NCBI RefSeq assembly: GCF_025999095.1
Contig: NZ_AP024678.1
Span: 899,527-963,526 of the forward strand
Direction of reading: 5' to 3'
DNA: 64,000 nt
Origin: Thermosynechococcus sp.
Lineage (GTDB): Bacteria > Cyanobacteriota > Cyanobacteriia > Thermosynechococcales > Thermosynechococcaceae
Shown here: positions 1-64,000 of the stretch, in pieces
How the letters are laid out: the number at the start of each line of letters is the position of its first letter
Position numbering within the stretch: position 1 is the stretch's first letter
Position numbers and translations under genes: made by a program
The notes under the pieces: model-generated
Told to the model about the DNA's origin: nothing
Databases searched by the model: none
Seen by the model: the letters and a program-made list of their open reading frames with translations, nothing else

Positions 1-214
1 CCCGCACTAGCAGCGCTAGGGTGACGGCAATGAGCATCTGCCCGCCAAATAGGGGCAGCATACCAGCAAAGACGCCAGCCCCTAAGCCACGGGCAATACT
101 CTCAGTACTACTGTGGGAGCGCATCAGGCGCAAATAGTGATAGCGGAGCGATCGTTGCCAACAATAGAGCCAACGGGGCTGTCGAGCAGGCTGAGGAAAA
201 GACAACCGCATCAT
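1..214 (-). CDS. DUF2062 family membrane protein (partial)
   Basis: The reverse strand opens with two adjacent ATG codons (214 or 211) and stays open to the window edge, giving about 70 residues of the N-terminus. After a basic, aromatic-rich leader comes a stretch with ESIARGLGAGVFAGMLPLFGGQ, which resembles the opening of DUF2062 proteins: a short conserved segment followed by a hydrophobic hairpin. DUF2062 proteins are small membrane proteins of unknown biochemical role. The rest lies outside the window, so length and C-terminal domain cannot be judged. The family call rests on one motif. Confidence 0.6.
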   Translation of the reverse strand, partial: MMRLSFPQPARQPRWLYCWQRSLRYHYLRLMRSHSSTESIARGLGAGVFAGMLPLFGGQMLIAVTLALLVR

Positions 215-292
215 AGGTGAGCTTCGAGACGGTTTAAAGGTTGGAAAAATAAGGGAATGACAGTCTTTGCTTAGCAGTTTGACATATTTTGC

Positions 293-1504
293 TTAGGGAG
301 TGCTAGGGGTCGCATCCTTGGGCTTGCCCAATCCCAGCGCCAAAAAGCCAAGGGCGATCGCCATCATCACACTGCTTTGCCAAGCGGGTGCCACCCCACC
401 CCAGCGATCGAAGGCCCACCCTGCCCAGGCCGGTCCGGCAATCCCGGCCACACTTTGGAGGGATTGGCTGGCGCCAATAATTTTCCCCTGATCTTGATCC
501 CGCACGCGATTGGAGATCACCCCCCGTAGGGAAGGCAACATAATCCCCACCCCAAAGGCCAAAGCCACAACACAGCCGTAGAGCAAAGGCACCCCCAAGC
601 CGCCGGCACTGGGAACCGCAGCAATTCCCAACAGGGCCAAGGCCACCAGGAGTAGTCCCGCCAGGCTCAAGTGCTGCTCACCAAAGCGAGGAATCAACGA
701 GCGAATCAAGCCCGCCTGCACAATCGTGCTGACAGCGCCAATCATCACAAAAATGATCCCCGCCTGTGCCGGTCCCCACCCTAACTGTCGCTTCAAAAAG
801 AGGACGAAGATACTGGTAAAGCCGGCAAAGGCAAAGTTGAAGATAAAAAAAGCCATCAGTAAGGCTTGCAGTGTGCGTTGATTGAATAGCGCCAACCACT
901 GCTGCTGCCAGGCAAAACTCTTTAGGGTCAGGGGCGATCGCTGGGCTGCGGGCAATGACTCCGGCAAGATGCAGTAGGCCAAAACTACATTTGCCAGGGC
1001 CAAAACAGCGGCAAACCAAATCGGCAACTTGAGATCAATCGCTGCTAAACTGCCGCCAAGGGCCGGCCCAAAAATGAAGCCAATCCCAAAAGCCGCCCCC
1101 GTTAAACCAAAGTTCTTAGCTCGATTTGCCGGGGCTGAGGTATCGGCGATATAGGCCTGAGCCGTTGAAACCACCCCCCCGGTGAGGCCGTCAATAATCC
1201 GCGAGACAAAGAGCAGCCAAGGTACGGTAGCCACAGCAAAGAGAATGTAGGACACAGCGGTGCCAGCAATACAAATCAGCAACACTGGGCGACGCCCCCA
1301 GTGATCCGAGAGGGCACCCAGTAGCGGAGCAGCAATAAATTGAGCAGCGGCAAAGGCAGAAAATAAAAGCGTCAGGCTCAACGCATCAAAGTGAAATTGC
1401 TCCACGAGGAAGGGCAAAATGGGGAAAATGAGACTTTCACCCAGACGATCAATAGCAATTGTTAATAAAACAACTAATAATGGTGAGCGTAGGTTTATCC
1501 CCAT
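293..1504 (-). CDS. MFS drug-type efflux transporter (DHA1/TetA-like)
   Basis: A 403-residue protein with about 12 hydrophobic segments, the usual size of a drug:H+ antiporter of the major facilitator superfamily. Motif A, GALSDHWGRRPVLL, lies in the loop after the second membrane segment. A second family signature, around GPALGG in segment 5, is typical of antiporters (motif C). The overall pattern resembles TetA-class exporters, in which a proton is exchanged for a cationic or metal-chelated substrate across the plasma membrane. The substrate cannot be inferred. It is transcribed away from the small ORF at 1691 and the gene at 1850. The ATG at 1504 gives a hydrophobic N-terminus consistent with segment 1. 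Confidence 0.85.
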   Translation of the reverse strand: MGINLRSPLLVVLLTIAIDRLGESLIFPILPFLVEQFHFDALSLTLLFSAFAAAQFIAAPLLGALSDHWGRRPVLLICIAGTAVSYILFAVATVPWLLFVSRIIDGLTGGVVSTAQAYIADTSAPANRAKNFGLTGAAFGIGFIFGPALGGSLAAIDLKLPIWFAAVLALANVVLAYCILPESLPAAQRSPLTLKSFAWQQQWLALFNQRTLQALLMAFFIFNFAFAGFTSIFVLFLKRQLGWGPAQAGIIFVMIGAVSTIVQAGLIRSLIPRFGEQHLSLAGLLLVALALLGIAAVPSAGGLGVPLLYGCVVALAFGVGIMLPSLRGVISNRVRDQDQGKIIGASQSLQSVAGIAGPAWAGWAFDRWGGVAPAWQSSVMMAIALGFLALGLGKPKDATPSTP

Positions 1505-1548
1505 TGATCTGACTCGTCCTCAAGTGATGGATCCCTGCCCTGTACAGT

Positions 1549-1576
1549 TTTGACGCTGAGAAAAAGGCAGTACAAT
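1549..1576 (+). promoter_or_regulatory. Putative sigma-70-type promoter upstream of small ORF
   Basis: TTTGAC (1549-1554) and TACAAT (1571-1576) are separated by 16 bp, close to the consensus for a housekeeping cyanobacterial promoter. It points at the short membrane ORF at 1691 and possibly at the LhaA-like gene beyond it. Confidence 0.45.
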
Positions 1577-1690
1577 AAAAGACTACAACTTAACACAATA
1601 CAGCCCTTTTGCCCTTGCTCAGACACAGTACGCATTGATCAGATACGGCGAAAACACCCTACTGATTCCTACTGATGAGGTATGCAACCC

Positions 1691-1786
1691 ATGTCTGCTT
1701 ATATCGAATCGTTGAAGCGATCGCTCTTTTTGACACTGATTGCCTTGGTGGTCTCATTAACAATTTCTTTCTTGATAGCAATCTAA
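1691..1786 (+). CDS. Small single-pass membrane protein (31 aa), unidentified
   Basis: A 31-codon ORF starts at ATG 1691. GAGG lies about ten bases upstream, and another in-frame ATG at 1682 sits too close to it to be preferred. The product has a polar N-terminus (SAYIESLKRS) followed by about 20 uninterrupted hydrophobic residues ending at the stop, so it would be a one-helix membrane peptide. A near-consensus promoter lies about 115 bp upstream. Its size is in the range of accessory subunits of photosynthetic complexes, but I cannot match it to PetG/L/M/N, the small Psb or Psa subunits, or NdhP/Q from memory. It may simply be a conserved short protein, or chance. Confidence 0.4.
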   Translation: MSAYIESLKRSLFLTLIALVVSLTISFLIAI

Positions 1787-1849
1787 AATTTACCCTGAAA
1801 ATCATTTATCATCCTCTATCAGTTATCAGTGATGTGAGTTGAGTGAGGT

Positions 1850-3253
1850 ATGGCCACTCCTTCTGCCGCTGCACCGCCCCCTCTGCCCCTATCGGTCATG
1901 TTTCGCTTAGGTCTCTTTCAGATGGGACTGGGCATGATGTCTATTCTGGTACTGGGGGTACTCAACCGCCTCCTGATTAAGGAACTGGCAGTTCCTGCAA
2001 CACTTGTGACGCTGACGATCGCCATGCATCAATTTGTCTCACCTGTGCGGGTGTGGTTTGGTCAGCTTTCCGATGCCCATCCCATTGGTGGCTATCATCG
2101 CACCGGGTATGTCTGGGGTGGGGCGTTGGTCTTTACCTTGATTACCTACGCCATTGTGCAAGTGATCTGGCAGGTGGGGCAAAGTTTAGATCAAGCAGGC
2201 TGGAGTCTGGTCACCCAAGGGTGGATTGGCCTATTGGCATTACTCTTCGCTGCCTACGGCATTTCTGTCAGTAGTAGCTCGACCCCCTTTGCTGCCCTGC
2301 TAGTGGATGTTTCCGAAGAAGAAGATCGGGGCAAGTTGGTGGGCATTGTCTGGTCTATGTTGACCGTGGGCATTGTTGTCGGTGCCATTCTCAGTAGTGC
2401 GCTGCTGCGGCAGTTAGAGCTAAATACCCCCATTGAACTGCTGCAACAAAGTGTCAATCGTCTCTTTTTGGTGGTTTTGACGGTGGTCTTTGCTCTGGCG
2501 ATCGCTAGCACCTGGGGAGTTGAAGCCAAATATTCCCGCTACCACCTGCGCAGTCGTACCTGTGACAACCCTGAAAACATTACCCTTGGTCGCGCCCTCA
2601 AAATTCTCACTGCCAACTCGCAGACAGGGCGCTTTTTTCTCTTTCTTGTCCTGATGACCCTGAGTTTATTTATTCAGGAGCCGATTCTTGAACCCTTTGG
2701 CGGTGAAGTCTTTGGCATGACGATCGCCGAAACCACCCGCTTGAACGCCTACTGGGGCATGGGCACCCTGGTCGGCCTAAGTTTCACAGGATTTTTGATT
2801 GTGCCGCGCCTCGGCAAGATTCGAACCACCACCTATGGGTGTTGGGGGGTGGCCTTGATGTTCTTACTGCTCATCATTTCAGGTGTCACGCAGCAGGTGT
2901 GGCTCTTTCAATTGCAACTCTTTCTCTTTGGCATTGCCGCTGGCGTGACAACAACCGGTGCCCTGAGTCTGATGTTGGATTTAACGGCGGCGGAAACAGC
3001 AGGGACATTCATTGGTGCCTGGGGCTTAGCTCAGGCCATTGCCCGGGGCTCAGCCACCGTTGTCGGTGGAACAGCCCTCGATATCGGTCGTCAACTGTTC
3101 GGCGTGCCGATCCTCGCCTATGGTTTTGTCTTTTGTCTACCAATGCTGGGAATGCTGGCCGCTGTCTGGCTTCTCAAACGGGTAGATGTGAGTCAATTTC
3201 GGCACCAATCTCAGCTGGCGATCGCCAAGGTTTTGGCTCAGGACTTGGAATAA
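1850..3253 (+). CDS. BCD-family MFS protein, PucC/LhaA-like
   Basis: This 467-residue, roughly 12-helix protein belongs to the BCD (bacteriochlorophyll delivery) branch of the MFS, the PucC/LhaA group. The N-terminal block FRLGLFQMGLGMMSILVLG, the following RLLIKEL, and the loop VWFGQLSDAHPIGGYHRTGY are characteristic of that group. In purple bacteria PucC and LhaA are needed to assemble light-harvesting complexes. Cyanobacterial homologues are thought to handle chlorophyll or pigment-protein assembly in the thylakoid membrane, but their exact role is not settled. It ends 6 bp from the convergent gene at 3260. The start at 1850 follows TGAGTGAGGT, a plausible ribosome binding site. Confidence 0.85.
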   Translation: MATPSAAAPPPLPLSVMFRLGLFQMGLGMMSILVLGVLNRLLIKELAVPATLVTLTIAMHQFVSPVRVWFGQLSDAHPIGGYHRTGYVWGGALVFTLITYAIVQVIWQVGQSLDQAGWSLVTQGWIGLLALLFAAYGISVSSSSTPFAALLVDVSEEEDRGKLVGIVWSMLTVGIVVGAILSSALLRQLELNTPIELLQQSVNRLFLVVLTVVFALAIASTWGVEAKYSRYHLRSRTCDNPENITLGRALKILTANSQTGRFFLFLVLMTLSLFIQEPILEPFGGEVFGMTIAETTRLNAYWGMGTLVGLSFTGFLIVPRLGKIRTTTYGCWGVALMFLLLIISGVTQQVWLFQLQLFLFGIAAGVTTTGALSLMLDLTAAETAGTFIGAWGLAQAIARGSATVVGGTALDIGRQLFGVPILAYGFVFCLPMLGMLAAVWLLKRVDVSQFRHQSQLAIAKVLAQDLE

Positions 3254-3259
3254 ACAAGC

Positions 3260-4510
3260 TTACCAGCGGGCAAAAAAGGAGAAATCCAACTGACCAAAGT
3301 GGGTGACATGGGCAATATTGAAATGCTCCAGGCAATTTACCAGCCAGCGCACCTTGCCGCGACTAAAGGATTGATAGTGGTTAAACAAGATGGCAAAGCG
3401 TTTTTCGAGGTAGGGTTTTACCTTCTTGCTGAGGAGCACAACCTTGAGCAATAGGCCAATGGTTGCCGCCGTGCCGATGTTATTGAGCAAGTCAACAAAA
3501 ACCAGATGGTTGGGATTTTGGGCACTATCCACGACCAAGTAGTTGAGGGTCTGGCTACAGGTGCGCACAATAGTAAATTCATTTAGAGGCTGCGGCTGCT
3601 GAAAAAGGGGCAGCGTTTCCAAATACTGATAAAAGCGCTGGCGAAACCGACCCCGACCCATATCCGCTGTGGTGTCCGTCAAGTAGTGGAAAAAGGCATC
3701 CCGAAACTCATGGGTGGATCGCATCCGTGGCAGCCGCCGCTCAAATTGACTGGCCAAGTCGCGATAGGTGTGGCGGCCATCCACCTTACCGACAAAATGT
3801 TGAATCGAGCTTCGTACTTCCTCAGCAGAAAGCAAGGTAGGATTTTTCGCTGGTGGGATATTGTTGTGCCCCTGCGCACGGCGAAACTCACTCGTGAGAT
3901 ATTGACTCAAGTTCATTTCAAACTGCTGGGTCGCCTTTTGCTGAACCTCTTGAATGTAGCACCGGTCTTCGGGTGTTGTGTCCTCTCCCACCAGGCAATG
4001 GCTGTAGAGGTAAGGGTAGCGGCGAATTAAGGTGGCAAGGGGGCGATCGCCATTTTGTTGAATTTGTACCGTATCCTGGGCATCCTCTTGAAAGAATTGC
4101 ACCATGCGCTGCAGCTTTTGAAAGGTTTCACTCTCTAGATAATCCTTGACAAGTAGCCGCAGCTTGCGCACAATCGGTGCCCGGCTCAGACCCCCCGCCG
4201 GCATCCCCACAGGCGTTTGCAGCATGGCCAGGAATTCGGGAACAGCTCCTTGGAGTAAGGGACGCGACTGCCAGCGGTTAATTAAAATGTGGCAGCAGCG
4301 GTTCATAAAGGGGCGGAAATTGCCCGTCACCTGTGCCTCGGTCACAATCCGATCCATCGCCCCTTGAATCTGGCGATCGGGATAGGTATAACCCATGAGG
4401 AACAGAGCACGAAACCGTTCAATGACCTGCTGCGGACTCTCACGCTGCACGCATTCCAGCAAGTGATCGTAAATCAGTTGGTAGTCGTTTGCCCTCATCT
4501 GAGTATTCAT
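3260..4510 (-). CDS. Conserved cyanobacterial protein of unknown function
   Basis: A 416-residue soluble protein with no signal peptide or membrane segment and no motif I can assign. It is rich in Arg, Gln and aromatic residues and looks mostly helical, for example PQQVIERFRALFLMGYTYPD near the N-terminus and a C-terminal block VRWLVNCLEHFNIAHVTHFG. It looks like a lineage-specific cyanobacterial family, not a spurious ORF: codon use matches its neighbours and the 3' end abuts the convergent LhaA-like gene. The start could be 4510 or an in-frame ATG at 4498. A perfect CRP-type palindrome lies about 135 bp upstream of the start, so cAMP-receptor control is plausible. Confidence 0.7.
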   Translation of the reverse strand: MNTQMRANDYQLIYDHLLECVQRESPQQVIERFRALFLMGYTYPDRQIQGAMDRIVTEAQVTGNFRPFMNRCCHILINRWQSRPLLQGAVPEFLAMLQTPVGMPAGGLSRAPIVRKLRLLVKDYLESETFQKLQRMVQFFQEDAQDTVQIQQNGDRPLATLIRRYPYLYSHCLVGEDTTPEDRCYIQEVQQKATQQFEMNLSQYLTSEFRRAQGHNNIPPAKNPTLLSAEEVRSSIQHFVGKVDGRHTYRDLASQFERRLPRMRSTHEFRDAFFHYLTDTTADMGRGRFRQRFYQYLETLPLFQQPQPLNEFTIVRTCSQTLNYLVVDSAQNPNHLVFVDLLNNIGTAATIGLLLKVVLLSKKVKPYLEKRFAILFNHYQSFSRGKVRWLVNCLEHFNIAHVTHFGQLDFSFFARW

Positions 4511-4642
4511 AGGGGGTAATGCGCTCCTAAGCCACGCCGCTACCGACAGTGCTGGAATCCGAGGACATAACTAGAGGCCCTAATATATCTGCATCATAAA
4601 AGGCAAGATGTCGCTAACTTGTGATCAAAATCCCGTTTTTTT

Positions 4643-4658
4643 TGTGATCCTAATCACA
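4643..4658. promoter_or_regulatory. CRP/SYCRP1-type binding site
   Basis: The sequence TGTGATCCTAATCACA is an exact match to the CRP consensus TGTGA-N6-TCACA. It lies in the 290-bp gap upstream of the minus-strand 416-aa gene. A further TGTGATCA half-site occurs about 25 bp to its left (near 4619-4626). Cyanobacterial SYCRP1 recognises the same palindrome. The next gene in the other direction (4802-5206) also runs leftward and ends here, so the 416-aa gene is the only sensible target. Confidence 0.5.
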
Positions 4659-4801
4659 AGAATGACCTAGGTGCCTTCGAGCCCTGATTAGTGCCAATAC
4701 CCTACTCGAGGCCGATGATAATCAACAAGACAATCAATTGACAACTGCCTGTAAAAATTGTTACTAAATTTTCTCCTCAAAAGCATGTTTAGTCGAGGGC
4801 A

Positions 4802-5206
4802 TCAATGCCCCTGATACCCGGAAAGCTGAGCTAGACCCTCTAGGGGATAGACCCCCTCATAGCGTTTACCGTTGATTTCCCAGGTGGGATAGGCACGGAT
4901 ATTGGCCTGTTTGCATAGTTCTGGTTGGCCATTGGTGCCCTGTGGATCGCACTCAATGTAGTTGATTTTCTTAAAGGCGCTGCCAAAGAGTTCTTTTTGC
5001 TTCATACAAGCGGGACACCAGTAGGCCCCGTACATCTTGGCATTGATTTTCTTCAGGTGGTTCGCCAGCCCTTGGGGAGAAATGGCCTGACTGGTTCCCT
5101 GCGCCATGACCATATCGGCAGATGGAGTAACAGCTAAACGGGGCACAAGGGCGATCGCCAATCCCACACCCAGGCCAAACAGGAGATAGCGCAAGGAGTT
5201 TTTCAT
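4802..5206 (-). CDS. Exported thioredoxin-like protein (WCPAC active site)
   Basis: A 134-residue protein with an N-terminal hydrophobic signal or anchor (residues about 5-25) ending near VMAQG. A compact thioredoxin-like domain follows with the redox motif WCPAC at about residue 68. Two more cysteines follow (IECDPQ and ELCKQA), then the cis-proline strand IRAYPTWEI. This four-cysteine arrangement matches the thioredoxin domain fused to vitamin K epoxide reductase (VKOR) in cyanobacteria, which drives disulfide formation in the lumen or periplasm. Here the domain stands alone, so a partner VKOR or another membrane reductase is expected elsewhere. A near-perfect inverted repeat lies just upstream of the start. 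Confidence 0.8.
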   Translation of the reverse strand: MKNSLRYLLFGLGVGLAIALVPRLAVTPSADMVMAQGTSQAISPQGLANHLKKINAKMYGAYWCPACMKQKELFGSAFKKINYIECDPQGTNGQPELCKQANIRAYPTWEINGKRYEGVYPLEGLAQLSGYQGH

Positions 5207-5225
5207 CGAGAACCATCCACTAAGT

Positions 5226-5240
5226 CAGTACAGTGTACTG
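5226..5240. promoter_or_regulatory. Inverted repeat upstream of thioredoxin-like gene
   Basis: CAGTACA-g-TGTACTG, two 7-bp arms around one base, ends about 20 bp before the start of the minus-strand gene at 5206, where a repressor would overlap the promoter or leader. It resembles the LexA-like GTAC-N4-GTWC pattern, but the spacing is one base short, so the regulator is unknown. Confidence 0.35.
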
Positions 5241-5269
5241 CATTCTATACATACAGTGCTAGAGCTAAA

Positions 5270-5718
5270 GACCGCGAGTAACGTTTTATAGTTCCGCCTG
5301 TAGGTCTGCTCTGGTGAAAATTCAATGCCAACGAATGCTGGCGCACTTCATTTAAGAACAATGAAGCAGCAACATGACCAATAGGAACAAGATTAGAGCC
5401 CGTCGGTTACAGAAACAGGGCCATGATTGCGCGATGACTATAGCTGATAGCCCCTAGTTGGGGGATTACCTAGCTAGCCAACTCTCTATAAGCGGTGAGC
5501 CTGCTCACCGCCAAGCAGCAGAGCAAACGGGTTTACCACTAAGCACCTTTCCTGAAACCTTGCCATAGCTCCTAGAGAGGGTTTTGACCCAGAATTGGCT
5601 CCCCCCAAACGTAGTCAGCCGAAGATTCGCTGGAAAGACTGGACGGGGTGCATTCGCGCATGCCGTTGCCGCTAAACTAAAACTACACTATAGCGGCAGT
5701 GCCCTTGCGGATTGTTTA
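5270..5718. other. Non-coding gap with strong hairpin
   Basis: About 450 bp with no convincing gene. The reading frame that leads into the Sua5-like gene is open from a TTG at 5584, but the added residues do not look like protein. At 5492-5511 there is a perfect 9-bp stem (GCGGTGAGC / GCTCACCGC) with a 2-base loop. A smaller stem, CCCC-TAGTT-GGGG, lies near 5451. There is no T-run to make a terminator. A structured leader or small RNA is possible; I recognise no known RNA family. Confidence 0.3.
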
Positions 5719-6360
5719 ATGGCAGCCATTTTTGAGCTTCATCCTGTTAACCCCCAGCCCCGCACGATCGCCCAAATTGTTGAGGCTCTCAAAGAGGGAG
5801 CAGTCATGCTCTACCCCACGGATACGGTCTATGCCATTGGCTGCGACATGAACCACAGGAAAGCGGTGCAGCGGGTACGCCAACTCAAGCAACTCTCCAA
5901 CGATAAACCCGTCACCTTTCTGTGCTCTTCTCTGGCCAACATTGCCCAGTATGCCTATGTCAGCGATTCCGCTTACCGCCTCATGCGTCGCCTGATTCCG
6001 GGACCCTACACCTTTTTGCTGCCAGCTACCAAACTGGTGCCCCGCCTTGTCCAAAATCCCAAACGCAAAACCACGGGGATCCGTGTGCCTGACCACGTCG
6101 TGAGCCAAGCACTGTTGACCGCCTTGGGGAATCCGATTATTTCCACCTCAGCACGACTACCCGACGACGAGACTTATTATGTGAATACCGCAGACCTCTT
6201 CGATGCCTTTGACAAGCGGGTGGATTTGATTATTGATACCGGGGAACCACCGGGACAGCAAATGTCGAGTATTCTTGATCTCACCGGCGAACCACCGCTG
6301 CTGGTGCGCAAGGGACAAGGGTGGGAAACGCTACCGGCAGAAATAGTGACTGTTGAGTGA
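5719..6360 (+). CDS. Sua5/YciO/YrdC family protein
   Basis: From the ATG at 5719 this is a 213-residue single-domain protein. The signature VEALKEGAVMLYPTDTVYAIGCDM is the substrate pocket start of the YrdC fold, followed by the conserved RVRQLKQ and KPVTFLC segments and GPYTFLLPAT. True Sua5/YrdC enzymes make threonylcarbamoyl-AMP for the t6A37 modification of tRNA. The short form without the extra C-terminal domain, with PTDTVY and KPVTFLC, fits the YciO-like branch, whose role is less certain. A longer reading from TTG 5584 adds 45 residues without family resemblance, so I reject it. It overlaps a GTG reading of cobA by 4 bp, but cobA probably starts 54 bp further on. Confidence 0.8.
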   Translation: MAAIFELHPVNPQPRTIAQIVEALKEGAVMLYPTDTVYAIGCDMNHRKAVQRVRQLKQLSNDKPVTFLCSSLANIAQYAYVSDSAYRLMRRLIPGPYTFLLPATKLVPRLVQNPKRKTTGIRVPDHVVSQALLTALGNPIISTSARLPDDETYYVNTADLFDAFDKRVDLIIDTGEPPGQQMSSILDLTGEPPLLVRKGQGWETLPAEIVTVE

Positions 6361-6413
6361 GCTACTTTCGCTACTCGGCAGGTAGAAACCGTTATCCAAG
6401 GTTTAATTCAAGA

Positions 6414-7181
6414 ATGAGTTCATCACAATTGATTGGCAAGGTATATTTGGTGGGGGCAGGCCCCGGGGATGTCGGGCTGCTCACGCTTCGCGCCAAAATG
6501 CTTCTGGAATGTGCCGACGTGGTGCTCTACGATGCCCTGATTAGTCCGGAGATCCTAGGACTAATTAATCCCCAAGCGGAAAAAATTCATGTGGGCAAGC
6601 GGCGTGGCAACCATACCCTTTCTCAGGCCGAGATTTGCCACCTGTTGATTGAGTTGGCAGGGCGCCATGCTGTCATTGTGCGCCTCAAGGGGGGTGATCC
6701 CTTTGTCTTTGGCCGTGGCGGCGAAGAGTGTCTCGCCTTGGTTGAGGCGGGTATTCCTGTGGAGGTGGTCCCCGGCGTTACCAGTGGCGTAGCTGCACCT
6801 GCCTATGCTCAAATTCCCTTAACCCATCGGGATTTTAGCTCCTCGGTGGTCTTTGTTACCGGCCATGAGGCGGCTGGCCGCTATCAACCGCGGGTTAATT
6901 GGTCGGCTCTGGCCACGGCGGTGGATACGATTGTGATTTACATGGGGCTGCACCATTTGGGGGAAATTGTGCCCCACCTACTCGCTGGGGGGCGATCGCC
7001 CCAGACTCCCTTGGCCTTTATTGAATCAGGGACAACGCCGCAACAACGAGTGGTGGTGACCACCCTAGAGCGAGCGATCGCCACCTGTGACGAGGCACAG
7101 ATTAAAACCCCTGCTTTGATTGTCATTGGTGAGGTCATTCAGCTGCGCTCCCAGTTAGGGGGAAGTCTCCACCAGGTCTGA
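6414..7181 (+). CDS. cobA: Uroporphyrinogen-III C-methyltransferase
   Basis: A 255-residue SUMT that uses two S-adenosylmethionine to methylate uroporphyrinogen III at C2 and C7, giving precorrin-2, the branch point to sirohaem and cobalamin. The two family signatures are present: the glycine-rich VGAGPGDVGLLTLRA at the N-terminus and RLKGGDPFVFGRGGEE in the first third. VVPGVTSGVAAPAYAQIPLTHR is also typical. The start at ATG 6414 fits the family length; an upstream GTG at 6357 would add 19 unrelated residues. The last 27 bp overlap the 3' end of the convergent ClC gene. Confidence 0.93.
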   Translation: MSSSQLIGKVYLVGAGPGDVGLLTLRAKMLLECADVVLYDALISPEILGLINPQAEKIHVGKRRGNHTLSQAEICHLLIELAGRHAVIVRLKGGDPFVFGRGGEECLALVEAGIPVEVVPGVTSGVAAPAYAQIPLTHRDFSSSVVFVTGHEAAGRYQPRVNWSALATAVDTIVIYMGLHHLGEIVPHLLAGGRSPQTPLAFIESGTTPQQRVVVTTLERAIATCDEAQIKTPALIVIGEVIQLRSQLGGSLHQV

Positions 7182-9044
7182 AGCAACAGGTTCAGGTTCT
7201 AGGGGCAGCGACAGCATTGCCCGCTCCAAATAGGGTAGTAGCTTACGTCGCGTTTGGTCCAAAGAATAGGCAAGGCGGATATTCTCTCTAGTGAGGAGCC
7301 CTAGCACCCGTTGCGGGTTATTGCGATCCACCACAGGCAACTGCCTTAAATCCCGCGCTGCCATGCGATCGATGGCGTCCTTCAGGGGTTCATCACCATA
7401 GGCTAGCAACAGCTCCCGCGTACAGACACTCCCCACCGTTTGGGTTTGATACGCGGTTGTTTCCTGATCCGCTTCCCAACGGGTCAGCACCCGATTAATA
7501 TCCCCAAGGGTGATCAACCCCACCAAGTCCTGCTGACTATCGGTCACAAAGGCACAGTAGACTTTTTTTTCAATGAGTTGCAAGCCCGCTTCGACCACAG
7601 GTGTCGTTTCGCTAAGAAACAGCACCTGCGATTGCATGGCCTCTGCCACAAAAAGGTTGGGGAGACTGTCCTCCTGCTCCTCCTTGTGGGGCTCAATACT
7701 GCTGGGTGCCAAGGCGGGCAGCTCACCCGGTTTTTGCACACTAAAACTATTCACTAGCCAGACACTTAAGCCCACCGCTGCCATCAGGGGCAAAATAATG
7801 CGATAGTCTTGCGTCATTTCAAAAAGCAGCAAAATAGCGGTTAAGGGCGCATTGACACTGGCCGCAAGGACGGCGGCCATTCCCACGGTTGCGTAGGCAG
7901 CAGGAGCAGCAATACTGTTGGCAAACATCGGTAAGAGAAGAGGTAACACCTTACCGTAGGCCGCACCCAGGGAAGCTCCCAAAAAGAGGGCCGGCGCAAA
8001 GATGCCCCCCACTAGACCACTGCCTAGACTCACTGCCGTTAAGAGCATCTTGGTAACCAGCAACACCAGCAGTAAGCCGAGGGAGAAATTCACATCCCTG
8101 AGGATTGCTTCCACCGTTTCATAGCCAATGCCCAGCACCTGCGGCAAATACAGGGCAACCAAGCCAACGCAGAGACCCCCTATCAAGGGACGCAGGGGTA
8201 GGGGAATGTGACCTAAAAACTGCATAGGTGGCATCTTCCCCTGAAAGACTTGCGGCAGCCACTGAAGTAACTGGGTATAGACAATGGCAACACCGTAGGC
8301 CAACAGTCCCAAGCCCAAATACAAGGGCAACTCAAGGGAACTGCGCACCTCATAGGCCGGCAGTTCAAAAGCAGGCTGTGACCCCAAGCCAATTTGGGTA
8401 ATTAGGGCAGAAATCACAGCGGCCAAAAGCACCACGCTCACAGCTGTTGTTTCAAAGGTGGTTCCTAAGACGACCTCTAGGGCAAAGAACACACCAGCGA
8501 TCGGAGCATTGAAGCCTGCTGCTAAACCTGCCGCTGCCCCTGCCCCAAGGAGCAACTTTTGCCGTTCTCGCGAGACCTTCAGCCCTTGACCAAGGAGAAT
8601 GCCGATGTTGGCGCCCACTTCCACACTGGGTCCCTCTGGACCAAGGGACGCACCTGTACCAAGGGAAATTGCCGCCGCAAGGGTTTTGGCAATGGGGCGA
8701 ATGAGGGGAATTTCCTTGCCAGCTTCGACAGCACCCATCAATGACATCAGGTTGGGACTAAACTCTTGGACAAACCAACGGACAATCCCCACCAGCAAGC
8801 CCCCTAGGGTCGGAACACAGGCCAGTGTCCACCGCCCCCAGCGACCAATGATCCCCATCAAGTTTTCAAGGGCAAGGTAATGAATTGTTTCAATCAGGTA
8901 ACGAAACAGCAGCACACTGAGGCCAGCGCTGCCGCCAATGAGCACCGCCAAGATCAGGACGACCGTTTCCGGGGGGGGTTGCAATTGATTGAAAAGGCGA
9001 GTGAGGCGAGATTCAGCAGTAGACAGGGGGGAGAGGGAGGACAC
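7155..9044 (-). CDS. ClC-family chloride channel/transporter with CBS domains
   Basis: A 629-residue ClC protein. The membrane domain covers about residues 25-440 and contains the anion-path signatures GTGASLGPEGPSVEVG (129-144, with the gating glutamate at about 137) and GSGLVGGIFAPALFLG (341-356). The cytoplasmic C-terminus (about 465-600) carries two CBS domains, which in other ClC proteins bind adenine nucleotides and modulate gating. Whether it is a channel or a Cl-/H+ exchanger cannot be settled: the external gating glutamate is present, but the internal proton glutamate could not be placed with confidence. It is convergent with cobA and overlaps it by 27 bp. Confidence 0.92.
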   Translation of the reverse strand: MSSLSPLSTAESRLTRLFNQLQPPPETVVLILAVLIGGSAGLSVLLFRYLIETIHYLALENLMGIIGRWGRWTLACVPTLGGLLVGIVRWFVQEFSPNLMSLMGAVEAGKEIPLIRPIAKTLAAAISLGTGASLGPEGPSVEVGANIGILLGQGLKVSRERQKLLLGAGAAAGLAAGFNAPIAGVFFALEVVLGTTFETTAVSVVLLAAVISALITQIGLGSQPAFELPAYEVRSSLELPLYLGLGLLAYGVAIVYTQLLQWLPQVFQGKMPPMQFLGHIPLPLRPLIGGLCVGLVALYLPQVLGIGYETVEAILRDVNFSLGLLLVLLVTKMLLTAVSLGSGLVGGIFAPALFLGASLGAAYGKVLPLLLPMFANSIAAPAAYATVGMAAVLAASVNAPLTAILLLFEMTQDYRIILPLMAAVGLSVWLVNSFSVQKPGELPALAPSSIEPHKEEQEDSLPNLFVAEAMQSQVLFLSETTPVVEAGLQLIEKKVYCAFVTDSQQDLVGLITLGDINRVLTRWEADQETTAYQTQTVGSVCTRELLLAYGDEPLKDAIDRMAARDLRQLPVVDRNNPQRVLGLLTRENIRLAYSLDQTRRKLLPYLERAMLSLPLEPEPVASDLVETSP

Positions 9045-9125
9045 TGGTGGAAAAATTTTTCCTGAAACCGGATAGCTCTAACTCAATTATGCGCAATTTA
9101 TTATGCGCAATTTCCAGGGGAGAGA

Positions 9126-9851
9126 CTAGAAGGGCAACAGTTGCGGTGTCACATGGTAAAAGGTGGGATGCAGCCACCACAGCAAGGCGACAAAAATGAC
9201 CACTCCCCCATAGGCGGGGCGCAAAAATTCCTGCCATACCAGTTGTTGTTTGCCCTCCCAAATGGCTTTGAAGGGAATGATGGAAGTGCGGTTTTTCAGG
9301 GCAGCAAACGCTTCTCCATGCCGTGCGTACCAGCGGCGATCGCCATGCCAAACCCCAAAGCAGTGATGGGCAATCAGACCAAGGGAGGTCAGCAGGGTAA
9401 AGGAGGTGCCCAGCCACAGTGTATGGGCCACACACCAGATCACCTGTCCCCACAACTGGGGGTGGCGAGTAATGCGAATAATCCCTGTCTCGTAGAGGTG
9501 CACCTCTGGCTTTTGCACAGCGGCAATTTCCAGCAGGTTAAAGGTGGCTGGGTAAAGAAAGAGAAACGAGAGCGCCGATAGTCCCCACACTAGCGCCCCC
9601 ATTCCCGGCACCCCTTGAAGTTGCCACAGTTGGACGCCGTCGTAGCGATGGGCCAAAAAGTAGAGAATCAAGATTGTGGCCAAAGGCAGACTCACTAAGG
9701 CGAAAAAAATGCGATAGAGGCGGGCACCTATCCGCTTTTCTGCCCAAGGGCGTAAGCTGGCCAAGCCACTGTGGGCGATCGCAAACAGGAGCAATAGCCC
9801 CACCATGATCCACTGCGAACTGGTTTGCCAACTGTGGTAATCCATGCTCAT
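9126..9851 (-). CDS. NnrU family protein, Z-ISO-like (possible 15-cis-zeta-carotene isomerase)
   Basis: A 241-residue integral membrane protein with about seven helices belonging to the NnrU family. The block GIIRITRHPQLWGQVIWC, followed by HHCFGVWHGDRRW, matches the haem-ligand region of Z-ISO, the plant enzyme that isomerises the 15-cis bond of zeta-carotene in the poly-cis carotenoid route. Cyanobacteria use the same CrtP/CrtQ/CrtH route, and NnrU homologues are the natural Z-ISO candidates, but denitrifier NnrU proteins have another, poorly known role. Function is therefore inferred from family. The gene is divergent from the AI-2E family gene at 9997. Confidence 0.75.
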   Translation of the reverse strand: MSMDYHSWQTSSQWIMVGLLLLFAIAHSGLASLRPWAEKRIGARLYRIFFALVSLPLATILILYFLAHRYDGVQLWQLQGVPGMGALVWGLSALSFLFLYPATFNLLEIAAVQKPEVHLYETGIIRITRHPQLWGQVIWCVAHTLWLGTSFTLLTSLGLIAHHCFGVWHGDRRWYARHGEAFAALKNRTSIIPFKAIWEGKQQLVWQEFLRPAYGGVVIFVALLWWLHPTFYHVTPQLLPF

Positions 9852-9996
9852 CTACTCCCCACGGTTGAAATCCCTTCCCATGATCCCAAAGGGTCAGAGG
9901 ATTTGTAAAGCAATGTAAATGAGCAAAAAAACCAAGCCTATGAGCTATAGTCAAGGCGTTGGGGGCATCCGGCGTCAATATTTATGTTTAATTGTT

Positions 9997-11043
9997 ATGT
10001 TTAATTGGCTCGATCGCCTCGAAAACCGCCGCCTACTGCGCCTGCTCCTGCTCTTTGCTCTGGGCTGGATTGCCGTGCAGCTTTTGCACTATTTTGCCTA
10101 CGTCTTACTAATCTTTCTTTCTTCGTCCATTCTGGCGTTTTTACTCAACTATCCCGTGCGCTGGCTCAAACGTTACTTGCCCCATGGTTTTGCGGTTACC
10201 ATTGTGTTTCTGGGGACATTGGCACTGTTGATCGGCTTGGGGATTACTCTTGGGTTGGCGATCATTGGCCAGTTGCAGGACTTAATCGCCCATTTGCCCA
10301 GCCAAGTTGATCTGTGGATTAACTCCCTTGAGAGAATGCAGCAGTTTCTGGGGCAATGGAATCTAGACATCAATTTTCAGCAACTGGAGTCAGAATTACG
10401 CAACTTTGCCCTTGCTGGGATTCAGTTTGGGTTTGGTAAGCTCCAGTCCATCTTTGCCCTCTTGCTGGGGGGCATGATTGTTGCTGTGATTACGTTCTTT
10501 ATGCTGTTGGAAGGGGAACGGCTATGGCAGTACCTGTTGAGTTTTTTGCCCGACCCGTGGCGCGATCGCCTGCCCCAGGCCTTAGAGCGGAACTTTTTGG
10601 GCTTCTTTAGTGGCCGTTTCCTTCTGTCTCTATTCTTTGGTATCGCCACATTCATTGTCTTGCTGGTGTTAGGTGCCCCCTACGCCCTTGCCCTTGGGGC
10701 GATCGCCGGCGGCTTGGATCTCATTCCCGGGATTGGCTCAACAATTGGCATTTGCCTAATCTGCTTGATCCTGTTGCCCAAAAGCATTGCCCTGAGTGCC
10801 CAGGTTCTGATCAGCTGTATTGTGCTCCAACAGGTAGAGGAAAATATCCTCATGCCCCGTGTAATGCGCAACTCCGTCAACCTCAATCCGGTGGTTCTAT
10901 TCTTTTCCCTCCTGGTGGGGGCAACGGTCGCAGGAATTGTTGGTATCTTCCTGGCCATTCCCATGACGGGGACAATCGTCAGTTTGTTGGATCTCAAAGC
11001 CTTACAGGCAAGCCGTGAGGCTGCTCCAAAATCCTCGTCCTAG
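9997..11043 (+). CDS. AI-2E family transporter (PerM/TqsA-like)
   Basis: A 348-residue membrane protein of the AI-2E exporter family, with about eight helices and the typical break after the first three: a long amphipathic stretch (LQDLIAHLPSQVDLWINSLE) and then the remaining helices. The signature GGLDLIPGIGSTIG and the C-terminal QQVEENILMPRVM belong to this family. Members export autoinducer-2 or act as Na+/H+ antiporters; most cyanobacterial members are uncharacterised. An upstream ATG at 9919 would add 26 residues without family resemblance; neither start has a clear ribosome binding site, so I choose 9997 from protein length. Confidence 0.85.
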   Translation: MFNWLDRLENRRLLRLLLLFALGWIAVQLLHYFAYVLLIFLSSSILAFLLNYPVRWLKRYLPHGFAVTIVFLGTLALLIGLGITLGLAIIGQLQDLIAHLPSQVDLWINSLERMQQFLGQWNLDINFQQLESELRNFALAGIQFGFGKLQSIFALLLGGMIVAVITFFMLLEGERLWQYLLSFLPDPWRDRLPQALERNFLGFFSGRFLLSLFFGIATFIVLLVLGAPYALALGAIAGGLDLIPGIGSTIGICLICLILLPKSIALSAQVLISCIVLQQVEENILMPRVMRNSVNLNPVVLFFSLLVGATVAGIVGIFLAIPMTGTIVSLLDLKALQASREAAPKSSS

Positions 11044-11045
11044 GG

Positions 11046-11075
11046 TTGCGATCGCCCCCATCCCGTTGATATACT
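11046..11075 (+). promoter_or_regulatory. Promoter and leader of rpsD
   Basis: TTGCGA (11046-11051) and TATACT (11070-11075) are separated by 18 bp, a good sigma-70-type promoter. The transcript would have a leader of about 85 nt containing a GTGCC-ctc-GGCAC stem near 11091-11103, a possible site for S4 autoregulation (inference). Confidence 0.55.
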
Positions 11076-11168
11076 AGACAAGCTGATTAAGGTGCCCTCG
11101 GCACATCAGTGTATTTTTTGTGCATTTTTGGTTGGACACCATCATCACTGTAGGTTGGGTATAGTTGC

Positions 11169-11777
11169 ATGGCTCGATATCGTGGCCCTCGTTTGAGAAT
11201 TGTCCGTCGTCTGGGTGAGCTGGCTGGTCTCACCCGCAAAGTCCCCAAGCGGAGCTATCCCCCTGGTCAACACGGCCAAGCCCGCAAAAAGCGTTCGGAA
11301 TACGCCCTGCGCCTTGACGAAAAGCAAAAACTACGCTTCAACTACGGGGTCTCGGAGCGGCAACTCGTGCGCTATGTGCGCAAAGCCCGCCGCGTGAGTG
11401 GTTCCACCGGACAAACCCTCCTGCAGTTGTTGGAAATGCGGCTAGACAACACCGTTTTCCGCCTTGGAATGGCACCCACGATTCCAGCCGCTCGCCAACT
11501 GGTGAATCATGGCCATATTCTCGTCAATGGTCGCACTGTTTCTATTCCTAGCTATCAGTGCCGTCCGGGGGATGTGATTACTGTCCGCGATAACGAGCGA
11601 TCGCGCCGCCTCGTGGAAACCAACCTTCAAAATCCTGGGCTGGCCAATCTCCCCAGCCACTTGGAACTCGATAAAAGTACCCTCACCGGCAGAGTCACCG
11701 GTATCGTTGAGCGCCAATGGGTTGCTCTCGAAGTGAATGAACTCCTCGTGGTTGAGTACTACTCCCGCAAAGTTTAG
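11169..11777 (+). CDS. rpsD: 30S ribosomal protein S4
   Basis: At 202 residues this is the bacterial S4 length. It starts [18 protein letters not shown], has the N-terminal [11 protein letters not shown] block common to cyanobacterial and plastid S4, and contains an S4 RNA-binding domain at about 92-150 ([20 protein letters not shown] followed by [10 protein letters not shown]). S4 is a primary binder of 16S rRNA in the 30S body. It has its own promoter about 95 bp upstream and is followed after 18 bp by prfA, so the two are probably co-transcribed. Unlike in many bacteria, it is not in an alpha operon with rpsM/rpsK/rpoA here. Confidence 0.97.
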
Positions 11778-12890
<1,113 letters not shown>

Positions 12891-12899
12891 GAGGATCAA

Positions 12900-13169
12900 A
12901 TGACCAAATTTGTGGCTTGGGGACGCTACTGTGAAGATGTCCGGGAACGGCGTGCCCCCTATCGCCAGGCACACCTCGATGGCCTTGCGGCTCAAAAAGA
13001 GCAAGGCCTGCTCATCACCATTGGCCCTACCAAAGACCTGCGCTACTTTTTTGCTATTTATGAGGCGGATAGCGAAGAGACCGTGCGCCAATTGATTGAA
13101 AACGACCCCTACTGGCAGCATCAGGTCTGGACAGACTACAGTATTCATGAGTGGATCCAAGCCCTCTAA
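12900..13169 (+). CDS. YciI-like (YCII domain) protein
   Basis: An 89-residue single-domain protein of the YCII/ferredoxin-like fold. The central pattern RQAHLDGLAAQKEQGLLITIGPT and the C-terminal NDPYWQHQVWTDYSIHEW match the YciI family, in which a His-Asp pair lines a small cavity. No reaction has been established for most members. The start is preceded by TAGGAGGATCAA, an excellent ribosome binding site, 9 bp after prfA, so it is translated from the rpsD-prfA transcript. A second YciI-like protein of different sequence is at 46282-46554. Confidence 0.8.
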   Translation: MTKFVAWGRYCEDVRERRAPYRQAHLDGLAAQKEQGLLITIGPTKDLRYFFAIYEADSEETVRQLIENDPYWQHQVWTDYSIHEWIQAL

Positions 13170-13194
13170 GGGCGAGGGTGGATCCAAAACTCAC

Positions 13195-14403
13195 CTAGGG
13201 TGCAAGGGCATTGCCCCGCATCAGGCTCCCAATCGTTTTTGCCGTAATTTTCAACTGCACTAAGGGATTAGCGGGCACAACGGTCTTGTAGAGGTAGCTA
13301 TCGAAGGTGAGCTTTTGCACATCAAGATCACTACACATCTCCACAAAAGCCTCACGGGTGGCATCGGAGCGATAAAAGACTCGTTGCAGCAGATCCAAAA
13401 CAAGATAGGTCATGCCGTAGGCTTTGTCCCAGCGCTTTAGGTAGAGCTTGAGATCTTCTTCGGTAGGGATACGGCGACCGCTGTTGGAGGTCTCGACAAT
13501 CGTTTCAGCACACAGGCGCGCTGACTTGGCGGCAAAGTAAATGCCTTCTCCGGAGGACTTGGTCACGGTACCCGCCGCATCCCCCACAAGGGCCACGCGA
13601 CCGACCACTCGCCGAGGTCGAGGATGCTCAGGAATGGGGTGGGCTTCCACTTTAATAATTTGCCCCCCCTCCAGTTTGGCGGCAGCGCGGTTGCGGATTC
13701 CTGCTTGCAATTCCCGAATACGGTCTTTATTGACCTTCATGGTGCCAGTACCCACGGCTACATGGTCATATTTCGGGAAAACCCACGCATAAAAGTCAGG
13801 GGACACGTCATCCCCCACGTACATTTCTGCTAACTCGTTGTAGTAGGCCATTTTGTCCTCAGGCAGGCGAATCCGCTCCTGGTAGGCAATGGCGTAGTTG
13901 TAATCGCCGGCATCAATTTCCTTGGCAATGCGAGAATTTGCGCCATCGGCACCAATCACCACATCCACTTCGAGGGTCTGAACTGCGCCATCTTCTTGGA
14001 CATAGTGGAGGGTGTAGGGCTGATCGCTGGTGATGGGCTGCTCTAGCTTAAAGACAGTGCCATTGATCAAGTTGGCGCCCAAATCCGCTGCCCGATTGCG
14101 CATAAAGCTATCGAGGACTTCGCGGCGGCACATACCGATATACTCGTGCTCCTTGAGGGTATGGCCAATGTTCACCTCAATGTTGGAGGGGGATATCATT
14201 TTCATTTTGCGCACGCGGCGGTCAATGATTTCCGGGGGTAAGTCAAATTCACTGACCATGCACAGGGGGATCGCACCGCCACAGGGCTTGGCATTGTCTA
14301 ATTTACGTTCAAAGAGATAGGTTTGGATTCCGGCTTTGGCTAAGGTTTCGGCGGCTGAGGAACCCGCTGGACCACCACCGACTACGGCTACCCGAAGTGA
14401 CAA
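13195..14403 (-). CDS. chlP: Geranylgeranyl reductase
   Basis: A 402-residue FAD-dependent reductase that reduces the geranylgeranyl chain to phytyl (as free diphosphate or on chlorophyll) for chlorophyll, tocopherol and phylloquinone. The N-terminal dinucleotide-binding motif VVGGGPAGSSAAETLAKAG, the CGGAIP segment at about residue 41, the DVVIGADGANSRIAKEI block and GRVALVGDAAGTVTKSSGEGI are characteristic of ChlP. Length and termini match the oxygenic family. It is transcribed toward the YciI-like gene, leaving a gap of about 25 bp between the two stops, and is divergent from gpmI. Confidence 0.95.
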   Translation of the reverse strand: MSLRVAVVGGGPAGSSAAETLAKAGIQTYLFERKLDNAKPCGGAIPLCMVSEFDLPPEIIDRRVRKMKMISPSNIEVNIGHTLKEHEYIGMCRREVLDSFMRNRAADLGANLINGTVFKLEQPITSDQPYTLHYVQEDGAVQTLEVDVVIGADGANSRIAKEIDAGDYNYAIAYQERIRLPEDKMAYYNELAEMYVGDDVSPDFYAWVFPKYDHVAVGTGTMKVNKDRIRELQAGIRNRAAAKLEGGQIIKVEAHPIPEHPRPRRVVGRVALVGDAAGTVTKSSGEGIYFAAKSARLCAETIVETSNSGRRIPTEEDLKLYLKRWDKAYGMTYLVLDLLQRVFYRSDATREAFVEMCSDLDVQKLTFDSYLYKTVVPANPLVQLKITAKTIGSLMRGNALAP

Positions 14404-14604
14404 CGGACGACTCCCAAATTTTGGCTAACAAACAACAGTTTGGATACTATCACGGGAATTTTTTGTCTTCAAGGATTTAATCCCGAAAAGCCACATCTGT
14501 AACAGTTTTCAACATTTGGTCATCCTTAGTGATCTGCTAGGATAGATCCATCTATTGGCTAATAATTGGTCCAACCTGGGGACTGGAGCGTGAAGTGACC
14601 GGAT

Positions 14605-14633
14605 TTGTCTCTCGCGGTCGAGAATGGTATCAT
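14605..14633 (+). promoter_or_regulatory. Putative gpmI promoter
   Basis: TTGTCT (14605-14610) and TATCAT (14628-14633) are separated by 17 bp, about 57 bp upstream of the gpmI ATG. AAGGTAGG lies between them and the start as the ribosome binding site. Confidence 0.4.
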
Positions 14634-14689
14634 TTGCGAGGTTGTAAAATTTACGCCATTTCCCAGAGAAGTTAAGGTAGGGCATTCAC

Positions 14690-16285
14690 ATGGCATCGTC
14701 TCCTGTTGCGCCCGTTGTTTTGGTGATTTTGGATGGCTGGGGCTATCGCGAAGACACCTACGGTAATGCGATCGCCAGCGCCAATACCCCTGTGATGGAC
14801 AGTTTGTGGGAAGCCTATCCCCACACATTGATTTACACGTCTGGGAAGGCGGTGGGACTCCCCAAGGGACAAATGGGTAACTCCGAGGTGGGGCACTTAA
14901 ATATCGGTGCCGGTCGCATTGTTCCCCAAGAATTGGTGCGCATTTCCGATGCGGTCGAAGATGGCAGCTTCTTTAGCAATCCCGTCCTTGTGCATCTGTG
15001 TCAAACCGTGAAGGAACGCAACGGTAAGCTGCATTTTATCGGTCTGTGTTCTGCTGGGGGGGTGCATTCCCACATTGAGCATCTTTACGGCTTGGTGGAA
15101 CTCGCCAAACGCCACGGGTTGCCCGCCTGTATCCATGCTATTACCGATGGTCGTGATACGCCCCCCCGCGATGCAGCAGGGGTCCTTGAGGAATTGGAGC
15201 AACGCCTGAAAACCGCCGGCTGCGGACGAATTGTGACGGTAAGTGGTCGCTACTATGCCATGGATCGCGATCGCCGCTGGGACCGCACCGAGGCCGCCTA
15301 CCGCGTTATGACCAGCAATGAGCATATTCAACCCCTCCGGGCAGTGGATGTGGCCCGTAAGTCCTACGCACAGGATATTGGCGATGAATTCATTGTGCCC
15401 ACACGCATTGCTGAAGGAGCCGTTGAACCTGGCGATGGGGTGGTGTTTTTCAACTTCCGTCCTGATCGCGCTCGCCAGCTGACCCAAGCCTTTATTGATT
15501 CTGACTTCAGCGGTTTTGAACGGACGCTGATTACGCCCCTTGAGTTTGTCACCTTTACCCAGTACGACGCTAGCTTTAACTGTGGGGTTGCTTTCCCGCC
15601 GCAAAATCTCAGCCATATCCTCGGAGAAGTGATTGCTGAGCATGGCCTCAAGCAACTGCGGGCAGCCGAAACAGAGAAATATGCCCACGTCACTTACTTC
15701 TTCAACGGCGGCCTTGAGGAACCCTTCCCCGGCGAAGATCGCATCCTCATCCCCAGTCCCATGGTGGCCACCTATGATCAAGCCCCCGCCATGGCTGCCC
15801 TCGCTGTAACCGAATCCGTCAAGAGGGCCATTGAGAAGCAGGAGTATGCCCTCATTGTAGTTAACTTTGCCAACCCCGATATGGTGGGGCACACGGGGCA
15901 GTTGGCGGCGACGATTCAAGCCATTGAAACCGTGGATCGCTGTGTGGGGGTCTTGGTGGAAGCGGCCACAAAAGTGGGGGGAACGCTGCTCATCACCGCA
16001 GATCACGGCAATGCCGAATACATGATTGATCAGGACGGCAACCCCTGGACGGCTCACACCACCAACCCGGTCCCCTTTATTTTAGTGGAAGGGGAGAAAC
16101 GCAAAATTCCTGGCCATGGTGGCAATGTCATTCTTCGGCAAGATGGCTGTCTTGCGGATATTGCCCCTACGATTCTTGAAATTCTGGAGCTGCCCCAACC
16201 CCCGGAAATGACGGGGCGATCGCTAATTGTCAGTGCACCCTATGAAACGCGCCTAAATCGCACCCCTGTTTCCCTCAAGATCTAA
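14690..16285 (+). CDS. gpmI: 2,3-bisphosphoglycerate-independent phosphoglycerate mutase
   Basis: A 531-residue two-metal (Mn2+) enzyme that interconverts 3- and 2-phosphoglycerate in glycolysis. The alkaline-phosphatase-fold metal ligands begin at VILDGWGYR (Asp about 15), and the phosphorylated serine lies in QMGNSEVGHLNIGAGR (Ser about 65). The inserted phosphotransferase domain carries GVHSHIEHLYGL and DGRDTPPRDA, and the C-terminal metal site is LLITADHGNAE. Length and motif order are normal. The gene has its own promoter and is divergent from chlP; the ABC exporter follows after about 80 bp. Confidence 0.96.
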   Translation: MASSPVAPVVLVILDGWGYREDTYGNAIASANTPVMDSLWEAYPHTLIYTSGKAVGLPKGQMGNSEVGHLNIGAGRIVPQELVRISDAVEDGSFFSNPVLVHLCQTVKERNGKLHFIGLCSAGGVHSHIEHLYGLVELAKRHGLPACIHAITDGRDTPPRDAAGVLEELEQRLKTAGCGRIVTVSGRYYAMDRDRRWDRTEAAYRVMTSNEHIQPLRAVDVARKSYAQDIGDEFIVPTRIAEGAVEPGDGVVFFNFRPDRARQLTQAFIDSDFSGFERTLITPLEFVTFTQYDASFNCGVAFPPQNLSHILGEVIAEHGLKQLRAAETEKYAHVTYFFNGGLEEPFPGEDRILIPSPMVATYDQAPAMAALAVTESVKRAIEKQEYALIVVNFANPDMVGHTGQLAATIQAIETVDRCVGVLVEAATKVGGTLLITADHGNAEYMIDQDGNPWTAHTTNPVPFILVEGEKRKIPGHGGNVILRQDGCLADIAPTILEILELPQPPEMTGRSLIVSAPYETRLNRTPVSLKI

Positions 16286-16320
16286 AGCCTTCTCAAGGGC
16301 GACGGCAAAGGAATTTTAAG

Positions 16321-16340
16321 ATTTTAAGAAATCTTAAAAT
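16321..16340. promoter_or_regulatory. Operator-like palindrome before ABC exporter
   Basis: ATTTTAAGA-aa-TCTTAAAAT, two perfect 9-bp arms around two bases, is preceded directly by another TTTTAAG half. It ends 24 bp before the start of the exporter gene, within the likely promoter. It is AT-rich against a GC-rich background and looks like a dimeric regulator site. A weak terminator for gpmI is an alternative reading. Confidence 0.4.
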
Positions 16341-16364
16341 AGGAATAGTGCTTGTCGTATTTTT

Positions 16365-18176
16365 ATGGCCTCATTTCGCTCCATTCTGGGTTACTATCGT
16401 GCCTACCGGGGGATAGCGATCGCCAGCATTACCGCCGCCAGTGTGTGCGAGCTGGTGGACTTACTTGTGCCCTATGCCATTGGTCAAATTCTCAACCTGC
16501 TCTCCCAACAACCCCTTGACCCGCCAGTGGTGGCGATCGCCCATAGACTCCAAACATGGACAGGCTGGGGCGATACCTTTAGTGCTCATCTCGCCGTTCT
16601 CGGCAGTATTGTTTTTTTGGCCACTGTGGTGCGCGCCCCGATTCAACCGTGGCTGGGGGTATGGTTCCACTGGTGGATTGCCTTGGCGGCCCGTCGCGAC
16701 CACACGCGCCAAGCCATCGAGAAAATTCTGACCCTTCCCCTCGAATTCTTTGAGGAAAATAACCCTGGCCGCATTGCCAACCGGGTCACCAAAGGGATTG
16801 CCAACCATACGTGGAGCTATCCAGAAATTGCCGGTCAACTGATTCCCAAACTCGTACGGGTCCTGGGGATTGGCGTGATTGTCTGGTGGTTGGATTGGCC
16901 GATCGCCCTTGGGCTGTTGATCTCCTTTACAGTCATCTTGGTGCTGACCCTGCGCATCCTAAGGCGCATTATTCAAAAGGAAGAAATCCTCGACAGCCAC
17001 ATCGAAAGCACGGAAAGCCGCACCTCAGAGATCATCACCAATATCAAAACCGTCAAGGCCTTTGCCACTGAAGCCCGTGAACTCGCTCGCCAGAAGCAGC
17101 GGCTGGATCGCGAGTTCAAGATGGTGATTGACCGCATCCATCGCGGCTACATGCACCTAATCACTTGGCAGGGAGCGGTGGTGCAGTTTTGCCTTTTTAG
17201 TTTGTTGGGATTTTCCCTAGCAGCGACCATCGCTGGACGGGTCTCCATTGGCCACTTTATTACGATTTACACCCTTGCCAGTATGGCCTATGCGGAAATT
17301 ACGCCTCTCTCGCAGGTGTCTGAGGTGTTTGCGCGGCGCTATGCCTCAATTTTACGCTTCCATGAATTTATGGAATTGCCCGCCGGTCGCGATGCCATTG
17401 ATCTTGAGCAACCGGAAATTCCCAGCCTGAAGTTTTCGGGCAAGGTGGATTTTCAGCATGTTTGGTTTAGCTACACGCCAGGGCGTCCCATTCTGCGGGA
17501 TATTAACTTACTCATTGAACCCTGCCAAACGGTGGCCCTAGTGGGGCGATCGGGTTCGGGGAAATCCACCCTAATCAAGCTCCTCTTTCGTTACTTCCAG
17601 CCGGAGCAGGGACACATTCTCATAGATGGCCAAGATATTCAAACCCTCGATGTCCGCGCCTATCGCCGCCGGCTGGCTATTGTCCACCAAGAAGTCGATG
17701 TCTTTAATGGCACCCTCTGGGATAACCTGACCTATGCTAACCCCAATGTCAGTGCCGACGCCGTCTATGAGGCCTGTGCCATTGCGCGGGTGGATGAATT
17801 TGTGCAGCAGTTGCCCTTCGGCTATCGCACGATTGTCGGTGAACGGGGGTTGCGGCTTTCGGGGGGACAGCGGCAGCGGTTAGGGATTGCCCGTGCCCTC
17901 TTGGCGGATCCTGATGTGCTGATTTTTGATGAGGCAACGTCAAGTCTGGATTACGAATCAGAGCGGGAAATTCAGCTAGCCCTACGCGCCATTACGGGTA
18001 CTCGCACAATGATTGTGATTGCCCACCGCCTGAGTACAGTGCGGGATGCCCATCAGATTGTGGTGCTGGATCAGGGCACGATCCGTGAGCAGGGCGACCA
18101 TGACACCCTCCTTGCCCAAGGGGGATTGTATGCCCATCTCTATTCGATTCAGCGCGATCGCCCCCCCACCGCTTAA
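16365..18176 (+). CDS. ABC exporter half-transporter (fused permease-ATPase)
   Basis: A 603-residue type IV (ABCB/MsbA-like) half-transporter that would act as a homodimer. The N-terminal six-helix membrane domain (about 1-325) includes the coupling segment EFFEENNPGRIANRVTKG. The nucleotide-binding domain (about 350-600) has Walker A VGRSGSGKSTLIKLL, the signature LSGGQRQRLGIARALL, Walker B DVLIFDEATSSLD and the switch histidine in VIAHRLSTVRDA. The substrate is unknown; lipid, peptide or drug export are all possible. A palindrome sits in its upstream region. It ends 8 bp before the convergent, frameshifted P-type ATPase. Confidence 0.92.
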   Translation: MASFRSILGYYRAYRGIAIASITAASVCELVDLLVPYAIGQILNLLSQQPLDPPVVAIAHRLQTWTGWGDTFSAHLAVLGSIVFLATVVRAPIQPWLGVWFHWWIALAARRDHTRQAIEKILTLPLEFFEENNPGRIANRVTKGIANHTWSYPEIAGQLIPKLVRVLGIGVIVWWLDWPIALGLLISFTVILVLTLRILRRIIQKEEILDSHIESTESRTSEIITNIKTVKAFATEARELARQKQRLDREFKMVIDRIHRGYMHLITWQGAVVQFCLFSLLGFSLAATIAGRVSIGHFITIYTLASMAYAEITPLSQVSEVFARRYASILRFHEFMELPAGRDAIDLEQPEIPSLKFSGKVDFQHVWFSYTPGRPILRDINLLIEPCQTVALVGRSGSGKSTLIKLLFRYFQPEQGHILIDGQDIQTLDVRAYRRRLAIVHQEVDVFNGTLWDNLTYANPNVSADAVYEACAIARVDEFVQQLPFGYRTIVGERGLRLSGGQRQRLGIARALLADPDVLIFDEATSSLDYESEREIQLALRAITGTRTMIVIAHRLSTVRDAHQIVVLDQGTIREQGDHDTLLAQGGLYAHLYSIQRDRPPTA

Positions 18177-18184
18177 ACTACCAA

Positions 18185-20667
18185 CTAACTGAGATTTACC
18201 CCCAAGAAGCGATCCAAGAGCCGATACCGCCAAAAGCTGCGCAAAAGAATCATCCAGAGTAGGACAATTAGCACAATGAGTGCCCACAATGACCAGGAGA
18301 GGGGTTCTAGCTCCGCCACCGATCGCAGGGTGGGCGATGTGCTAATGATGACAAAGCCAGCCAGTAGGATAACTACAACCGCAACATACCGCCAGTTGCC
18401 CACTAGGGGAGCACCGCCGACCCATACGGGATGGGGAGGCTTTAGGAAAAGCACTAAACAGAGGGAGGCCAAGATCAGACTCGTCACCAAGGCCGTGCGC
18501 GCGATCGCTACACTCTGGCTCAATTCCGAGAGCATCTCGCGATCATTCACCAGGTCTGGATCAAACCGTCCTTGGAGCAATTCCACAAGGGGTGTTAGTT
18601 CCCGTGCTAAAACCCCTAAGTACATGAAAATGGCTAACAGCGCCAGGCTCAGGGTGGCGGGGATGACAAAGTGCAGCAGTGAACGAATCAAGGAGCGATG
18701 GGGACGCGGCCCCGGCACTGCCCAAAAAGCCACCGCCAGTGTGGGTAAACCCACTCCCCACAGCGTTAGCAGGCTATTGTGCTTAATCAGCAGTGGGAAG
18801 GCGCGCCCTGCCATAACAGTGACAAGGCACAGTAAACTAAAGCTAAAGACCCGTACCAAAAAGAGCTTGCTGACATCTTGAATACCGTTGTAGATGCGCT
18901 GCCCCTCGCGAAAGGCCTGCCGGTAAGGCTGCAAAGGAATCCGCAAGCAGCACAATATCAGCCACATTGCGGGTAATGGCACTGCCACTTTCCATAGCGA
19001 TTCCCACATTAGCTTGCTTCAGGGATAGGACATCATTCACACCATCACCAATCATTGCCACCTGATGTCCGAGGGCACGCAAGCGAGTGACGAGTTTAGC
19101 CTTTTGCTCTGGTGTAATGCGACCAAAAACCGTGGCTTTCTCAGCCATTTGATCAAAGCTGGGATCATCCATAGCGGCCAGTTCTGTCCCGGAGATGGCG
19201 ATCGCCCCCCCATCGAGGCCAATTTGCTTGCCAAGGGCAACAACAGTTTCCGGGTGATCCCCGGAGATAATTTTGACTTGAATTCCAGCTTGCTGAAAAC
19301 GGGCTAGCACCTCACGGCATTGGGGTCGCAGGCGATCGCCCACCCAAATCACTGCCAAGGGTTCCAACTCTGAGGGCAACACAGGAGTTTCCTGCCGCTC
19401 ATCCCAAGTGGGATCACTGCCACTGCGGGCAAAGAGGAGCACCCGCAATCCCTGCTGTCGCCCTCGCTGGAGCAGCTCAACCACCCTAGGGGAGAGGTCC
19501 TCACTCTTGAAGAGGACATCCGGTGCCCCCAAAATAAACGTTTCCGAGTCGTGCCAGGCGACTGCACTCCACTTGTAGGCGGAGGAAAAGGGAATTTCGA
19601 GGCGCATCGGCTGGGGAGTTCCCGCAAAAGCCTCCGTTAGGGCAACAATGGTACGGTTGGGACTGCTGACACTAGCCGCAAACTTCCCTAGGGTTGCTGC
19701 CGTTTGCTGCTTCGCCTCGCTGAGAGGGTACCAGCTATGGAGTTCAAGGGCATTGGCCGTTAGGGTTCCCGTTTTATCAAGGCAGAGAATATCCACCCCA
19801 CTGAGGGACTCAATGGCATTGACCTGCTGCACCAAGACATTGGCACGGGAAATGCGCAGCGCCCCCAGGGCATAGGTGAGAGTAATCGTAAGGTACAGGC
19901 CCACAGGGACAAGGCCGGCAATTACGGCTGCGGCTTGCACGCTCATTTGTAGAGTGGTCAGGCGCACCAAGAGCGAGAATAGAACCAATAGCCACAGGAA
20001 AACCGCCAGGGCAAGAATCACGCGGATAATCAGGTTAATTTCCTGCTGGAGGGGTGTGAGTTTATGGTGGTGGGTTTTGGCGGCAGCAGTCAGTTGATGG
20101 GCAGTGCTCTTTTCCCCCACCTGCTCGGCAACATAGGCAGCGGCACCGCGCACACAAAAGCTGCCGGAATAGAGGCGATCGCCCGCCCGCTTGGGAACGA
20201 GATCTGACTCCCCTGTGAGCAATGACTCATCCACTTGGATCTGTCCATCGCCAACCACTCGTACCATCAGCAACGATTTGATCTCCAGGCGCCAAAAGGA
20301 GAATATCCCCTTCTACGACCTCTGCAGGATCGATAATCACCTCCTGGCGATCGCGCAGCACCTTAACGCGGGGTCGGCTTAAAAGGCTAATGGCATCCAG
20401 TTGGCGTTTGGCGCGAATTTCTTGAATGATACTGATGATGGCATTGAGAAACACAACAACAACAATCGCCACCACATCCCCTGGGCGACCTAAAAAGATC
20501 AAGATGACGCTAATAAAAGCAAAAACCCCATTGATAAACGTGAAGAGGTTTTCCCGCAAAATCTCGCCATAGGTGCGATTGCTTTCACTCACCTGACGGT
20601 TAATGCGGCCTCTAGCTTGCCGCTCCGCTACTTCCGCTGCAGTAAGACCGATTAATGGGGTTGTCAT
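18185..20667 (-). pseudogene. CtpE-like P-type cation ATPase with two frameshifts
   Basis: Three overlapping frames together spell one P-type ATPase of about 825 residues. The frames are 20667-20227 (N-terminus and first helices, up to APGDQIVADG), 20273-18843 (TGES loop, DKTGTLT phosphorylation site, GDGVND hinge) and 19009-18185 (C-terminal helices). Removing one A near 20258 restores GDQIVADGRVVGDGQ. Removing one G near 18925 restores FAALPQAFREGQRIY. Both are single-base insertions outside homopolymers. The rest is undamaged and all catalytic motifs are present. It resembles CtpE-type calcium ATPases, but the usual PEGL of helix 4 reads PVGL. It follows the universal stress gene by 3 bp, so they form an operon. 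Recent inactivation or sequence error are equally possible. Confidence 0.8.
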
Positions 20668-20670
20668 ATT

Positions 20671-21102
20671 TCAGGTTTCCGCTGGCTTCACCACCAATAC
20701 CGAACAGAGGGCATCGGCAAGGACGGCACTACTGACGGAGCCCTGAACCACGCGCTCCACGCCAGTGAGGCCGCGACTGCCCAGCACAATCAAGTCAGCA
20801 CGGTAGATATTTGCAAGGCGTAAAATTTCCTCTACGGGATCACCGCTCACAATTTCAATTTCTGAATCACAGGGAAGCTGGCGTTGAAACCGTTGTAAAT
20901 GCCACTCAATACTGCGGTAGGTTCCCATTTGGGGATGCAAGGAGGGGCGATCAGCGCTGACCCCAAACCCCGACTCCACCGGTGAAATCACATGACTGAG
21001 AATCACTTGGGCATCTGGGTCTAAGTTTAACTGTGCCACCGCCGCCATCACCCGTGCCGATAACTCACTGGTATCGAGGGCAACTAAAATTGTTTTGAAC
21101 AT
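20671..21102 (-). CDS. Universal stress protein (UspA family)
   Basis: From the ATG at 21102 this is a 143-residue single Usp domain: MFKTILVALDTSELSARV at the start and the ATP-binding signature GSRGLTGVERVVQGSVSSAV near the C-terminus, which fits the G-2x-G-9x-G(S/T) pattern of ATP-binding Usp proteins. An upstream in-frame start at 21204 would add 34 residues that do not belong to the fold. The stop is 3 bp from the start of the P-type ATPase, so the two genes form an operon. The pairing suggests the Usp protein senses or adjusts ion homeostasis under stress (inference). Confidence 0.88.
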   Translation of the reverse strand: MFKTILVALDTSELSARVMAAVAQLNLDPDAQVILSHVISPVESGFGVSADRPSLHPQMGTYRSIEWHLQRFQRQLPCDSEIEIVSGDPVEEILRLANIYRADLIVLGSRGLTGVERVVQGSVSSAVLADALCSVLVVKPAET

Positions 21103-21267
21103 ACCTGTGACGTTGTACTTGCAATCTCCTAGTCTGCCACAAGAGCGCCAGCAGCGGTCAAAGTGCCCCTTGGGATACCCTCTTCCGAGGATGATTAACC
21201 ACACCCATAATTCATTTTCCTGAAAACTCGTAAAACCGCTGGCACCCGTATTAAATTACCCTCTCTC

Positions 21268-21306
21268 AGTTTTGTACTAAAAGTTTTGTAGTAAAGAGGA
21301 TATTAT
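21268..21306 (+). promoter_or_regulatory. Tandem direct repeats upstream of pnt operon
   Basis: Two contiguous 14-bp copies of AGTTTTGTASTAAA (21268-21281 and 21282-21295, one mismatch) sit directly upstream of a -10-like TATTAT at 21301. No good -35 is spaced correctly, so the repeats may be an activator site. The nearest plus-strand gene is pntA, about 290 bp on. Confidence 0.35.
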
Positions 21307-21593
21307 CATTGCAGCAATGGCTACTACCGGCAAACCACATCAGCTAAGTAAAAGTACTCAATGATGGTGTCAACATTTGTTACAAAAGCGGCCGGGGATC
21401 ATAAGACTTATGGAGAACCCCTATGAAACGCTGACATTTCCTCGCATTCCCAAGGGGATCGCAGTAGCTTGAGGATCAGTACAGGACAGCCTGTGAATAT
21501 GTTGTGACGGTGTCGGGCTGTTATAAAAAAGGCCTTGATAAGTACACCAAGGAATTGTTCTGTAAAGACTGCAAACCCTATCCAAGAGTGCCT

Positions 21594-22748
21594 ATGAAAG
21601 TTGGGGTCGTTAAGGAACGCGAAGTAGGAGAACAACGAGTTGCCCTAATTCCCGAGGTCGTTGCCAAGCTGGTGCAGCAAGGATATCGCCTCTGTGTGGA
21701 GTCCGGTGCAGGGGATATGGCTCACTTTAGCGATGATGACTACCGGGCCGCGGGGGCAGAAATTGGTTACTCCATTGAAGAGGTCTGGGGCGGTGTGGAT
21801 GTGCTGCTCAAGGTGGCGCCCCTGCGCGATCGCGAGGTAGAGTGGATTCGCCCTGGCACCACCTTAATTAGTTTTCTCAATCCCTTGGGCAATCCATGGC
21901 AGATGCAGCACTTAGCAGAGCGGCATATTACTGCCTTTGCCCTTGAATGTATTCCCCGCACCAGTCGCGCCCAGAGTATGGATGCCCTGTCTTCCCAAGC
22001 GGCAGTGGCGGGCTATGGGGCGGTGATATTGGCGGCTTCCCATCTACCGCGCTTTTTCCCCATGTTGACGACGGCAGCGGGTACGATTCCTCCTGCCAAG
22101 GTGTTTGTGATTGGGGCAGGGGTGGCTGGCTTGCAGGCGATCGCCACCGCCCGACGTTTGGGAGCCGTGGTTGAGGCCTTTGATATTCGCCCAGCGGTCA
22201 AGGAAGAAGTGCAAAGCCTCGGGGCCAAATTCGTTGAAGTTAATCTTGAGGAGGATACCGTTGCTGCCGGCGGCTATGCCAAAGAGGTTTCTGAGGCTGC
22301 CAAGCACAAAACCCAGGAGGCGATCGCTGCCCATGTCCGCAGTGCCGATGTGGTCATTACCACCGCCCAAGTTCCCGGCAAACCGGCTCCCCTGTTGGTT
22401 ACAGAACATATGGTGGCCAGCATGAAACCGGGTTCAGTCATTGTGGATTTAGCCGCTGAACAGGGGGGCAACTGTGCCTGCACAGAACCGGGGCGCTCCA
22501 TTTGTCATCAGCGGGTTACCATTATTGGCCCGATTAATCTGCCCTCGACAATGGCGGTGCATGCCAGTCAAATGTATGCCAAAAACATTTCCACACTCTT
22601 GAAGTATCTCACCCCCAAAGGGGAATTGATCTTGAACTTTGGCGATGACATTGTGGATGCCGCCTGTATCACCCATGAAGGCCAGGTCCGCAACCCACGG
22701 GTACTGCAACTCCTGCATCCTGCCCAAACCTTGGCACCAATGCTTTAG
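21594..22748 (+). CDS. pntA: NAD(P) transhydrogenase alpha subunit, part 1
   Basis: A 384-residue NAD(H)-binding subunit (domain I) of the proton-translocating transhydrogenase, which uses the proton gradient to drive hydride transfer from NADH to NADP+. The N-terminus MKVGVVKEREVGEQRVALIP and the dinucleotide fold VFVIGAGVAGLQAIATARRLGA are diagnostic, as is the mobile-loop region ending MKPGSVIVDLAAEQGGN. The start at 21594 is preceded by AAGAG; an earlier start at 21504 would add 30 residues unlike the family. The alpha subunit is split: the membrane part is the next gene, 24 bp downstream. Confidence 0.95.
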   Translation: MKVGVVKEREVGEQRVALIPEVVAKLVQQGYRLCVESGAGDMAHFSDDDYRAAGAEIGYSIEEVWGGVDVLLKVAPLRDREVEWIRPGTTLISFLNPLGNPWQMQHLAERHITAFALECIPRTSRAQSMDALSSQAAVAGYGAVILAASHLPRFFPMLTTAAGTIPPAKVFVIGAGVAGLQAIATARRLGAVVEAFDIRPAVKEEVQSLGAKFVEVNLEEDTVAAGGYAKEVSEAAKHKTQEAIAAHVRSADVVITTAQVPGKPAPLLVTEHMVASMKPGSVIVDLAAEQGGNCACTEPGRSICHQRVTIIGPINLPSTMAVHASQMYAKNISTLLKYLTPKGELILNFGDDIVDAACITHEGQVRNPRVLQLLHPAQTLAPML

Positions 22749-22772
22749 TTCTTTTCTCAGGGGGTTAGTTCA

Positions 22773-23051
22773 ATGACAGATCCTGTGCTTGTTGGTCTGA
22801 TGATTTTTGTCCTGGCCAGTTTCATTGGCTTTGAGGTGATTAACAAAGTCCCACCCACGCTGCATACTCCCCTCATGTCTGGCTCCAATGCCATTTCTGG
22901 TATTGCTGTGATTGGTGCCCTGCTGATGGCGGGGAGTGGGCAGACAGCCTTAACAGTGGTCTTGGGATTTATTGCGACGGTGCTAGCCACGATTAACGTG
23001 GTGGGCGGTTTTTTGGTCACGGATCGCATGTTGCAGATGTTTAAGCGGTAG
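22773..23051 (+). CDS. pntA2: NAD(P) transhydrogenase alpha subunit, part 2 (membrane)
   Basis: A 92-residue membrane protein of about three helices corresponding to the C-terminal membrane segment of long alpha subunits (part of domain II). The segment VINKVPPTLHTPLMSGSNAI is the conserved cytoplasmic loop of this subunit. It helps form the proton channel with the beta subunit. It lies in the pnt operon: 24 bp after part 1 and 5 bp before pntB. Split alpha subunits are common in cyanobacteria and alphaproteobacteria. Confidence 0.93.
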   Translation: MTDPVLVGLMIFVLASFIGFEVINKVPPTLHTPLMSGSNAISGIAVIGALLMAGSGQTALTVVLGFIATVLATINVVGGFLVTDRMLQMFKR

Positions 23052-23056
23052 GAACC

Positions 23057-24457
23057 ATGGATTGGCTAACACGCATTGAAGAATTGAGCTATCTGGGTGC
23101 TGCGGCGCTCTTTATCCTCGGTTTGAAAAAGTTGGGGTCGCCGGCCACGGCCCGCCAAGGCAATCGCCTTGCCGCCTTGGGGATGTTGATTGCGATTGTG
23201 GTTACGCTTCTTGATCGCCAGATTATTAACTACACGGGCATCCTAACAGCCATTGGTCTCGGCAGCGTCATTGGCGCGATCGCTGCCTACAAAGTGGAAA
23301 TGACGGCCATGCCCCAGATGGTGGGGTTACTCAATGGCTTAGGAGGGGCCGCCTCTGCCCTGGTGGGCATTGGTGAATTTTGCCGCACTGTGGCCATGGG
23401 TGAACCACTGACTCCCAGCGCACTTATCACCATTATTTTGGGGGTGCTCATTGGCGGGGTCACCCTCACTGGTAGCCTTGTTGCCTTTGGTAAACTTCAG
23501 GGACTGATTTCAGGAACCCCGATCATTTTTCCGATGCAGCAGGTCATTAACCTCGGCTTGCTGGTGGTTTTCTTGGTTGCCAGTGGCTGGGTGGGGTTGC
23601 ATCCAAGTCAGCTGCCGATGTTCTGGGGCTTGGTGGCGATCGCCAGCATTTTGGGGGTGCTCTTTGTCCTGCCCATTGGTGGTGCCGATATGCCAGTGGT
23701 GATTTCCCTCTTGAACTCCCTCTCAGGGCTGGCTGCCAGTGCCGCTGGCTTTATCGTTGGCAACAGCATGTTGATTATTGCAGGTGCCTTGGTGGGAGCT
23801 TCAGGGCTGATTTTAACGCAGATTATGTGCAAAGCCATGAATCGCTCCTTGGCCAATGTCCTCTTCAGTGGTTTTGGTAGTACGACGACCGGTAACGCGG
23901 CGGTGACGGCTCAGGCCACGGCGAAGTCAGTGCGCACCATTGACCCTGAAGAAAGTGCAATGATGCTCGGCTATGCCAAGTCGGTGGTCATTGTCCCCGG
24001 CTATGGAATGGCGGTGGCTCAAGCGCAGCACAGCGTCAAAGAACTAGCAGATCAATTGGAGCGGCTCGGTGTCGATGTCAAATACGCAATTCACCCCGTT
24101 GCCGGTCGCATGCCGGGACACATGAATGTGCTGCTGGCCGAGGCCAATGTCCCCTACCCCCAACTTAAGGACATGGAGGACATCAATCCAGAATTTGAGA
24201 ATGTGGATGTGGCACTGGTGATTGGCGCCAATGATGTTGTCAATCCCGCTGCCCGCACCAACCCCGGCAGCCCCGTGTATGGAATGCCCATTCTCGATGT
24301 GGATCGGGCACGGCACACAATTGTGATCAAGCGCAGCCTCAACCCGGGCTTTGCTGGTATTGACAATGAGTTATTCTACAAAGATAAAACCCTGATGCTT
24401 TTTGGCAATGCCAAGGAAGTACTCAATCAACTCATTGCCGAGGTGAAACACCTCTAG
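23057..24457 (+). CDS. pntB: NAD(P) transhydrogenase beta subunit
   Basis: A 466-residue protein with about nine N-terminal helices (domain II) followed by the NADP(H)-binding domain III (about 285-466). Domain III shows the GYGMAVAQAQHSVKEL nucleotide motif, HPVAGRMPGHMNVLLAEANVPY and ALVIGANDVVNPAA, all invariant in PntB. Together with the two alpha parts it makes the complete proton-pumping transhydrogenase. The stop codon overlaps by 4 bp the stop of the convergent HAD gene. No frameshift or missing motif is seen. Confidence 0.96.
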   Translation: MDWLTRIEELSYLGAAALFILGLKKLGSPATARQGNRLAALGMLIAIVVTLLDRQIINYTGILTAIGLGSVIGAIAAYKVEMTAMPQMVGLLNGLGGAASALVGIGEFCRTVAMGEPLTPSALITIILGVLIGGVTLTGSLVAFGKLQGLISGTPIIFPMQQVINLGLLVVFLVASGWVGLHPSQLPMFWGLVAIASILGVLFVLPIGGADMPVVISLLNSLSGLAASAAGFIVGNSMLIIAGALVGASGLILTQIMCKAMNRSLANVLFSGFGSTTTGNAAVTAQATAKSVRTIDPEESAMMLGYAKSVVIVPGYGMAVAQAQHSVKELADQLERLGVDVKYAIHPVAGRMPGHMNVLLAEANVPYPQLKDMEDINPEFENVDVALVIGANDVVNPAARTNPGSPVYGMPILDVDRARHTIVIKRSLNPGFAGIDNELFYKDKTLMLFGNAKEVLNQLIAEVKHL

Positions 24458-25167
24458 GAGGGGCTGGAGGCCACACTGCGCTCAAATACCGGGGCAATTT
24501 CCGCAAGGTCAAACTGATCTAGGCGATCAAGTACCCAATGACACCGACGCTGCAGCATATGGAAGGGATAGGTGTGGGCTACCCCCAAGACTTTGACATC
24601 AGCTTCGCGGGCGGCTTGAATCCCCACTAAGGTGTCCTCGATCGCCAGACAATCAGCGGCTGTGAGATCACTCCCTAGGGCTTGCAAGGCTTCAACGGCA
24701 CGTAGATAGGGGTCAGGATAAGGTTTGCTGCGTTCCACGCTTTCGGCACTGATAATGCAGTCCACAATCGAGTGGAGCTGGCCACGCTCAAGGGCTAAGT
24801 CCACATCGGATCGCACAGCACCGGTGACAATGGCGATTTTCAATTGCGCAGCATGGAGTTTCTGCAGCAGGGCGATCGCCCCCGGAAAGAAGGGAAACGG
24901 TTCGATACTAGCCAAGCGAGTGCGGTAGGCGGCTGCCTTTTGAGCCACCAGTTTATCCAAATAGGCCGGGGTCACTGCCCGTCCTCGGCGGCTGAGGAGG
25001 TTATCCAAACAGGCGCGATCGCTCCGTCCCAAGCAAAAAAGGTCGTACTCCCCCCGCTGCGGTCGCAAATTTTCTTGCAGCAAGATCTCCTCAACGAGGG
25101 CAGCATGAATGGCCTCATCGTCGAGAATCACACCATTGAAGTCAAACAAAACAGCCTTTAGGGGCAT
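24454..25167 (-). CDS. HAD-superfamily hydrolase, beta-phosphoglucomutase-like, with DFNG motif
   Basis: A 237-residue HAD protein with an alpha-helical cap (about 15-80). Motif I reads FDFNGVILDDE where the phosphatase/mutase consensus is DxDG, so the second (general acid-base) aspartate is asparagine. Motif II (IVTGA), the conserved lysine in ERSKPYPDPY and the acidic motif CLAIEDTLVGIQAA are present. The phosphoryl-accepting Asp is intact, but acid-base catalysis should be weakened, so activity may differ from relatives such as beta-phosphoglucomutase or phosphoglycolate phosphatase. It ends on pntB and starts 3 bp after trpC, probably co-transcribed with it. Confidence 0.8.
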   Translation of the reverse strand: MPLKAVLFDFNGVILDDEAIHAALVEEILLQENLRPQRGEYDLFCLGRSDRACLDNLLSRRGRAVTPAYLDKLVAQKAAAYRTRLASIEPFPFFPGAIALLQKLHAAQLKIAIVTGAVRSDVDLALERGQLHSIVDCIISAESVERSKPYPDPYLRAVEALQALGSDLTAADCLAIEDTLVGIQAAREADVKVLGVAHTYPFHMLQRRCHWVLDRLDQFDLAEIAPVFERSVASSPS

Positions 25168-25169
25168 AC

Positions 25170-26093
25170 CTAGGGGGCTAACTCTGGGAATAACCGCTGA
25201 ATCTGCGCTTGGAGTTGCTCCGCCTCGCTGAAGTGCGCCATCTCCGCTGGGGGGCGCATGAGGGATTCTCCGACTAAAATGGCTTGGGCGCCGGCTCGTG
25301 CCACCCGTTCGACATCGGCCCGCTGCTGAATGCCCGATTCGCTGACCACGAGGATGTTGCGATCGCGCAATTGCGCCCCATACTTGGCCAAAAGTTTTTC
25401 AGTAGTGGCCAGATCAACACTAAAGTCCGTCAAGTTGCGATTGTTGATCCCCACAAGCTGTACTTCCTCCAGTGCCAGCACCCGTTCCATCTCCTCGGCG
25501 GTGTGTACCTCCACGAGAGCCGTTAGACCCAACCCACGGGCAATCCGCAGAAAATAGCCCAAATCCTTGTCCGAGAGGATAGCCGCGATCAGGAGCACTG
25601 CATCGGCACCCCGCAGCCTTGCCAGAAACATCTGGTAGGGATAGAGGATAAAGTCCTTGCATAGCAGTGGCACCTCCACCACTTGGCGAATTTGGGCGAG
25701 GTATTCAAAGCTGCCCTGGAAAAACTCACTGTCCGTTAGGACGGAAAGGCAGGTGGCACCGGCGGCAACGTAGGCTTGGGCGATTGCCACCGGGTTAAAA
25801 TTGGGCCGAATCATGCCTTTACTGGGGGAGGCCTTCTTGACCTCAGCAATCAGCGCTGGCTGGGTAACAGGATTCTGGAGAGCCGCCAAAAAAGAACGCA
25901 CCGGTGGCGCATCCAGTACCTGGCGCTGCAAATCAGCCAAGGGCAGGACTTCCCGCAGTTGCTCCACCTCCTGTTCTTTGTGCCAAACAATCTTCTCAAG
26001 AATGTTGCGAGGGGCATCATCGGCCACCGGCACTTGGTAGTGGAGGTTGTGAACAGTGACAGCGGGATTGGGAGGACGGCGGCGAATTTGCAT
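25170..26093 (-). CDS. trpC: Indole-3-glycerol phosphate synthase
   Basis: A 307-residue (beta/alpha)8 enzyme of tryptophan synthesis that closes the pyrrole ring of CdRP. The start at 26093 gives [17 protein letters not shown], the usual cyanobacterial N-terminal extension; the longer reading from 26141 does not fit. Catalytic segments are present: [37 protein letters not shown] and VVSESGIQ. It is monofunctional (no fused PRAI). The HAD gene follows at 3 bp spacing; the photolyase pseudogene is divergent. Confidence 0.95.
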
Positions 26094-26210
26094 AGTCAGC
26101 TTCGTAGGGAGTTGCAATCGTTGACCATAAGAATAAACCACAAGGACAACCCTTAACCACCCTGCCTAACCCTGCTATGGTGTCAAAGGAGCAGTAGGAA
26201 ACCACTGTTG

Positions 26211-27712
26211 ATGGCCATTGGCGTTTGGGTTCTAGGGGATCAACTGTCGCTACAGCAGGCTGCGCTGCAAAGTTGCGCCCATCCTGTCCCCGTCATCCTC
26301 ATTGAGTCCCACCAGTGGGTAAAACAACGCCGCTACCATGCCCAAAAACTGGTGCTGGTGTGGTCGGCGATGCGGCACTTTGCCCAAGACCTGGAAGCGG
26401 CCGGTTGGCCAGTGACCTACGCGATCGCCCCCGACTTTGCCACGCCGCTGCGGCAGTGGATCAGTGCTTACAACATCCACGAAGTGCGGGTCATGCAACC
26501 TAGCGATCGCCCCTTTCGTGACTTCATTGCCACCTTGGACCTGCCCTGTGCCATTAAATTCCTGCCGAACAATCACTTTCTCTGGTCAGAAGCGGACTTT
26601 CAGCAGTGGGCAGCCGCTCGCAAAACCCTTGTCCTGGAGCACTTTCTACCGTGCAGGGCGGCGGCGGTTTCAGATCCTGATGGAGGGCAAATCTCCCTGC
26701 TGGCGGCAAATGGAACTACGATGCTGAGAACCGCCAAGGCGCCCGCTGCCTAACCTCAAACCCCCGCCACCGCTGCGCTTTTGTCCCGATAGGATGACCC
26801 AAGAAGTCATTGAAACAGTGCGCCAAGGAAACTTTGACACCTATGGCCAGATCGAACCCTTTTACTGGGGGGTTAGCCGCGCCCAAGCCCTGCAAGTCTT
26901 GGAAAACTTTATTGAATACCGCTTGCCCCAGTTTGGCCCCTACCAAGATGCCATGGTGGTAGGAGAAGAGACCCTGTGGCACAGCCTTCTTTCCCCCTAT
27001 TTGAATTTAGGCCTCCTGTCTCCCCAAGAAGTGATTGATGCGGCCTTAGTGGCCTACGGTGAACGGCAACTCCCCCTGAATAGCGTTGAGGGGTTTATTC
27101 GCCAAATTCTCGGCTGGCGCGAGTATATGTATGGCCTTTATCACTACCTCGGTGCCGACTACTGTCAGCGAAACTTCTTTCAGCACCGCCAATCTCTGCC
27201 GGCTTTCTTTTGGCAGAGCGATCGCACCGCCAAAATGAACTGCCTGCGCCACGTTCTGCAGCAAATTGAGTGCACTGGCTATGCCCATCACATTCAGCGG
27301 CTGATGATCCTGGCCAACTTTGCTCTCATCGCTGGCCTCTCGCTCCTCACGAGGTGGAAAACTGGTTCCACAGTGTCTTTATTGACGCCTATGATTGGGT
27401 GATGCAAACCAATGTCTTGGGAATGGGCTTATTTGCCGATGGCGGCCTCTTGGCCTCCAAGCCCTATGCCGCCTCCGCTAACTACATTCAGCGCATGAGT
27501 AATTATTGCCAAGGATGCGCCTATGATCCAAAGCAACGTGTGGGCGATCGCGCTTGCCCCTTTAACTTTTTTTATTGGCATTTCCTAGCACGCCATCGCC
27601 ACAGTCCTGAGTCGGCAAGGACGCATGGGCCATTGCCCTTAAAAATCTGGAAAAATTGAGTGCCTTGGAAATGGCCGCAATTCAACAGGAGGTAGCAGCG
27701 GTGGCATTTTGA
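26211..27712 (+). pseudogene. Photolyase/cryptochrome-family (FeS-BCP-like) gene with multiple frameshifts
   Basis: Read across frames, this is an almost full-length member (about 500 residues) of the prokaryotic FeS-BCP/(6-4) photolyase group. It runs from MAIGVWVLGDQLSL at 26211, through GGKWNYDAENR, TQEVIETVRQGNF and GFIRQILGWREYM, to VENWFHSVFIDAYDWVM, ANYIQRMSNYCQGCAYDP and VGDRACPFNFFYWHFL, ending AAIQQEVAAVAF before the stop at 27710-27712. The frame changes at about 26643, 26700, 26745, 27340, 27605 and 27632. Cys residues typical of the [4Fe-4S] site remain. The protein sequence between breaks is well preserved, so decay is recent or the sequence contains errors here. It would repair UV lesions or act as a blue-light receptor if intact. 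Confidence 0.85.
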
Positions 27713-27740
27713 AAATTCATAGACCGAGAAGATATCAACT

Positions 27741-27838
27741 GTATTTCAGATGTATTTCAGATTACATTTACTTGTAAAACTTGAACCCACCTTTTCTGAG
27801 TCATCCAGTCATCTATTGATGATCTAATTGATGATCTA
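27741..27838. repeat. Tandem short repeats in 513-bp intergenic gap
   Basis: The gap 27713-28225 contains no gene. It holds two short tandem duplications: GTATTTCAGAT twice (27741-27762) and ATTGATGATCTA twice (27815-27838). The gap is AT-rich compared with the coding sequence. Such paired repeats could be binding sites for the promoter of the downstream MCP-like gene, but they lie about 400 bp upstream of its start. Nothing else is recognisable. Confidence 0.4.
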
Positions 27839-28225
27839 TAGATGTTTCGAAAGGGAGTGATATATTACAAAGAGAGATAAATTACCCTTGAAGAATCCTC
27901 TGACACCCTTAAAAAACATGAGCGATAGCTTAGACTACAAGAGCCGGTTATCTCCTATGCTAAGCAAGGTAGCGAATGATGATGAGATGATTTGCAATTA
28001 TGCTGCTTATTCTGCCGCCTAATGCCTCATTCTTTGTTGGAGTAGCTATCATTCAAACCTAAGGTATTTTTCAAATCCACTAGGGAAAGCTTAACCAAAA
28101 GATAACCGAAAAATAATGTTCTCCTATGCTGAATTCGACATAATTTAGACAGGTGGCATCAAGCGTAAGTGCAGTTGTCGCTTTCGAGCAATTCAATTCG
28201 ATGCTCATTCCGGGGGGATACGCAA

Positions 28226-29398
28226 ATGAATGAGACACTAAAGGGCACATCCAAAGTTCAGCTTGCCGCAGCCACCACCTTGGCAGACCTGCCCTATTTT
28301 TCCTATCAGGTTTCCCCCGAGACCATGGCCGAAGAGGTGGCTGAGCAATTTCAACGTGATCCTGAGCTACCAGGGGTCTTAGTGGTAGCAGGCGATCGCG
28401 TCATCGGCATGATCTCCAAGGTCAAGTTTTTTGAGCGCATGAGTCAGCAATTTGGCCGGGATCTATACTTGCCGCGCCCCATTAAGTTAATGCCGGAAAT
28501 TGCCAATCCCAAAGTTCCTCCGCTTGTCTTGATGGCACGCACCCCCGTTGAAGAAGCTGTGGAGCAGGCCTTGAATCGCCCCCCTGCCTTTGTCTATGAA
28601 CCCATTGTCGTGCGCACGGGCAAGCAACTGGTCTTGGTGGATATGCGGGTCGTCCTAATTGCCCAGGCTCAAGTCCTGAGTAGGAAAAATCTTTTTATTC
28701 AGCAGCAGCACCTCCACACCCAGCAAATCCTTGAGAGCCTAAGAGTGGAAAAAGAGCGCAACCAGGACTACGCCAAGCGCCTTGAAAGCGAGCTCACCCG
28801 CACTCAACAGATGAATGAAGCCCTAGAGCAGCAGGAGCGCTCTGTCCGTGAGCAAGCAGAGCGGATTGCTCAACTGAACCAACGGTTTATTTCCATCAGC
28901 CAAGTGCTCTCAGAGCGCGGCCAAAAGGCCTTTCAGGAAACCTTCACAGGGGTTAACCAAATTACCCGCCACACCGCGGAGGTCTATCGTCTCAGTGAAA
29001 GGCTGAAGCGGGACGTGGAGATTATTGACCAAGCCACCCATCAAATTGCCGAGATTACCCGTCAGGTGAAGAACCTGGCGGTGCAAGCGGGGTTGATTGC
29101 CAGTCGCAGCGGCCAGCGAACGGCGGGCTTTGATTTTATTACTGAGGCAATTAACAAACTCGCCAACCAAGTGGTTGTTGCCAACCAGCAGGTGGAGGAA
29201 ATGGCCAATCATTTTCGCCATCACATCCGCGAAGTGGTGCAGTCCACCGCCTCTGGCGAAAAAATCGCGCGATCGCTCCTCAGTCAAGTAGAAACTACTC
29301 AGCAAGCCATCCAAGAACTGCAAACCCTCCTGGATGCTGAGGGTACAGCCGCCGCGGAAACGGAGGAGGAGGTTCGGGCAACCGCTGTGGTTGCTTAA
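28226..29398 (+). CDS. Soluble MCP-like signalling protein with N-terminal CBS-like region
   Basis: A 390-residue cytoplasmic protein with no membrane segment. Residues about 15-150 resemble a CBS-pair fold (FQRDPELPGVLVVAGDRVIGMISKVKFFERM). A long coiled coil follows (about 160-260, rich in Gln, Glu and Arg). Residues about 265-345 contain VKNLAVQAGLIASRSGQRTAG and FITEAINKLANQV, which align with the signalling hairpin of methyl-accepting chemotaxis proteins (NLLALNAAIEAARAGE, VADEVRKLA). It may couple ligand binding in the CBS region to a CheA/CheW-like pathway or twitching motility. The start at 28226 follows GGGGGA; an earlier ATG at 28169 would add 19 residues. No chemotaxis genes are adjacent. 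Confidence 0.7.
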   Translation: MNETLKGTSKVQLAAATTLADLPYFSYQVSPETMAEEVAEQFQRDPELPGVLVVAGDRVIGMISKVKFFERMSQQFGRDLYLPRPIKLMPEIANPKVPPLVLMARTPVEEAVEQALNRPPAFVYEPIVVRTGKQLVLVDMRVVLIAQAQVLSRKNLFIQQQHLHTQQILESLRVEKERNQDYAKRLESELTRTQQMNEALEQQERSVREQAERIAQLNQRFISISQVLSERGQKAFQETFTGVNQITRHTAEVYRLSERLKRDVEIIDQATHQIAEITRQVKNLAVQAGLIASRSGQRTAGFDFITEAINKLANQVVVANQQVEEMANHFRHHIREVVQSTASGEKIARSLLSQVETTQQAIQELQTLLDAEGTAAAETEEEVRATAVVA

Positions 29399-29480
29399 GG
29401 CGGTAGATTTAGGCCATGGCTACAGGGTATCTTGGAGCTAGAAACCCTGTAATTTCTAGGCTTGATTTCTAGGATTGAGG

Positions 29481-30407
29481 ATGCCCCAACCCACTGTTAT
29501 TCTCCATGGCGGTGCCGGCAGTTCGCTCCAAGACAAAGGTGGTCTCATTCCTGTCCGCCAATCCCTCCATGGCATTGTCACCCAAGTGGTTCACGCCCTC
29601 AAAGAAGGGGCAACGGCAATTGAGGCAGTGGTTTTGGGGTGTCGGCTCCTAGAAGATGAACCGCGCTTCAATGCCGGCACAGGCTCGGTGCTGCAGTCCG
29701 ATGGGCAGATTCGCATGAGCGCCTCTTTAATGGATGGGCAGCGGCAGCGTCTTAGTGGTGTCATCAACGTCTCGCGGGTAAAAAATCCCATTGATCTTGC
29801 CCACTGGCTACAACAGTGTCCCGATCGCGTTCTGTCCGAAGTGGGGGCAGCAGAATTGGCTCGTGAATTGCAGCTTCCTGTGTATCAACCCCTAACGGAT
29901 CAGCGACTCTACGAGTGGCTCGAGGAACGCAAGGGCAATTTCTCAAAATCAATGGCGAGGGTGGTGGCCGAAGAGGCAAGACGGGGCACGATTGGTGTCG
30001 TGGTTTTAGATCAGCAGGGACACTTGGCTGTGGGGACTTCCACTGGCGGCAAGGGTTTTGAGCGTATTGGGCGGGTGAGTGACTCCGCAACCCCAGCTGG
30101 CAATTATGCCAACCGCTTAGCAGCGGTCAGTTGTACAGGCATTGGTGAAGACATTCTCGATGAGGCGCTGGCCACGCGGATTGTGGTGCGAGTAACCGAT
30201 GGCCTGTCCCTCGAGGCGGCCTTTGAAAAATCCTTTCGGGAAGCTGCCAGTCGGCAACGGGATTTTGGCGCCATTGGCTTGGATCATCAGGGGGCGATCG
30301 CCTGGGGTAAGACCTGTGATGTTCTTCTTGCGGCCTACTGGGATGGCACGGCCATTGGCGATACCTTGGAATTACCACCGGGGCTACAGGTGGGCAGTCA
30401 GAAATAA
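29481..30407 (+). CDS. Isoaspartyl peptidase / plant-type L-asparaginase
   Basis: A 308-residue Ntn-hydrolase precursor that self-cleaves before the nucleophile threonine. The cleavage site is GTIGVVVLD, with Thr at about residue 170. The substrate-binding HGGAGS near the N-terminus and GTSTGG after the nucleophile are present. Mature enzymes hydrolyse beta-aspartyl dipeptides and L-asparagine, recycling damaged protein and stored nitrogen; in cyanobacteria they complement cyanophycinase by splitting beta-Asp-Arg. The start at 29481 follows AGGA by six bases; a TTG two codons earlier is possible. It is followed by ndhK after about 120 bp containing a -10-like TATAAT. Confidence 0.9.
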   Translation: MPQPTVILHGGAGSSLQDKGGLIPVRQSLHGIVTQVVHALKEGATAIEAVVLGCRLLEDEPRFNAGTGSVLQSDGQIRMSASLMDGQRQRLSGVINVSRVKNPIDLAHWLQQCPDRVLSEVGAAELARELQLPVYQPLTDQRLYEWLEERKGNFSKSMARVVAEEARRGTIGVVVLDQQGHLAVGTSTGGKGFERIGRVSDSATPAGNYANRLAAVSCTGIGEDILDEALATRIVVRVTDGLSLEAAFEKSFREAASRQRDFGAIGLDHQGAIAWGKTCDVLLAAYWDGTAIGDTLELPPGLQVGSQK

Positions 30408-30477
30408 TTTATCCTTGATGTCAAATTTTTTTATTGCTTGCTGCATCGGATTGGGTGCATCCGTTGGGGCAAACGCC

Positions 30478-30483
30478 TATAAT
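30478..30483 (+). promoter_or_regulatory. Consensus -10 box upstream of ndhK
   Basis: TATAAT, an exact -10 consensus, lies 43 bp upstream of the ndhK ATG. No clear -35 is spaced 16-18 bp from it, so an activator may be used. GAGG (in CTTGAGGGAACCCT) serves as ribosome binding site. Confidence 0.4.
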
Positions 30484-30526
30484 TTAAATGTTTTTACATT
30501 TGGCCGATGTCCCTTGAGGGAACCCT

Positions 30527-31240
30527 ATGACCAACACGACCTCGCCTGCCATTCTCAATCCGATCGCCCGTCCTGAAGTTCCCCAAGAACTTGCTGAAAA
30601 TATCATCCTCACATCCCTCAATGATGTCTATGACTGGGCACGGCTATCGAGTCTCTGGCCACTCATGTATGGCACGGCCTGTTGCTTTATTGAGTTTGCG
30701 GCCATGATTGGCTCGCGTTTTGACTTTGACCGTTTTGGCTTGGTGCCCCGCAACAGTCCCCGTCAGGCAGATTTGATCATCACCTCCGGCACCATCACGA
30801 TGAAGATGGCACCGGCTTTGGTACGCCTTTACGAGCAAATGCCCAACCCCAAGTATGTGATTGCCATGGGTGCCTGCACGATCACAGGGGGCATGTTTAG
30901 CTCTGATTCTTATTCCGCTGTGCGTGGTGTCGACAAGCTAATTCCCGTAGATGTCTATTTGCCCGGCTGTCCGCCCCGTCCAGAGGCCATCATGGATGCC
31001 ATCGTCAAGCTGCGCAAGAAAATTGCCAACGAACATATCAATGAGCGGGGTAACCTTGCCCAAACCCATCGCCTCTTTACCGCCAAGCACAAAATGAAAC
31101 CCGTGCCGCCCCTTCTGACTGGCCAATATCTCAATGCTCCTAGTCGTCAAGCGCCTCCCCCTGCCCTTGCGGCAGCGATGGGAATAGCCGTTCCTGCCCT
31201 TGCAGAAGCTGTGAGCGAAACCAGCAGCGCTGCAGAATAA
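30527..31240 (+). CDS. ndhK: NAD(P)H-quinone oxidoreductase subunit K
   Basis: A 237-residue NuoB/PSST homologue that carries the N2 iron-sulfur cluster of the cyanobacterial NDH-1 complex at the thylakoid membrane. The cluster ligands are visible: the adjacent cysteines in [14 protein letters not shown], the Cys in [10 protein letters not shown] and the Cys in [12 protein letters not shown]. The C-terminal 50 residues are Ala/Pro-rich, as in other cyanobacteria. In many cyanobacteria ndhK sits in an ndhC-K-J operon; here it stands with ndhL and a DUF3007 gene instead. Confidence 0.96.
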
Positions 31241-31278
31241 TTCAAATTCAATCTTTCTTGGTAAAAAGGTAGTAAGCA

Positions 31279-31509
31279 ATGGCAGTTTCAACAGAGCTTT
31301 TAATTCTTGGTGCGTATGTGGCCTTGGCAGGGCTGTATCTGCTGGTGGTGCCGGCGATCGTCTATGCCTATTTGAATGCGCGCTGGTATGTGGCTAGCTC
31401 CTTTGAGCGGGCGTTTATGTACTTTCTAGTTACTTTCTTCTTTCCGGGGTTACTCCTGCTCGCCCCCTTTATTAACTTTCGTCCACAACCGCGCTCCCTC
31501 AATTCCTAG
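31279..31509 (+). CDS. ndhL: NAD(P)H-quinone oxidoreductase subunit L
   Basis: A 76-residue protein with two membrane helices. The central segment [21 protein letters not shown] and the C-terminal [20 protein letters not shown] are characteristic of NdhL (IctA), an oxygenic-photosynthesis-specific subunit of NDH-1. In Synechocystis, loss of ictA impairs inorganic carbon transport. It starts 38 bp after ndhK and ends 5 bp before the DUF3007 gene, so the three are likely one transcript. Confidence 0.93.
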
Positions 31510-31514
31510 GTGCT

Positions 31515-31847
31515 ATGCGCCGCATTGATGTCCTGAGCATTGGTGTTGGTCTTTTCTTTGGCGGTGGTTTGGTCTATCTCCTGTTGCGGCTGGCCGAAGT
31601 TGAGCCACTTCAGGCGGGAGTTTGGAGTCAGGCTATTTTTGTCTTGGGAATTCTAGGCTGGCTGGCTACTTACCTACTGCGGGTCTTTACGGGTCGGATG
31701 ACCTACCACCAACAACTCAAGGACTATGAAGAGGCACTTCTCAGCGATCGCCTAGCACGGCTGTCGCCAGAGGAGCTAGCGGCCCTCGAAGCTGAAATTC
31801 TCGCGGAAACCACCCCTACGGCTGATCCTGAATTGGGGGATAATTAG
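31515..31847 (+). CDS. DUF3007 family membrane protein
   Basis: A 110-residue protein with two N-terminal hydrophobic segments (about 7-25 and 37-58), then an acidic helical tail (QQLKDYEEALLSDRLARLSPEELAALEAEI). This combination is typical of DUF3007, a family of cyanobacteria and plastids found next to ndhL. Its function is unknown. The position 5 bp after ndhL suggests a role linked to NDH-1 biogenesis or stability (inference). Confidence 0.8.
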   Translation: MRRIDVLSIGVGLFFGGGLVYLLLRLAEVEPLQAGVWSQAIFVLGILGWLATYLLRVFTGRMTYHQQLKDYEEALLSDRLARLSPEELAALEAEILAETTPTADPELGDN

Positions 31848-31872
31848 CTCAGGTTTCCCCTATGGCTTGGCA

Positions 31873-33423
31873 ATGCACTTTCCCCGCTCCTGTGGTTTAT
31901 TGCTCCATCCCACCTCCCTTCCTGGTGGTCACGGCATTGGTGAGTTGGGTGCCGCTGCCCGTGAGTTCTTGGAATTTTTAGTGGCCAGTGATCAGCAGTA
32001 CTGGCAAGTGCTGCCCCTAGGCCCCACCGGCTTTGGGAATTCTCCCTATATGTGCTATTCCGCTATGGCGGGTAACCCGCTGCTGATTAGCTTGGAGGAG
32101 GTCGCAAAAGCGGGTTGGTTAACGGAGGCTGATCTAGCGCAGATTACCCTTGAGAATCGCGATCGCGTCGATTTCGACGCTGTGATCAGCCAGAAACTGC
32201 CGCTCCTACGCCTTGCCGCGCAACGTTTTCAGAGTCAAGCCACCCCAGGAGACTGGCAGGCCTTCCGCGACTTCCAAGCCCTTGCCCACTACTGGCTGCC
32301 CACCTATGCCCTCTTTATGGCGATTAAGGAGCACCATGAGGGACAACCGTGGTATGAATGGCCCGCTCCTTTGCGCGATCGCGAGCCAACCGCCCTTGCC
32401 GCTATCCAAGTTGTTCTCAAAGACCGCATTTTTGAGTACGAGTTTCAGCAATTTCTCTTTTACCAGCAGTGGCACGCCCTCAAGGAAGCCGCCAATCAAC
32501 GGGGAATTCAAATTATCGGTGATATTCCCATTTACGTTGCCCACGACAGTGCCGATGTCTGGGCTTTTCGCCAATTTTTTGAACTCAATCCAGAAACGGG
32601 GGCAGCTGCCCTCATGGCCGGTGTGCCCCCCGACTACTTTAGTGCCACAGGACAACTGTGGGGCAATCCCATTTACAACTGGAAAGCCCTGGCTGCCGAT
32701 GGCTACTCTTGGTGGATTGAGCGCTTCCGTGCCCTCCTCTCCTATGTGGACATTATCCGTGTCGATCACTTTCGCGGCTTTCAGGCCTACTGGCAAGTGC
32801 CGGAAGGGGAGAAAACAGCTGTCAACGGCAAGTGGCAACCAGGTCCTGGTGCTGCCTTCTTTGCAGCGTTGCAAGCAGCCTTGGGACGATTGCCCATTTT
32901 AGCGGAGGATTTAGGGGATATTACCCCCGATGTCATTGCCCTGCGGGATCAGTTTCAGTTTCCGGGGATGAAAATTCTCCAGTTTGCCTTTGGCGGTGGT
33001 TCGGATAATCCGTTTTTGCCCTTTAATCAAGAGCGCAACTGTGTGGTGTATACCGGCACTCACGACAATGACACAACTGTGGGCTGGTATCGCAACCTGA
33101 GTGACTGGGAACGGCAGCGTTTTATTGACTATTTGGGCTATACTCCCAGCGAACCCCACTGGGCATTGATTCGCATGGCCTTGGGCACCGTTGCCAACCA
33201 AGCCATTATTCCCGTTCAAGATTTGCTGGGCCTCGATAGCCATGCCCGCATGAATTTTCCCGGTACTGGCGAAGGCAACTGGGCGTGGCGGCTGACTGCT
33301 GGGCAGCTCACCCCTGAACTTGCCGCTCATTTGAAGCATCTGGTACACCTCTTTGGCCGCCAAGCGCCCCCCAGACCTCAACCTAGTGAAGCCGAAGCAG
33401 GATTTCTCAGACTGGAGAAGTAG
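31873..33423 (+). CDS. malQ: 4-alpha-glucanotransferase (amylomaltase)
   Basis: A 516-residue GH77 enzyme that transfers maltosyl and longer glucan segments, working with glycogen phosphorylase and debranching enzyme. It begins FPRSCGLLLHPTSLPGGHGIGELG. The catalytic nucleophile is the Asp in DIIRVDHFRGFQAYW, the acid/base Glu is in ILAEDLGDITPDV, and the third carboxylate is in YTGTHDNDTTVGW. Family length is normal. The ATG at 31873 is chosen over a TTG two codons upstream. Its 3' end is 2 bp from the convergent pentapeptide-repeat gene. Confidence 0.95.
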   Translation: MHFPRSCGLLLHPTSLPGGHGIGELGAAAREFLEFLVASDQQYWQVLPLGPTGFGNSPYMCYSAMAGNPLLISLEEVAKAGWLTEADLAQITLENRDRVDFDAVISQKLPLLRLAAQRFQSQATPGDWQAFRDFQALAHYWLPTYALFMAIKEHHEGQPWYEWPAPLRDREPTALAAIQVVLKDRIFEYEFQQFLFYQQWHALKEAANQRGIQIIGDIPIYVAHDSADVWAFRQFFELNPETGAAALMAGVPPDYFSATGQLWGNPIYNWKALAADGYSWWIERFRALLSYVDIIRVDHFRGFQAYWQVPEGEKTAVNGKWQPGPGAAFFAALQAALGRLPILAEDLGDITPDVIALRDQFQFPGMKILQFAFGGGSDNPFLPFNQERNCVVYTGTHDNDTTVGWYRNLSDWERQRFIDYLGYTPSEPHWALIRMALGTVANQAIIPVQDLLGLDSHARMNFPGTGEGNWAWRLTAGQLTPELAAHLKHLVHLFGRQAPPRPQPSEAEAGFLRLEK

Positions 33424-33425
33424 CC

Positions 33426-34775
33426 CTAAGCTCGCCGTCGGCCATCGGGCATAATCGTACCCCGCAGATCCACTTCACTGAGATTGGCACCACTCATATC
33501 CGCAGCAGTCAGGTTGGCCCGCGTCAAATCGGCCCGCGACAGGTTAGAGCCTGAGAGGTTGGCATCCCCCAAGTCGGCCCCACTCAAGTTAACACCGCTG
33601 AGATCTACGGTTCCCAGCAAGCCGCCGCTAAACGTTGCCCGGCTCAGGGTGGCTCCGCTCAGGGTGGCGCGGCTCAGGTTTGCTTCGGAGAGGGTAGCAC
33701 GACTCAGGTTGGCTCCCACCAAGCGGGCGCGGCTGAGATTGGCTTCTACCAAGTCGGCACGGCTAAAGTTAGCTTCCGTTAGCTCCACCTCGCGGAGATT
33801 GGCACCGCTCAGATTGGCCCCCCGCAGCTTCACCCCATTAAAGACTAGACCACTGAGATTAGCGCTGCGTAGATCCGTTTGACTCAAATCCGCATTATCC
33901 AGCAATGCTCCCTGCAGATTTGCCCCTTGGAGATTCGCGCCCCGCAGATTGGTGCCCACCAGCTTAGCATGGCTGAGGTTGGCGCCCTGCAAATTTGCGC
34001 CACTGAGATCCGCACGGCTCAGGTTGGTATGACTCAGGTTCGCGCCACTGAGATTGGCACCACTGAGGTTGACATCTGATAACTCTAGGGACGATAGATC
34101 CGCCTTTGCCAGTTCGGCGCCAACAAGGTTGGCCTTGGCAAGGTTGGCGTCGCTGAGCTTGACTTCGGTGAGATCAACGCGACTCAGATTCGCACCTGTA
34201 AGATTTGCCGCCGTTAAATTAGCACCACTCAGGTTGGCACCGCTGAGGTTTGTGCCACTGAGATTGGCATTACTGACATCCGCCTGAATTAAATCCACAC
34301 GGGTCAGGTTTGCCTGCTTTAGCTCTGTTCCGTGCAAATTGGCGCCCTGTAAATTTGCTCCCGAAAGGTTAACGCCGTCGAGCGTCAATCCCCGCAGATC
34401 GGCATTGGCCAGATCCACACGGGAGAGATTTGCTCCCTGCAGCACCGTTCCCCGCAGGGTGGTTTCGCTCAGTTCGGCACGGCTGAGATTGGCCCGCGTT
34501 AGGTTGGCCCAACTGAGATCACTGCGGCTTAGGTTTGCCCCCGCAAGGTTGGCATCCACCAATTCTGCTTTGATGAGCATCGCATTGACAATTTCGGCAC
34601 CACATAGCACGGCGCCACTGAGATTTGCGCCGCTGAGGTTGACCCACTCCATGTCGGCACGGGAGAGAATAATCCCCCGTAGATCAGCGTTAATAAACTC
34701 GCCATTTGTCAAACTGGCGCGATTAAAGTCCCGTTCACCGCTGGCGTAGCGTTTTAACAACTCTTGGGGATTCAT
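33426..34775 (-). CDS. Pentapeptide-repeat protein, long solenoid
   Basis: A 449-residue protein made almost wholly of A(D/N)LXX pentapeptides from about residue 20 to 445: on the order of 80 consecutive repeats, enough for about 20 coils of a right-handed quadrilateral beta helix. A short N-terminal cap reads MNPQELLKRYASGERDFNRA. There is no signal peptide or membrane segment, so it is probably cytoplasmic. Cyanobacteria have many such proteins; functions are mostly unknown, although some members mimic DNA and inhibit gyrase. An upstream start at 34796 adds seven residues. The regular codon pattern creates long spurious ORFs on the opposite strand. Confidence 0.9.
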   Translation of the reverse strand: MNPQELLKRYASGERDFNRASLTNGEFINADLRGIILSRADMEWVNLSGANLSGAVLCGAEIVNAMLIKAELVDANLAGANLSRSDLSWANLTRANLSRAELSETTLRGTVLQGANLSRVDLANADLRGLTLDGVNLSGANLQGANLHGTELKQANLTRVDLIQADVSNANLSGTNLSGANLSGANLTAANLTGANLSRVDLTEVKLSDANLAKANLVGAELAKADLSSLELSDVNLSGANLSGANLSHTNLSRADLSGANLQGANLSHAKLVGTNLRGANLQGANLQGALLDNADLSQTDLRSANLSGLVFNGVKLRGANLSGANLREVELTEANFSRADLVEANLSRARLVGANLSRATLSEANLSRATLSGATLSRATFSGGLLGTVDLSGVNLSGADLGDANLSGSNLSRADLTRANLTAADMSGANLSEVDLRGTIMPDGRRRA

Positions 34776-35030
34776 CAAAAAAAATTGGGTCTGCAACTCC
34801 GCCCCTGAGAGCGGCTCTACACTCTAAGCCTAGCTTAATTCGCCAAAGTTTCAGACTACACGTGGTAGAGTTTGCCAATATGGCTTTATTCTGCTGATCA
34901 GTTAAAACCTGCTTCCCTGCGCCAGAATATTCAAGGGCAGAACCTTTCCCTTTGGGGAATTACAACTGGCACGTGGCATCATAAGAAGCAGTCATTTAAC
35001 CACTCACGTTGCCACAACATTGGCCACTGA

Positions 35031-35258
35031 GCTGCTGTATATTCAAATATACATGTACATGCAGCAGGACAACCAGGCAAAGGCGTGATTGGCAAAGCGG
35101 TATGCAACAATGATCAGTACCAAATTAGCACCCATACACCCTACTGTGAAGAGTTCCTCAATAGGTTGATCATCAACCGAGGTGCACCGGCAATTGTTGC
35201 CCGTTGTTACGACAATGGCTCAGACCACCCGCAAGTACAACTGAAAAGCATGCCCTAG
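35031..35258 (+). pseudogene. Orphan 75-codon open fragment without start
   Basis: After a stop at 35028, a frame stays open for 75 codons to TAG at 35256. It includes HVHAAGQPGKGVIGKAVCNN and IVARCYDNGSDHPQVQ. It has no start codon near its beginning and no ribosome binding site, and I recognise no family. The composition is protein-like, so it is probably the remains of a gene that once occupied the junction between backbone and polysaccharide locus. Chance cannot be excluded. Confidence 0.25.
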
Positions 35259-35429
35259 AGTCTGAATCGAGAGATTTTGCAACCCTTACTGAAAGAATTC
35301 CAGAAATAATAACAAGCGTTCAACTGTGAGTGCAACCTGCAGTTAATGTGCTAAAGTGTGACGGAGACTTGGCAAAAAACCGCTGTGCAAGCAGGTCAAG
35401 TGGTTAAAGAGGCATAAGCATTAATTATC

Positions 35430-36190
35430 CATGGCTCCATTCGAACATTCTGGGATTGGTAGCTTTTTTTGGAGTGTATAGTTATTTCTTCAACTGGCTG
35501 AGTTCTCCTTTGCTGCAGCTTTTGATTTCGGGCTTAAGCGCTGGGCGATGGGCTTTCCTTTGCTAACTGGAATACCCTTTGGTAGACTCACTTTTCTTCG
35601 CTGGCTGGTAAGAATTCTCATTTCTTGGTGATTGGTATTCTACCTGCTTGTTTCTGTTTTCTTGCGCAAGGTATCGCCCCGTGGCCTTGGGAAACTTGGA
35701 TTCAGCATATGAAGGCCTTATAGGACTTATAGGGGCGATCAAGACTTCCATATAGGCCATTCCATACGGGTCATTGTTGTTTCGTTCGCCTATCCCTACT
35801 TTTGAGGAGATCCACGAATCTAGCACCTTAGACTTTGAATCGCTCTCGTTGCTTTGGTGGTCAGTGTTCTGCTGGAGTAATCGTTGCCTCCCACAACCAT
35901 CTTTACTGAAGCGGGTTATACTCTTTAGTTGGAATAAATTTACCTATTCTAGGCCAAGGTCTGGGGTACACCTTGAGGTAGACAACAGAAATCGATAAAC
36001 ATAGTTTAATTTTGCTTTGCAACACTTAGTAGAGTCCTGCTTTTCTCTATCGTGCAATTCAATCCTCACCCCCTGGTGTAATTATGGGCCGTGGCGATTG
36101 TTGGACTGCTGCTGAGCTTTTTTTACTCACAACCTGCTAGAGCACACCTCACTTTCTTTATTTCTATGGCTATCCTGATATCTAATTCGG
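35430..36190 (+). pseudogene. Degenerate Wzy/O-antigen-ligase-like membrane gene
   Basis: Fragments in changing frames spell a hydrophobic polysaccharide-polymerase-like protein: GVYSYFFNWLSSPLLQLLIS and GLSAGRWAFL near 35475-35565, FLVIGILPACFCFLAQGIA then PWPWETWIQHMKAL to about 35724, LALVALVVSVLLE-type helices near 35840, LGQGLGYTLR near 35955, and finally LWAVAIVGLLLSFF and a TM tail by 36170. The LGxGLG segment and many helices are typical of O-antigen ligase/polymerase proteins. Several stops and shifts make it inactive. Its last part is copied again at 37430-37631. No intact polymerase remains in this locus within the window. Confidence 0.5.
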
Positions 36191-36291
36191 ACTGATCAGC
36201 AGTCGACAGATAATATAGTAGCGAGATAATATGATAAATATTAACGGATCTGAGTTCTAAGAATAATTTATAGTTCAAATAAAATAAAATA

Positions 36292-37431
36292 ATGAAAAAC
36301 AATCGAATTTCAATCTTCCTGCCTAGTTTGGCTGGCGGCGGTGCCGAGAGGGTCATGGTAACCCTAGCCAATGGTTTTGCTGCTCGTGGGTATACCACAG
36401 ACCTTGTAGTTGTTATGGCAGAGGGCCCCTACCTCAAGGATGTCGCACCGACAGTGCACATTGTTGATTTCAAAGCATCTCTCCGTGAATCATTATGGCC
36501 CCTCATGCGCTACTTACAGCGGGAACAGCCGGTGGCAATGCTATCTGCATTGACCCCTGCTAATATCGTGGCATTATTGGCAAAAATGTGCTCCCAGGTG
36601 AGAACGCGCCTGGTTATCTCGGAGCGTTCCACCATCAGTGTGGAGTGCAAGCATGCAGTCCACCCTCGAGAGAGGATAGCCCATGCGCTGGTACCATTCC
36701 TCTATAGAAAAGCGGAGGGCATTGTTGCCATCTCCCAAGGCGCTGCCTCCGATCTTGAGCAATTTGCCAAGTTACCCCGCAATTCTGTGCGCACCATTTA
36801 TAATCCGTTTGACCTGGCCCGTATCCAAAAGATGGCCAGTGAACCCTCGGGGCACCCGTGGCTTGATGCCCCATTAGAGCGGCGACCGGTCATTATCGGA
36901 ATTGGACGTTTAACAAAAGCAAAAAACTTTCCCCTCCTGTTGCAGGCTTTTTCTTGGTTAGCTAAGACCCATAGGGCGCGCTTGCTGATTCTGGGGGAGG
37001 GGAAGTTGCGGGAGAAATTGACACACCTGGCAAGAAATTTAGGACTGGGTCATGATGATGTTCAGATGCCTGGTTCTGTTGCCAATCCATTTGCCTATCT
37101 GTCTCGCGCAGCTTTGTTTGTCCTGTCGTCTGATTGGGAGGGGTTGCCCGGTGTGCTTATTGAGGCTCTGGCCTGTGGGACACCGGTGGTGAGTACTGAC
37201 TGCCCCAGTGGTCCACGGGAAATTCTAGAGGAAGGGAAATGGGGACGATTGGTACCGGTGGGGGATGCAAAGGCATTGGCTGAGGCGATGGATGAAGTGT
37301 TGCGCACTCCTAGAGATAGGTTGCCTGATGTTCGCAAGCGGGCAGAGGATTTCAACCAAGAGCGAGCGATCAATAGTTACCTTGAAGTATTGGGTTTGCC
37401 TCCCTATGCGGAATTTCCCTTGGTACTATAG
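36292..37431 (+). CDS. GT4 family glycosyltransferase, copy 1
   Basis: A 379-residue GT-B fold, retaining glycosyltransferase of family GT4. The N-terminal acceptor domain has the glycine-rich LPSLAGGGAERVMVTLANG. The C-terminal donor domain has GIGRLTKAKNFPLLLQAF and the EX7E-type loop DWEGLPGVLIEALACGTPVVS. Compared with copy 2 and the family consensus (GRLTEQKNFP, EGLSNVLIEAMACG), copy 1 has drifted at conserved donor-site positions, so it may have altered or reduced activity. It most likely adds a sugar to surface polysaccharide or O-antigen. The start has no good ribosome binding site. No HIP1 octamer occurs in it, unlike the backbone genes. Confidence 0.85.
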   Translation: MKNNRISIFLPSLAGGGAERVMVTLANGFAARGYTTDLVVVMAEGPYLKDVAPTVHIVDFKASLRESLWPLMRYLQREQPVAMLSALTPANIVALLAKMCSQVRTRLVISERSTISVECKHAVHPRERIAHALVPFLYRKAEGIVAISQGAASDLEQFAKLPRNSVRTIYNPFDLARIQKMASEPSGHPWLDAPLERRPVIIGIGRLTKAKNFPLLLQAFSWLAKTHRARLLILGEGKLREKLTHLARNLGLGHDDVQMPGSVANPFAYLSRAALFVLSSDWEGLPGVLIEALACGTPVVSTDCPSGPREILEEGKWGRLVPVGDAKALAEAMDEVLRTPRDRLPDVRKRAEDFNQERAINSYLEVLGLPPYAEFPLVL

Positions 37432-37520
37432 AAATCGGTAAACACAATGTAATTTTGTTTTGCAACACTTAGTAGAGTCCTGCTTTTCTCTATCGTGCAA
37501 TTCAATCCTCACCCCCTGGT

Positions 37521-37631
37521 GTAAATCAGCGTTGGTTATGGGCCGTAGCGATTGTTGGACTGCTGCTGAGCTTTTTTACTCACAACCTGCTAGAGCACAC
37601 CTCACTTTCTTTATTTCTATGGCTATCCTGA
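37521..37631 (+). pseudogene. Duplicated C-terminal piece of Wzy-like gene
   Basis: A frame without a start codon reads VNQRWLWAVAIVGLLLSFF and continues to LEHTSLSLFLWLS before TGA, one membrane helix and tail. It is the second copy of the polymerase remnant upstream of GT copy 1. Here it keeps one continuous frame, whereas the first copy lacks some bases (near 36088) and has an extra T in a T-run. Confidence 0.5.
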
Positions 37632-37739
37632 TGTCTAATTCGGACTGATCAGCAGTCGACAGATAATATAGTAGCGAGATAATATGATAGATATTAACGA
37701 ATCTGAGTTCTAAAAATAATTTATAGGTCGAATGAAGTA

Positions 37740-38882
37740 ATGAAAAATAATCGAATTTCAATCTTCCTGCCTAGTTTGGGTGGCGGCGGTGCTGAGAGGG
37801 TCATGGTAATCCTAGCCAATGGTTTTGCTGCTCGTGGGTATACCACAGACCTTGTAGTTGCCAGGGCAGAGGGCCCCTACCTCAAGGATGTCGCACCGAC
37901 AGTGCGCATTGTTGGTTTCAAAGCATCTTTCCTTCGTAAATCAACATGGCTCCTCATGCGCTACTTACAGCGGGAACAGCCGGTGGCAATGCTATCTGCA
38001 CTGACCTCTGCTAACATTGTGGCATTATTGGCAAAAATGTGCTCCCAGGTGAGAACGCGCCTGGTTGTCTCGGAGCGTTCCACCATCAGTGTGGAGTGCA
38101 AGCATGCAGTCCACCCTCGAGAGAGGATAGCCCATGCGCTGGTACCATTCCTCTATAGAAAAGCAGAGGGCATTGTTGCCATCTCCCAAGGCGCTGCCTC
38201 CGATCTTGAGCAATTTGCCAAGTTACCCCGCAACTCTGTGCGCACCATTTACAATCCGTTTGACCTGGCCCGTATCCAAAAGATGGCCAGTGAACCCTCG
38301 GGGCACCCGTGGCTCGATGCCCCATTAGAGCGGCGACCGGTCATTATCGGAATTGGACGTTTAACAGAACAAAAAAACTTTCCCCTCCTGTTGCAGGCTT
38401 TTTCTTGGTTAGCTAAGACCCATAGGGCGCGCTTGCTGATTCTGGGGGAGGGGAAGTTGCGGGAGAAATTGACACACCTGGCAAGAAATTTAGGACTGGG
38501 TCATGATGATGTTCAGATGCCTGGTTTTGTTGCCAATCCATTTGCCTATCTGTCTCGCGCAGCTTTGTTTGTCCTGTCGTCCGATTGGGAGGGGTTGTCC
38601 AATGTGCTTATTGAGGCTATGGCCTGTGGGACACCGGTGGTGAGTACTGACTGCCCCAGTGGTCCACGGGAAATTCTAGAGGAAGGGAAATGGGGACAAT
38701 TGGTACCGGTGGGGGATGCAAAGGCATTGGCTGAGGCGATGGATGAAGTGTTGCGCACTCCTAGAGATAGGTTGCCTGATGTTCGCAAGCGGGCAGAGGA
38801 TTTCAACCAAGAGCGAGCGATCAATAGTTACCTTGAAGTATTGGGTTTGCCTCCCTATGCGGAATTTCCCCTGGTACTATGA
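37740..38882 (+). CDS. GT4 family glycosyltransferase, copy 2
   Basis: 380 residues, about 95% identical to copy 1 by eye. It has the family-consensus motifs GRLTEQKNFPLLLQAF and EGLSNVLIEAMACGTPVVS, so it is probably the functional paralogue. Differences from copy 1 cluster in the first 110 residues (for example FKASFLRKSTWLL against FKASLRESLWPL) and at a few donor-domain sites. The long identical middle suggests gene conversion between the copies. Predicted role: transfer of a sugar from an NDP donor to a lipid-linked acceptor at the cytoplasmic membrane. GT copy 2 is followed by asnB after 90 bp. Confidence 0.88.
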   Translation: MKNNRISIFLPSLGGGGAERVMVILANGFAARGYTTDLVVARAEGPYLKDVAPTVRIVGFKASFLRKSTWLLMRYLQREQPVAMLSALTSANIVALLAKMCSQVRTRLVVSERSTISVECKHAVHPRERIAHALVPFLYRKAEGIVAISQGAASDLEQFAKLPRNSVRTIYNPFDLARIQKMASEPSGHPWLDAPLERRPVIIGIGRLTEQKNFPLLLQAFSWLAKTHRARLLILGEGKLREKLTHLARNLGLGHDDVQMPGFVANPFAYLSRAALFVLSSDWEGLSNVLIEAMACGTPVVSTDCPSGPREILEEGKWGQLVPVGDAKALAEAMDEVLRTPRDRLPDVRKRAEDFNQERAINSYLEVLGLPPYAEFPLVL

Positions 38883-38972
38883 AAGTTGGGCACAGCAGAG
38901 AGCGGGGTTGAGGTTATTTGAGAAAAATTTTCTTTCATCATCTGCGCCAGTAGGGGGTAAACTAACTGAACT

Positions 38973-40949
38973 ATGTGTGGTTTAGCTGGATTTTGGGCTT
39001 TTCGCCATCTGCCCTACTCCCCTACGGACACTGCCCAGCGCATGGCAGATACTCTTATCCACCGTGGACCCGACGATGCCGGCGTGTGGGTAGATGAGGC
39101 AGCGGGTCTGGCTTTTGCCCATCGGCGGCTGGCAATTCTCGACTTGTCCCCTGCCGGACACCAGCCGATGGTTTCGGCCACTGGTAGATACGTGATTGTC
39201 TTCAACGGAGAAATCTATAACCACCAAGACCTGCGTCGGGACCTTGATATCTTAGGGTCAGCACCCGTCTGGCGGGGTCATTCAGACACCGAGACACTCC
39301 TAGCTTGTTTCGAGAGCTGGGGTGTCGAGAAAACCCTAAGAGCCACGGTTGGCATGTTTGCCCTTGCCCTTTGGGATCGGTCAACCCGCACGTTAACCCT
39401 GGCGCGCGATCGCATGGGCGAAAAACCACTCTATTACGGGTGGGTGAATCAAGCCCTCGTTTTTGGCTCAGAACTTAAGTCCCTGCGTGCCTTTCCTGGG
39501 TTTGACAATCCCATAAACCGCGGAGCACTCTCCCTTTTTCTGCGGTATGACTATGTGCCAGCACCCTGGAGCATTTACGAGAAGATCTGGAAGTTACCAC
39601 CAGGCTGCTATGTACAATTTCACGGCTGCTCTGAGCCCTACGAAACTGGAGGAGACGTCAAGCCCTATTGGCGGGTAGTGGAGGCAATAGAGGTTGGTCT
39701 TCAGGAGCCATTTATCGGCAGTGAGACAGAGGCCACTGAGGAGCTGGAGCAACGGTTGCGCTGCTCCATTGCAGGACAGATGATTGCCGATGTACCGGTG
39801 GGCGCCTTTCTCTCCGGCGGTATTGACTCCAGCACTGTGGTAGCGCTAATGCAAGATCTTTCCCCCCGACCGGTGAAGACGTTTACCATTGGCTTTCACG
39901 AGCGCAACTACAATGAGGCCGAGCATGCCAAGGCAGTAGCACGCCACTTGGGGACAGATCACACGGAGTTTTACGTCACCCCTAAAGACGCAATGGCAGT
40001 GATTCCGCAGCTGTCGAGCCTGTATGACGAGCCCTTTGCCGATGCCTCTCAAATCCCGACCTTTATGGTCAGCCAACTGGCTCGCAGTCAAGTGACGGTC
40101 AGCCTCTCGGGGGACGGGGGCGATGAGCTTTTCGGCGGCTATCACCGCTATTTTGGACGTTACACCCTATGGCGGCGTTTGGCGGGCTTACCCATGACCC
40201 TACGGCGGGCCTTAGCCTTCTTCCTCACCATTCCTTCCCCCCGGGGATGGGACCGTTTGTTCGCAATTCTTCAACCGGTCTTACCTCCATTCCTGCAGGC
40301 AAAGCTCACTGGCGACAAAATACCCCAGTTGGTGGAACTATTGGTACTAGATTCTGTAGCTATATACCACTATTATTGCCTCTCCCACTGGAGGCATCCT
40401 GCTAAGGAGCTGGTACTGGGGGCCACTGAGCCTGAAACGATTTTTTCCTGCCCTCACCAATGGCCGCCAAGTATGGCAAAGGGGCGACGGTTCTTTGAAG
40501 AGGTCATGATGTTTTTAGACCAGCTCACCTATTTGCCGGATGATATTCTGGTAAAGGTAGACCGTGCCGCCATGGGGGTGAGTCTGGAAACCCGCGTGCC
40601 GTTTTTGGACCATCGGGTGGTGGAATTTGCCTGGCAGTTGCCGCTGGCGATGAAAATCCGCCGGAGTCAGTCCAAGTGGCTGTTGCGGCAGGTGCTCTAC
40701 AAATACGTGCCAAAGGAATTGATCGAGCGGCCCAAAATGGGCTTCGCCGTGCCGCTAGACCAATGGCTGCGCGGCCCACTACGGGAGTGGGCGGAGGATT
40801 TACTGTCGGCAGAGCGGCTTACCCGCGAAGGCTTCCTTGATCCTAAGCCCGTGCGTCAGAAATGGGCAGAACACCTTTCCGGCCTCTGCAACCGGGCATC
40901 TTACCTCTGGGGTGTACTCATGTGGGAGGCCTTTTTAGAGGGAACATGA
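38973..40949 (+). CDS. asnB: Asparagine synthetase (glutamine-hydrolysing)
   Basis: A 658-residue protein with an N-terminal class-II glutamine amidotransferase domain whose nucleophile Cys2 follows the initiator (MCGLAGFWAF). The start at 38973 is therefore certain if the enzyme is active. The C-terminal synthetase domain has the ATP pyrophosphatase loop FLSGGIDSSTVVALM at about residue 280 and SLSGDGGDELFGGYHRY. Asparagine synthetase paralogues of this long type are common in polysaccharide loci, where they probably amidate sugar acids or peptidyl groups and do not supply asparagine. Flanking GT genes support that. Contains one HIP1 octamer (near 39406). Confidence 0.9.
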   Translation: MCGLAGFWAFRHLPYSPTDTAQRMADTLIHRGPDDAGVWVDEAAGLAFAHRRLAILDLSPAGHQPMVSATGRYVIVFNGEIYNHQDLRRDLDILGSAPVWRGHSDTETLLACFESWGVEKTLRATVGMFALALWDRSTRTLTLARDRMGEKPLYYGWVNQALVFGSELKSLRAFPGFDNPINRGALSLFLRYDYVPAPWSIYEKIWKLPPGCYVQFHGCSEPYETGGDVKPYWRVVEAIEVGLQEPFIGSETEATEELEQRLRCSIAGQMIADVPVGAFLSGGIDSSTVVALMQDLSPRPVKTFTIGFHERNYNEAEHAKAVARHLGTDHTEFYVTPKDAMAVIPQLSSLYDEPFADASQIPTFMVSQLARSQVTVSLSGDGGDELFGGYHRYFGRYTLWRRLAGLPMTLRRALAFFLTIPSPRGWDRLFAILQPVLPPFLQAKLTGDKIPQLVELLVLDSVAIYHYYCLSHWRHPAKELVLGATEPETIFSCPHQWPPSMAKGRRFFEEVMMFLDQLTYLPDDILVKVDRAAMGVSLETRVPFLDHRVVEFAWQLPLAMKIRRSQSKWLLRQVLYKYVPKELIERPKMGFAVPLDQWLRGPLREWAEDLLSAERLTREGFLDPKPVRQKWAEHLSGLCNRASYLWGVLMWEAFLEGT

Positions 40950-41011
40950 GTCGCGGGGTCGAGGCTTAGGTCAGTGCCGTTAGGACGGTAAATTATCAGA
41001 TTTGGTGAGTG

Positions 41012-42112
41012 ATGGCCGCAAAACGGATGAAGCTAATCTCCCTTCTCTTACCTGACCTGCGGGGTGGCGGTGCCGAGCGTTCGCGGCTGCGGCTGGCGCG
41101 GGAATTGGCACGCCATGGCCATAGAGTGGAATTGGTGCTGGTGCGGGCCAGAGGGGATTTGTTAGCGGAGGCGCAAAGTGAATTCCCAGTGGTGGATTTG
41201 GGTGGCGATCGCCCTCGTAACTCTCTACCGGCAGTGGTGCGTTACCTGCGACAGCGGCGCCCCGATGCGTTGCTTGCGGCCATGTGGCCTTTGACAGTCA
41301 TTGCTCCGATAGCCGCACGTATTGCAGGGTTTCGTGGCAAGGTTTTGATCAGTGAGCACAATGTAATCTCAGGCCACTGCAAGATGTGGGACTGGCTGCC
41401 TCGGCTGGCTTTGCGCCCTTCAGTTATTCTAGGTTACCGCCTTGCTTCGGCACGTATTGGCGTTTCCCAGGGCGTCTGTGCGGATATTGCTTCCCTTTCC
41501 CTAATGTCGCCAGAGCAGTTCGTTACCATTTATAACCCAATTCCCCCTGCTATTGAACCTGGGGCTGAGCAACGCAATGCCGCCCATGCCCTCTGGGGGA
41601 CCAATGGCCCACACATCCTCACGGTAGGCAGGTTGGAACCGGTGAAGAATCAGCCACTGTTACTGCGAGCCTTTGCTGCCCTTGCCCAACCAGAGGCCCG
41701 ATTAATGCTGGTGGGACAAGGGCCAAGTGAGGCTCCCCTACGCACCCTGGCTGCTGACCTGGGTATTGCGGATCGGGTCATATTTGCAGGTTTTCACCCT
41801 GATCCTTCCCCCTTTTACAGCACGGCTGACCTGTTTGTCCTCTCCTCAAACAATGAAGGGTTTCCCAATGTTCTTGCTGAAGCGTTATCCTTCGGCCTGC
41901 CAGTCGTCTCTACCGATTGCCCTTCGGGTCCTGCAGAAATCCTAGAAGGCGGGCGATATGGTCGTCTTGTGCCGGTGGGGGATGCCCAGGCTCTCACCCG
42001 CGCCATGGAGGAGGCGCTAGAGTCTCCAGTGGATCGCGATGCCCTACAGCGTCGTGCTACTGAGTTTGCCCCTGAAACTGCGGCGCGCAAATATCTGGAG
42101 CTGCTGCTATGA
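41012..42112 (+). CDS. GT4 family glycosyltransferase, third
   Basis: A 366-residue GT-B glycosyltransferase distantly related to the duplicated pair. It has the acceptor-domain LLPDLRGGGAERSRLRLARE, donor-domain VGRLEPVKNQPLLLRAF and the loop NNEGFPNVLAEALSFGLPVVS. It starts at ATG 41012 (GTG 41009 and ATG 41027 are alternatives); GGTGAG is just upstream. The last codons overlap by 4 bp (ATGA) the start of a 14-codon ORF, which looks like the surviving beginning of a further gene lost from the operon. Likely acts in the same surface glycan pathway as asnB and the other GTs. Confidence 0.88.
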   Translation: MAAKRMKLISLLLPDLRGGGAERSRLRLARELARHGHRVELVLVRARGDLLAEAQSEFPVVDLGGDRPRNSLPAVVRYLRQRRPDALLAAMWPLTVIAPIAARIAGFRGKVLISEHNVISGHCKMWDWLPRLALRPSVILGYRLASARIGVSQGVCADIASLSLMSPEQFVTIYNPIPPAIEPGAEQRNAAHALWGTNGPHILTVGRLEPVKNQPLLLRAFAALAQPEARLMLVGQGPSEAPLRTLAADLGIADRVIFAGFHPDPSPFYSTADLFVLSSNNEGFPNVLAEALSFGLPVVSTDCPSGPAEILEGGRYGRLVPVGDAQALTRAMEEALESPVDRDALQRRATEFAPETAARKYLELLL

Positions 42113-42562
42113 CTGCAACTTTTCAGTTTACCCGCAACAGCTTGAGCCGCTAGAGCAAAGTCAAGTGCTAGCCTGCCTGTGCGGATTGCTGCAGGAGTCT
42201 TGGATCGCGCTGAGCACCTACTAAATAAACCAAAACTATAGGTCAAGACCAAGACCACACCAATGCTGTACCTATGGCGGCCATGCAGGTGGAATATTCA
42301 TGATTGGGCATTCATTCCCCCCTTAAAAGGGGGGGCTTTCGCGGCGGCAACTCATTCATACTCATTTATAAAATAGCAACCCAATACTTTCTTCAAGTAT
42401 GGAAGCCAAAAGTAGCGCATCTACTGCATAGCATCCCATCTTAGTAGGTCGAAATGCCAAGTGGTTACACACCCCTTGGAAAAGGGTGCCGAGACCGTCG
42501 AGAATCTAGAATGACTACATTGCTCTACCGCCACTGCCACAGGCAGGTGGTAAAGGTACTTA
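42113..42562 (+). other. Gap with truncated gene remnant and hairpin
   Basis: About 450 bp between the polysaccharide locus and the backbone. An ATG overlapping the GT stop opens MTATFQFTRNSLSR and then stops, and a second frame (YPQQLEPLEQSQVLACLCGL, to about 42222) looks like a further piece of a lost gene. A strong stem CCCCCCTT-aa-AAGGGGGG lies at 42317-42334, and GC-rich half-palindromes (CACCCCTTGGAAAAGGGTG) near 42469-42487. The structure-rich, gene-free sequence could be the end of a deleted insertion sequence (IS200/IS605-like), but no transposase remains. Confidence 0.35.
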
Positions 42563-43741
42563 ATGGATAGCTACGTCGCCCCGGTCATGGACACCATCCC
42601 CCTTTTAGATCTGAGAGCTCAGTATTACTCCCTGCAAGCCGACATCGATCGCGCCGTTGCCCGGGTACTCGCATCAGGTCAGTTCATTCTCGGGCCAGAG
42701 GTACAGGCCTTTGAGGAAGAGGTGGCCGCCTATTTAGGGGTGCGCCATGCGGTAGCAGTTAATTCCGGTACGGATGCTCTGGTGATTTCCCTGCGCAGTT
42801 TGGGGGTGGGTGCTGGGGATGAGGTGATTACAACACCATTTTCCTTTTTTGCCACAGCAGAGGCAATTAGTTTGGTGGGTGCCCGCCCTGTGTTTGTGGA
42901 TGTGGAATTGGACTCCTTTAACCTCGATCCCAGTAAAGTTGCTGCAGCGATTACCCCTCGCACCAAGGTGATTTTGCCCGTGCATTTATTTGGCCGACCG
43001 GCGGCGATGGGAGCAATTATGGAACTTGCTCAGGCTCATGGGTTAGCCATCCTTGAGGATTGTGCCCAGTCCTTTGGGGCCCGCTATTGCCCGCCCTGTG
43101 AAAATTGTCAATGTGAAGCGGCAACTCAAGAGGCCTTGGCCCAGCGGTTCACGGGCGCGATCGGTACCATGGGTGCTTTTTCTTTTTTCCCCAGCAAGAA
43201 TTTGGGTGCCTATGGTGATGGCGGTCTGATTACCACCAACGATGAGGATTTAGCAGAGCGATCGCGCATGCTGCGGGTTCACGGCTCTCGTCAACGCTAC
43301 CACCACGAAATGATTGGCTACAATTCCCGCTTGGATAGCCTCCAGGCAGCAATTCTACGGGTGAAGCTGCCCCATATCGATCGCTGGAATCAACAGCGAC
43401 GGCGAGTTGCCCAAACCTATAACCAAGCCTTGGCCGGTCTTGAGGCAGTGGTGACCCCAGCCGTGTCTGCGGGGCATGTGTTTCATCAATATACACTTCG
43501 GGTGCTGAATGGCCAGCGGGATGCGCTTGTGGCTTACCTAAGGGAGGCTGGCATTAGTTCAATGATTTACTACCCCATTCCCCAAGATCACTTTCCGATG
43601 TACAAGGGGCAATCTCCTCCCAATCCCGTGAGCGATCGCCTTGCCAGGGAGGTTCTTAGCTTACCCATTTGGCCTGAATTAAGCGATGCCACCATTGAGT
43701 ATATTGCGGCAACCATTCGTCAGTTTTTTCACCAGTCCTGA
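42563..43741 (+). CDS. DegT/DnrJ/EryC1/StrS aminotransferase with Cys-rich insert
   Basis: A 392-residue PLP-dependent sugar aminotransferase family member. The N-terminus IPLLDLRAQYYSLQADIDRA, the NSGTDALVISLRSLGVGAGDEV block, the ILEDCAQSFGARY strand and the Schiff-base lysine (about 212) in FSFFPSKNLGAYGDGG are diagnostic. Between residues 174 and 205 there is an insertion containing four cysteines, CPPCENCQC (176-184), at a place where relatives have a short loop near the active site. This could bind a metal or form disulfides and is not expected in the family. Substrate is probably a nucleotide-bound keto-sugar for surface glycans. GGTAAAGG precedes the start. Confidence 0.87.
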   Translation: MDSYVAPVMDTIPLLDLRAQYYSLQADIDRAVARVLASGQFILGPEVQAFEEEVAAYLGVRHAVAVNSGTDALVISLRSLGVGAGDEVITTPFSFFATAEAISLVGARPVFVDVELDSFNLDPSKVAAAITPRTKVILPVHLFGRPAAMGAIMELAQAHGLAILEDCAQSFGARYCPPCENCQCEAATQEALAQRFTGAIGTMGAFSFFPSKNLGAYGDGGLITTNDEDLAERSRMLRVHGSRQRYHHEMIGYNSRLDSLQAAILRVKLPHIDRWNQQRRRVAQTYNQALAGLEAVVTPAVSAGHVFHQYTLRVLNGQRDALVAYLREAGISSMIYYPIPQDHFPMYKGQSPPNPVSDRLAREVLSLPIWPELSDATIEYIAATIRQFFHQS

Positions 43742-43770
43742 GGCGTTTCTGTGAGTATCCCTTCAGGCCT

Positions 43771-43794
43771 TGCCTTAGCATCTGCACTAAGGCA
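43771..43794 (+). terminator. Possible terminator after DegT gene
   Basis: TGCCTTAG and CTAAGGCA form a perfect 8-bp stem around an 8-base loop, 30 bp after the aminotransferase stop. The following AGTATTT is only weakly T-rich, so termination is uncertain. Confidence 0.35.
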
Positions 43795-43977
43795 GTATTT
43801 GCGCCAACTTAACAGAACCTTAAACTGAGACTCGCTAGGCTAGCTACAGCTTTTTGCCAAGATGGGGCGTTACAAACACAACACGGGACATGATGTCCTA
43901 CATTAGCTTTCTGGGTATTGGCTGTGTTTACCCCCTCTGGAAAGGGCTGTCCTGTTGCTTGCCCGAGGAGATCCCCC

Positions 43978-44982
43978 ATGAAGGTTGCGGTTTTTAGTGC
44001 GAAATCCTACGATCGCCAGTTTTTGGATGCTGCCAATGCGGCTCAAGGGCATCCCCATCGCCTGACCTATTACGATGTGCTGTTGGCGCCTAAAACAGCT
44101 GCCCTAGTCGAGGGGCACAGTGCAATCTGTGCCTTTGTCAATGACGATCTTGGGGCCCAGACCCTAGAACGACTAGCAGAGTTGGGGGTGCGTCTGGTCA
44201 CCCTGCGCTGTACGGGCTTTAACAATGTGGATTTAGCCACGGCTGCCCGCTTGGGCATAACGGTCACCCGCGTCAGTGTCTATTCCCCCTATTCCGTGGC
44301 TGAACATACGGTGGGACTGATGCTGATGCTCAACCGCAAACTCCACCGTGCCTACAACCGGGTGCGCGATGATAACTTTTCCCTAGAGGGACTGATGGGC
44401 TTTGACCTCCATGGTTGTACCGTTGGCATCATTGGCACGGGTAAAATTGGCCGAGTTGTTGCGCAGATTCTGCACGGCTTTGGCTGCGACCTCTACGGCT
44501 ATGACCCCTACCCTAGTGAAGCTTTTAGGGAGATTGGTACCTACACAACCTTAGAAACATTGCTGGCGGCATCCGACATTATTACCCTCCATTGCCCCCT
44601 GCTTCCCGAAAATGAACACCTGATCAACGCCACCACGATCGCCCAAATGAAGCGGGGCGTCATGTTAATCAATACCAGTCGCGGCAAACTGGTGGACACC
44701 AAAGCCGTCATTGAGGGCATTAAAAGCGGCCAAATTGGTTATCTGGGCATTGATGTCTATGAAGAGGAAGACTCCCTCTTTTTCCAAGACCTCTCGGACA
44801 CCATCATCCAGGACGACACCTTCCAACTCCTGCAATCCTTCCCCAATGTGGTGATTACTGCCCACCAGGCCTTCTTTACCCGCAATGCTCTCACGGATAT
44901 TGCCCGTACCACGATTGAAAATTTGACCTGTTTTGAGCAAGGCCTGCCCCTAGCAAACGAAGTGAAACAGCCTTCACCCTGA
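43978..44982 (+). CDS. ldhA: D-lactate dehydrogenase (D-2-hydroxyacid dehydrogenase)
   Basis: A 334-residue NAD-dependent D-2-hydroxyacid dehydrogenase of the LdhA type. The nucleotide motif VGIIGTGKIGRVVA, the catalytic arginine in INTSRGKLVDT, the IDVYEEEDSLFF segment and the active-site histidine in VVITAHQAFFTRNAL are in place. NDDLGAQTLERLAELGVRL and RCTGFNNVDL are typical of fermentative D-LDH. It would reduce pyruvate to D-lactate during dark anaerobic metabolism. The start at 43978 follows GAGGAG; an earlier start at 43918 lies in non-family sequence. Two CTTAA-centred 8-mers lie about 150 bp upstream. Confidence 0.88.
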   Translation: MKVAVFSAKSYDRQFLDAANAAQGHPHRLTYYDVLLAPKTAALVEGHSAICAFVNDDLGAQTLERLAELGVRLVTLRCTGFNNVDLATAARLGITVTRVSVYSPYSVAEHTVGLMLMLNRKLHRAYNRVRDDNFSLEGLMGFDLHGCTVGIIGTGKIGRVVAQILHGFGCDLYGYDPYPSEAFREIGTYTTLETLLAASDIITLHCPLLPENEHLINATTIAQMKRGVMLINTSRGKLVDTKAVIEGIKSGQIGYLGIDVYEEEDSLFFQDLSDTIIQDDTFQLLQSFPNVVITAHQAFFTRNALTDIARTTIENLTCFEQGLPLANEVKQPSP

Positions 44983-45079
44983 GGCTCAACCAACTCAACA
45001 GGGGGACTAATGACTTTTCGGGCAAACAGATCCGCTATAGTAGCGATCGCGTTTGTTTCAGATAAGTCAGGAAAGACTC

Positions 45080-46285
45080 ATGGGGCGTGCAGAAAAAGTC
45101 ATTTTGGCCTATTCGGGGGGGGTGGATACCTCCGTATGTATTCCCTATCTCAAGCACGAGTGGGGAGTGAAGGAAGTTATTACCCTCGCAGTGGATTTAG
45201 GACAGGGGGATGAACTGGAGCCCATTCGCCAAAAGGCCCTTGATGCAGGTGCCAGCGCCTCGTTAGTGGCTGATGCCAAAGCTGAGTTCATCCGCAACTA
45301 TGCTTTTCCAGCCATTCAAGCCAACGCCCTCTACGAAAATCGCTATCCCCTCTCGACGGCCCTTGCTCGCCCCTTGATTGCCAAGCTCTTGGTGGAGGCG
45401 GCTACCCAATACGGTGCTGACGCTGTTGCCCACGGCTGTACTGGGAAAGGGAATGATCAAGTCCGCTTTGATGTGGCGATCGCTGCCCTCAATCCCCATC
45501 TCAAGGTCTTAGCACCCGCCCGTGAATGGGGCATGAGCCGTGAAGAAACCATTGCCTATGGCGAACGCTTTGGCATTCCTGCTCCTGTAAAGAAATCTTC
45601 CCCCTACAGCATTGACCGCAATCTTTTGGGACGCAGTATTGAAGCTGGCCCCCTTGAGGATCCGTGGATTGAACCCCTTGAGGAGGTCTATTTGATGACC
45701 CAAGCCATTGAACACACCCCCAACTCCCCGGAGTATGTGGATATTGGCTTTGAAGCAGGGGTTCCTGCCAGCCTCGATGGTCGCCCCCTTGATCCGGTGA
45801 CATTGGTCAGTGAACTCAATGAGCGAGTGGGTCGCCATGGCTTTGGCCGCATTGACATGATTGAAAATCGCCTGGTCGGCATTAAATCCCGTGAAATTTA
45901 CGAAGCCCCTGGTCTACTGGTCCTCATTGACGCTCACCGCGATTTGGAAAGTTTGACTCTGACTGCTGATGTGACGCAGTATAAGCGGGGCATTGAGGAA
46001 ACCTACAGCCGCTTGGTCTATAACGGTCTCTGGTATAGCCCCCTCAAGGAAGCCCTTGATGCCTTTATTCAACAGACTCAGCAGCGGGTTACAGGTACCG
46101 TGCGCGTCAAGCTCTTTAAGGGAACTGCACGGGTGGTGGGACGGCAGTCTCCCTACTCCCTTTATACGCCTGATTTGGCCACCTATGGCGCCGAGGATCA
46201 ATTCGATCACCGGGCAGCCGAGGGCTTTATCTATGTGTGGGGGCTCCCCACCCGTGTCTGGGCAGAAAAACTGCGCCAAGGCTAA
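45080..46285 (+). CDS. argG: Argininosuccinate synthase
   Basis: A 401-residue enzyme that condenses citrulline and aspartate with ATP in arginine synthesis. The N-terminal PP-loop [32 protein letters not shown], the [15 protein letters not shown] block, and [15 protein letters not shown] are invariant features. The ATG at 45080 with AGGAAAG upstream gives the normal N-terminus; the earlier start at 45053 is unlikely. Arginine feeds cyanophycin, which fits the isoaspartyl peptidase elsewhere in the window. The stop overlaps by 4 bp the stop of the convergent YciI-like gene. Confidence 0.96.
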
Positions 46286-46554
46286 TCGGGGGCCTCGACA
46301 ATACACCACTCATGGAGTTCGTAGTGAACGCACTGGTGTTGGACGAGGGGATCGCGGGCAACAATTTCCTCAGCCGTCTTGCGGGAATCGGCCTGAAACA
46401 ACAGCATGCCACCCCCTCGCTCAGCCCAGTATCCCGTGCGGGCTTGATGGCCGGCGGCAATGAGGGAGCGCACATAGGCCCGATGGGCAGGAACATAGCG
46501 ATCGAAAGTTGCTTTGTCCACAATGCCGCGCTCAATTTTGACAAACCATGGCAT
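46282..46554 (-). CDS. YciI-like (YCII domain) protein
   Basis: From the ATG at 46554 this is a 90-residue YCII-domain protein: [35 protein letters not shown] with the conserved His, [21 protein letters not shown], then a C-terminal [11 protein letters not shown]. It is only distantly similar to the YciI-like protein after prfA. No reaction is known. An upstream start at 46584 would add ten residues. The two stops (argG, YciI) overlap by 4 bp. Confidence 0.78.
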
Positions 46555-46647
46555 TGGTGATTGGCTCCTGTGGATTGGAATCAAGACCTAGAATAGCTAT
46601 AAGCAGTGTGCCTGAGTGACGCTGTTTTGCCCTGATGGTGAGCGGCT

Positions 46648-47961
46648 ATGAGCAAAGCCATGACCCTTGAAACCTTGTTAAGTGAATTTGCCCGTGGCGT
46701 GCGGAATTTCCGTGGTGTTGATTTGGCAGGCAGTGTGTTTCCTTTAGTACAACTCAGCCATATTGATCTGGCGGGAGCCAATCTGCAGGGCATTAATTGG
46801 AGTGGGGCGGATTTGATCAAGGCTAACCTTGCCAATGCCAATCTGCGGGGAGCTAACCTGATTGGTGCAGATCTGAGTGGGGCTAACCTCACCGATGCTA
46901 ACTTGCAGGATGCCATTCTAAGTGGGGCTGTTTTGGTGGGAGCCTACCTCTCCCGAGCCAATTTGCAGCGAGCAGTCCTCAGCGGTGCCATCCTCAAGGG
47001 GGCAGTTCTCCACGACAGTAACCTCAAGGATACGAATGTGGTGGGCGCGGATTTGTCGGAGGCGGATTTGACTGGGGCGATCGCCCGCCGGCGGGACCTA
47101 GAGGAGGCCAAGCTCTCAGGCACCATCCTACCCAACGGTGAAGTGGTTTTTGATCAAGGGGAAGTTGAGGAGGTACCATTGCCACCCCCTACCGCAACTC
47201 CCCAGCCAATGGCGGTTGCTAACGAAACCACTCTCATTGAGTGGACAAATGAGCAGGTGATTCAAATGCTGATCCTGCAACAGCACCCCTTGCCCAGTAC
47301 CTATCAAAGTGCCGATTTGAAGGTGGTGGATTTGGGCAATCACTGTTATCAACTGCGCACTGTCACTGACACGGTCGTTGCGGTGGTGGAGGGAGCCAGT
47401 CTGGCCGATGAAAAAATAACCCTTTTTACCGAGGCACCCTTTGCAGATTTAGTGGCCAGCGTACTCCAAGCCCATTCATTTTTGCCCACCCAATACGTCA
47501 GTGAACCGCTGCCGGCATGGCAGTACGAGCAGGTGCCGATTCCCCAGGAGGGTGAGGTGCGTTTAGGAACGGCGCGGCAACTCTGGAAGACCTGGTGGCT
47601 GCTGCTAAAGTCGGCTGCTGCCGAGGAACAGCAGTCGCAATTGCAACTTTTGGTGGGTAAGGAGTGGCAGCCCATTCAGGAGATTGCTTTTTCACCCGCG
47701 GCGGCGGGGGGGCTGATCATTAAGACACCTGGGGGCGATCGCCACTATGCGGGGGATGCCTCACTGATTTGGCTAGAAAAGATGTCCCCGGCATCCCTAG
47801 CAACGAGTACCTCAGCACCAACTCTGACTGTTCCTCCCTGGAGGGGGCTACTGAAATTTGCCAATAACCGTTTGACGATTCAAACCGCAGCTGGACCAGT
47901 CTGTGTTGAGGGGGAAAATCTGAGGGTTATCATTGGTGGGCAAGCGATCGATCTCAACTAG
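46648..47961 (+). CDS. Pentapeptide-repeat protein with unknown C-terminal domain
   Basis: A 437-residue protein. Residues about 30-160 are about 25 pentapeptide repeats (LAGANLQGINWSGADLIKAN and on), about six coils of a right-handed beta helix. A Pro-rich linker follows (VPLPPPTATPQP, about 172-184), and then about 250 residues of mixed alpha/beta sequence that I cannot assign (WTNEQVIQMLILQQHPLPST, PPWRGLLKFANNRLTIQ). No signal peptide or membrane helix is seen. It is 5 bp upstream of the CCA-adding-type gene, so the pair is probably co-transcribed. GGTGAG precedes the start. Confidence 0.82.
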   Translation: MSKAMTLETLLSEFARGVRNFRGVDLAGSVFPLVQLSHIDLAGANLQGINWSGADLIKANLANANLRGANLIGADLSGANLTDANLQDAILSGAVLVGAYLSRANLQRAVLSGAILKGAVLHDSNLKDTNVVGADLSEADLTGAIARRRDLEEAKLSGTILPNGEVVFDQGEVEEVPLPPPTATPQPMAVANETTLIEWTNEQVIQMLILQQHPLPSTYQSADLKVVDLGNHCYQLRTVTDTVVAVVEGASLADEKITLFTEAPFADLVASVLQAHSFLPTQYVSEPLPAWQYEQVPIPQEGEVRLGTARQLWKTWWLLLKSAAAEEQQSQLQLLVGKEWQPIQEIAFSPAAAGGLIIKTPGGDRHYAGDASLIWLEKMSPASLATSTSAPTLTVPPWRGLLKFANNRLTIQTAAGPVCVEGENLRVIIGGQAIDLN

Positions 47962-47966
47962 CTCTG

Positions 47967-49247
47967 ATGGTCGTCGTTCAACCCTTTGATTTTAGCCGCT
48001 GGCCCCTTGCTGTCAGTGATTTACCCGCCGATACGTACCTTGTGGGGGGGGCGGTGCGGGATGCTCTCCTCGGTCGGACAACGTTGTACCCCGACTGGGA
48101 TTTTATTGTGCCCAGGGATGCTATTGCCCTGAGCAAAAAACTGGCGGATAAGTACAAGGCTGGCTGGGTTCTTTTGGATCGCGATCGCGGGATTGCCCGC
48201 TTAGTCTTTCCCCATACGACGGTGGACATTGCCCAGCGGCATGGTGAGACGCTCTTAGCCGATTTGCGCGATCGCGATTTTCGGATCAATGCCATTGCCT
48301 ACGACATTCACCACCACCACATTGTTGATCCCCTCGGTGGCCTCTTAGATTTGCAACGGCGCCAAATTCACTATGTGGCGCCAGAAAATCTTGCCGCTGA
48401 TCCATTGCGACTCCTACGCGCCTATCGCCAAGCCGCTCAACTCCAATTTACGATTACGCCCGAAACACGGCAGGTGATCCAAACCCTTGCCCCCCAACTG
48501 CGGCGAGTGGCCCCAGAACGGGTGCGGGTAGAACTCAGTTATCTCCTGAGTGCTGTTGAGGGTGCGGCTCAAGTGACCCTTGCCTTTCGCGATGGGGTAT
48601 TGGCGGTGTGGTTGCCGGCAGTAACCGAGGAGCGGATAACCCATTACCATGCCCTTGAGTCTACCCTAGGGAATTTCCCTTTCCCTGCCCTGTGGCCGGC
48701 GCTGACGAAATCCATTGCCGCAACGCATGCCCCCGGTGAACCCCAACGGCGAACCCTAGCGGCTTTGGCCAAGCTCACCTGCCTCGTGAATGCCAGCGAT
48801 CGCCAGGCTGCTGAGGAATTGACTGCCCTCACCTACACCACCGATGAAATTCGCATTGTCCAAGTTCTGTGCCGCCTCCTCAGCCACTGGCTAGTCCCCC
48901 TCCAGCAGCCCCTGAACCGTGAGCAAGCCTTCTATCTATTCCGCGCCGCAGGCAGCTCTTTTCCAGCCTTTGTTGCTCTTGCCCTTAGCCGTGGCATCCC
49001 CAAAGCGCATTTGGTACCGCTGGTCAAAGGGTGGTTAGACCCTAGGGATGCCATTGCCCATCCCCCCCAGTTGGTGCGAGGTGCTGATCTGGTGGAAGCC
49101 TTTCACGTCTCGCCAGGGCCGCGGGTGGGTGAATTGTTGCGAGCGGTGGAAGCGGCCCAAGCGCGGGGAGAAGTTAGCGATCGCCCCCAAGCCCTAGCCT
49201 ATGTGGCCCAACTCCTCAAGGGGGCAACTGAACCAAGGCCGAGTTAG
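47967..49247 (+). CDS. CCA tRNA nucleotidyltransferase / poly(A) polymerase family
   Basis: A 426-residue class-II nucleotidyltransferase. The head domain has YLVGGAVRDALLGR followed by the metal-binding pair in YPDWDFIV, and LRDRDFRINAIAYDI with the NTP-binding arginines. DPLRLLRAYRQAAQLQF and RVAPERVRVELSYLL mark the neck. It adds or repairs the CCA end of tRNA; some cyanobacteria split the A- and CC-adding functions between two such enzymes, and I cannot say which this is. There is no HD domain. It overlaps by 4 bp the stop of the convergent solute-binding gene. Confidence 0.85.
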   Translation: MVVVQPFDFSRWPLAVSDLPADTYLVGGAVRDALLGRTTLYPDWDFIVPRDAIALSKKLADKYKAGWVLLDRDRGIARLVFPHTTVDIAQRHGETLLADLRDRDFRINAIAYDIHHHHIVDPLGGLLDLQRRQIHYVAPENLAADPLRLLRAYRQAAQLQFTITPETRQVIQTLAPQLRRVAPERVRVELSYLLSAVEGAAQVTLAFRDGVLAVWLPAVTEERITHYHALESTLGNFPFPALWPALTKSIAATHAPGEPQRRTLAALAKLTCLVNASDRQAAEELTALTYTTDEIRIVQVLCRLLSHWLVPLQQPLNREQAFYLFRAAGSSFPAFVALALSRGIPKAHLVPLVKGWLDPRDAIAHPPQLVRGADLVEAFHVSPGPRVGELLRAVEAAQARGEVSDRPQALAYVAQLLKGATEPRPS

Positions 49248-50302
49248 GAACTCGTTAGAAAAATCTCTTGCCAAAGGGTGTCATAGGCCTTTTGGGTCGC
49301 CCCATCGAGGGGAAGCAGGACTTCACTCTTGGCAAAGGCCGGCGGCGTTGCAAAGGGAATATACCGGCTTAACAGGGTTTCCCTAAGATTCCTAACAAGG
49401 GGTGAAGGAGCATGGCTAAACTGACTCAGTTGTTCAGCAACCTGGGGTTGCCACCAGTAGTTCAACCAGGCCAGTGCTGCGGCACTGGGCTCCTGAGGAC
49501 AGACCCACAGATCCACCCAAAGGGCTGTGCCACTGGCTGGAAACACTGCCCCGTAGGTCTGGGGATCTTGCTGCAGGAGCGGCAGTAGATCCGTTGACCA
49601 ACCCACTGCCAATTGCGTGCTGCCGAGCATCAGCGGCTGCAAGTAGGCCTCAGAACTAAAGAAACGACAGCCTTGGCGCAGTTGCTGCAAGCGTTGCCGC
49701 AATTCCGGGTGGGTGGGGGGGCCGTTGTAGGATAGCCCCAGGGATTTCAGGGTTAGGCCAATCACTTCCCGCGGCTGATTCAACAGACTGTAGTGACCTT
49801 GAACCGCTGGATGCCATAGGGCATCCCAATCGGTCGGTTCCCAGCCCAAATTGGCAAAGAAATCGCGGCGATAAATGAGGGCGGTTGCCCCCCAGCGATA
49901 GGGGAGCCCCCATAAAGCATCCCCTTCGCTGAGGACTTGGAGAAGTGGCTGCCACGGTTCAGCCCAGTCAAGCCGGTTTTGAATTCGGGTTTTGGGAAGA
50001 GGGGCGATCTGGTGTTGGCTCATCGCCTGATTTAGCCAGGCGTCCCCGAGACTGAGAACGGCTGACCCTAGGTTGCCTGCTGCAAGGGTATGGGCTAAAG
50101 CTTGGGGGGTTTCCTGAAGCCGTAGATGAATACCCACACCCGCCTGTTGACGAAATCGCTGAATCAGTTGAAGCGGTAAGGATTTGCGCAGCAGATGAAC
50201 GGTTAGCCCGCCATTGGCACTTGCTTGGCAACCACTGAGGGCGATCGCCCCCAGGGCAAACAACCCCTGACAAAATTGCCGCCGCTGCATTAGCGTCGCC
50301 AC
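49244..50302 (-). CDS. Periplasmic solute-binding lipoprotein (PotD/spermidine-type)
   Basis: A 352-residue extracellular binding protein. The N-terminus [21 protein letters not shown] has twin arginines, a hydrophobic core and a lipobox (LSGC), so it is probably Tat-exported and lipidated. The core includes [20 protein letters not shown], a strand pattern typical of polyamine or Fe3+ type binding proteins, and [22 protein letters not shown]. No permease or ATPase gene is adjacent, so it is an orphan component in this window. Its start lies inside the 3' end of pgi (13-bp overlap), suggesting translational coupling. The ligand is unknown. Confidence 0.8.
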
Positions 50303-51879
50303 CGAAACTGTAATTCACTCAGCTGAGCGGGATCCCCCAGCTGCTCGATGCCGCGATCGTTGGCCACCAGGTGCCGCAGAATCAGGTAAATCCGCTCCAG
50401 TTGATCGGGCGCATTGACAGCGCGGGCGATCGCCCCCAAGTCGAGGGGCTCGTCACTTTGTTCTAACACTTTGACAATCTGCCGTTGCAGCGCCAAGTTG
50501 GCTGCCGCTGCTTTTTTGCCTGCTTCTACCCCCGGCTGATGGTAGGCATTGATATTCACCAAGAAGCCATAGAGACCCACCGCTCGCTCGTAGAGGGCAA
50601 TCAAGGCCCCCACGGTTTTTGGCGTCACCTCCGGAATGGTCACCGTCAGTGAGGGGCGATTTTTTTCATAGAGGGCTTGGCGCGTGCCCAGGAGCAGGCC
50701 ACTGAGGTAATCCCCCGCGGTAATCCCGGGCTCCACGTCAATGCTGGGCTCTTGACCATCCCGCAACACTTCAATAAAGGTAACAAAAAAGTTAGGTAGG
50801 CCATCCCGCAACTGCTGCACATAGGCGTGTTGATCGGTGGTTCCCTTGTTGCCATAGACGGCAATCCCTTGGTGGACAATGTTGCCGTCGAGATCTTTTT
50901 CCTTGCCGAGGGACTCCATGACCAACTGCTGCAAGTAGCGGCTAAACAGCAGCAGACTGTCTTTGTAAGGCAGGACAACCATATCTTTTTCCCCCCGACC
51001 CTTGCCGGCATGGTGCCACGCTAAGGCGAGGAGGGCGGCGGGATTTTGGCGGATATGCGGCACACGAGTTGCCTGATCCATCAATTTCGCTCCCATGAGG
51101 AGGTCATCAATGTCAATCCCTTGCAGGGCAGCGGGCAATAGGCCCACCGTTGAGAGTTCGGAGGTGCGTCCCCCCACCCAGTCAAACATTGGGAAAATGG
51201 CGAGCCAACCGTTGGACTCCGCTACTTGGGCAAGGCCACTGCCGGGCAGGGTGATGGCCACGGCGTGATCGGCAAAGGCCAGACCGGCGCGTTGGAAGCG
51301 GGCTTGGGCTTCTAGCATGCCGTTGCGGGTTTCCGGTGTCCCCCCCGATTTGGAAATGACCAGCACGAGTGTGGTGCGCAGGCGATCGCCCAACTGCGCA
51401 AAGACCCGCTCAAAGCCTGCTGGATCGGTGTTGTCCAAAAAATGAATGTTCAAGGGGGGATTCACGGGCGCGAGGGCCGAGGCCACAAACTGCGGACCCA
51501 GGGCAGACCCCCCAATGCCAATTGAGAGAATATCCGTAAAGCGACCCCCTTGAGGTGGGGCAATGGCGCCACTGTGGACTTGCTGGCTAAACTGCTTGAC
51601 TTGGGCGATCGCATCGCGGATTTGCAAGCGCAAGTCCGGACTGGGGGCTAAGTCTGGATCCCGCAGCCAGTAGTGACCCACCATGCGGCCTTCATCGGGG
51701 TTGGCGATCGCCCCCGCCTCCAATTCCTTCATTTGCTGAAAGGCGCGCTCAAAGGCTGGCTCTAGGCGACGGACCCCTTCCGGAGTCAGCCCCATGCGAC
51801 TGACATCCACATAAAATTCCAGTTCGGGGTGATAGTACAACCACTCTTGGTAATGCTGCCACAGAGCCAACGTATCCAT
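50290..51879 (-). CDS. pgi: Glucose-6-phosphate isomerase
   Basis: A 529-residue phosphoglucose isomerase joining glycogen metabolism, glycolysis and the oxidative pentose phosphate path. Conserved sugar-phosphate segments include [34 protein letters not shown] and the [11 protein letters not shown] loop; the catalytic region [18 protein letters not shown] is also clear. AGGA precedes the start. It is the first gene of a probable two-gene unit with the solute-binding lipoprotein. About 160 bp upstream of it, on the other strand, the restriction-like island starts. Confidence 0.95.
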
Positions 51880-52037
51880 AAAACCATTCCTGCCCTACGA
51901 TCTCAGGGTACCTCAACGACCGTCCCCTGCTGACTGTAAGTAAAATACTCCTAACTGAGGTCAAAGGTGCGCCCCTTGCAGTTACCGGTCCTCCTCTACC
52001 TCAGCCGCTCTTCCTTTGGCCCCACAAACAGATAGCA

Positions 52038-55000
52038 ATGCCCCAGATTTACGACAACATCAGCCAATCACTTGCCGATGGGCTGCGCCAATTCATCGGC
52101 AGCGCCCAGTCATGCGCGTTCTGCGTTGGCTACCTCAACCTGCGCGGTTGGGACCAATTGGCCGACCTCGTGGATGCGTTGCCCGGCGGGAGAGAAGAGG
52201 CCGCCTGCCGCGTGCTGGTGGGAATGCAACGCCCGCCCGAAGAGGAGATGAAAGCCCTCGCCCGCCTCAAGCGCGATCCCGAAACCGTTGATGGTCTGAA
52301 GCTTGCACAACTCAAGCGCCGCATGACCGAGAGCTTCAAGCAGCAACTGGAATTCGGCGTGCCGTCGGCGCAAGCGGAAAGCACCCTGCGGCGGCTGGCC
52401 GCGCAGCTTCGGGCGCACAAGGTGTTCCTCAAGGCGTTCCTGCCCTATCCGCTGCATGCCAAGCTCTATCTCGTGCGGCGCACCGATAGTGTGACCCCAT
52501 TGATCGGCTTTGTCGGCAGCAGCAACCTCACCCTGGCAGGCCTTTCTCAACAAGGCGAGCTCAACGTAGATGTGGTCGAACAAGACGCCGCCGCCAAATT
52601 ACAAGCGTGGTTTGACGAGCGCTGGCGCGATGAGCTGGCGATAGACCTTACCGATACGCTCGCCAACCTCATCGAGACCAGTTGGGTACGTACGGAGTTG
52701 GTTCGCCCCTACCTGCTCTACCTCAAGATCGCCCACCACCTCTCGGAAGAAGCCCGCCAGGGTGAGCGTGAGTTTCGCCTCCCTCCCATTTTCAGCGAGA
52801 AAGGTACCCCGCTGCTCGATTTTCAGGAGCGGGCCGTATCGCTGGCGGCCCACTACCTCTACCGCCGGGGCGGCGTCTTGCTCGGCGATGTCGTGGGACT
52901 GGGCAAAACGCTCATGGCCACCGCCATTGCCCGCATCTTTCAGGAGGACGACCAGAGCAACACGCTGGTCGTGTGCCCACCGAAGCTTGCACCCATGTGG
53001 GAGCAGTATCTGCAAAACTACGAAATCAACGGACGTGTCCTGTCGCTCGGCAAGGTAAGCGATGTCATTGGGCGCGACAACGCCCCCCGCTACCGGCTGC
53101 TCGTGATTGACGAAAGCCACAACCTGCGCAACCGCGAAAGCAAGCGCTACCGCGCCTTGCGCGACTACATCGAACGCAACGATCCACGTGTGCTGCTGCT
53201 CACCGCTACACCGTACAACAAACTCTTTACCGACCTCGGCAACCAACTGCGGCTTTTTCTGGACGAAAACCAAGACCTACACGTGCGACCCGAACGGTTC
53301 TTCCAAGGGTGGGCCGCGAGCGGAAAAAGCGAAATGGACTTCATCGCGTGCTTCCAGACGTCGCCGCACTCGTTGCGCGCCTTCGAGCAAAGCACCTTCC
53401 CGGAGGACTGGCGCGACCTGATGCGCCTGTTTCTCGTGCGGCGCACGCGCCAGTTCATCATCCGTCACTACGCCACGTTCGACCAAGCAAAGCAGCGCTA
53501 CTACGTTTTGCTGAATGGACAACCAGCGTACTTTCCTGTCCGGAAGCCCAAAAGACTCGAGTTCACCATTCGCGAGGACGACCCCACCGATCAGTACGCA
53601 CGACTGTTTCGCGACGAGGTCGTGCAGGTGATCGAAGGCCTCGCGCTGCCACGCTATGGCATGGCGCAGTACCTCGTCCAAGATGCCGAAAAACTCGCTC
53701 AAGGAGACGAAAAGCGCATCCTCGATAACCTCAACCGTGCGGGCCACCGCCTCATCGGATTTTGCCGCACCAACCTCTTCAAACGACTCGAATCCAGCGG
53801 CTATAGCTTCCTGCTTTCCGTGCGCCGGTACATTCTGCGCAACCTCGTTACGCTTCACGCGCTCGAAAATGGTCGCCCCATTCCCATCGGCACGCAGGAT
53901 GCCGCGATGCTCGATACTGCCGTCAGCGATTCCGACGACGACACCGCCGTCGTTCCCGATGACGTTGATCCCCCACTCGACGAAAGCGCTGCCGAGAGCG
54001 CAGCATCAGGAGCCGCTCTCGACCCACTGGCGCCGTTCAAAGCACGCGCTGCCGCTGTGTACAAGACCTACGTCCAGCAATTCCACAACCGCTTCGATTG
54101 GCTCGATGCGAAATTCTTCCGCCCTGCGCTCAAGCAAGCCCTCGAAGCCGACGCCACCGCGCTGCTGGCTATTCTTGCGAGCATGGGCGAGTGGGATCCC
54201 GGACACGACGCGAAACTTGGTGCCCTCGAAACGCTGCTGACGGAACATCACCCGAACGATAAGGTGCTCGTCTTCACCCAGTTTGCCGATACAGCCCAGT
54301 ATCTTGGGCAACAACTCCCTAAGCGAGGCATCACCGGTCTCGAGATCGTGACCAACCAGACCGGCGATCCGGTCGCGCTGGCGCGCCGCTTCAGCCCTTC
54401 AACCAACGGTGGCCTGCGTGCGGGCGAACAGGAGCTTCGCATCCTGATCGCCACCGATGTGCTGGCGGAAGGGCAAAACCTACAGGACTGCCACATCATC
54501 GTCAACTACGACCTCCCTTGGGCGATCATTCGCCTCATTCAGCGTGCCGGCCGCGTGGACCGTATTGGCCAGAAGCACGACACCATCCACGTGTACTCCT
54601 TCCTCCCCGCCGAAGGCGTCGAGCGCATCATCCGCCTACGTAAACGGCTTTTCGAGCGCCTGCAAGCGAATCAGGAAGTCATCGGCACCGACGAAACCTT
54701 CTTCGGCGAGGAAGCAGCGAATAGACTGCGCGATCTCTACACCGAAAAAGCCGGCACGCTCGACGACGACCAATCCGACGAGGACATTGACCTGGCGAGC
54801 CTGGCGCTGCAAGTTTGGAAGAGCGCTTCTGAGACCGATCAAAAGGAAGCCATCGCCCTGCCGCCCATCGTCTCTGCCACACGCGCACTGGCAGAGACTG
54901 CCGATCCTGATCAGCATCCTCCGGGCGTCATCACCTACCTGCGTTATCCCGATGGCACGGATGCGCTGATACGGGTGGACAAAGATGGCAACCTGGTTTC

Positions 55001-55508
55001 CCAGTCCATCTCGGCCATTTTCCGCGCGGCTGCCTGCGCGCCAGATGAACCAGCGCTGCCGCGGGCAGAGAACCATCACGCCCTTGTCGCCCGCTGCGCA
55101 GAGATTGCCACCGACGAGCAGACCGTCCTCGGCGGCCAGCTCGGCCCGCCGCGCAGTGTCCGCCGCAAGCTCTACGAGCGGCTCGATCGCTACCGCGAGC
55201 AGCTTCAGGCGAAGCCCACGCTCTTCACCTCAGAGACCTTGCAACAGCTCGACCGGGTGCTTGATCTCATTTACCGATATCCACTCAAGAATGCAGCCAA
55301 AGAAGCCATCAGCCGGCAGATGCGCCTGGGCATCACCGATGAAGCGCTGCTCGAGCTGGTAATGCGCCGCGCAGCAGATGAGAACCTCTGTGAAATAACC
55401 GCCGAAGAGACCCAAGCGCCAACCGAACCCAAAGTCATCTGCTCGATGGGATTAGCCTCGGCTGCGCCTTCGAATCATTCGGCTCTCACAGGAGATGTGC
55501 AACAATGA
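52038..55508 (+). CDS. PLD-nuclease/SNF2-family helicase fusion (defence motor)
   Basis: A 1156-residue protein. Residues about 1-200 form a phospholipase D-like nuclease domain with HxK (His140, Lys142) and GSSNLTLAGLSQQGELNV, the pattern of PLD nucleases. Residues about 260-880 are an SF2 SNF2-type helicase: Walker A GDVVGLGKT (283-291), DESH box (358-361), motif III LLLTATPYNKL, and motif VI IQRAGRVDRIGQ (834-845). The C-terminal 270 residues are helical and unassigned. It overlaps the methyltransferase gene by 4 bp, so the two form one operon. Likely a DNA translocase that cuts unmodified DNA. It has no HIP1 octamer and differs in codon use from the backbone, which suggests acquisition. 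Not seen in it: DUF1998 or other DISARM DrmA features. Confidence 0.85.
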   Translation: MPQIYDNISQSLADGLRQFIGSAQSCAFCVGYLNLRGWDQLADLVDALPGGREEAACRVLVGMQRPPEEEMKALARLKRDPETVDGLKLAQLKRRMTESFKQQLEFGVPSAQAESTLRRLAAQLRAHKVFLKAFLPYPLHAKLYLVRRTDSVTPLIGFVGSSNLTLAGLSQQGELNVDVVEQDAAAKLQAWFDERWRDELAIDLTDTLANLIETSWVRTELVRPYLLYLKIAHHLSEEARQGEREFRLPPIFSEKGTPLLDFQERAVSLAAHYLYRRGGVLLGDVVGLGKTLMATAIARIFQEDDQSNTLVVCPPKLAPMWEQYLQNYEINGRVLSLGKVSDVIGRDNAPRYRLLVIDESHNLRNRESKRYRALRDYIERNDPRVLLLTATPYNKLFTDLGNQLRLFLDENQDLHVRPERFFQGWAASGKSEMDFIACFQTSPHSLRAFEQSTFPEDWRDLMRLFLVRRTRQFIIRHYATFDQAKQRYYVLLNGQPAYFPVRKPKRLEFTIREDDPTDQYARLFRDEVVQVIEGLALPRYGMAQYLVQDAEKLAQGDEKRILDNLNRAGHRLIGFCRTNLFKRLESSGYSFLLSVRRYILRNLVTLHALENGRPIPIGTQDAAMLDTAVSDSDDDTAVVPDDVDPPLDESAAESAASGAALDPLAPFKARAAAVYKTYVQQFHNRFDWLDAKFFRPALKQALEADATALLAILASMGEWDPGHDAKLGALETLLTEHHPNDKVLVFTQFADTAQYLGQQLPKRGITGLEIVTNQTGDPVALARRFSPSTNGGLRAGEQELRILIATDVLAEGQNLQDCHIIVNYDLPWAIIRLIQRAGRVDRIGQKHDTIHVYSFLPAEGVERIIRLRKRLFERLQANQEVIGTDETFFGEEAANRLRDLYTEKAGTLDDDQSDEDIDLASLALQVWKSASETDQKEAIALPPIVSATRALAETADPDQHPPGVITYLRYPDGTDALIRVDKDGNLVSQSISAIFRAAACAPDEPALPRAENHHALVARCAEIATDEQTVLGGQLGPPRSVRRKLYERLDRYREQLQAKPTLFTSETLQQLDRVLDLIYRYPLKNAAKEAISRQMRLGITDEALLELVMRRAADENLCEITAEETQAPTEPKVICSMGLASAAPSNHSALTGDVQQ

Positions 55509-58500
55509 ACACCCTGCTCCAACGCATCCAGTCGTGCCTGAACGCCGCCGGCTCACCGCAGCAGCTCAGCAATCTCTTCTGCCGAACCCTCCACTGGGGC
55601 GCACCGCGCGGCTTGACGCCGCGCACGCTCGATCTCGGCACGCCCATCAACCAGCGCATCACGCTCCATCCGGTAGCGCAACTCTCAGGGCTGCCGGTGT
55701 ATCGCGTCGAGTGGCCTGACGACCAGCTTCCCGGTGTTACCGCCCGCCGCGCGGTCCAGCGCGTCCTCAAACCCATCCACGCTGAGCATCTTCTGTGCTA
55801 TGTAACCTCCGACCAGCGACAAGTTGCCTTCACCTGGGCGCGCCAGCGATCTGACGGCAAGATCGAACTCCGCACCCTGCCCTACGAGGTCGGCTCCGCT
55901 GCCCGCACCACCATTGAACGCCTGGGCGAACTTGCCTTTAGCCTCGACGAGCTGATGTCTGGTGAGCCGCCGATCACCACCCTCACCGACAAACTCGATC
56001 GCGCCTTCGATGTTGAAGCAGTTACCCAGCGGTTCTATCAGGAACTTGCCAACTGGTTCTTCTGGGCGCGCGAGCATGTGCAGTTCCCGATGCCGCCGAC
56101 CGAAAAGAACTCTGAAGCCTACATTTCCCAAAGCCTCATTCGCCTGATTACCCGCCTCATCTTCTGCTGGTTTGTGAAAGAGATGGGGTTGATCCCACGC
56201 GAACTCTTCGATCTAGGCACACTCTCAAGGCTCCTCAAAAACGGCGACAAGCTGCCGGAAAGCAAGAACACCACCTTCTATAAAGCGATCCTGCAAAACC
56301 TCTTCTTCGCCACGCTCAATCAGGAAATCGGCAAGCGGCAGTTTCGCAAACGCAACAAAGACCCACGCGGGCGCGATCCCCACTGTGGCATCACCAACCT
56401 CTACCGCTACGAAGACTACTTCAACAATCCCGACCAATTTCTGCAGCTGGCGAAAAATATCCCCTTCCTCAATGGCGGACTGTTTGAGTGCTTGGATCGG
56501 GTCTATCGCACCGAAGAGAACCGACCTACCATCCGCATCGATGGCTTCTCCGATCATCCGAAAAACCCGCTCTTTATGCCCGATTTTCTGTTCTTCAGCG
56601 ACGAGCAGGTGGTGGACCTTTCCCAAGCCTACGGCCAAACCAAATTCAAGCGCGCTACTGTGCGCGGTTTGATCCACATCTTCCATCGCTACAACTTCAC
56701 GGTCACTGAATCCACACCGCTCGATCAGGAGGTGGCGCTCGATCCTGAATTGGCTGGAAAAGTCTTTGAGAATCTGCTGGCGGCCTACAACCCGGAAACC
56801 GCCACGACCGCACGGAAAGCCACAGGTTCCTATTACACCCCGCGTTCCATCGTGGAGTACATGGTGGATGAGTCACTGTTGGCGTATCTCAAGCCGAAGC
56901 TCCAGGCGGTTCATCCGTCAGACACCCATGAGTCCCGCCTCTGCCATCTGCTGGCCTACAACGATGAACCGCACCAGTTCAGCCCTGAAGAGGTGGAAAC
57001 GCTCATTACCGCCCTTGATAATCTGAAGGCGATTGACCCGGCCTGCGGTTCGGGTGCATTCCTGATGGGGCTACTGCATAAGCTGGTCTTCATCCTAGGC
57101 AAACTCGACCCACGCAACGAAGGCTGGAAAGAGAAACAGATTGCCAAAGCCCAAGAAATCCCCGACGCCACTATCCGCGATAAAGTGCTCGCGGACATCG
57201 AGCAGGCCTTTGCCGCAGGTGAACTGGATTACGGCCGCAAGCTCTATCTCATTGAGAACTGCCTCTACGGCGTGGACATTCAGCCCATCGCTGTTCAAAT
57301 CGCCAAAATGCGCTTCTTCATCTCGCTAACCGTGGATCAGAAAGTGGATCCGTCTGCCCCCAACCTGGGCATCCGCCCGCTGCCGAACCTCGAAACCAAA
57401 TTCGTCGCCGCCAACACGCTCATCGGCATCGAGCGACCGGCACAGTTCGCCTTTCGCACCCCGAAGATTGAGGAACTTGAGCGCGAACTGGCACGCGTGC
57501 GCGAGGCCCATTTCACAGCCCGCACCCCGCAAACCAAGCAGAAGTACCGCGAGTGCGATGCCCAGCTCCGCGCCGAGCTCGCCGAGTTATTGAAGCACGA
57601 CGGCTTGGGAAGCCAAACAGCGGAGAAGCTCGCCGCCTGGGACCCTTACGACCAAAATGCTTTTGCCAACTGGTTTGACCCGGAATGGATGTTCGGAATC
57701 CGCAATGACTTCGATATCGTGATTGGCAACCCGCCTTATATCTCAACAAAAGGCATAGACGCAGAAAACAAAAAACAACTTGAAAAACATTTTGGTTTTA
57801 CTGACGATACTTATAATCATTTCTTTTTTAAGGGACTTGAATTATTAAAAGATGAAGGTATTTTAACATACATTACTTCAAAAAGCTATTGGACCATACA
57901 AACCAAAAAAAATCTTCGTGAACTTTTGCTTAAAAATACTATACTTCAGATTTTTGATACTGCCAATCCGTTTGAAAATGCAATGGTCGATACCGGTGTG
58001 GTTATTGTTAAAAAAGCTACACCAACACCCACACATGAAGTTGTATTCTTAGATGGCAAAACGAGTATTACCCAACCACAAAAGTACACCATCCAGCAAA
58101 ACGATTATGCCACTGCTCCCAATAAAGTAATATTTGTACCCACCGATTTTAACAAAAAAATATATCAACGCTTGGGAAAAACGGTTAACGAATTACTAAA
58201 CCAATGGTGGGATAAAATTTCCACCAGCAAAAACATAGATAAACATAAAAAAGAACTTGAAACATACCGCAATTCGTTAAAACCAGGTGATATTACGCTA
58301 CTGGGATTAATTACCGAAGGTGGTCAGGGACTTGCTACAGCTAACAATGGTAAATACATTGGGGTATTGGAAGGCACCAAATGGGCTGATAATGTTCGTA
58401 AGCAACGCCCCGAAAAACTTCTGTTAGCAACGAAATTTTGCAAAGAAAAAGGCATACGAACCAAAAACGATGCCCAACAGTTTCTGAACAACCTAAACGA

Positions 58501-59218
58501 AAAAGAAATTCGACAGCTTTTTGACGATCTAAAAGAAAAATACGGACGCGATATTTTTGGGCAGGGCTGGCTGTACCGCATTGTAAGTCCCGATGAAATA
58601 GCTGATGTAGACACCCTTACCAACGATGAAAAACTCAACGGTATTGACGGCGAAAAAACTTTTGTGCCCTACGACAAAGGCGATAAAGATGGCAACCGCT
58701 GGTATGCTCCTACACCTTATTACATCGATTGGAGCAAAGAAAATGTGAAATTTTTAAAAGAAAATTCAGGGAAAAAAGGCGAAGGAATGCCTGTTGTACG
58801 CAATCCACAATTCTACTTCCGGGAAGGTTTTTGCTGGACAGATGTTAGTTATGCAATTAGATGTAGAATAAAGGAAAATAGTCTGCACGATGTTCTTAGT
58901 ATGTCATTATTTCCAATTTTTTCTTTGATAAATTCAAAGTTTATTGTAAGTCTATTAAACTCGGATTTTATGTCAACGTATTTAAATGCTTTTGTGAATA
59001 CGACTGTTCATTTCCAAATCAACGATGCCCGTCAATTGCCGATAATTATTCCCACTGCAGAGCAATTAAAAGTGTTTGAAGATATATTTAACCGTGCGGT
59101 TTCGGTGCAAAAGCAAAAATTTGCGGGCAAGCTGAGCGAAAAAGAGGCGGAAGCAAAATTAGAAGAAATACAGCGGGAGTTGGATGAAAGGGTGTTGGAG
59201 ATGTATGGGGTAACATGA
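55505..59218 (+). CDS. Eco57I-class adenine-specific DNA methyltransferase, mosaic
   Basis: A 1237-residue gamma-type N6-adenine methyltransferase. The SAM motif AIDPACGSGAFLMGLLHKL is near residue 509 and the catalytic NPPY at 742-745; GSYYTPRSIVEYMVDESL lies just before motif I. The N-terminal about 430 residues are helical with a family-specific LANWFFWAREHVQFP. The C-terminal half (about 750-1237) would hold the target-recognition domain. DNA is GC-rich up to the NPPY codons and strongly AT-rich with poly-A/Lys codons afterwards, to about 59215, so the recognition half came from a different source. Together with the upstream helicase it would make a restriction-modification or related anti-phage pair. 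A 20-codon in-frame stretch follows the TGA. Confidence 0.9.
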   Translation: MNTLLQRIQSCLNAAGSPQQLSNLFCRTLHWGAPRGLTPRTLDLGTPINQRITLHPVAQLSGLPVYRVEWPDDQLPGVTARRAVQRVLKPIHAEHLLCYVTSDQRQVAFTWARQRSDGKIELRTLPYEVGSAARTTIERLGELAFSLDELMSGEPPITTLTDKLDRAFDVEAVTQRFYQELANWFFWAREHVQFPMPPTEKNSEAYISQSLIRLITRLIFCWFVKEMGLIPRELFDLGTLSRLLKNGDKLPESKNTTFYKAILQNLFFATLNQEIGKRQFRKRNKDPRGRDPHCGITNLYRYEDYFNNPDQFLQLAKNIPFLNGGLFECLDRVYRTEENRPTIRIDGFSDHPKNPLFMPDFLFFSDEQVVDLSQAYGQTKFKRATVRGLIHIFHRYNFTVTESTPLDQEVALDPELAGKVFENLLAAYNPETATTARKATGSYYTPRSIVEYMVDESLLAYLKPKLQAVHPSDTHESRLCHLLAYNDEPHQFSPEEVETLITALDNLKAIDPACGSGAFLMGLLHKLVFILGKLDPRNEGWKEKQIAKAQEIPDATIRDKVLADIEQAFAAGELDYGRKLYLIENCLYGVDIQPIAVQIAKMRFFISLTVDQKVDPSAPNLGIRPLPNLETKFVAANTLIGIERPAQFAFRTPKIEELERELARVREAHFTARTPQTKQKYRECDAQLRAELAELLKHDGLGSQTAEKLAAWDPYDQNAFANWFDPEWMFGIRNDFDIVIGNPPYISTKGIDAENKKQLEKHFGFTDDTYNHFFFKGLELLKDEGILTYITSKSYWTIQTKKNLRELLLKNTILQIFDTANPFENAMVDTGVVIVKKATPTPTHEVVFLDGKTSITQPQKYTIQQNDYATAPNKVIFVPTDFNKKIYQRLGKTVNELLNQWWDKISTSKNIDKHKKELETYRNSLKPGDITLLGLITEGGQGLATANNGKYIGVLEGTKWADNVRKQRPEKLLLATKFCKEKGIRTKNDAQQFLNNLNEKEIRQLFDDLKEKYGRDIFGQGWLYRIVSPDEIADVDTLTNDEKLNGIDGEKTFVPYDKGDKDGNRWYAPTPYYIDWSKENVKFLKENSGKKGEGMPVVRNPQFYFREGFCWTDVSYAIRCRIKENSLHDVLSMSLFPIFSLINSKFIVSLLNSDFMSTYLNAFVNTTVHFQINDARQLPIIIPTAEQLKVFEDIFNRAVSVQKQKFAGKLSEKEAEAKLEEIQRELDERVLEMYGVT

Positions 59219-59281
59219 AAGTATGATGAGGCGGTGGTGGAGCTGGTGCGGGCGCGGTTGGAGAGGGCGCGCAGCGTGTAG
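59219..59281 (+). other. In-frame open extension beyond methyltransferase stop
   Basis: After the TGA at 59216-59218 the same frame continues for 20 codons, KYDEAVVELVRARLERARSV, to TAG at 59279. Base composition returns to GC-rich exactly here, as in the first half of the gene. A related coding-like stretch (ILQLLRAPLEKADSA then stop) precedes the second REP/RAYT unit at about 60018-60065. It may be the original C-terminus left behind when the AT-rich segment replaced the recognition half. Confidence 0.35.
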
Positions 59282-59302
59282 GGGCGAAAGATTTTTCGCC
59301 CC
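59281..59302. repeat. REP-like hairpin upstream of RAYT
   Basis: GGGGCGAAA-gatt-TTTCGCCCC, a 9-bp perfect stem with a 4-base loop, 24 bp before the RAYT start. The 24 bp between hairpin and ATG (GATACGTA, then a T-run and TTAGCC) is conserved in the second unit at 60065-60110, so hairpin and gene form one mobile-type module. Confidence 0.65.
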
Positions 59303-59326
59303 ACCGTCGATACGTATTTTTTAGCC

Positions 59327-59977
59327 ATGCCCTACGACCCGCAAAAGCACCATCGGCGCAGCATTCGGCTGAAGGGGTACGATTACACCCAGCCGGGGGC
59401 GTATTTTGTGACCATTTGCACGCAGGGGCGGGCGTGTCTGTTTGGCCAGGTGGTGGAGGGCCAGATGCGGTTGAACGAATTCGGCGAAATCGTTGCCCAA
59501 ACCTGGTATGACCTACCCAACCATATTCCCAATGTGGCATTGGATGCATGCATCGTCATGCCCAATCATATGCATGGGATTATCGTCATCACCGATGCGT
59601 CCCCACAAATTGTAGGGGCAATTCATGAATTGCCCCTACATGAATTGCCCCTACATGAATTGCCCCTACATGAATTGCCCCTACAATCCCAACCGCACCA
59701 ACAATTACCTCAACATGAACGGCGTCGCATGTTGTTGCCGAAAATCATTGGACGGTTCAAAATGGCATCAGCCAAGGGCATCAACAAAATCCGGAATACC
59801 CCCGGCATCCCTGTCTGGCAACGCAACTATTACGAACACATCATCCGCACCGAAGACGCCCTGCAACGCATCCGCCAATACATCGTCACCAACCCCCTGC
59901 GCTGGCACCTCGACCGCGAGAACCCCAACCCCACGGGCAGAAACCCCGACGAGGAAATGTGGTTCGGCAGTGCATGA
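59327..59977 (+). CDS. REP-associated tyrosine transposase (RAYT)
   Basis: A 216-residue Y1/HUH-type protein of the RAYT (TnpA_REP, IS200-like) family. It has HHRRSIRLKGYDYTQPGAYF, the HUH motif in VMPNHMHGIIVI, and WQRNYYEHIIRTEDALQRIRQYIVTNP with the catalytic tyrosine region. RAYTs cut and join single-stranded REP hairpins. Residues about 99-119 contain four tandem HELPL repeats encoded by an expanded REP palindrome, between the HUH strand and the catalytic helix, so the expansion may affect activity. It follows the methyltransferase by about 100 bp. Confidence 0.88.
   Translation: MPYDPQKHHRRSIRLKGYDYTQPGAYFVTICTQGRACLFGQVVEGQMRLNEFGEIVAQTWYDLPNHIPNVALDACIVMPNHMHGIIVITDASPQIVGAIHELPLHELPLHELPLHELPLQSQPHQQLPQHERRRMLLPKIIGRFKMASAKGINKIRNTPGIPVWQRNYYEHIIRTEDALQRIRQYIVTNPLRWHLDRENPNPTGRNPDEEMWFGSA
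59611..59684. repeat. REP palindrome and 15-bp minisatellite inside the RAYT gene
   Basis: 59611-59640 is a perfect 30-bp palindrome with arm TGTAGGGGCAATTCA. Its right half, unit ATGAATTGCCCCTAC, is then repeated four times without a gap or mismatch (59625-59684). At 15 bp the unit keeps frame and encodes HELPL four times. The GGGGC/GCCCC core is the same as in the REP hairpins upstream. Confidence 0.85.
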
Positions 59978-60064
59978 AGTGGCATAGCGATGGGAGCCGA
60001 GGCGTTGACCTGGAGCGATCCTTCAGCTGCTGCGCGCACCGCTGGAAAAGGCAGACAGCGCTTA

Positions 60065-60085
60065 GGGGCGAAAATTTCTTGCCCC
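60065..60085. repeat. Second REP-like hairpin
   Basis: GGGGC and GCCCC flank an imperfect AT-rich interior (GAAAATTTCTT), a degenerate version of the hairpin at 59281-59302. It lies 24 bp before the ATG of the truncated second RAYT, the same spacing as in the first unit. Confidence 0.5.
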
Positions 60086-60109
60086 AGTGTGGATACGTAA
60101 TTTTTAGCC

Positions 60110-60260
60110 ATGCCCTACGACCCGCACAGGCACCATCGGCGCAGCATTCGCCTGCCCCGATATGACTACACCCAGCCGGCGGCGTATTCTGTGATCCTTG
60201 TTAGGAAGGATTGGATGTGTTTTTTTGCGAAAGTGGTGGCAGCGGAAATCGTAAACCAAT
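60110..60260 (+). pseudogene. Truncated second RAYT copy
   Basis: MPYDPHRHHRRSIRLPRYDY is almost identical to the first RAYT, then similarity fades (AAYSVILVRKDWMCFF, aligned with GAYFVTICTQGRACLF) and ends about 50 codons in, before the HUH motif. The frame runs on to 60463 only as antisense of ndhD1. The truncation lies about 50 bp from the ndhD1 stop and marks the right edge of the acquired segment. Confidence 0.7.
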
Positions 60261-60307
60261 GCCAGCAAGAAATTGCTATTTTTGCCATGCCGCCGTCGAT
60301 GCGTTTA

Positions 60308-61909
60308 TTACAACTTGCTCCAATCACTCACAGTGTCCAAGCGTGGGGCCACCATTGGCAGGATTGCCAGGGGCTGCTCTCTCTGCTGAGCCAGTGTCGG
60401 TACCACCTCCCGCACGCGAGCAATCACTTGACCTGTCGTTGCATCGTAAATTTGCGTCAATAGCTTCGGATAGAGGCCAATGCCAATAATTGGCACCAAC
60501 AGGCAGGCAATGATAAACACTTCACGGGGTTCAGCATCCACAAGGGCTTCATGCTCGACCAGTTCCTTATTTTCGGGGCCGTAGAAAATTTCTCGCAGCA
60601 TCGAGAGCAGGTAAATCGGTGTCAAAATCACCCCCACTGCCGCCAAAAAGACCACAATCACACGGAAGGGCAAAGAATAGGCATCGCTGGTGGCAAAGCC
60701 AATAAAGACCATCAGTTCAGCCACAAAGCCACTCATCCCCGGCAAGGCAAGGGAGGCCAAGGAGCAGGCCGTAAACATGGCAAAGATCTTCTTCATTTTC
60801 TGGCCAACGCCGCCCATTTCCTCCAGAATCAGTGTATGCGTACGATCATAGGTGGCCCCGACCAAGAAGAAAAGGCTGGCCCCAATTAAGCCGTGGGACA
60901 CCATTTGCAGCACCGCCCCACTCATACCCAAATTGGTAAACGAGGCAATACCAATCAGCACAAAGCCCATGTGGGAAATCGAAGAGTAGGCAATTTTGCG
61001 CTTGAGATTGCGCTGGGCATAGGAGGTCAGCGCCGCATAGATGATGTTGACCACACCCAAAATCACCAAAACGGGGGCAAACTTGGCATGGGCTGCCGGC
61101 AGCATATCCACGTTCATACGAATAAGGGCATAGCCTCCCATCTTCAGGAGAATCCCCGCCAGGAGCATGTGCACTGGCGCCGTTGCCTCACCGTGGGCAT
61201 CCGGCAGCCAGGTATGTAGGGGGACAATCGGCAGCTTGACGCCGTAGGCCACCAAAAACCCTGCATAGACCAGCAATTGAAAACCAATGGCATAGTCCTT
61301 GGCCGCCAAGGTTTGCATATCAAAGCTGACGGTGTCGCCATAGAAGGCCATGGCCAAGCCCGCCACCAAAATAAAGAGGGAGCTACCAGCGGTGTAGAGA
61401 ATGAACTTTGTTGCCGCGTATTGACGCTTGTGGCCGCCCCAAATTGCCAAGAGCAGGTACACCGGGATGAGTTCCAGTTCCCAGGCCAGGAAAAACACCA
61501 GCATATCCTGCACGGCAAAAACAGCAATCTGGCCACCGTACATCGCCAGCATCAAAAAGTAAAACAGCCGCGGTTTCAGGGTCACTGGCCAAGCCGCCAA
61601 AATCGCCAGCGTCGTAATAAAGCCCGTGAGTAAAATCAACGGCATTGAGAGCCCATCGGCTCCCACTGACCAGCGCAGGCCAATTTCGGGAATCCAATCA
61701 TAGCTTTCCCACAGCTGCAGGCCAGGGGTGTTTAGGTCATAGAAATAGGTGAAGGCATAGACAATCAAGGCAAAGTCAATCAACCCCACCGTCAGGGCAT
61801 ACCAGCGGATTGGGCGTCCTTTGCCCGTGGCATCTGGAATGAAGGGAATCGCCAAGGCAGCCACAATCGGAAACAGGATAATTGTTGTCAGCCAAGGAAA
61901 GGTACTCAT
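60308..61909 (-). CDS. ndhD1: NAD(P)H-quinone oxidoreductase subunit 4
   Basis: A 533-residue proton-pumping membrane subunit of NDH-1 with about 14 helices. The start at 61909 gives [19 protein letters not shown]; the longer reading from 62008 is unlikely and overlaps ndhF1. The conserved [19 protein letters not shown] segment with the key glutamate and the [19 protein letters not shown] loop are present. Pairing directly behind ndhF1 is the arrangement of the D1/F1 pair used in respiratory/cyclic electron flow, not the CO2-uptake D3/F3 or D4/F4 pairs. The C-terminal end is 50 bp from the RAYT remnant. Confidence 0.93.
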
Positions 61910-61958
61910 GGCAATCGTGTTTACTCCTCCAGCAGTTGGGAAAGAACTATGACCGGGG

Positions 61959-63938
61959 CTAGGCTTGCACTGAGAAGATGACAAATCCCAACACCGCCAG
62001 TAGCACAATTAGGGCATAGAATTGGGCACGGCCATTTTGGAAGTATTTCAGCCCTTCACCGGTGACCATCGTGACAAAACCCGTGAGGTTAACCACACCA
62101 TCGACAACGTTGTAGTCCACTTCCAAAACCTGACGCGCCAAGCGCCGACAGCCTTTGATAAAGACTGCTTCATAGAGTTCATCGAAATACCACTTATGCA
62201 GTGAGAACTGGTACAGCGGTTGAATGGCTTTGGCGATCGCCTGCGGACGGGGGGTGCCCTTGACGTACATCAGGTAAGCCACAGTGATGCCAATCAGGCC
62301 AATCCCCACAGAGCTACCCCCAAGGATGAGGAACTCCGTCAAATCCACCGCGTGCTCCGCCACCCTCTCCTCACCAGGGGCATGAATAAAGGCCTCAAAG
62401 AGGTTGTTGAAGGGAGTGCCCACAAAGCCAATCAAAGTCGAGGGAATCGCTAGCACCACCAAAGGCAGCGTCATTGTCCAAGGAGATTCATGGGGTGCAG
62501 CAGCGTGGTGATCCTGGTGGGCATCGTGATCATGGTGCTCCTGTAGCTCTGGGGGCGCATTGCGGAACTTGCCCTCAAAGGTCATGAAGTACATGCGGAA
62601 CATATAAAAGGCGGTTAAGCCAGCCGTGAACCACGTCAGCAGCCACATTGCCGGGTTGGCATGAAAGACGGCACCTAAAATTTCATCCTTTGACCAAAAG
62701 CCGGCAAAGGGAGGCACGCCAGAGATGGCCAAGCACCCCACTAGAAACGTTGCTCCCGTAATGGGCATATACTTGCGCAGACCCCCCATGTAGCGCATAT
62801 CTTGAGCTAGGTCTGGGTTATGGCCAACCACCCCTTCCATGCTGTGAATCACTGACCCCGATCCCAGGAAGAGCATCGCTTTGAAGTAGGCATGGGTCAT
62901 GAGGTGAAAGAGGCCAGCACTATAGGCCCCCACCCCCATCCCCATCACCATGTAGCCCAGTTGGGAAATCGTTGAGTAGGCCAGACTTTTCTTAATGTCG
63001 TTTTGGGTGATGGCAATGGTCGCCCCCATAAAGGCCGTAAAGGCACCCGTCCAAGCAATGAGGGTCATGACTTGGGGCAGTTGTTCAAAGACGGGGAACA
63101 TGCGTGCAATCAGGAAAACCCCGGCGGCCACCATCGTTGCCGCGTGAATGAGGGCAGAAATGGGTGTAGGGCCCTCCATCGCATCCGGCAGCCAGACGTG
63201 CAGGGGAAACTGGGCAGATTTGGCCACCGGCCCTAGAAAGACCAAAATGGCGAGAATGGCGGCAAGACTCGGAGAGAGTAGACCGCTGTTGACCAGGTCT
63301 GTCAGGCGATCGCCCATGCCGGCAAAGTCGAATGTGCCCGTTGCCCAAAAGAGCCCCACCATCCCCAACAGCAGACCAAAATCCCCAACTCGGTTAGTGA
63401 CAAAGGCCTTTTGTGCCGCTTCTGCGGCGCTTTTGCGGTCATACCAGAAGCCAATCAGCAGGTAGGAACACATCCCCACCAGTTCCCAAAAGATGTAAAC
63501 CTGCACCAAGTTGGGACTGACCACCAACCCCAGCATTGAGGAACCAAATAAGCTCAAGTAAGCAAAGAAGCGCACGTAGCCGGGGTCATGGGCCATATAT
63601 CCATCGCTGTAGAGCATGACTAAAAAGGCCACCGTTGTCACGATGACCAACATCAATGCTGCTAAGGGGTCAATCACGTATCCCATAGCAATGTGGAGAT
63701 TGCCCGCCGCCGCCCATTCAATCATTTGTGTGTAGGGGGCGTGGCCTTGAACTTGGCTCCAGAAAAGGCTCAGGGAATGCACCATGGCGATCGCCATCAA
63801 CGCCATGATGAAAATGGCACTGGGACGCCGTAGTTTCGAGGTGGTCTCTGAGAAGGCAATCAAACCAAAGCCAACAATGAGCGCTCCCAACAGGGGTAAA
63901 ACGGGAATCAGCCAAGCGTACTGATACAGGGGTTCCAT
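61959..63938 (-). CDS. ndhF1: NAD(P)H-quinone oxidoreductase subunit 5
   Basis: A 659-residue membrane subunit with about 16 helices and the long lateral helix at the C-terminus. The start at 63938 gives [20 protein letters not shown], as in other cyanobacteria. Signatures: [19 protein letters not shown] with the pump glutamate, [21 protein letters not shown], and a His/Asp-rich loop ([17 protein letters not shown]) near residue 490. ndhD1 follows after about 50 bp. Together they form the distal arm of the NDH-1L complex. Confidence 0.94.
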
Positions 63939-64000
63939 GCGTGCCACCTAACTTTTCGTGAGAGCTGCCTGCCTAGACAACCAAATAGGTATGAATCGCT

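What the first reader, a model, noticed from the sequence alone, without database searches (positions are those of the whole stretch)
52038..59218. Two-gene PLD-SNF2 helicase plus adenine methyltransferase defence module
A PLD-type nuclease fused to a SNF2 motor overlaps by 4 bp with a 1237-aa Eco57I-class methyltransferase. Known relatives cover parts only: type ISP enzymes fuse a nuclease, motor and gamma methylase in one chain; DISARM class 1 has a SNF2 helicase and adenine methylase but also DrmA, DrmB and DrmC, which are absent here. This pair may be a compact, split translocating restriction system in which PLD cuts and the methylase half provides specificity. Its position on an island without HIP1 octamers fits a transferred defence unit.
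Basis: partly seen in the sequence, partly recalled or inferred. Interest (0 to 1): 0.72.

Follow-up and report, generated by a model that had tools for sequence, protein, structure and literature searches.

The report
Split restriction enzyme with swappable reader

Summary
In detail: a 1156-aa PLD-SNF2 protein (52038-55508) overlaps a 1237-aa Eco57I-type adenine methyltransferase (55505-59218) by 4 bp, on a HIP1-free insert between pgi and an NDH-1 gene. About 10% of sampled genomes in each of two phyla, and some plasmids, carry the motor; most sampled loci have the same two genes and no third conserved one. Active sites are conserved. Tested features exclude DISARM, DUF499 (BREX-related), Type ISP, I and III. 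The layout was noted for Lactococcus in 2018, so this is a variant of ATP-dependent restriction-modification.

New is the modularity. The methyltransferase is a mosaic: residues 1-165 belong to a domain family found in 54 of 55 methyltransferases beside this motor clade; the catalytic body is of another clade (p-AU 3e-5); the C-terminal half was exchanged at NPPY, since a sister strain matches to base 57742 and then differs wholly. In two further lineages, one being Synechocystis PCC 6803 versus 7338 (motors 97% identical), the first 105-115 residues are kept and the rest differs. I infer an N-terminal docking domain, an exchangeable specificity module, and motor-driven PLD cleavage of unmethylated DNA. 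Docking and cleavage are untested.

The parts
52038..55508 (+). PLD-SNF2 restriction/motor protein, 1156 aa (clade A)
52092..52625 (+). PLD nuclease domain, residues 19-196; H140, K142, GSSN 160-163, E174 and N176 invariant in 33 of 33 aligned motors (D150 in 23 of 33)
52824..53216 (+). SNF2 motor lobe 1 (GLGKT 287-291, DESH 358-361)
54213..54569 (+). Motor lobe 2, Helicase_C 726-844 (motif VI QRxGRxDR)
55505..59218 (+). Adenine methyltransferase/specificity protein, 1237 aa, motif I DPACGSG 511 before NPPY 742
55505..55999 (+). N-terminal domain, residues 1-165: of the clade-A family, predicted docking domain for the motor; no Pfam match, no conserved nuclease motif
56036..56036 (.). Junction 1 (residue about 177): DNA identity with G634 (77.8%) and the Kapabacteria-labelled contig (82.5%) ends here
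56000..57739 (+). Catalytic body, residues 166-745, of clade B (mean 54%, range 38-58% to ten clade-B cores; mean 25% to 29 clade-A cores)
57728..57739 (+). Motif IV NPPY, residues 742-745
57739..57742 (.). Junction 2, just past NPPY: DNA identity with G388 ends at 57742, with G562 and G330 at 57739; GC falls from 0.60 (both genes up to here) to 0.37
57740..59215 (+). Exchanged C-terminal half, residues 746-1237 (rest of catalytic domain, target recognition, weak TaqI_C 1072-1180), GC 0.37
51930..60345 (.). Approximate limits of the insert; 6 of 9 other same-genus genomes have 0.8-0.9 kb here, 3 not resolved

Best explanation
A two-subunit, ATP-dependent restriction-modification system. The second protein recognises and methylates an adenine in a short asymmetric site; its C-terminal half reads the sequence. 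Its N-terminal ~105-165 residues dock the PLD-SNF2 protein. At an unmethylated site the docked SNF2 motor is switched on, moves along the DNA, and two PLD domains form the dimeric cutter. Because docking is confined to the N-terminus, the body or only the C-terminal half can be exchanged by recombination to give a new specificity that the same motor obeys. Shown by sequence: layout, conserved active-site residues, purifying selection, domain exchange. Published methylation of GA(m6A)GGC is assigned to one relative by elimination. Inferred: docking, translocation, cleavage, antiphage role.
For: No third conserved gene: apart from the motor/methyltransferase cluster (61 of 64 loci), no ORF family is in more than 7 of 64 loci (ORFs of 90 aa or more, E 1e-6, so a fast-evolving part could be missed). 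PLD, SNF2 and methyltransferase motifs conserved. Purifying selection. N-terminal profile A: window 57.8 bits, E 2.5e-18; profile B -2.9 bits; core profile B 808 bits against A 137 (window not in the profiles). Independent set: profile A in 27 of 27 methyltransferases beside clade-A motors from a second phylum, profile B in none. Pooled 54 of 55 and 0 of 55 (up to 27 of these rows had built profile A). Clade-B motors have N-terminus B in 10 of 10 (by construction). Tree conflict p-AU 2.7e-5 (cores) and 9.5e-8 (motors). Exchange with the N-terminus kept: window/G634, Synechocystis 6803/7338 (motor 97%, DNA 93.5% to codon 105), L049/L051. C-terminal exchange at NPPY. In the parts of pSYSX viewed, two methyltransferase loci are annotated, one being the known type I system, so M.Ssp6803IV, GA(m6A)GGC (passages of PMC7296061 and PMC6604393), is most likely the one beside the motor.
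Against: No interaction, cleavage or phage experiment. The N-terminus is usually the end next to the motor gene, so retention may partly reflect linkage. In two pairs (L142/L144: motor 79%, N-terminus 36%; L151/L154: 76%, 37%) the N-terminal allele was not kept; only the family was. Within clade A the N-terminus tracks motor distance only slightly better than the core does (Spearman 0.75 against 0.71). L056 scored only 17 bits. Of 38 clade-A motors of 950 aa or more, ten lack a methyltransferase of that length in the stretch: eight have a shorter one (915 aa and intact in L100; the rest short, broken or cut by a contig end) and two (L043, L058) none. G330, the relative with the same N-terminus/body combination, has broken frames. 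Three of 16 loci of clade-B-type methyltransferases (L083, L090, L097) show no PLD-SNF2 motor, and in L085 it is on the other strand. The N-terminal fold is unassigned. The M.Ssp6803IV assignment is by elimination on an incomplete gene table.
Confidence: 0.68

Rival explanations
1. Linkage only: the N-terminus is kept because it is the end of the gene nearest the motor and supplies homology for crossovers; it has no docking role.
For: Junctions lie in the 5' part of the gene; the N-terminal allele was lost in two pairs.
Against: N-terminal families A and B do not recognise each other (at most 5.3 bits), yet family A goes with the clade-A motor in 54 of 55, also in L053 and L061, where the methyltransferase lies upstream of the motor, and across gaps up to 2.6 kb.
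Confidence: 0.25
2. The methyltransferase is a self-sufficient Type IIG enzyme and the PLD-SNF2 protein is an independent or Type IV nuclease.
For: PADLOC's best profiles for these methyltransferases are REase_MTase_IIG; SauUSI, a translocating nuclease, cleaves DNA without a methyltransferase subunit (PMC7913695 abstract and section titles; absence of a partner recalled).
Against: No nuclease motif is conserved in the N-terminus (invariant F25, L29, W31, P76 only, 24 rows); 28 of 28 long pairs on one strand; the 2018 Lactococcus paper also found no restriction domain in its methyltransferase.
Confidence: 0.1
3. Remnant or module of a larger system such as DISARM class 1 or Type-2 BREX-related (DUF499 + DUF3780).
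For: Motor domains are related (DrmD 144 bits, cut-off 610); the same genome has a DUF499 system.
Against: DUF499 is present in 19 of 41 genomes with the motor, in none on the motor's contig within 190 kb (in drafts it is on other contigs); no third conserved neighbour.
Confidence: 0.04
4. Modification without restriction: the pair works in regulation or replication control.
For: No defence assay exists; another (type I) methylation affects gene expression in Synechocystis 6803 (PMC7296061 passages).
Against: Invariant PLD active site, patchy distribution, plasmid carriage, exchange of the specificity half.
Confidence: 0.05

Closest known systems
Lactococcus lactis pLd8 orf33-orf34 (PMC6098607, section 10 read)
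   Same: PLD-SNF2 protein beside a methyltransferase with recognition domain (pfam12950) and no nuclease; [quoted passage not shown]
   Different: pLd8 itself was not compared. In a Lactococcus plasmid of the same layout (pJM1F) the motor is 29% identical and the methyltransferase N-terminus matches neither profile A nor B; section 10 has no docking, exchange or distribution analysis of this pair
Type-2 BREX-related (BR/Hma) systems (PMC12839542, sections 28 and 30 read)
   Same: N-terminal HKD/PLD nuclease fused to a Swi2/Snf2 motor, with an N6-methyltransferase
   Different: Those have a DUF499 ATPase and nearly always DUF3780; no DUF499 lies beside these motors, DUF3780 was not scanned for in every neighbour
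Type ISP (LlaGI, LlaBIII; PMC4872093 abstract, PMC4666363 search listing)
   Same: Nuclease, SF2 motor, methyltransferase and recognition domain working together
   Different: One chain with an Mrr nuclease and an internal coupler; here two chains and a PLD nuclease
DISARM class 1 (PMC9142583 passages; class details recalled)
   Same: SNF2 protein (DrmD) and adenine methyltransferase (DrmMI)
   Different: No DrmA, DrmB or DrmC beside the window pair
CglI/NgoAVII (PMC5737866 abstract, PMC4267653 listing)
   Same: Nuclease (PLD type: recalled) and helicase-like ATPase, asymmetric site
   Different: Nuclease and motor in separate proteins; methyltransferase is a third gene
SauUSI (PMC7913695 abstract and section titles)
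   Same: Dimerising nuclease domain plus translocating helicase-like ATPase in one protein
   Different: Recognises methylated DNA by its own domain; no methyltransferase partner (recalled)
Type III (EcoP15I, PMC4490356 listing)
   Same: Two subunits, Mod and Res, one-strand methylation
   Different: Here motif I precedes NPPY and the nuclease is PLD; that Mod enzymes have the other motif order and Res a PD-(D/E)XK nuclease is recalled

Membership tests
DISARM class 1 | DrmA and DrmB core genes beside the methyltransferase | tested here: not met
   Window flanks are housekeeping genes (7 proteins); in relatives no third family in more than 7 of 64 loci (DrmA/DrmB profiles were not run there)
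DISARM class 1 | SNF2 helicase DrmD over the curated cut-off | tested here: not met
   144 bits against 610
Type-2 BREX-related (BR) system | HKD nuclease fused N-terminally to Swi2/Snf2 motor | tested here: met
Type-2 BREX-related (BR) system | DUF499 ATPase in the locus | tested here: not met
   19 of 41 genomes have DUF499, none on the motor's contig within 190 kb
Type-2 BREX-related (BR) system | DUF3780 gene in the locus | tested here: inconclusive
   No DUF3780 profile was run over the neighbours; no conserved third family was seen
BREX | PglX over the curated cut-off, with BrxC and PglZ | tested here: not met
   PglX 142 bits against 500; no other large conserved neighbour
Type ISP | Single polypeptide with Mrr nuclease, motor and methyltransferase | tested here: not met
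   Two ORFs; nuclease is PLD
Type I | Separate HsdS specificity subunit | tested here: not met
   No HsdS among the scanned flanks; recognition-like region is in the methyltransferase
Type III | Mod with NPPY-type motif before motif I and Res with PD-(D/E)XK nuclease (definition recalled) | tested here: not met
   Motif I 511 before NPPY 742; PLD nuclease
Type IIG | Nuclease and methyltransferase in one chain | tested here: inconclusive
   No Pfam nuclease, no conserved nuclease motif in 24 N-termini; N-terminal fold unassigned
Type IV (SauUSI-like) | Cleaves modified DNA | not testable with these tools
   needs biochemistry
ATP-dependent restriction-modification (general) | Motor, nuclease, methyltransferase and recognition domain together | tested here: met
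   by sequence only, recognition domain match is weak
ATP-dependent restriction-modification (general) | ATP-driven cleavage of unmethylated target DNA | not testable with these tools
   needs biochemistry
PADLOC C3a139 'HKD+Snf2' | Profile match over most of its length | tested here: met
   6.8e-40 over profile 90-761 of 948; 33 of 33 aligned motors match at E <= 1e-20; a label, not a defined system

The most novel reading that the evidence does not exclude
The first ~110-165 residues are a portable plug: a dedicated adaptor domain that licenses unrelated gamma-type methyltransferases (at least three core types, A, B and D, seen here) to serve one and the same PLD-SNF2 motor. Evolution uses it as a socket for exchanging whole methyltransferase bodies, with a second exchange point at NPPY for the recognition half. 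Enzymes now filed as Type IIG would then, in part, be modification-specificity subunits of a distinct two-subunit class.
Probability: 0.5. Interest if true: 0.78.

Novelty: new variant of a known kind. Interest (0 to 1): 0.62.

Why it matters
It makes a testable proposal for how a motor-nuclease is plugged onto a methyltransferase, with natural swap experiments already done by evolution, one in the model cyanobacterium Synechocystis PCC 6803 against PCC 7338. If the N-terminus is a docking plug, restriction specificity could be reprogrammed by joining it to other methyltransferases, and some enzymes labelled Type IIG would need reclassifying.

Tried and rejected
Viral contigs: none of four stretches that matched a pattern encoded a relative of the motor. 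Phage records gave 6 partial hits of 50,697, none over 80% coverage. The model of the motor C-terminus was poor (pLDDT 61) and was not used. The N-terminal model is fair (pLDDT 81) but no Foldseek match has E <= 0.001; VIA-align best Z 6.4 to racemases, with restriction- or splicing-endonuclease-like rows at Z 4-5: no fold assigned. A profile search of the N-terminus against PDB sequences gave one hit, E 0.31. Distance correlation inside clade A did not separate N-terminus from core well. That most methyltransferase hits lay away from clade-A motors first looked like unpaired enzymes; of the 16 loci then fetched, 13 have a divergent PLD-SNF2 motor or a piece of one. The Kapabacteria-labelled contig carries the locus at both ends with broken frames, so I used it only by pieces; its assignment is the record's own.
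Full report
Observation. Pfam finds PLDc_2, SNF2 and Helicase_C in the first, Eco57I and weak TaqI_C in the second. Their best PADLOC profiles are C3a139 'HKD+Snf2' and REase_MTase_IIG; curated DrmD and PglX models match far below cut-off (144 of 610 and 142 of 500 bits). HIP1 octamers number 66 in the window against 0.97 expected and are missing between 51711 and 62233. The genome is one contig of 2.498 Mb.

The insert. All 11 genomes of the genus searched, the window's own included, have the neighbouring phosphoglucose isomerase gene. The pair is at this site in the window's genome and in G388. Of the nine others, six show both flanks with 0.8-0.9 kb between them; three could not be resolved on the fetched stretch, and a search of all 11 for the methyltransferase found no other close copy, only a partial 38-48% match in G386. 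In the two carriers the genes differ more (dS 0.57-0.83) than the flanking pgi and ndhD-like genes (dS 0.15-0.17), with dN/dS 0.15 (motor), 0.18 (N-terminus) and 0.13 (core): both genes look functional, and the insert has a partly separate history from its flanks.

Distribution. In the window's phylum 41 of 386 genomes (24 of 142 genera) have the motor at E <= 1e-60; this counts the window's own genome, and in one of the 41 (G380) the only match is a divergent clade-C motor at about 32%. In the phylum of G394 (the genome of L035, labelled Rubrobacter) 35 of 350 have it at E <= 1e-80. In plasmid records 87 of 72,556 match at E <= 1e-20, 19 over at least 80% of the query, among them Synechocystis, Anabaena, Pelobacter and Rhodococcus. 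Phage and viral collections gave no full-length relative.

Anatomy of the unit. Of 38 loci with a clade-A motor of 950 aa or more, 28 have a methyltransferase of 950 aa or more, all on the same strand, downstream in 26 and upstream in 2 (L053, L061). Eight of the other ten have a shorter one (915 aa and intact in L100, the rest short, broken or cut by a contig end), two (L043, L058) none. Apart from the motor/methyltransferase cluster no ORF family occurs in more than 7 of 64 loci, so no third component is conserved at that sensitivity. Small ORFs lie between the genes in some cyanobacteria, such as a VapC toxin or members of one family that I read as DUF29 because the remnant in the own genome scores as DUF29. 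DUF499, the hallmark of BREX-related systems, is in 19 of 41 of these genomes but in none on the motor's contig within 190 kb. PLD residues H140, K142, G160, S161, S162, N163, E174 and N176 are invariant in 33 of 33 aligned motors; the classical HKD aspartate is not strict (D150 in 23 of 33). Walker and DExH residues are conserved, and 55 and 56 of 57 methyltransferases beside clade-A motors carry motif I and NPP[YFW].

A mosaic methyltransferase. Close relatives of the window's methyltransferase (16 of 386 genomes) aligned mostly from residue ~130-210 on, and 13 of the 16 loci fetched have a divergent PLD-SNF2 motor or a piece of one (clade B, mostly 26-28% identity). Region-wise BLAST found residues 1-165 only in methyltransferases beside clade-A motors, and residues 166-850 closest to clade B. 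Profiles built without the window gave: N-terminus A 57.8 bits (E 2.5e-18), N-terminus B -2.9 bits; core A 137 bits, core B 808 bits. Scores of the training rows are by construction. The independent test is 30 loci from the second phylum: 27 have a methyltransferase (the three without are on short contigs that end soon after the motor), all 27 match N-terminus A (37-145 bits), none matches B; 23 have core A, two core B (L133, L134), two a third core D (L132, L155; 59% to each other). I fetched 30 stretches from 28 of the 35 matching genomes; six with partial matches were left out and G394 was already held as L035. Pooled, 54 of 55 segmented methyltransferases match A above 20 bits (L056 17 bits) and 0 of 55 match B; up to 27 of these rows had built profile A, and one row (L100) is called core D there only by a score rule.

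Trees. I used 34 rows: 22 beside clade-A motors (chosen from 57), 10 clade B, 2 clade C. Motors of clade A, the window included, form one side of a branch (SH-aLRT 100). In the core tree the window, G388 and L134 fall inside the clade-B cores (95 and 100), L132 with L155 apart (100). The AU test rejects one clade of all cores beside clade-A motors (p 2.7e-5) and one clade of motors with core B (p 9.5e-8). These are quick trees under LG+G4 with long-branch warnings, and the groups came from the same data.

Exchange seen in DNA. Junction 1: the window matches G634 (L132) at 77.8% and the Kapabacteria-labelled contig at 82.5% from 52038 to 56036 and then stops, but for short scraps; motors are 79% and N-termini 80% identical to G634, cores 26%. 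The same pattern occurs in Synechocystis PCC 6803 pSYSX against PCC 7338 pSyn7338-2: DNA 93.5% identical through the motor, the small genes between and the first 105 methyltransferase codons, then different bodies (motor 97%, N-terminus 77%, core 42%, C-terminus 25%); and in L049 against L051 (92, 72, 45, 24%; DNA match to about codon 115). AU tests reject sister cores for both sets (p 8.7e-5 and 5e-75). Counter-cases: L142/L144 and L151/L154 have motors 79% and 76% alike but N-termini of 36% and 37%, so the rule holds for the family, not always the allele.

Junction 2: the window and G388 share 82% (N-terminus) and 83% (core) amino acid identity up to NPPY and no BLAST match beyond it; the DNA match ends at 57742, and against G562 and G330 at 57739, while NPPY occupies 57728-57739. 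Against G562 a 32% match over 74 residues remains in the C-terminal half, as expected of the shared fold. The window's C-terminal half has GC 0.37 against 0.58 before it in the gene; an unsupervised segmentation put one change point at residue 745, with 0 of 2000 permutations as strong. I infer that the C-terminal half came recently from an AT-rich source. Other pairs with alike motors and cores but unlike C-terminal halves are L158/L161 (81, 83, 38%) and L146/L156 (77, 73, 27%).

Function of a relative. On pSYSX the methyltransferase beside the motor (47827-51129) is one of two annotated methyltransferase loci; the other is the type I system (the last kilobase was not viewed and the gene table is incomplete). 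Papers state that pSYSX encodes M.Ssp6803IV and M.Ssp6803V, that V is the type I enzyme and that IV makes GA(m6A)GGC (PMC6604393, PMC6560206, PMC7296061; passages seen; the primary paper is not held). By elimination the partner methylates one strand of an asymmetric site. That this gene is slr6050 is recalled. PADLOC's IIG model PDLC03628 matches it end to end (2662 bits).

N-terminal domain. 24 aligned N-termini share F25, L29, W31 and P76 and no nuclease signature; no Pfam family matches the window's at E <= 1, and matches of other members are weak and scattered. The model (pLDDT 81) is a mixed alpha/beta domain without a convincing PDB match.

Mechanism. The likeliest reading is a two-subunit translocating restriction enzyme: methyltransferase = modification, recognition and, through its N-terminus, docking; PLD-SNF2 = motor and cutter. 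Type ISP enzymes do this in one chain with a coupler domain (PMC4666363, search listing), SauUSI shows a dimeric nuclease with a translocating helicase-like ATPase (PMC7913695 abstract), and CglI a separable nuclease and motor (PMC5737866 abstract). Docking, translocation and cleavage are inference.

Prior art and novelty. The two-gene layout was noted for Lactococcus pLd8 as a putative type II system and likened to DISARM (PMC6098607 section 10). HKD-Snf2 motors with methyltransferases are also known within DUF499 systems (PMC12839542 sections 28 and 30; PMC7641849 passages). In the papers and passages I saw from ten searches nothing describes a motor-specific N-terminus or body exchange in this pair; none of these searches was worded for docking or domain exchange, and only openly licensed papers are held, so novelty of that part is provisional. 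I file it as a new variant of a known kind.

Noticed in passing
L163 (Lactococcus cremoris pJM1F) 5425-9616: Another PLD-SNF2 + methyltransferase pair has a reversed TaqI-like specificity gene (47% identical to methyltransferase residues 799-1018), 321-nt inverted arms 71% alike, and an Mpi-type invertase beside it: a likely invertible specificity cassette.
   Followed up: partly
L102 8897-18285 (own genome C1 about 755896-765284): The same genome holds a separate three-gene DUF499 + DUF1156 methyltransferase + PLD_Helicase system, about 190 kb from the pair.
   Followed up: partly
L101 8858-9813 (own genome C1 about 456857-457812): Remnant of a clade-A motor C-terminus (37%, two stops) next to a DUF29 gene; ORFs that look like DUF29 lie beside intact systems in other cyanobacteria, so this may be a decayed second copy.
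   Followed up: partly
window 59624-59685; L117 9782-10120: REP-associated transposase ORF contains a perfect 15-bp tandem array, 4.1 copies in the window and 22.6 in the sister strain (different unit); stretches of its DNA also occur beside the Kapabacteria-labelled, G634 and G562 loci.
   Followed up: partly
window 60105-60463: Second, shortened copy of the start of the REP-associated transposase.
   Followed up: no
window 32382-39406: A second 7-kb stretch without HIP1 octamers.
   Followed up: no
L092 5793-10283: One 1496-aa ORF joins a PLD-SNF2 N-terminal part (28% to the window's) to a clade-B-like methyltransferase: a possible natural fusion or deletion.
   Followed up: no
L083, L084, L086, L093: Clade-B-type methyltransferases are followed by a 484-603 aa gene in four loci; the L086 member resembles RecF/SMC-type ATPases.
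   Followed up: partly
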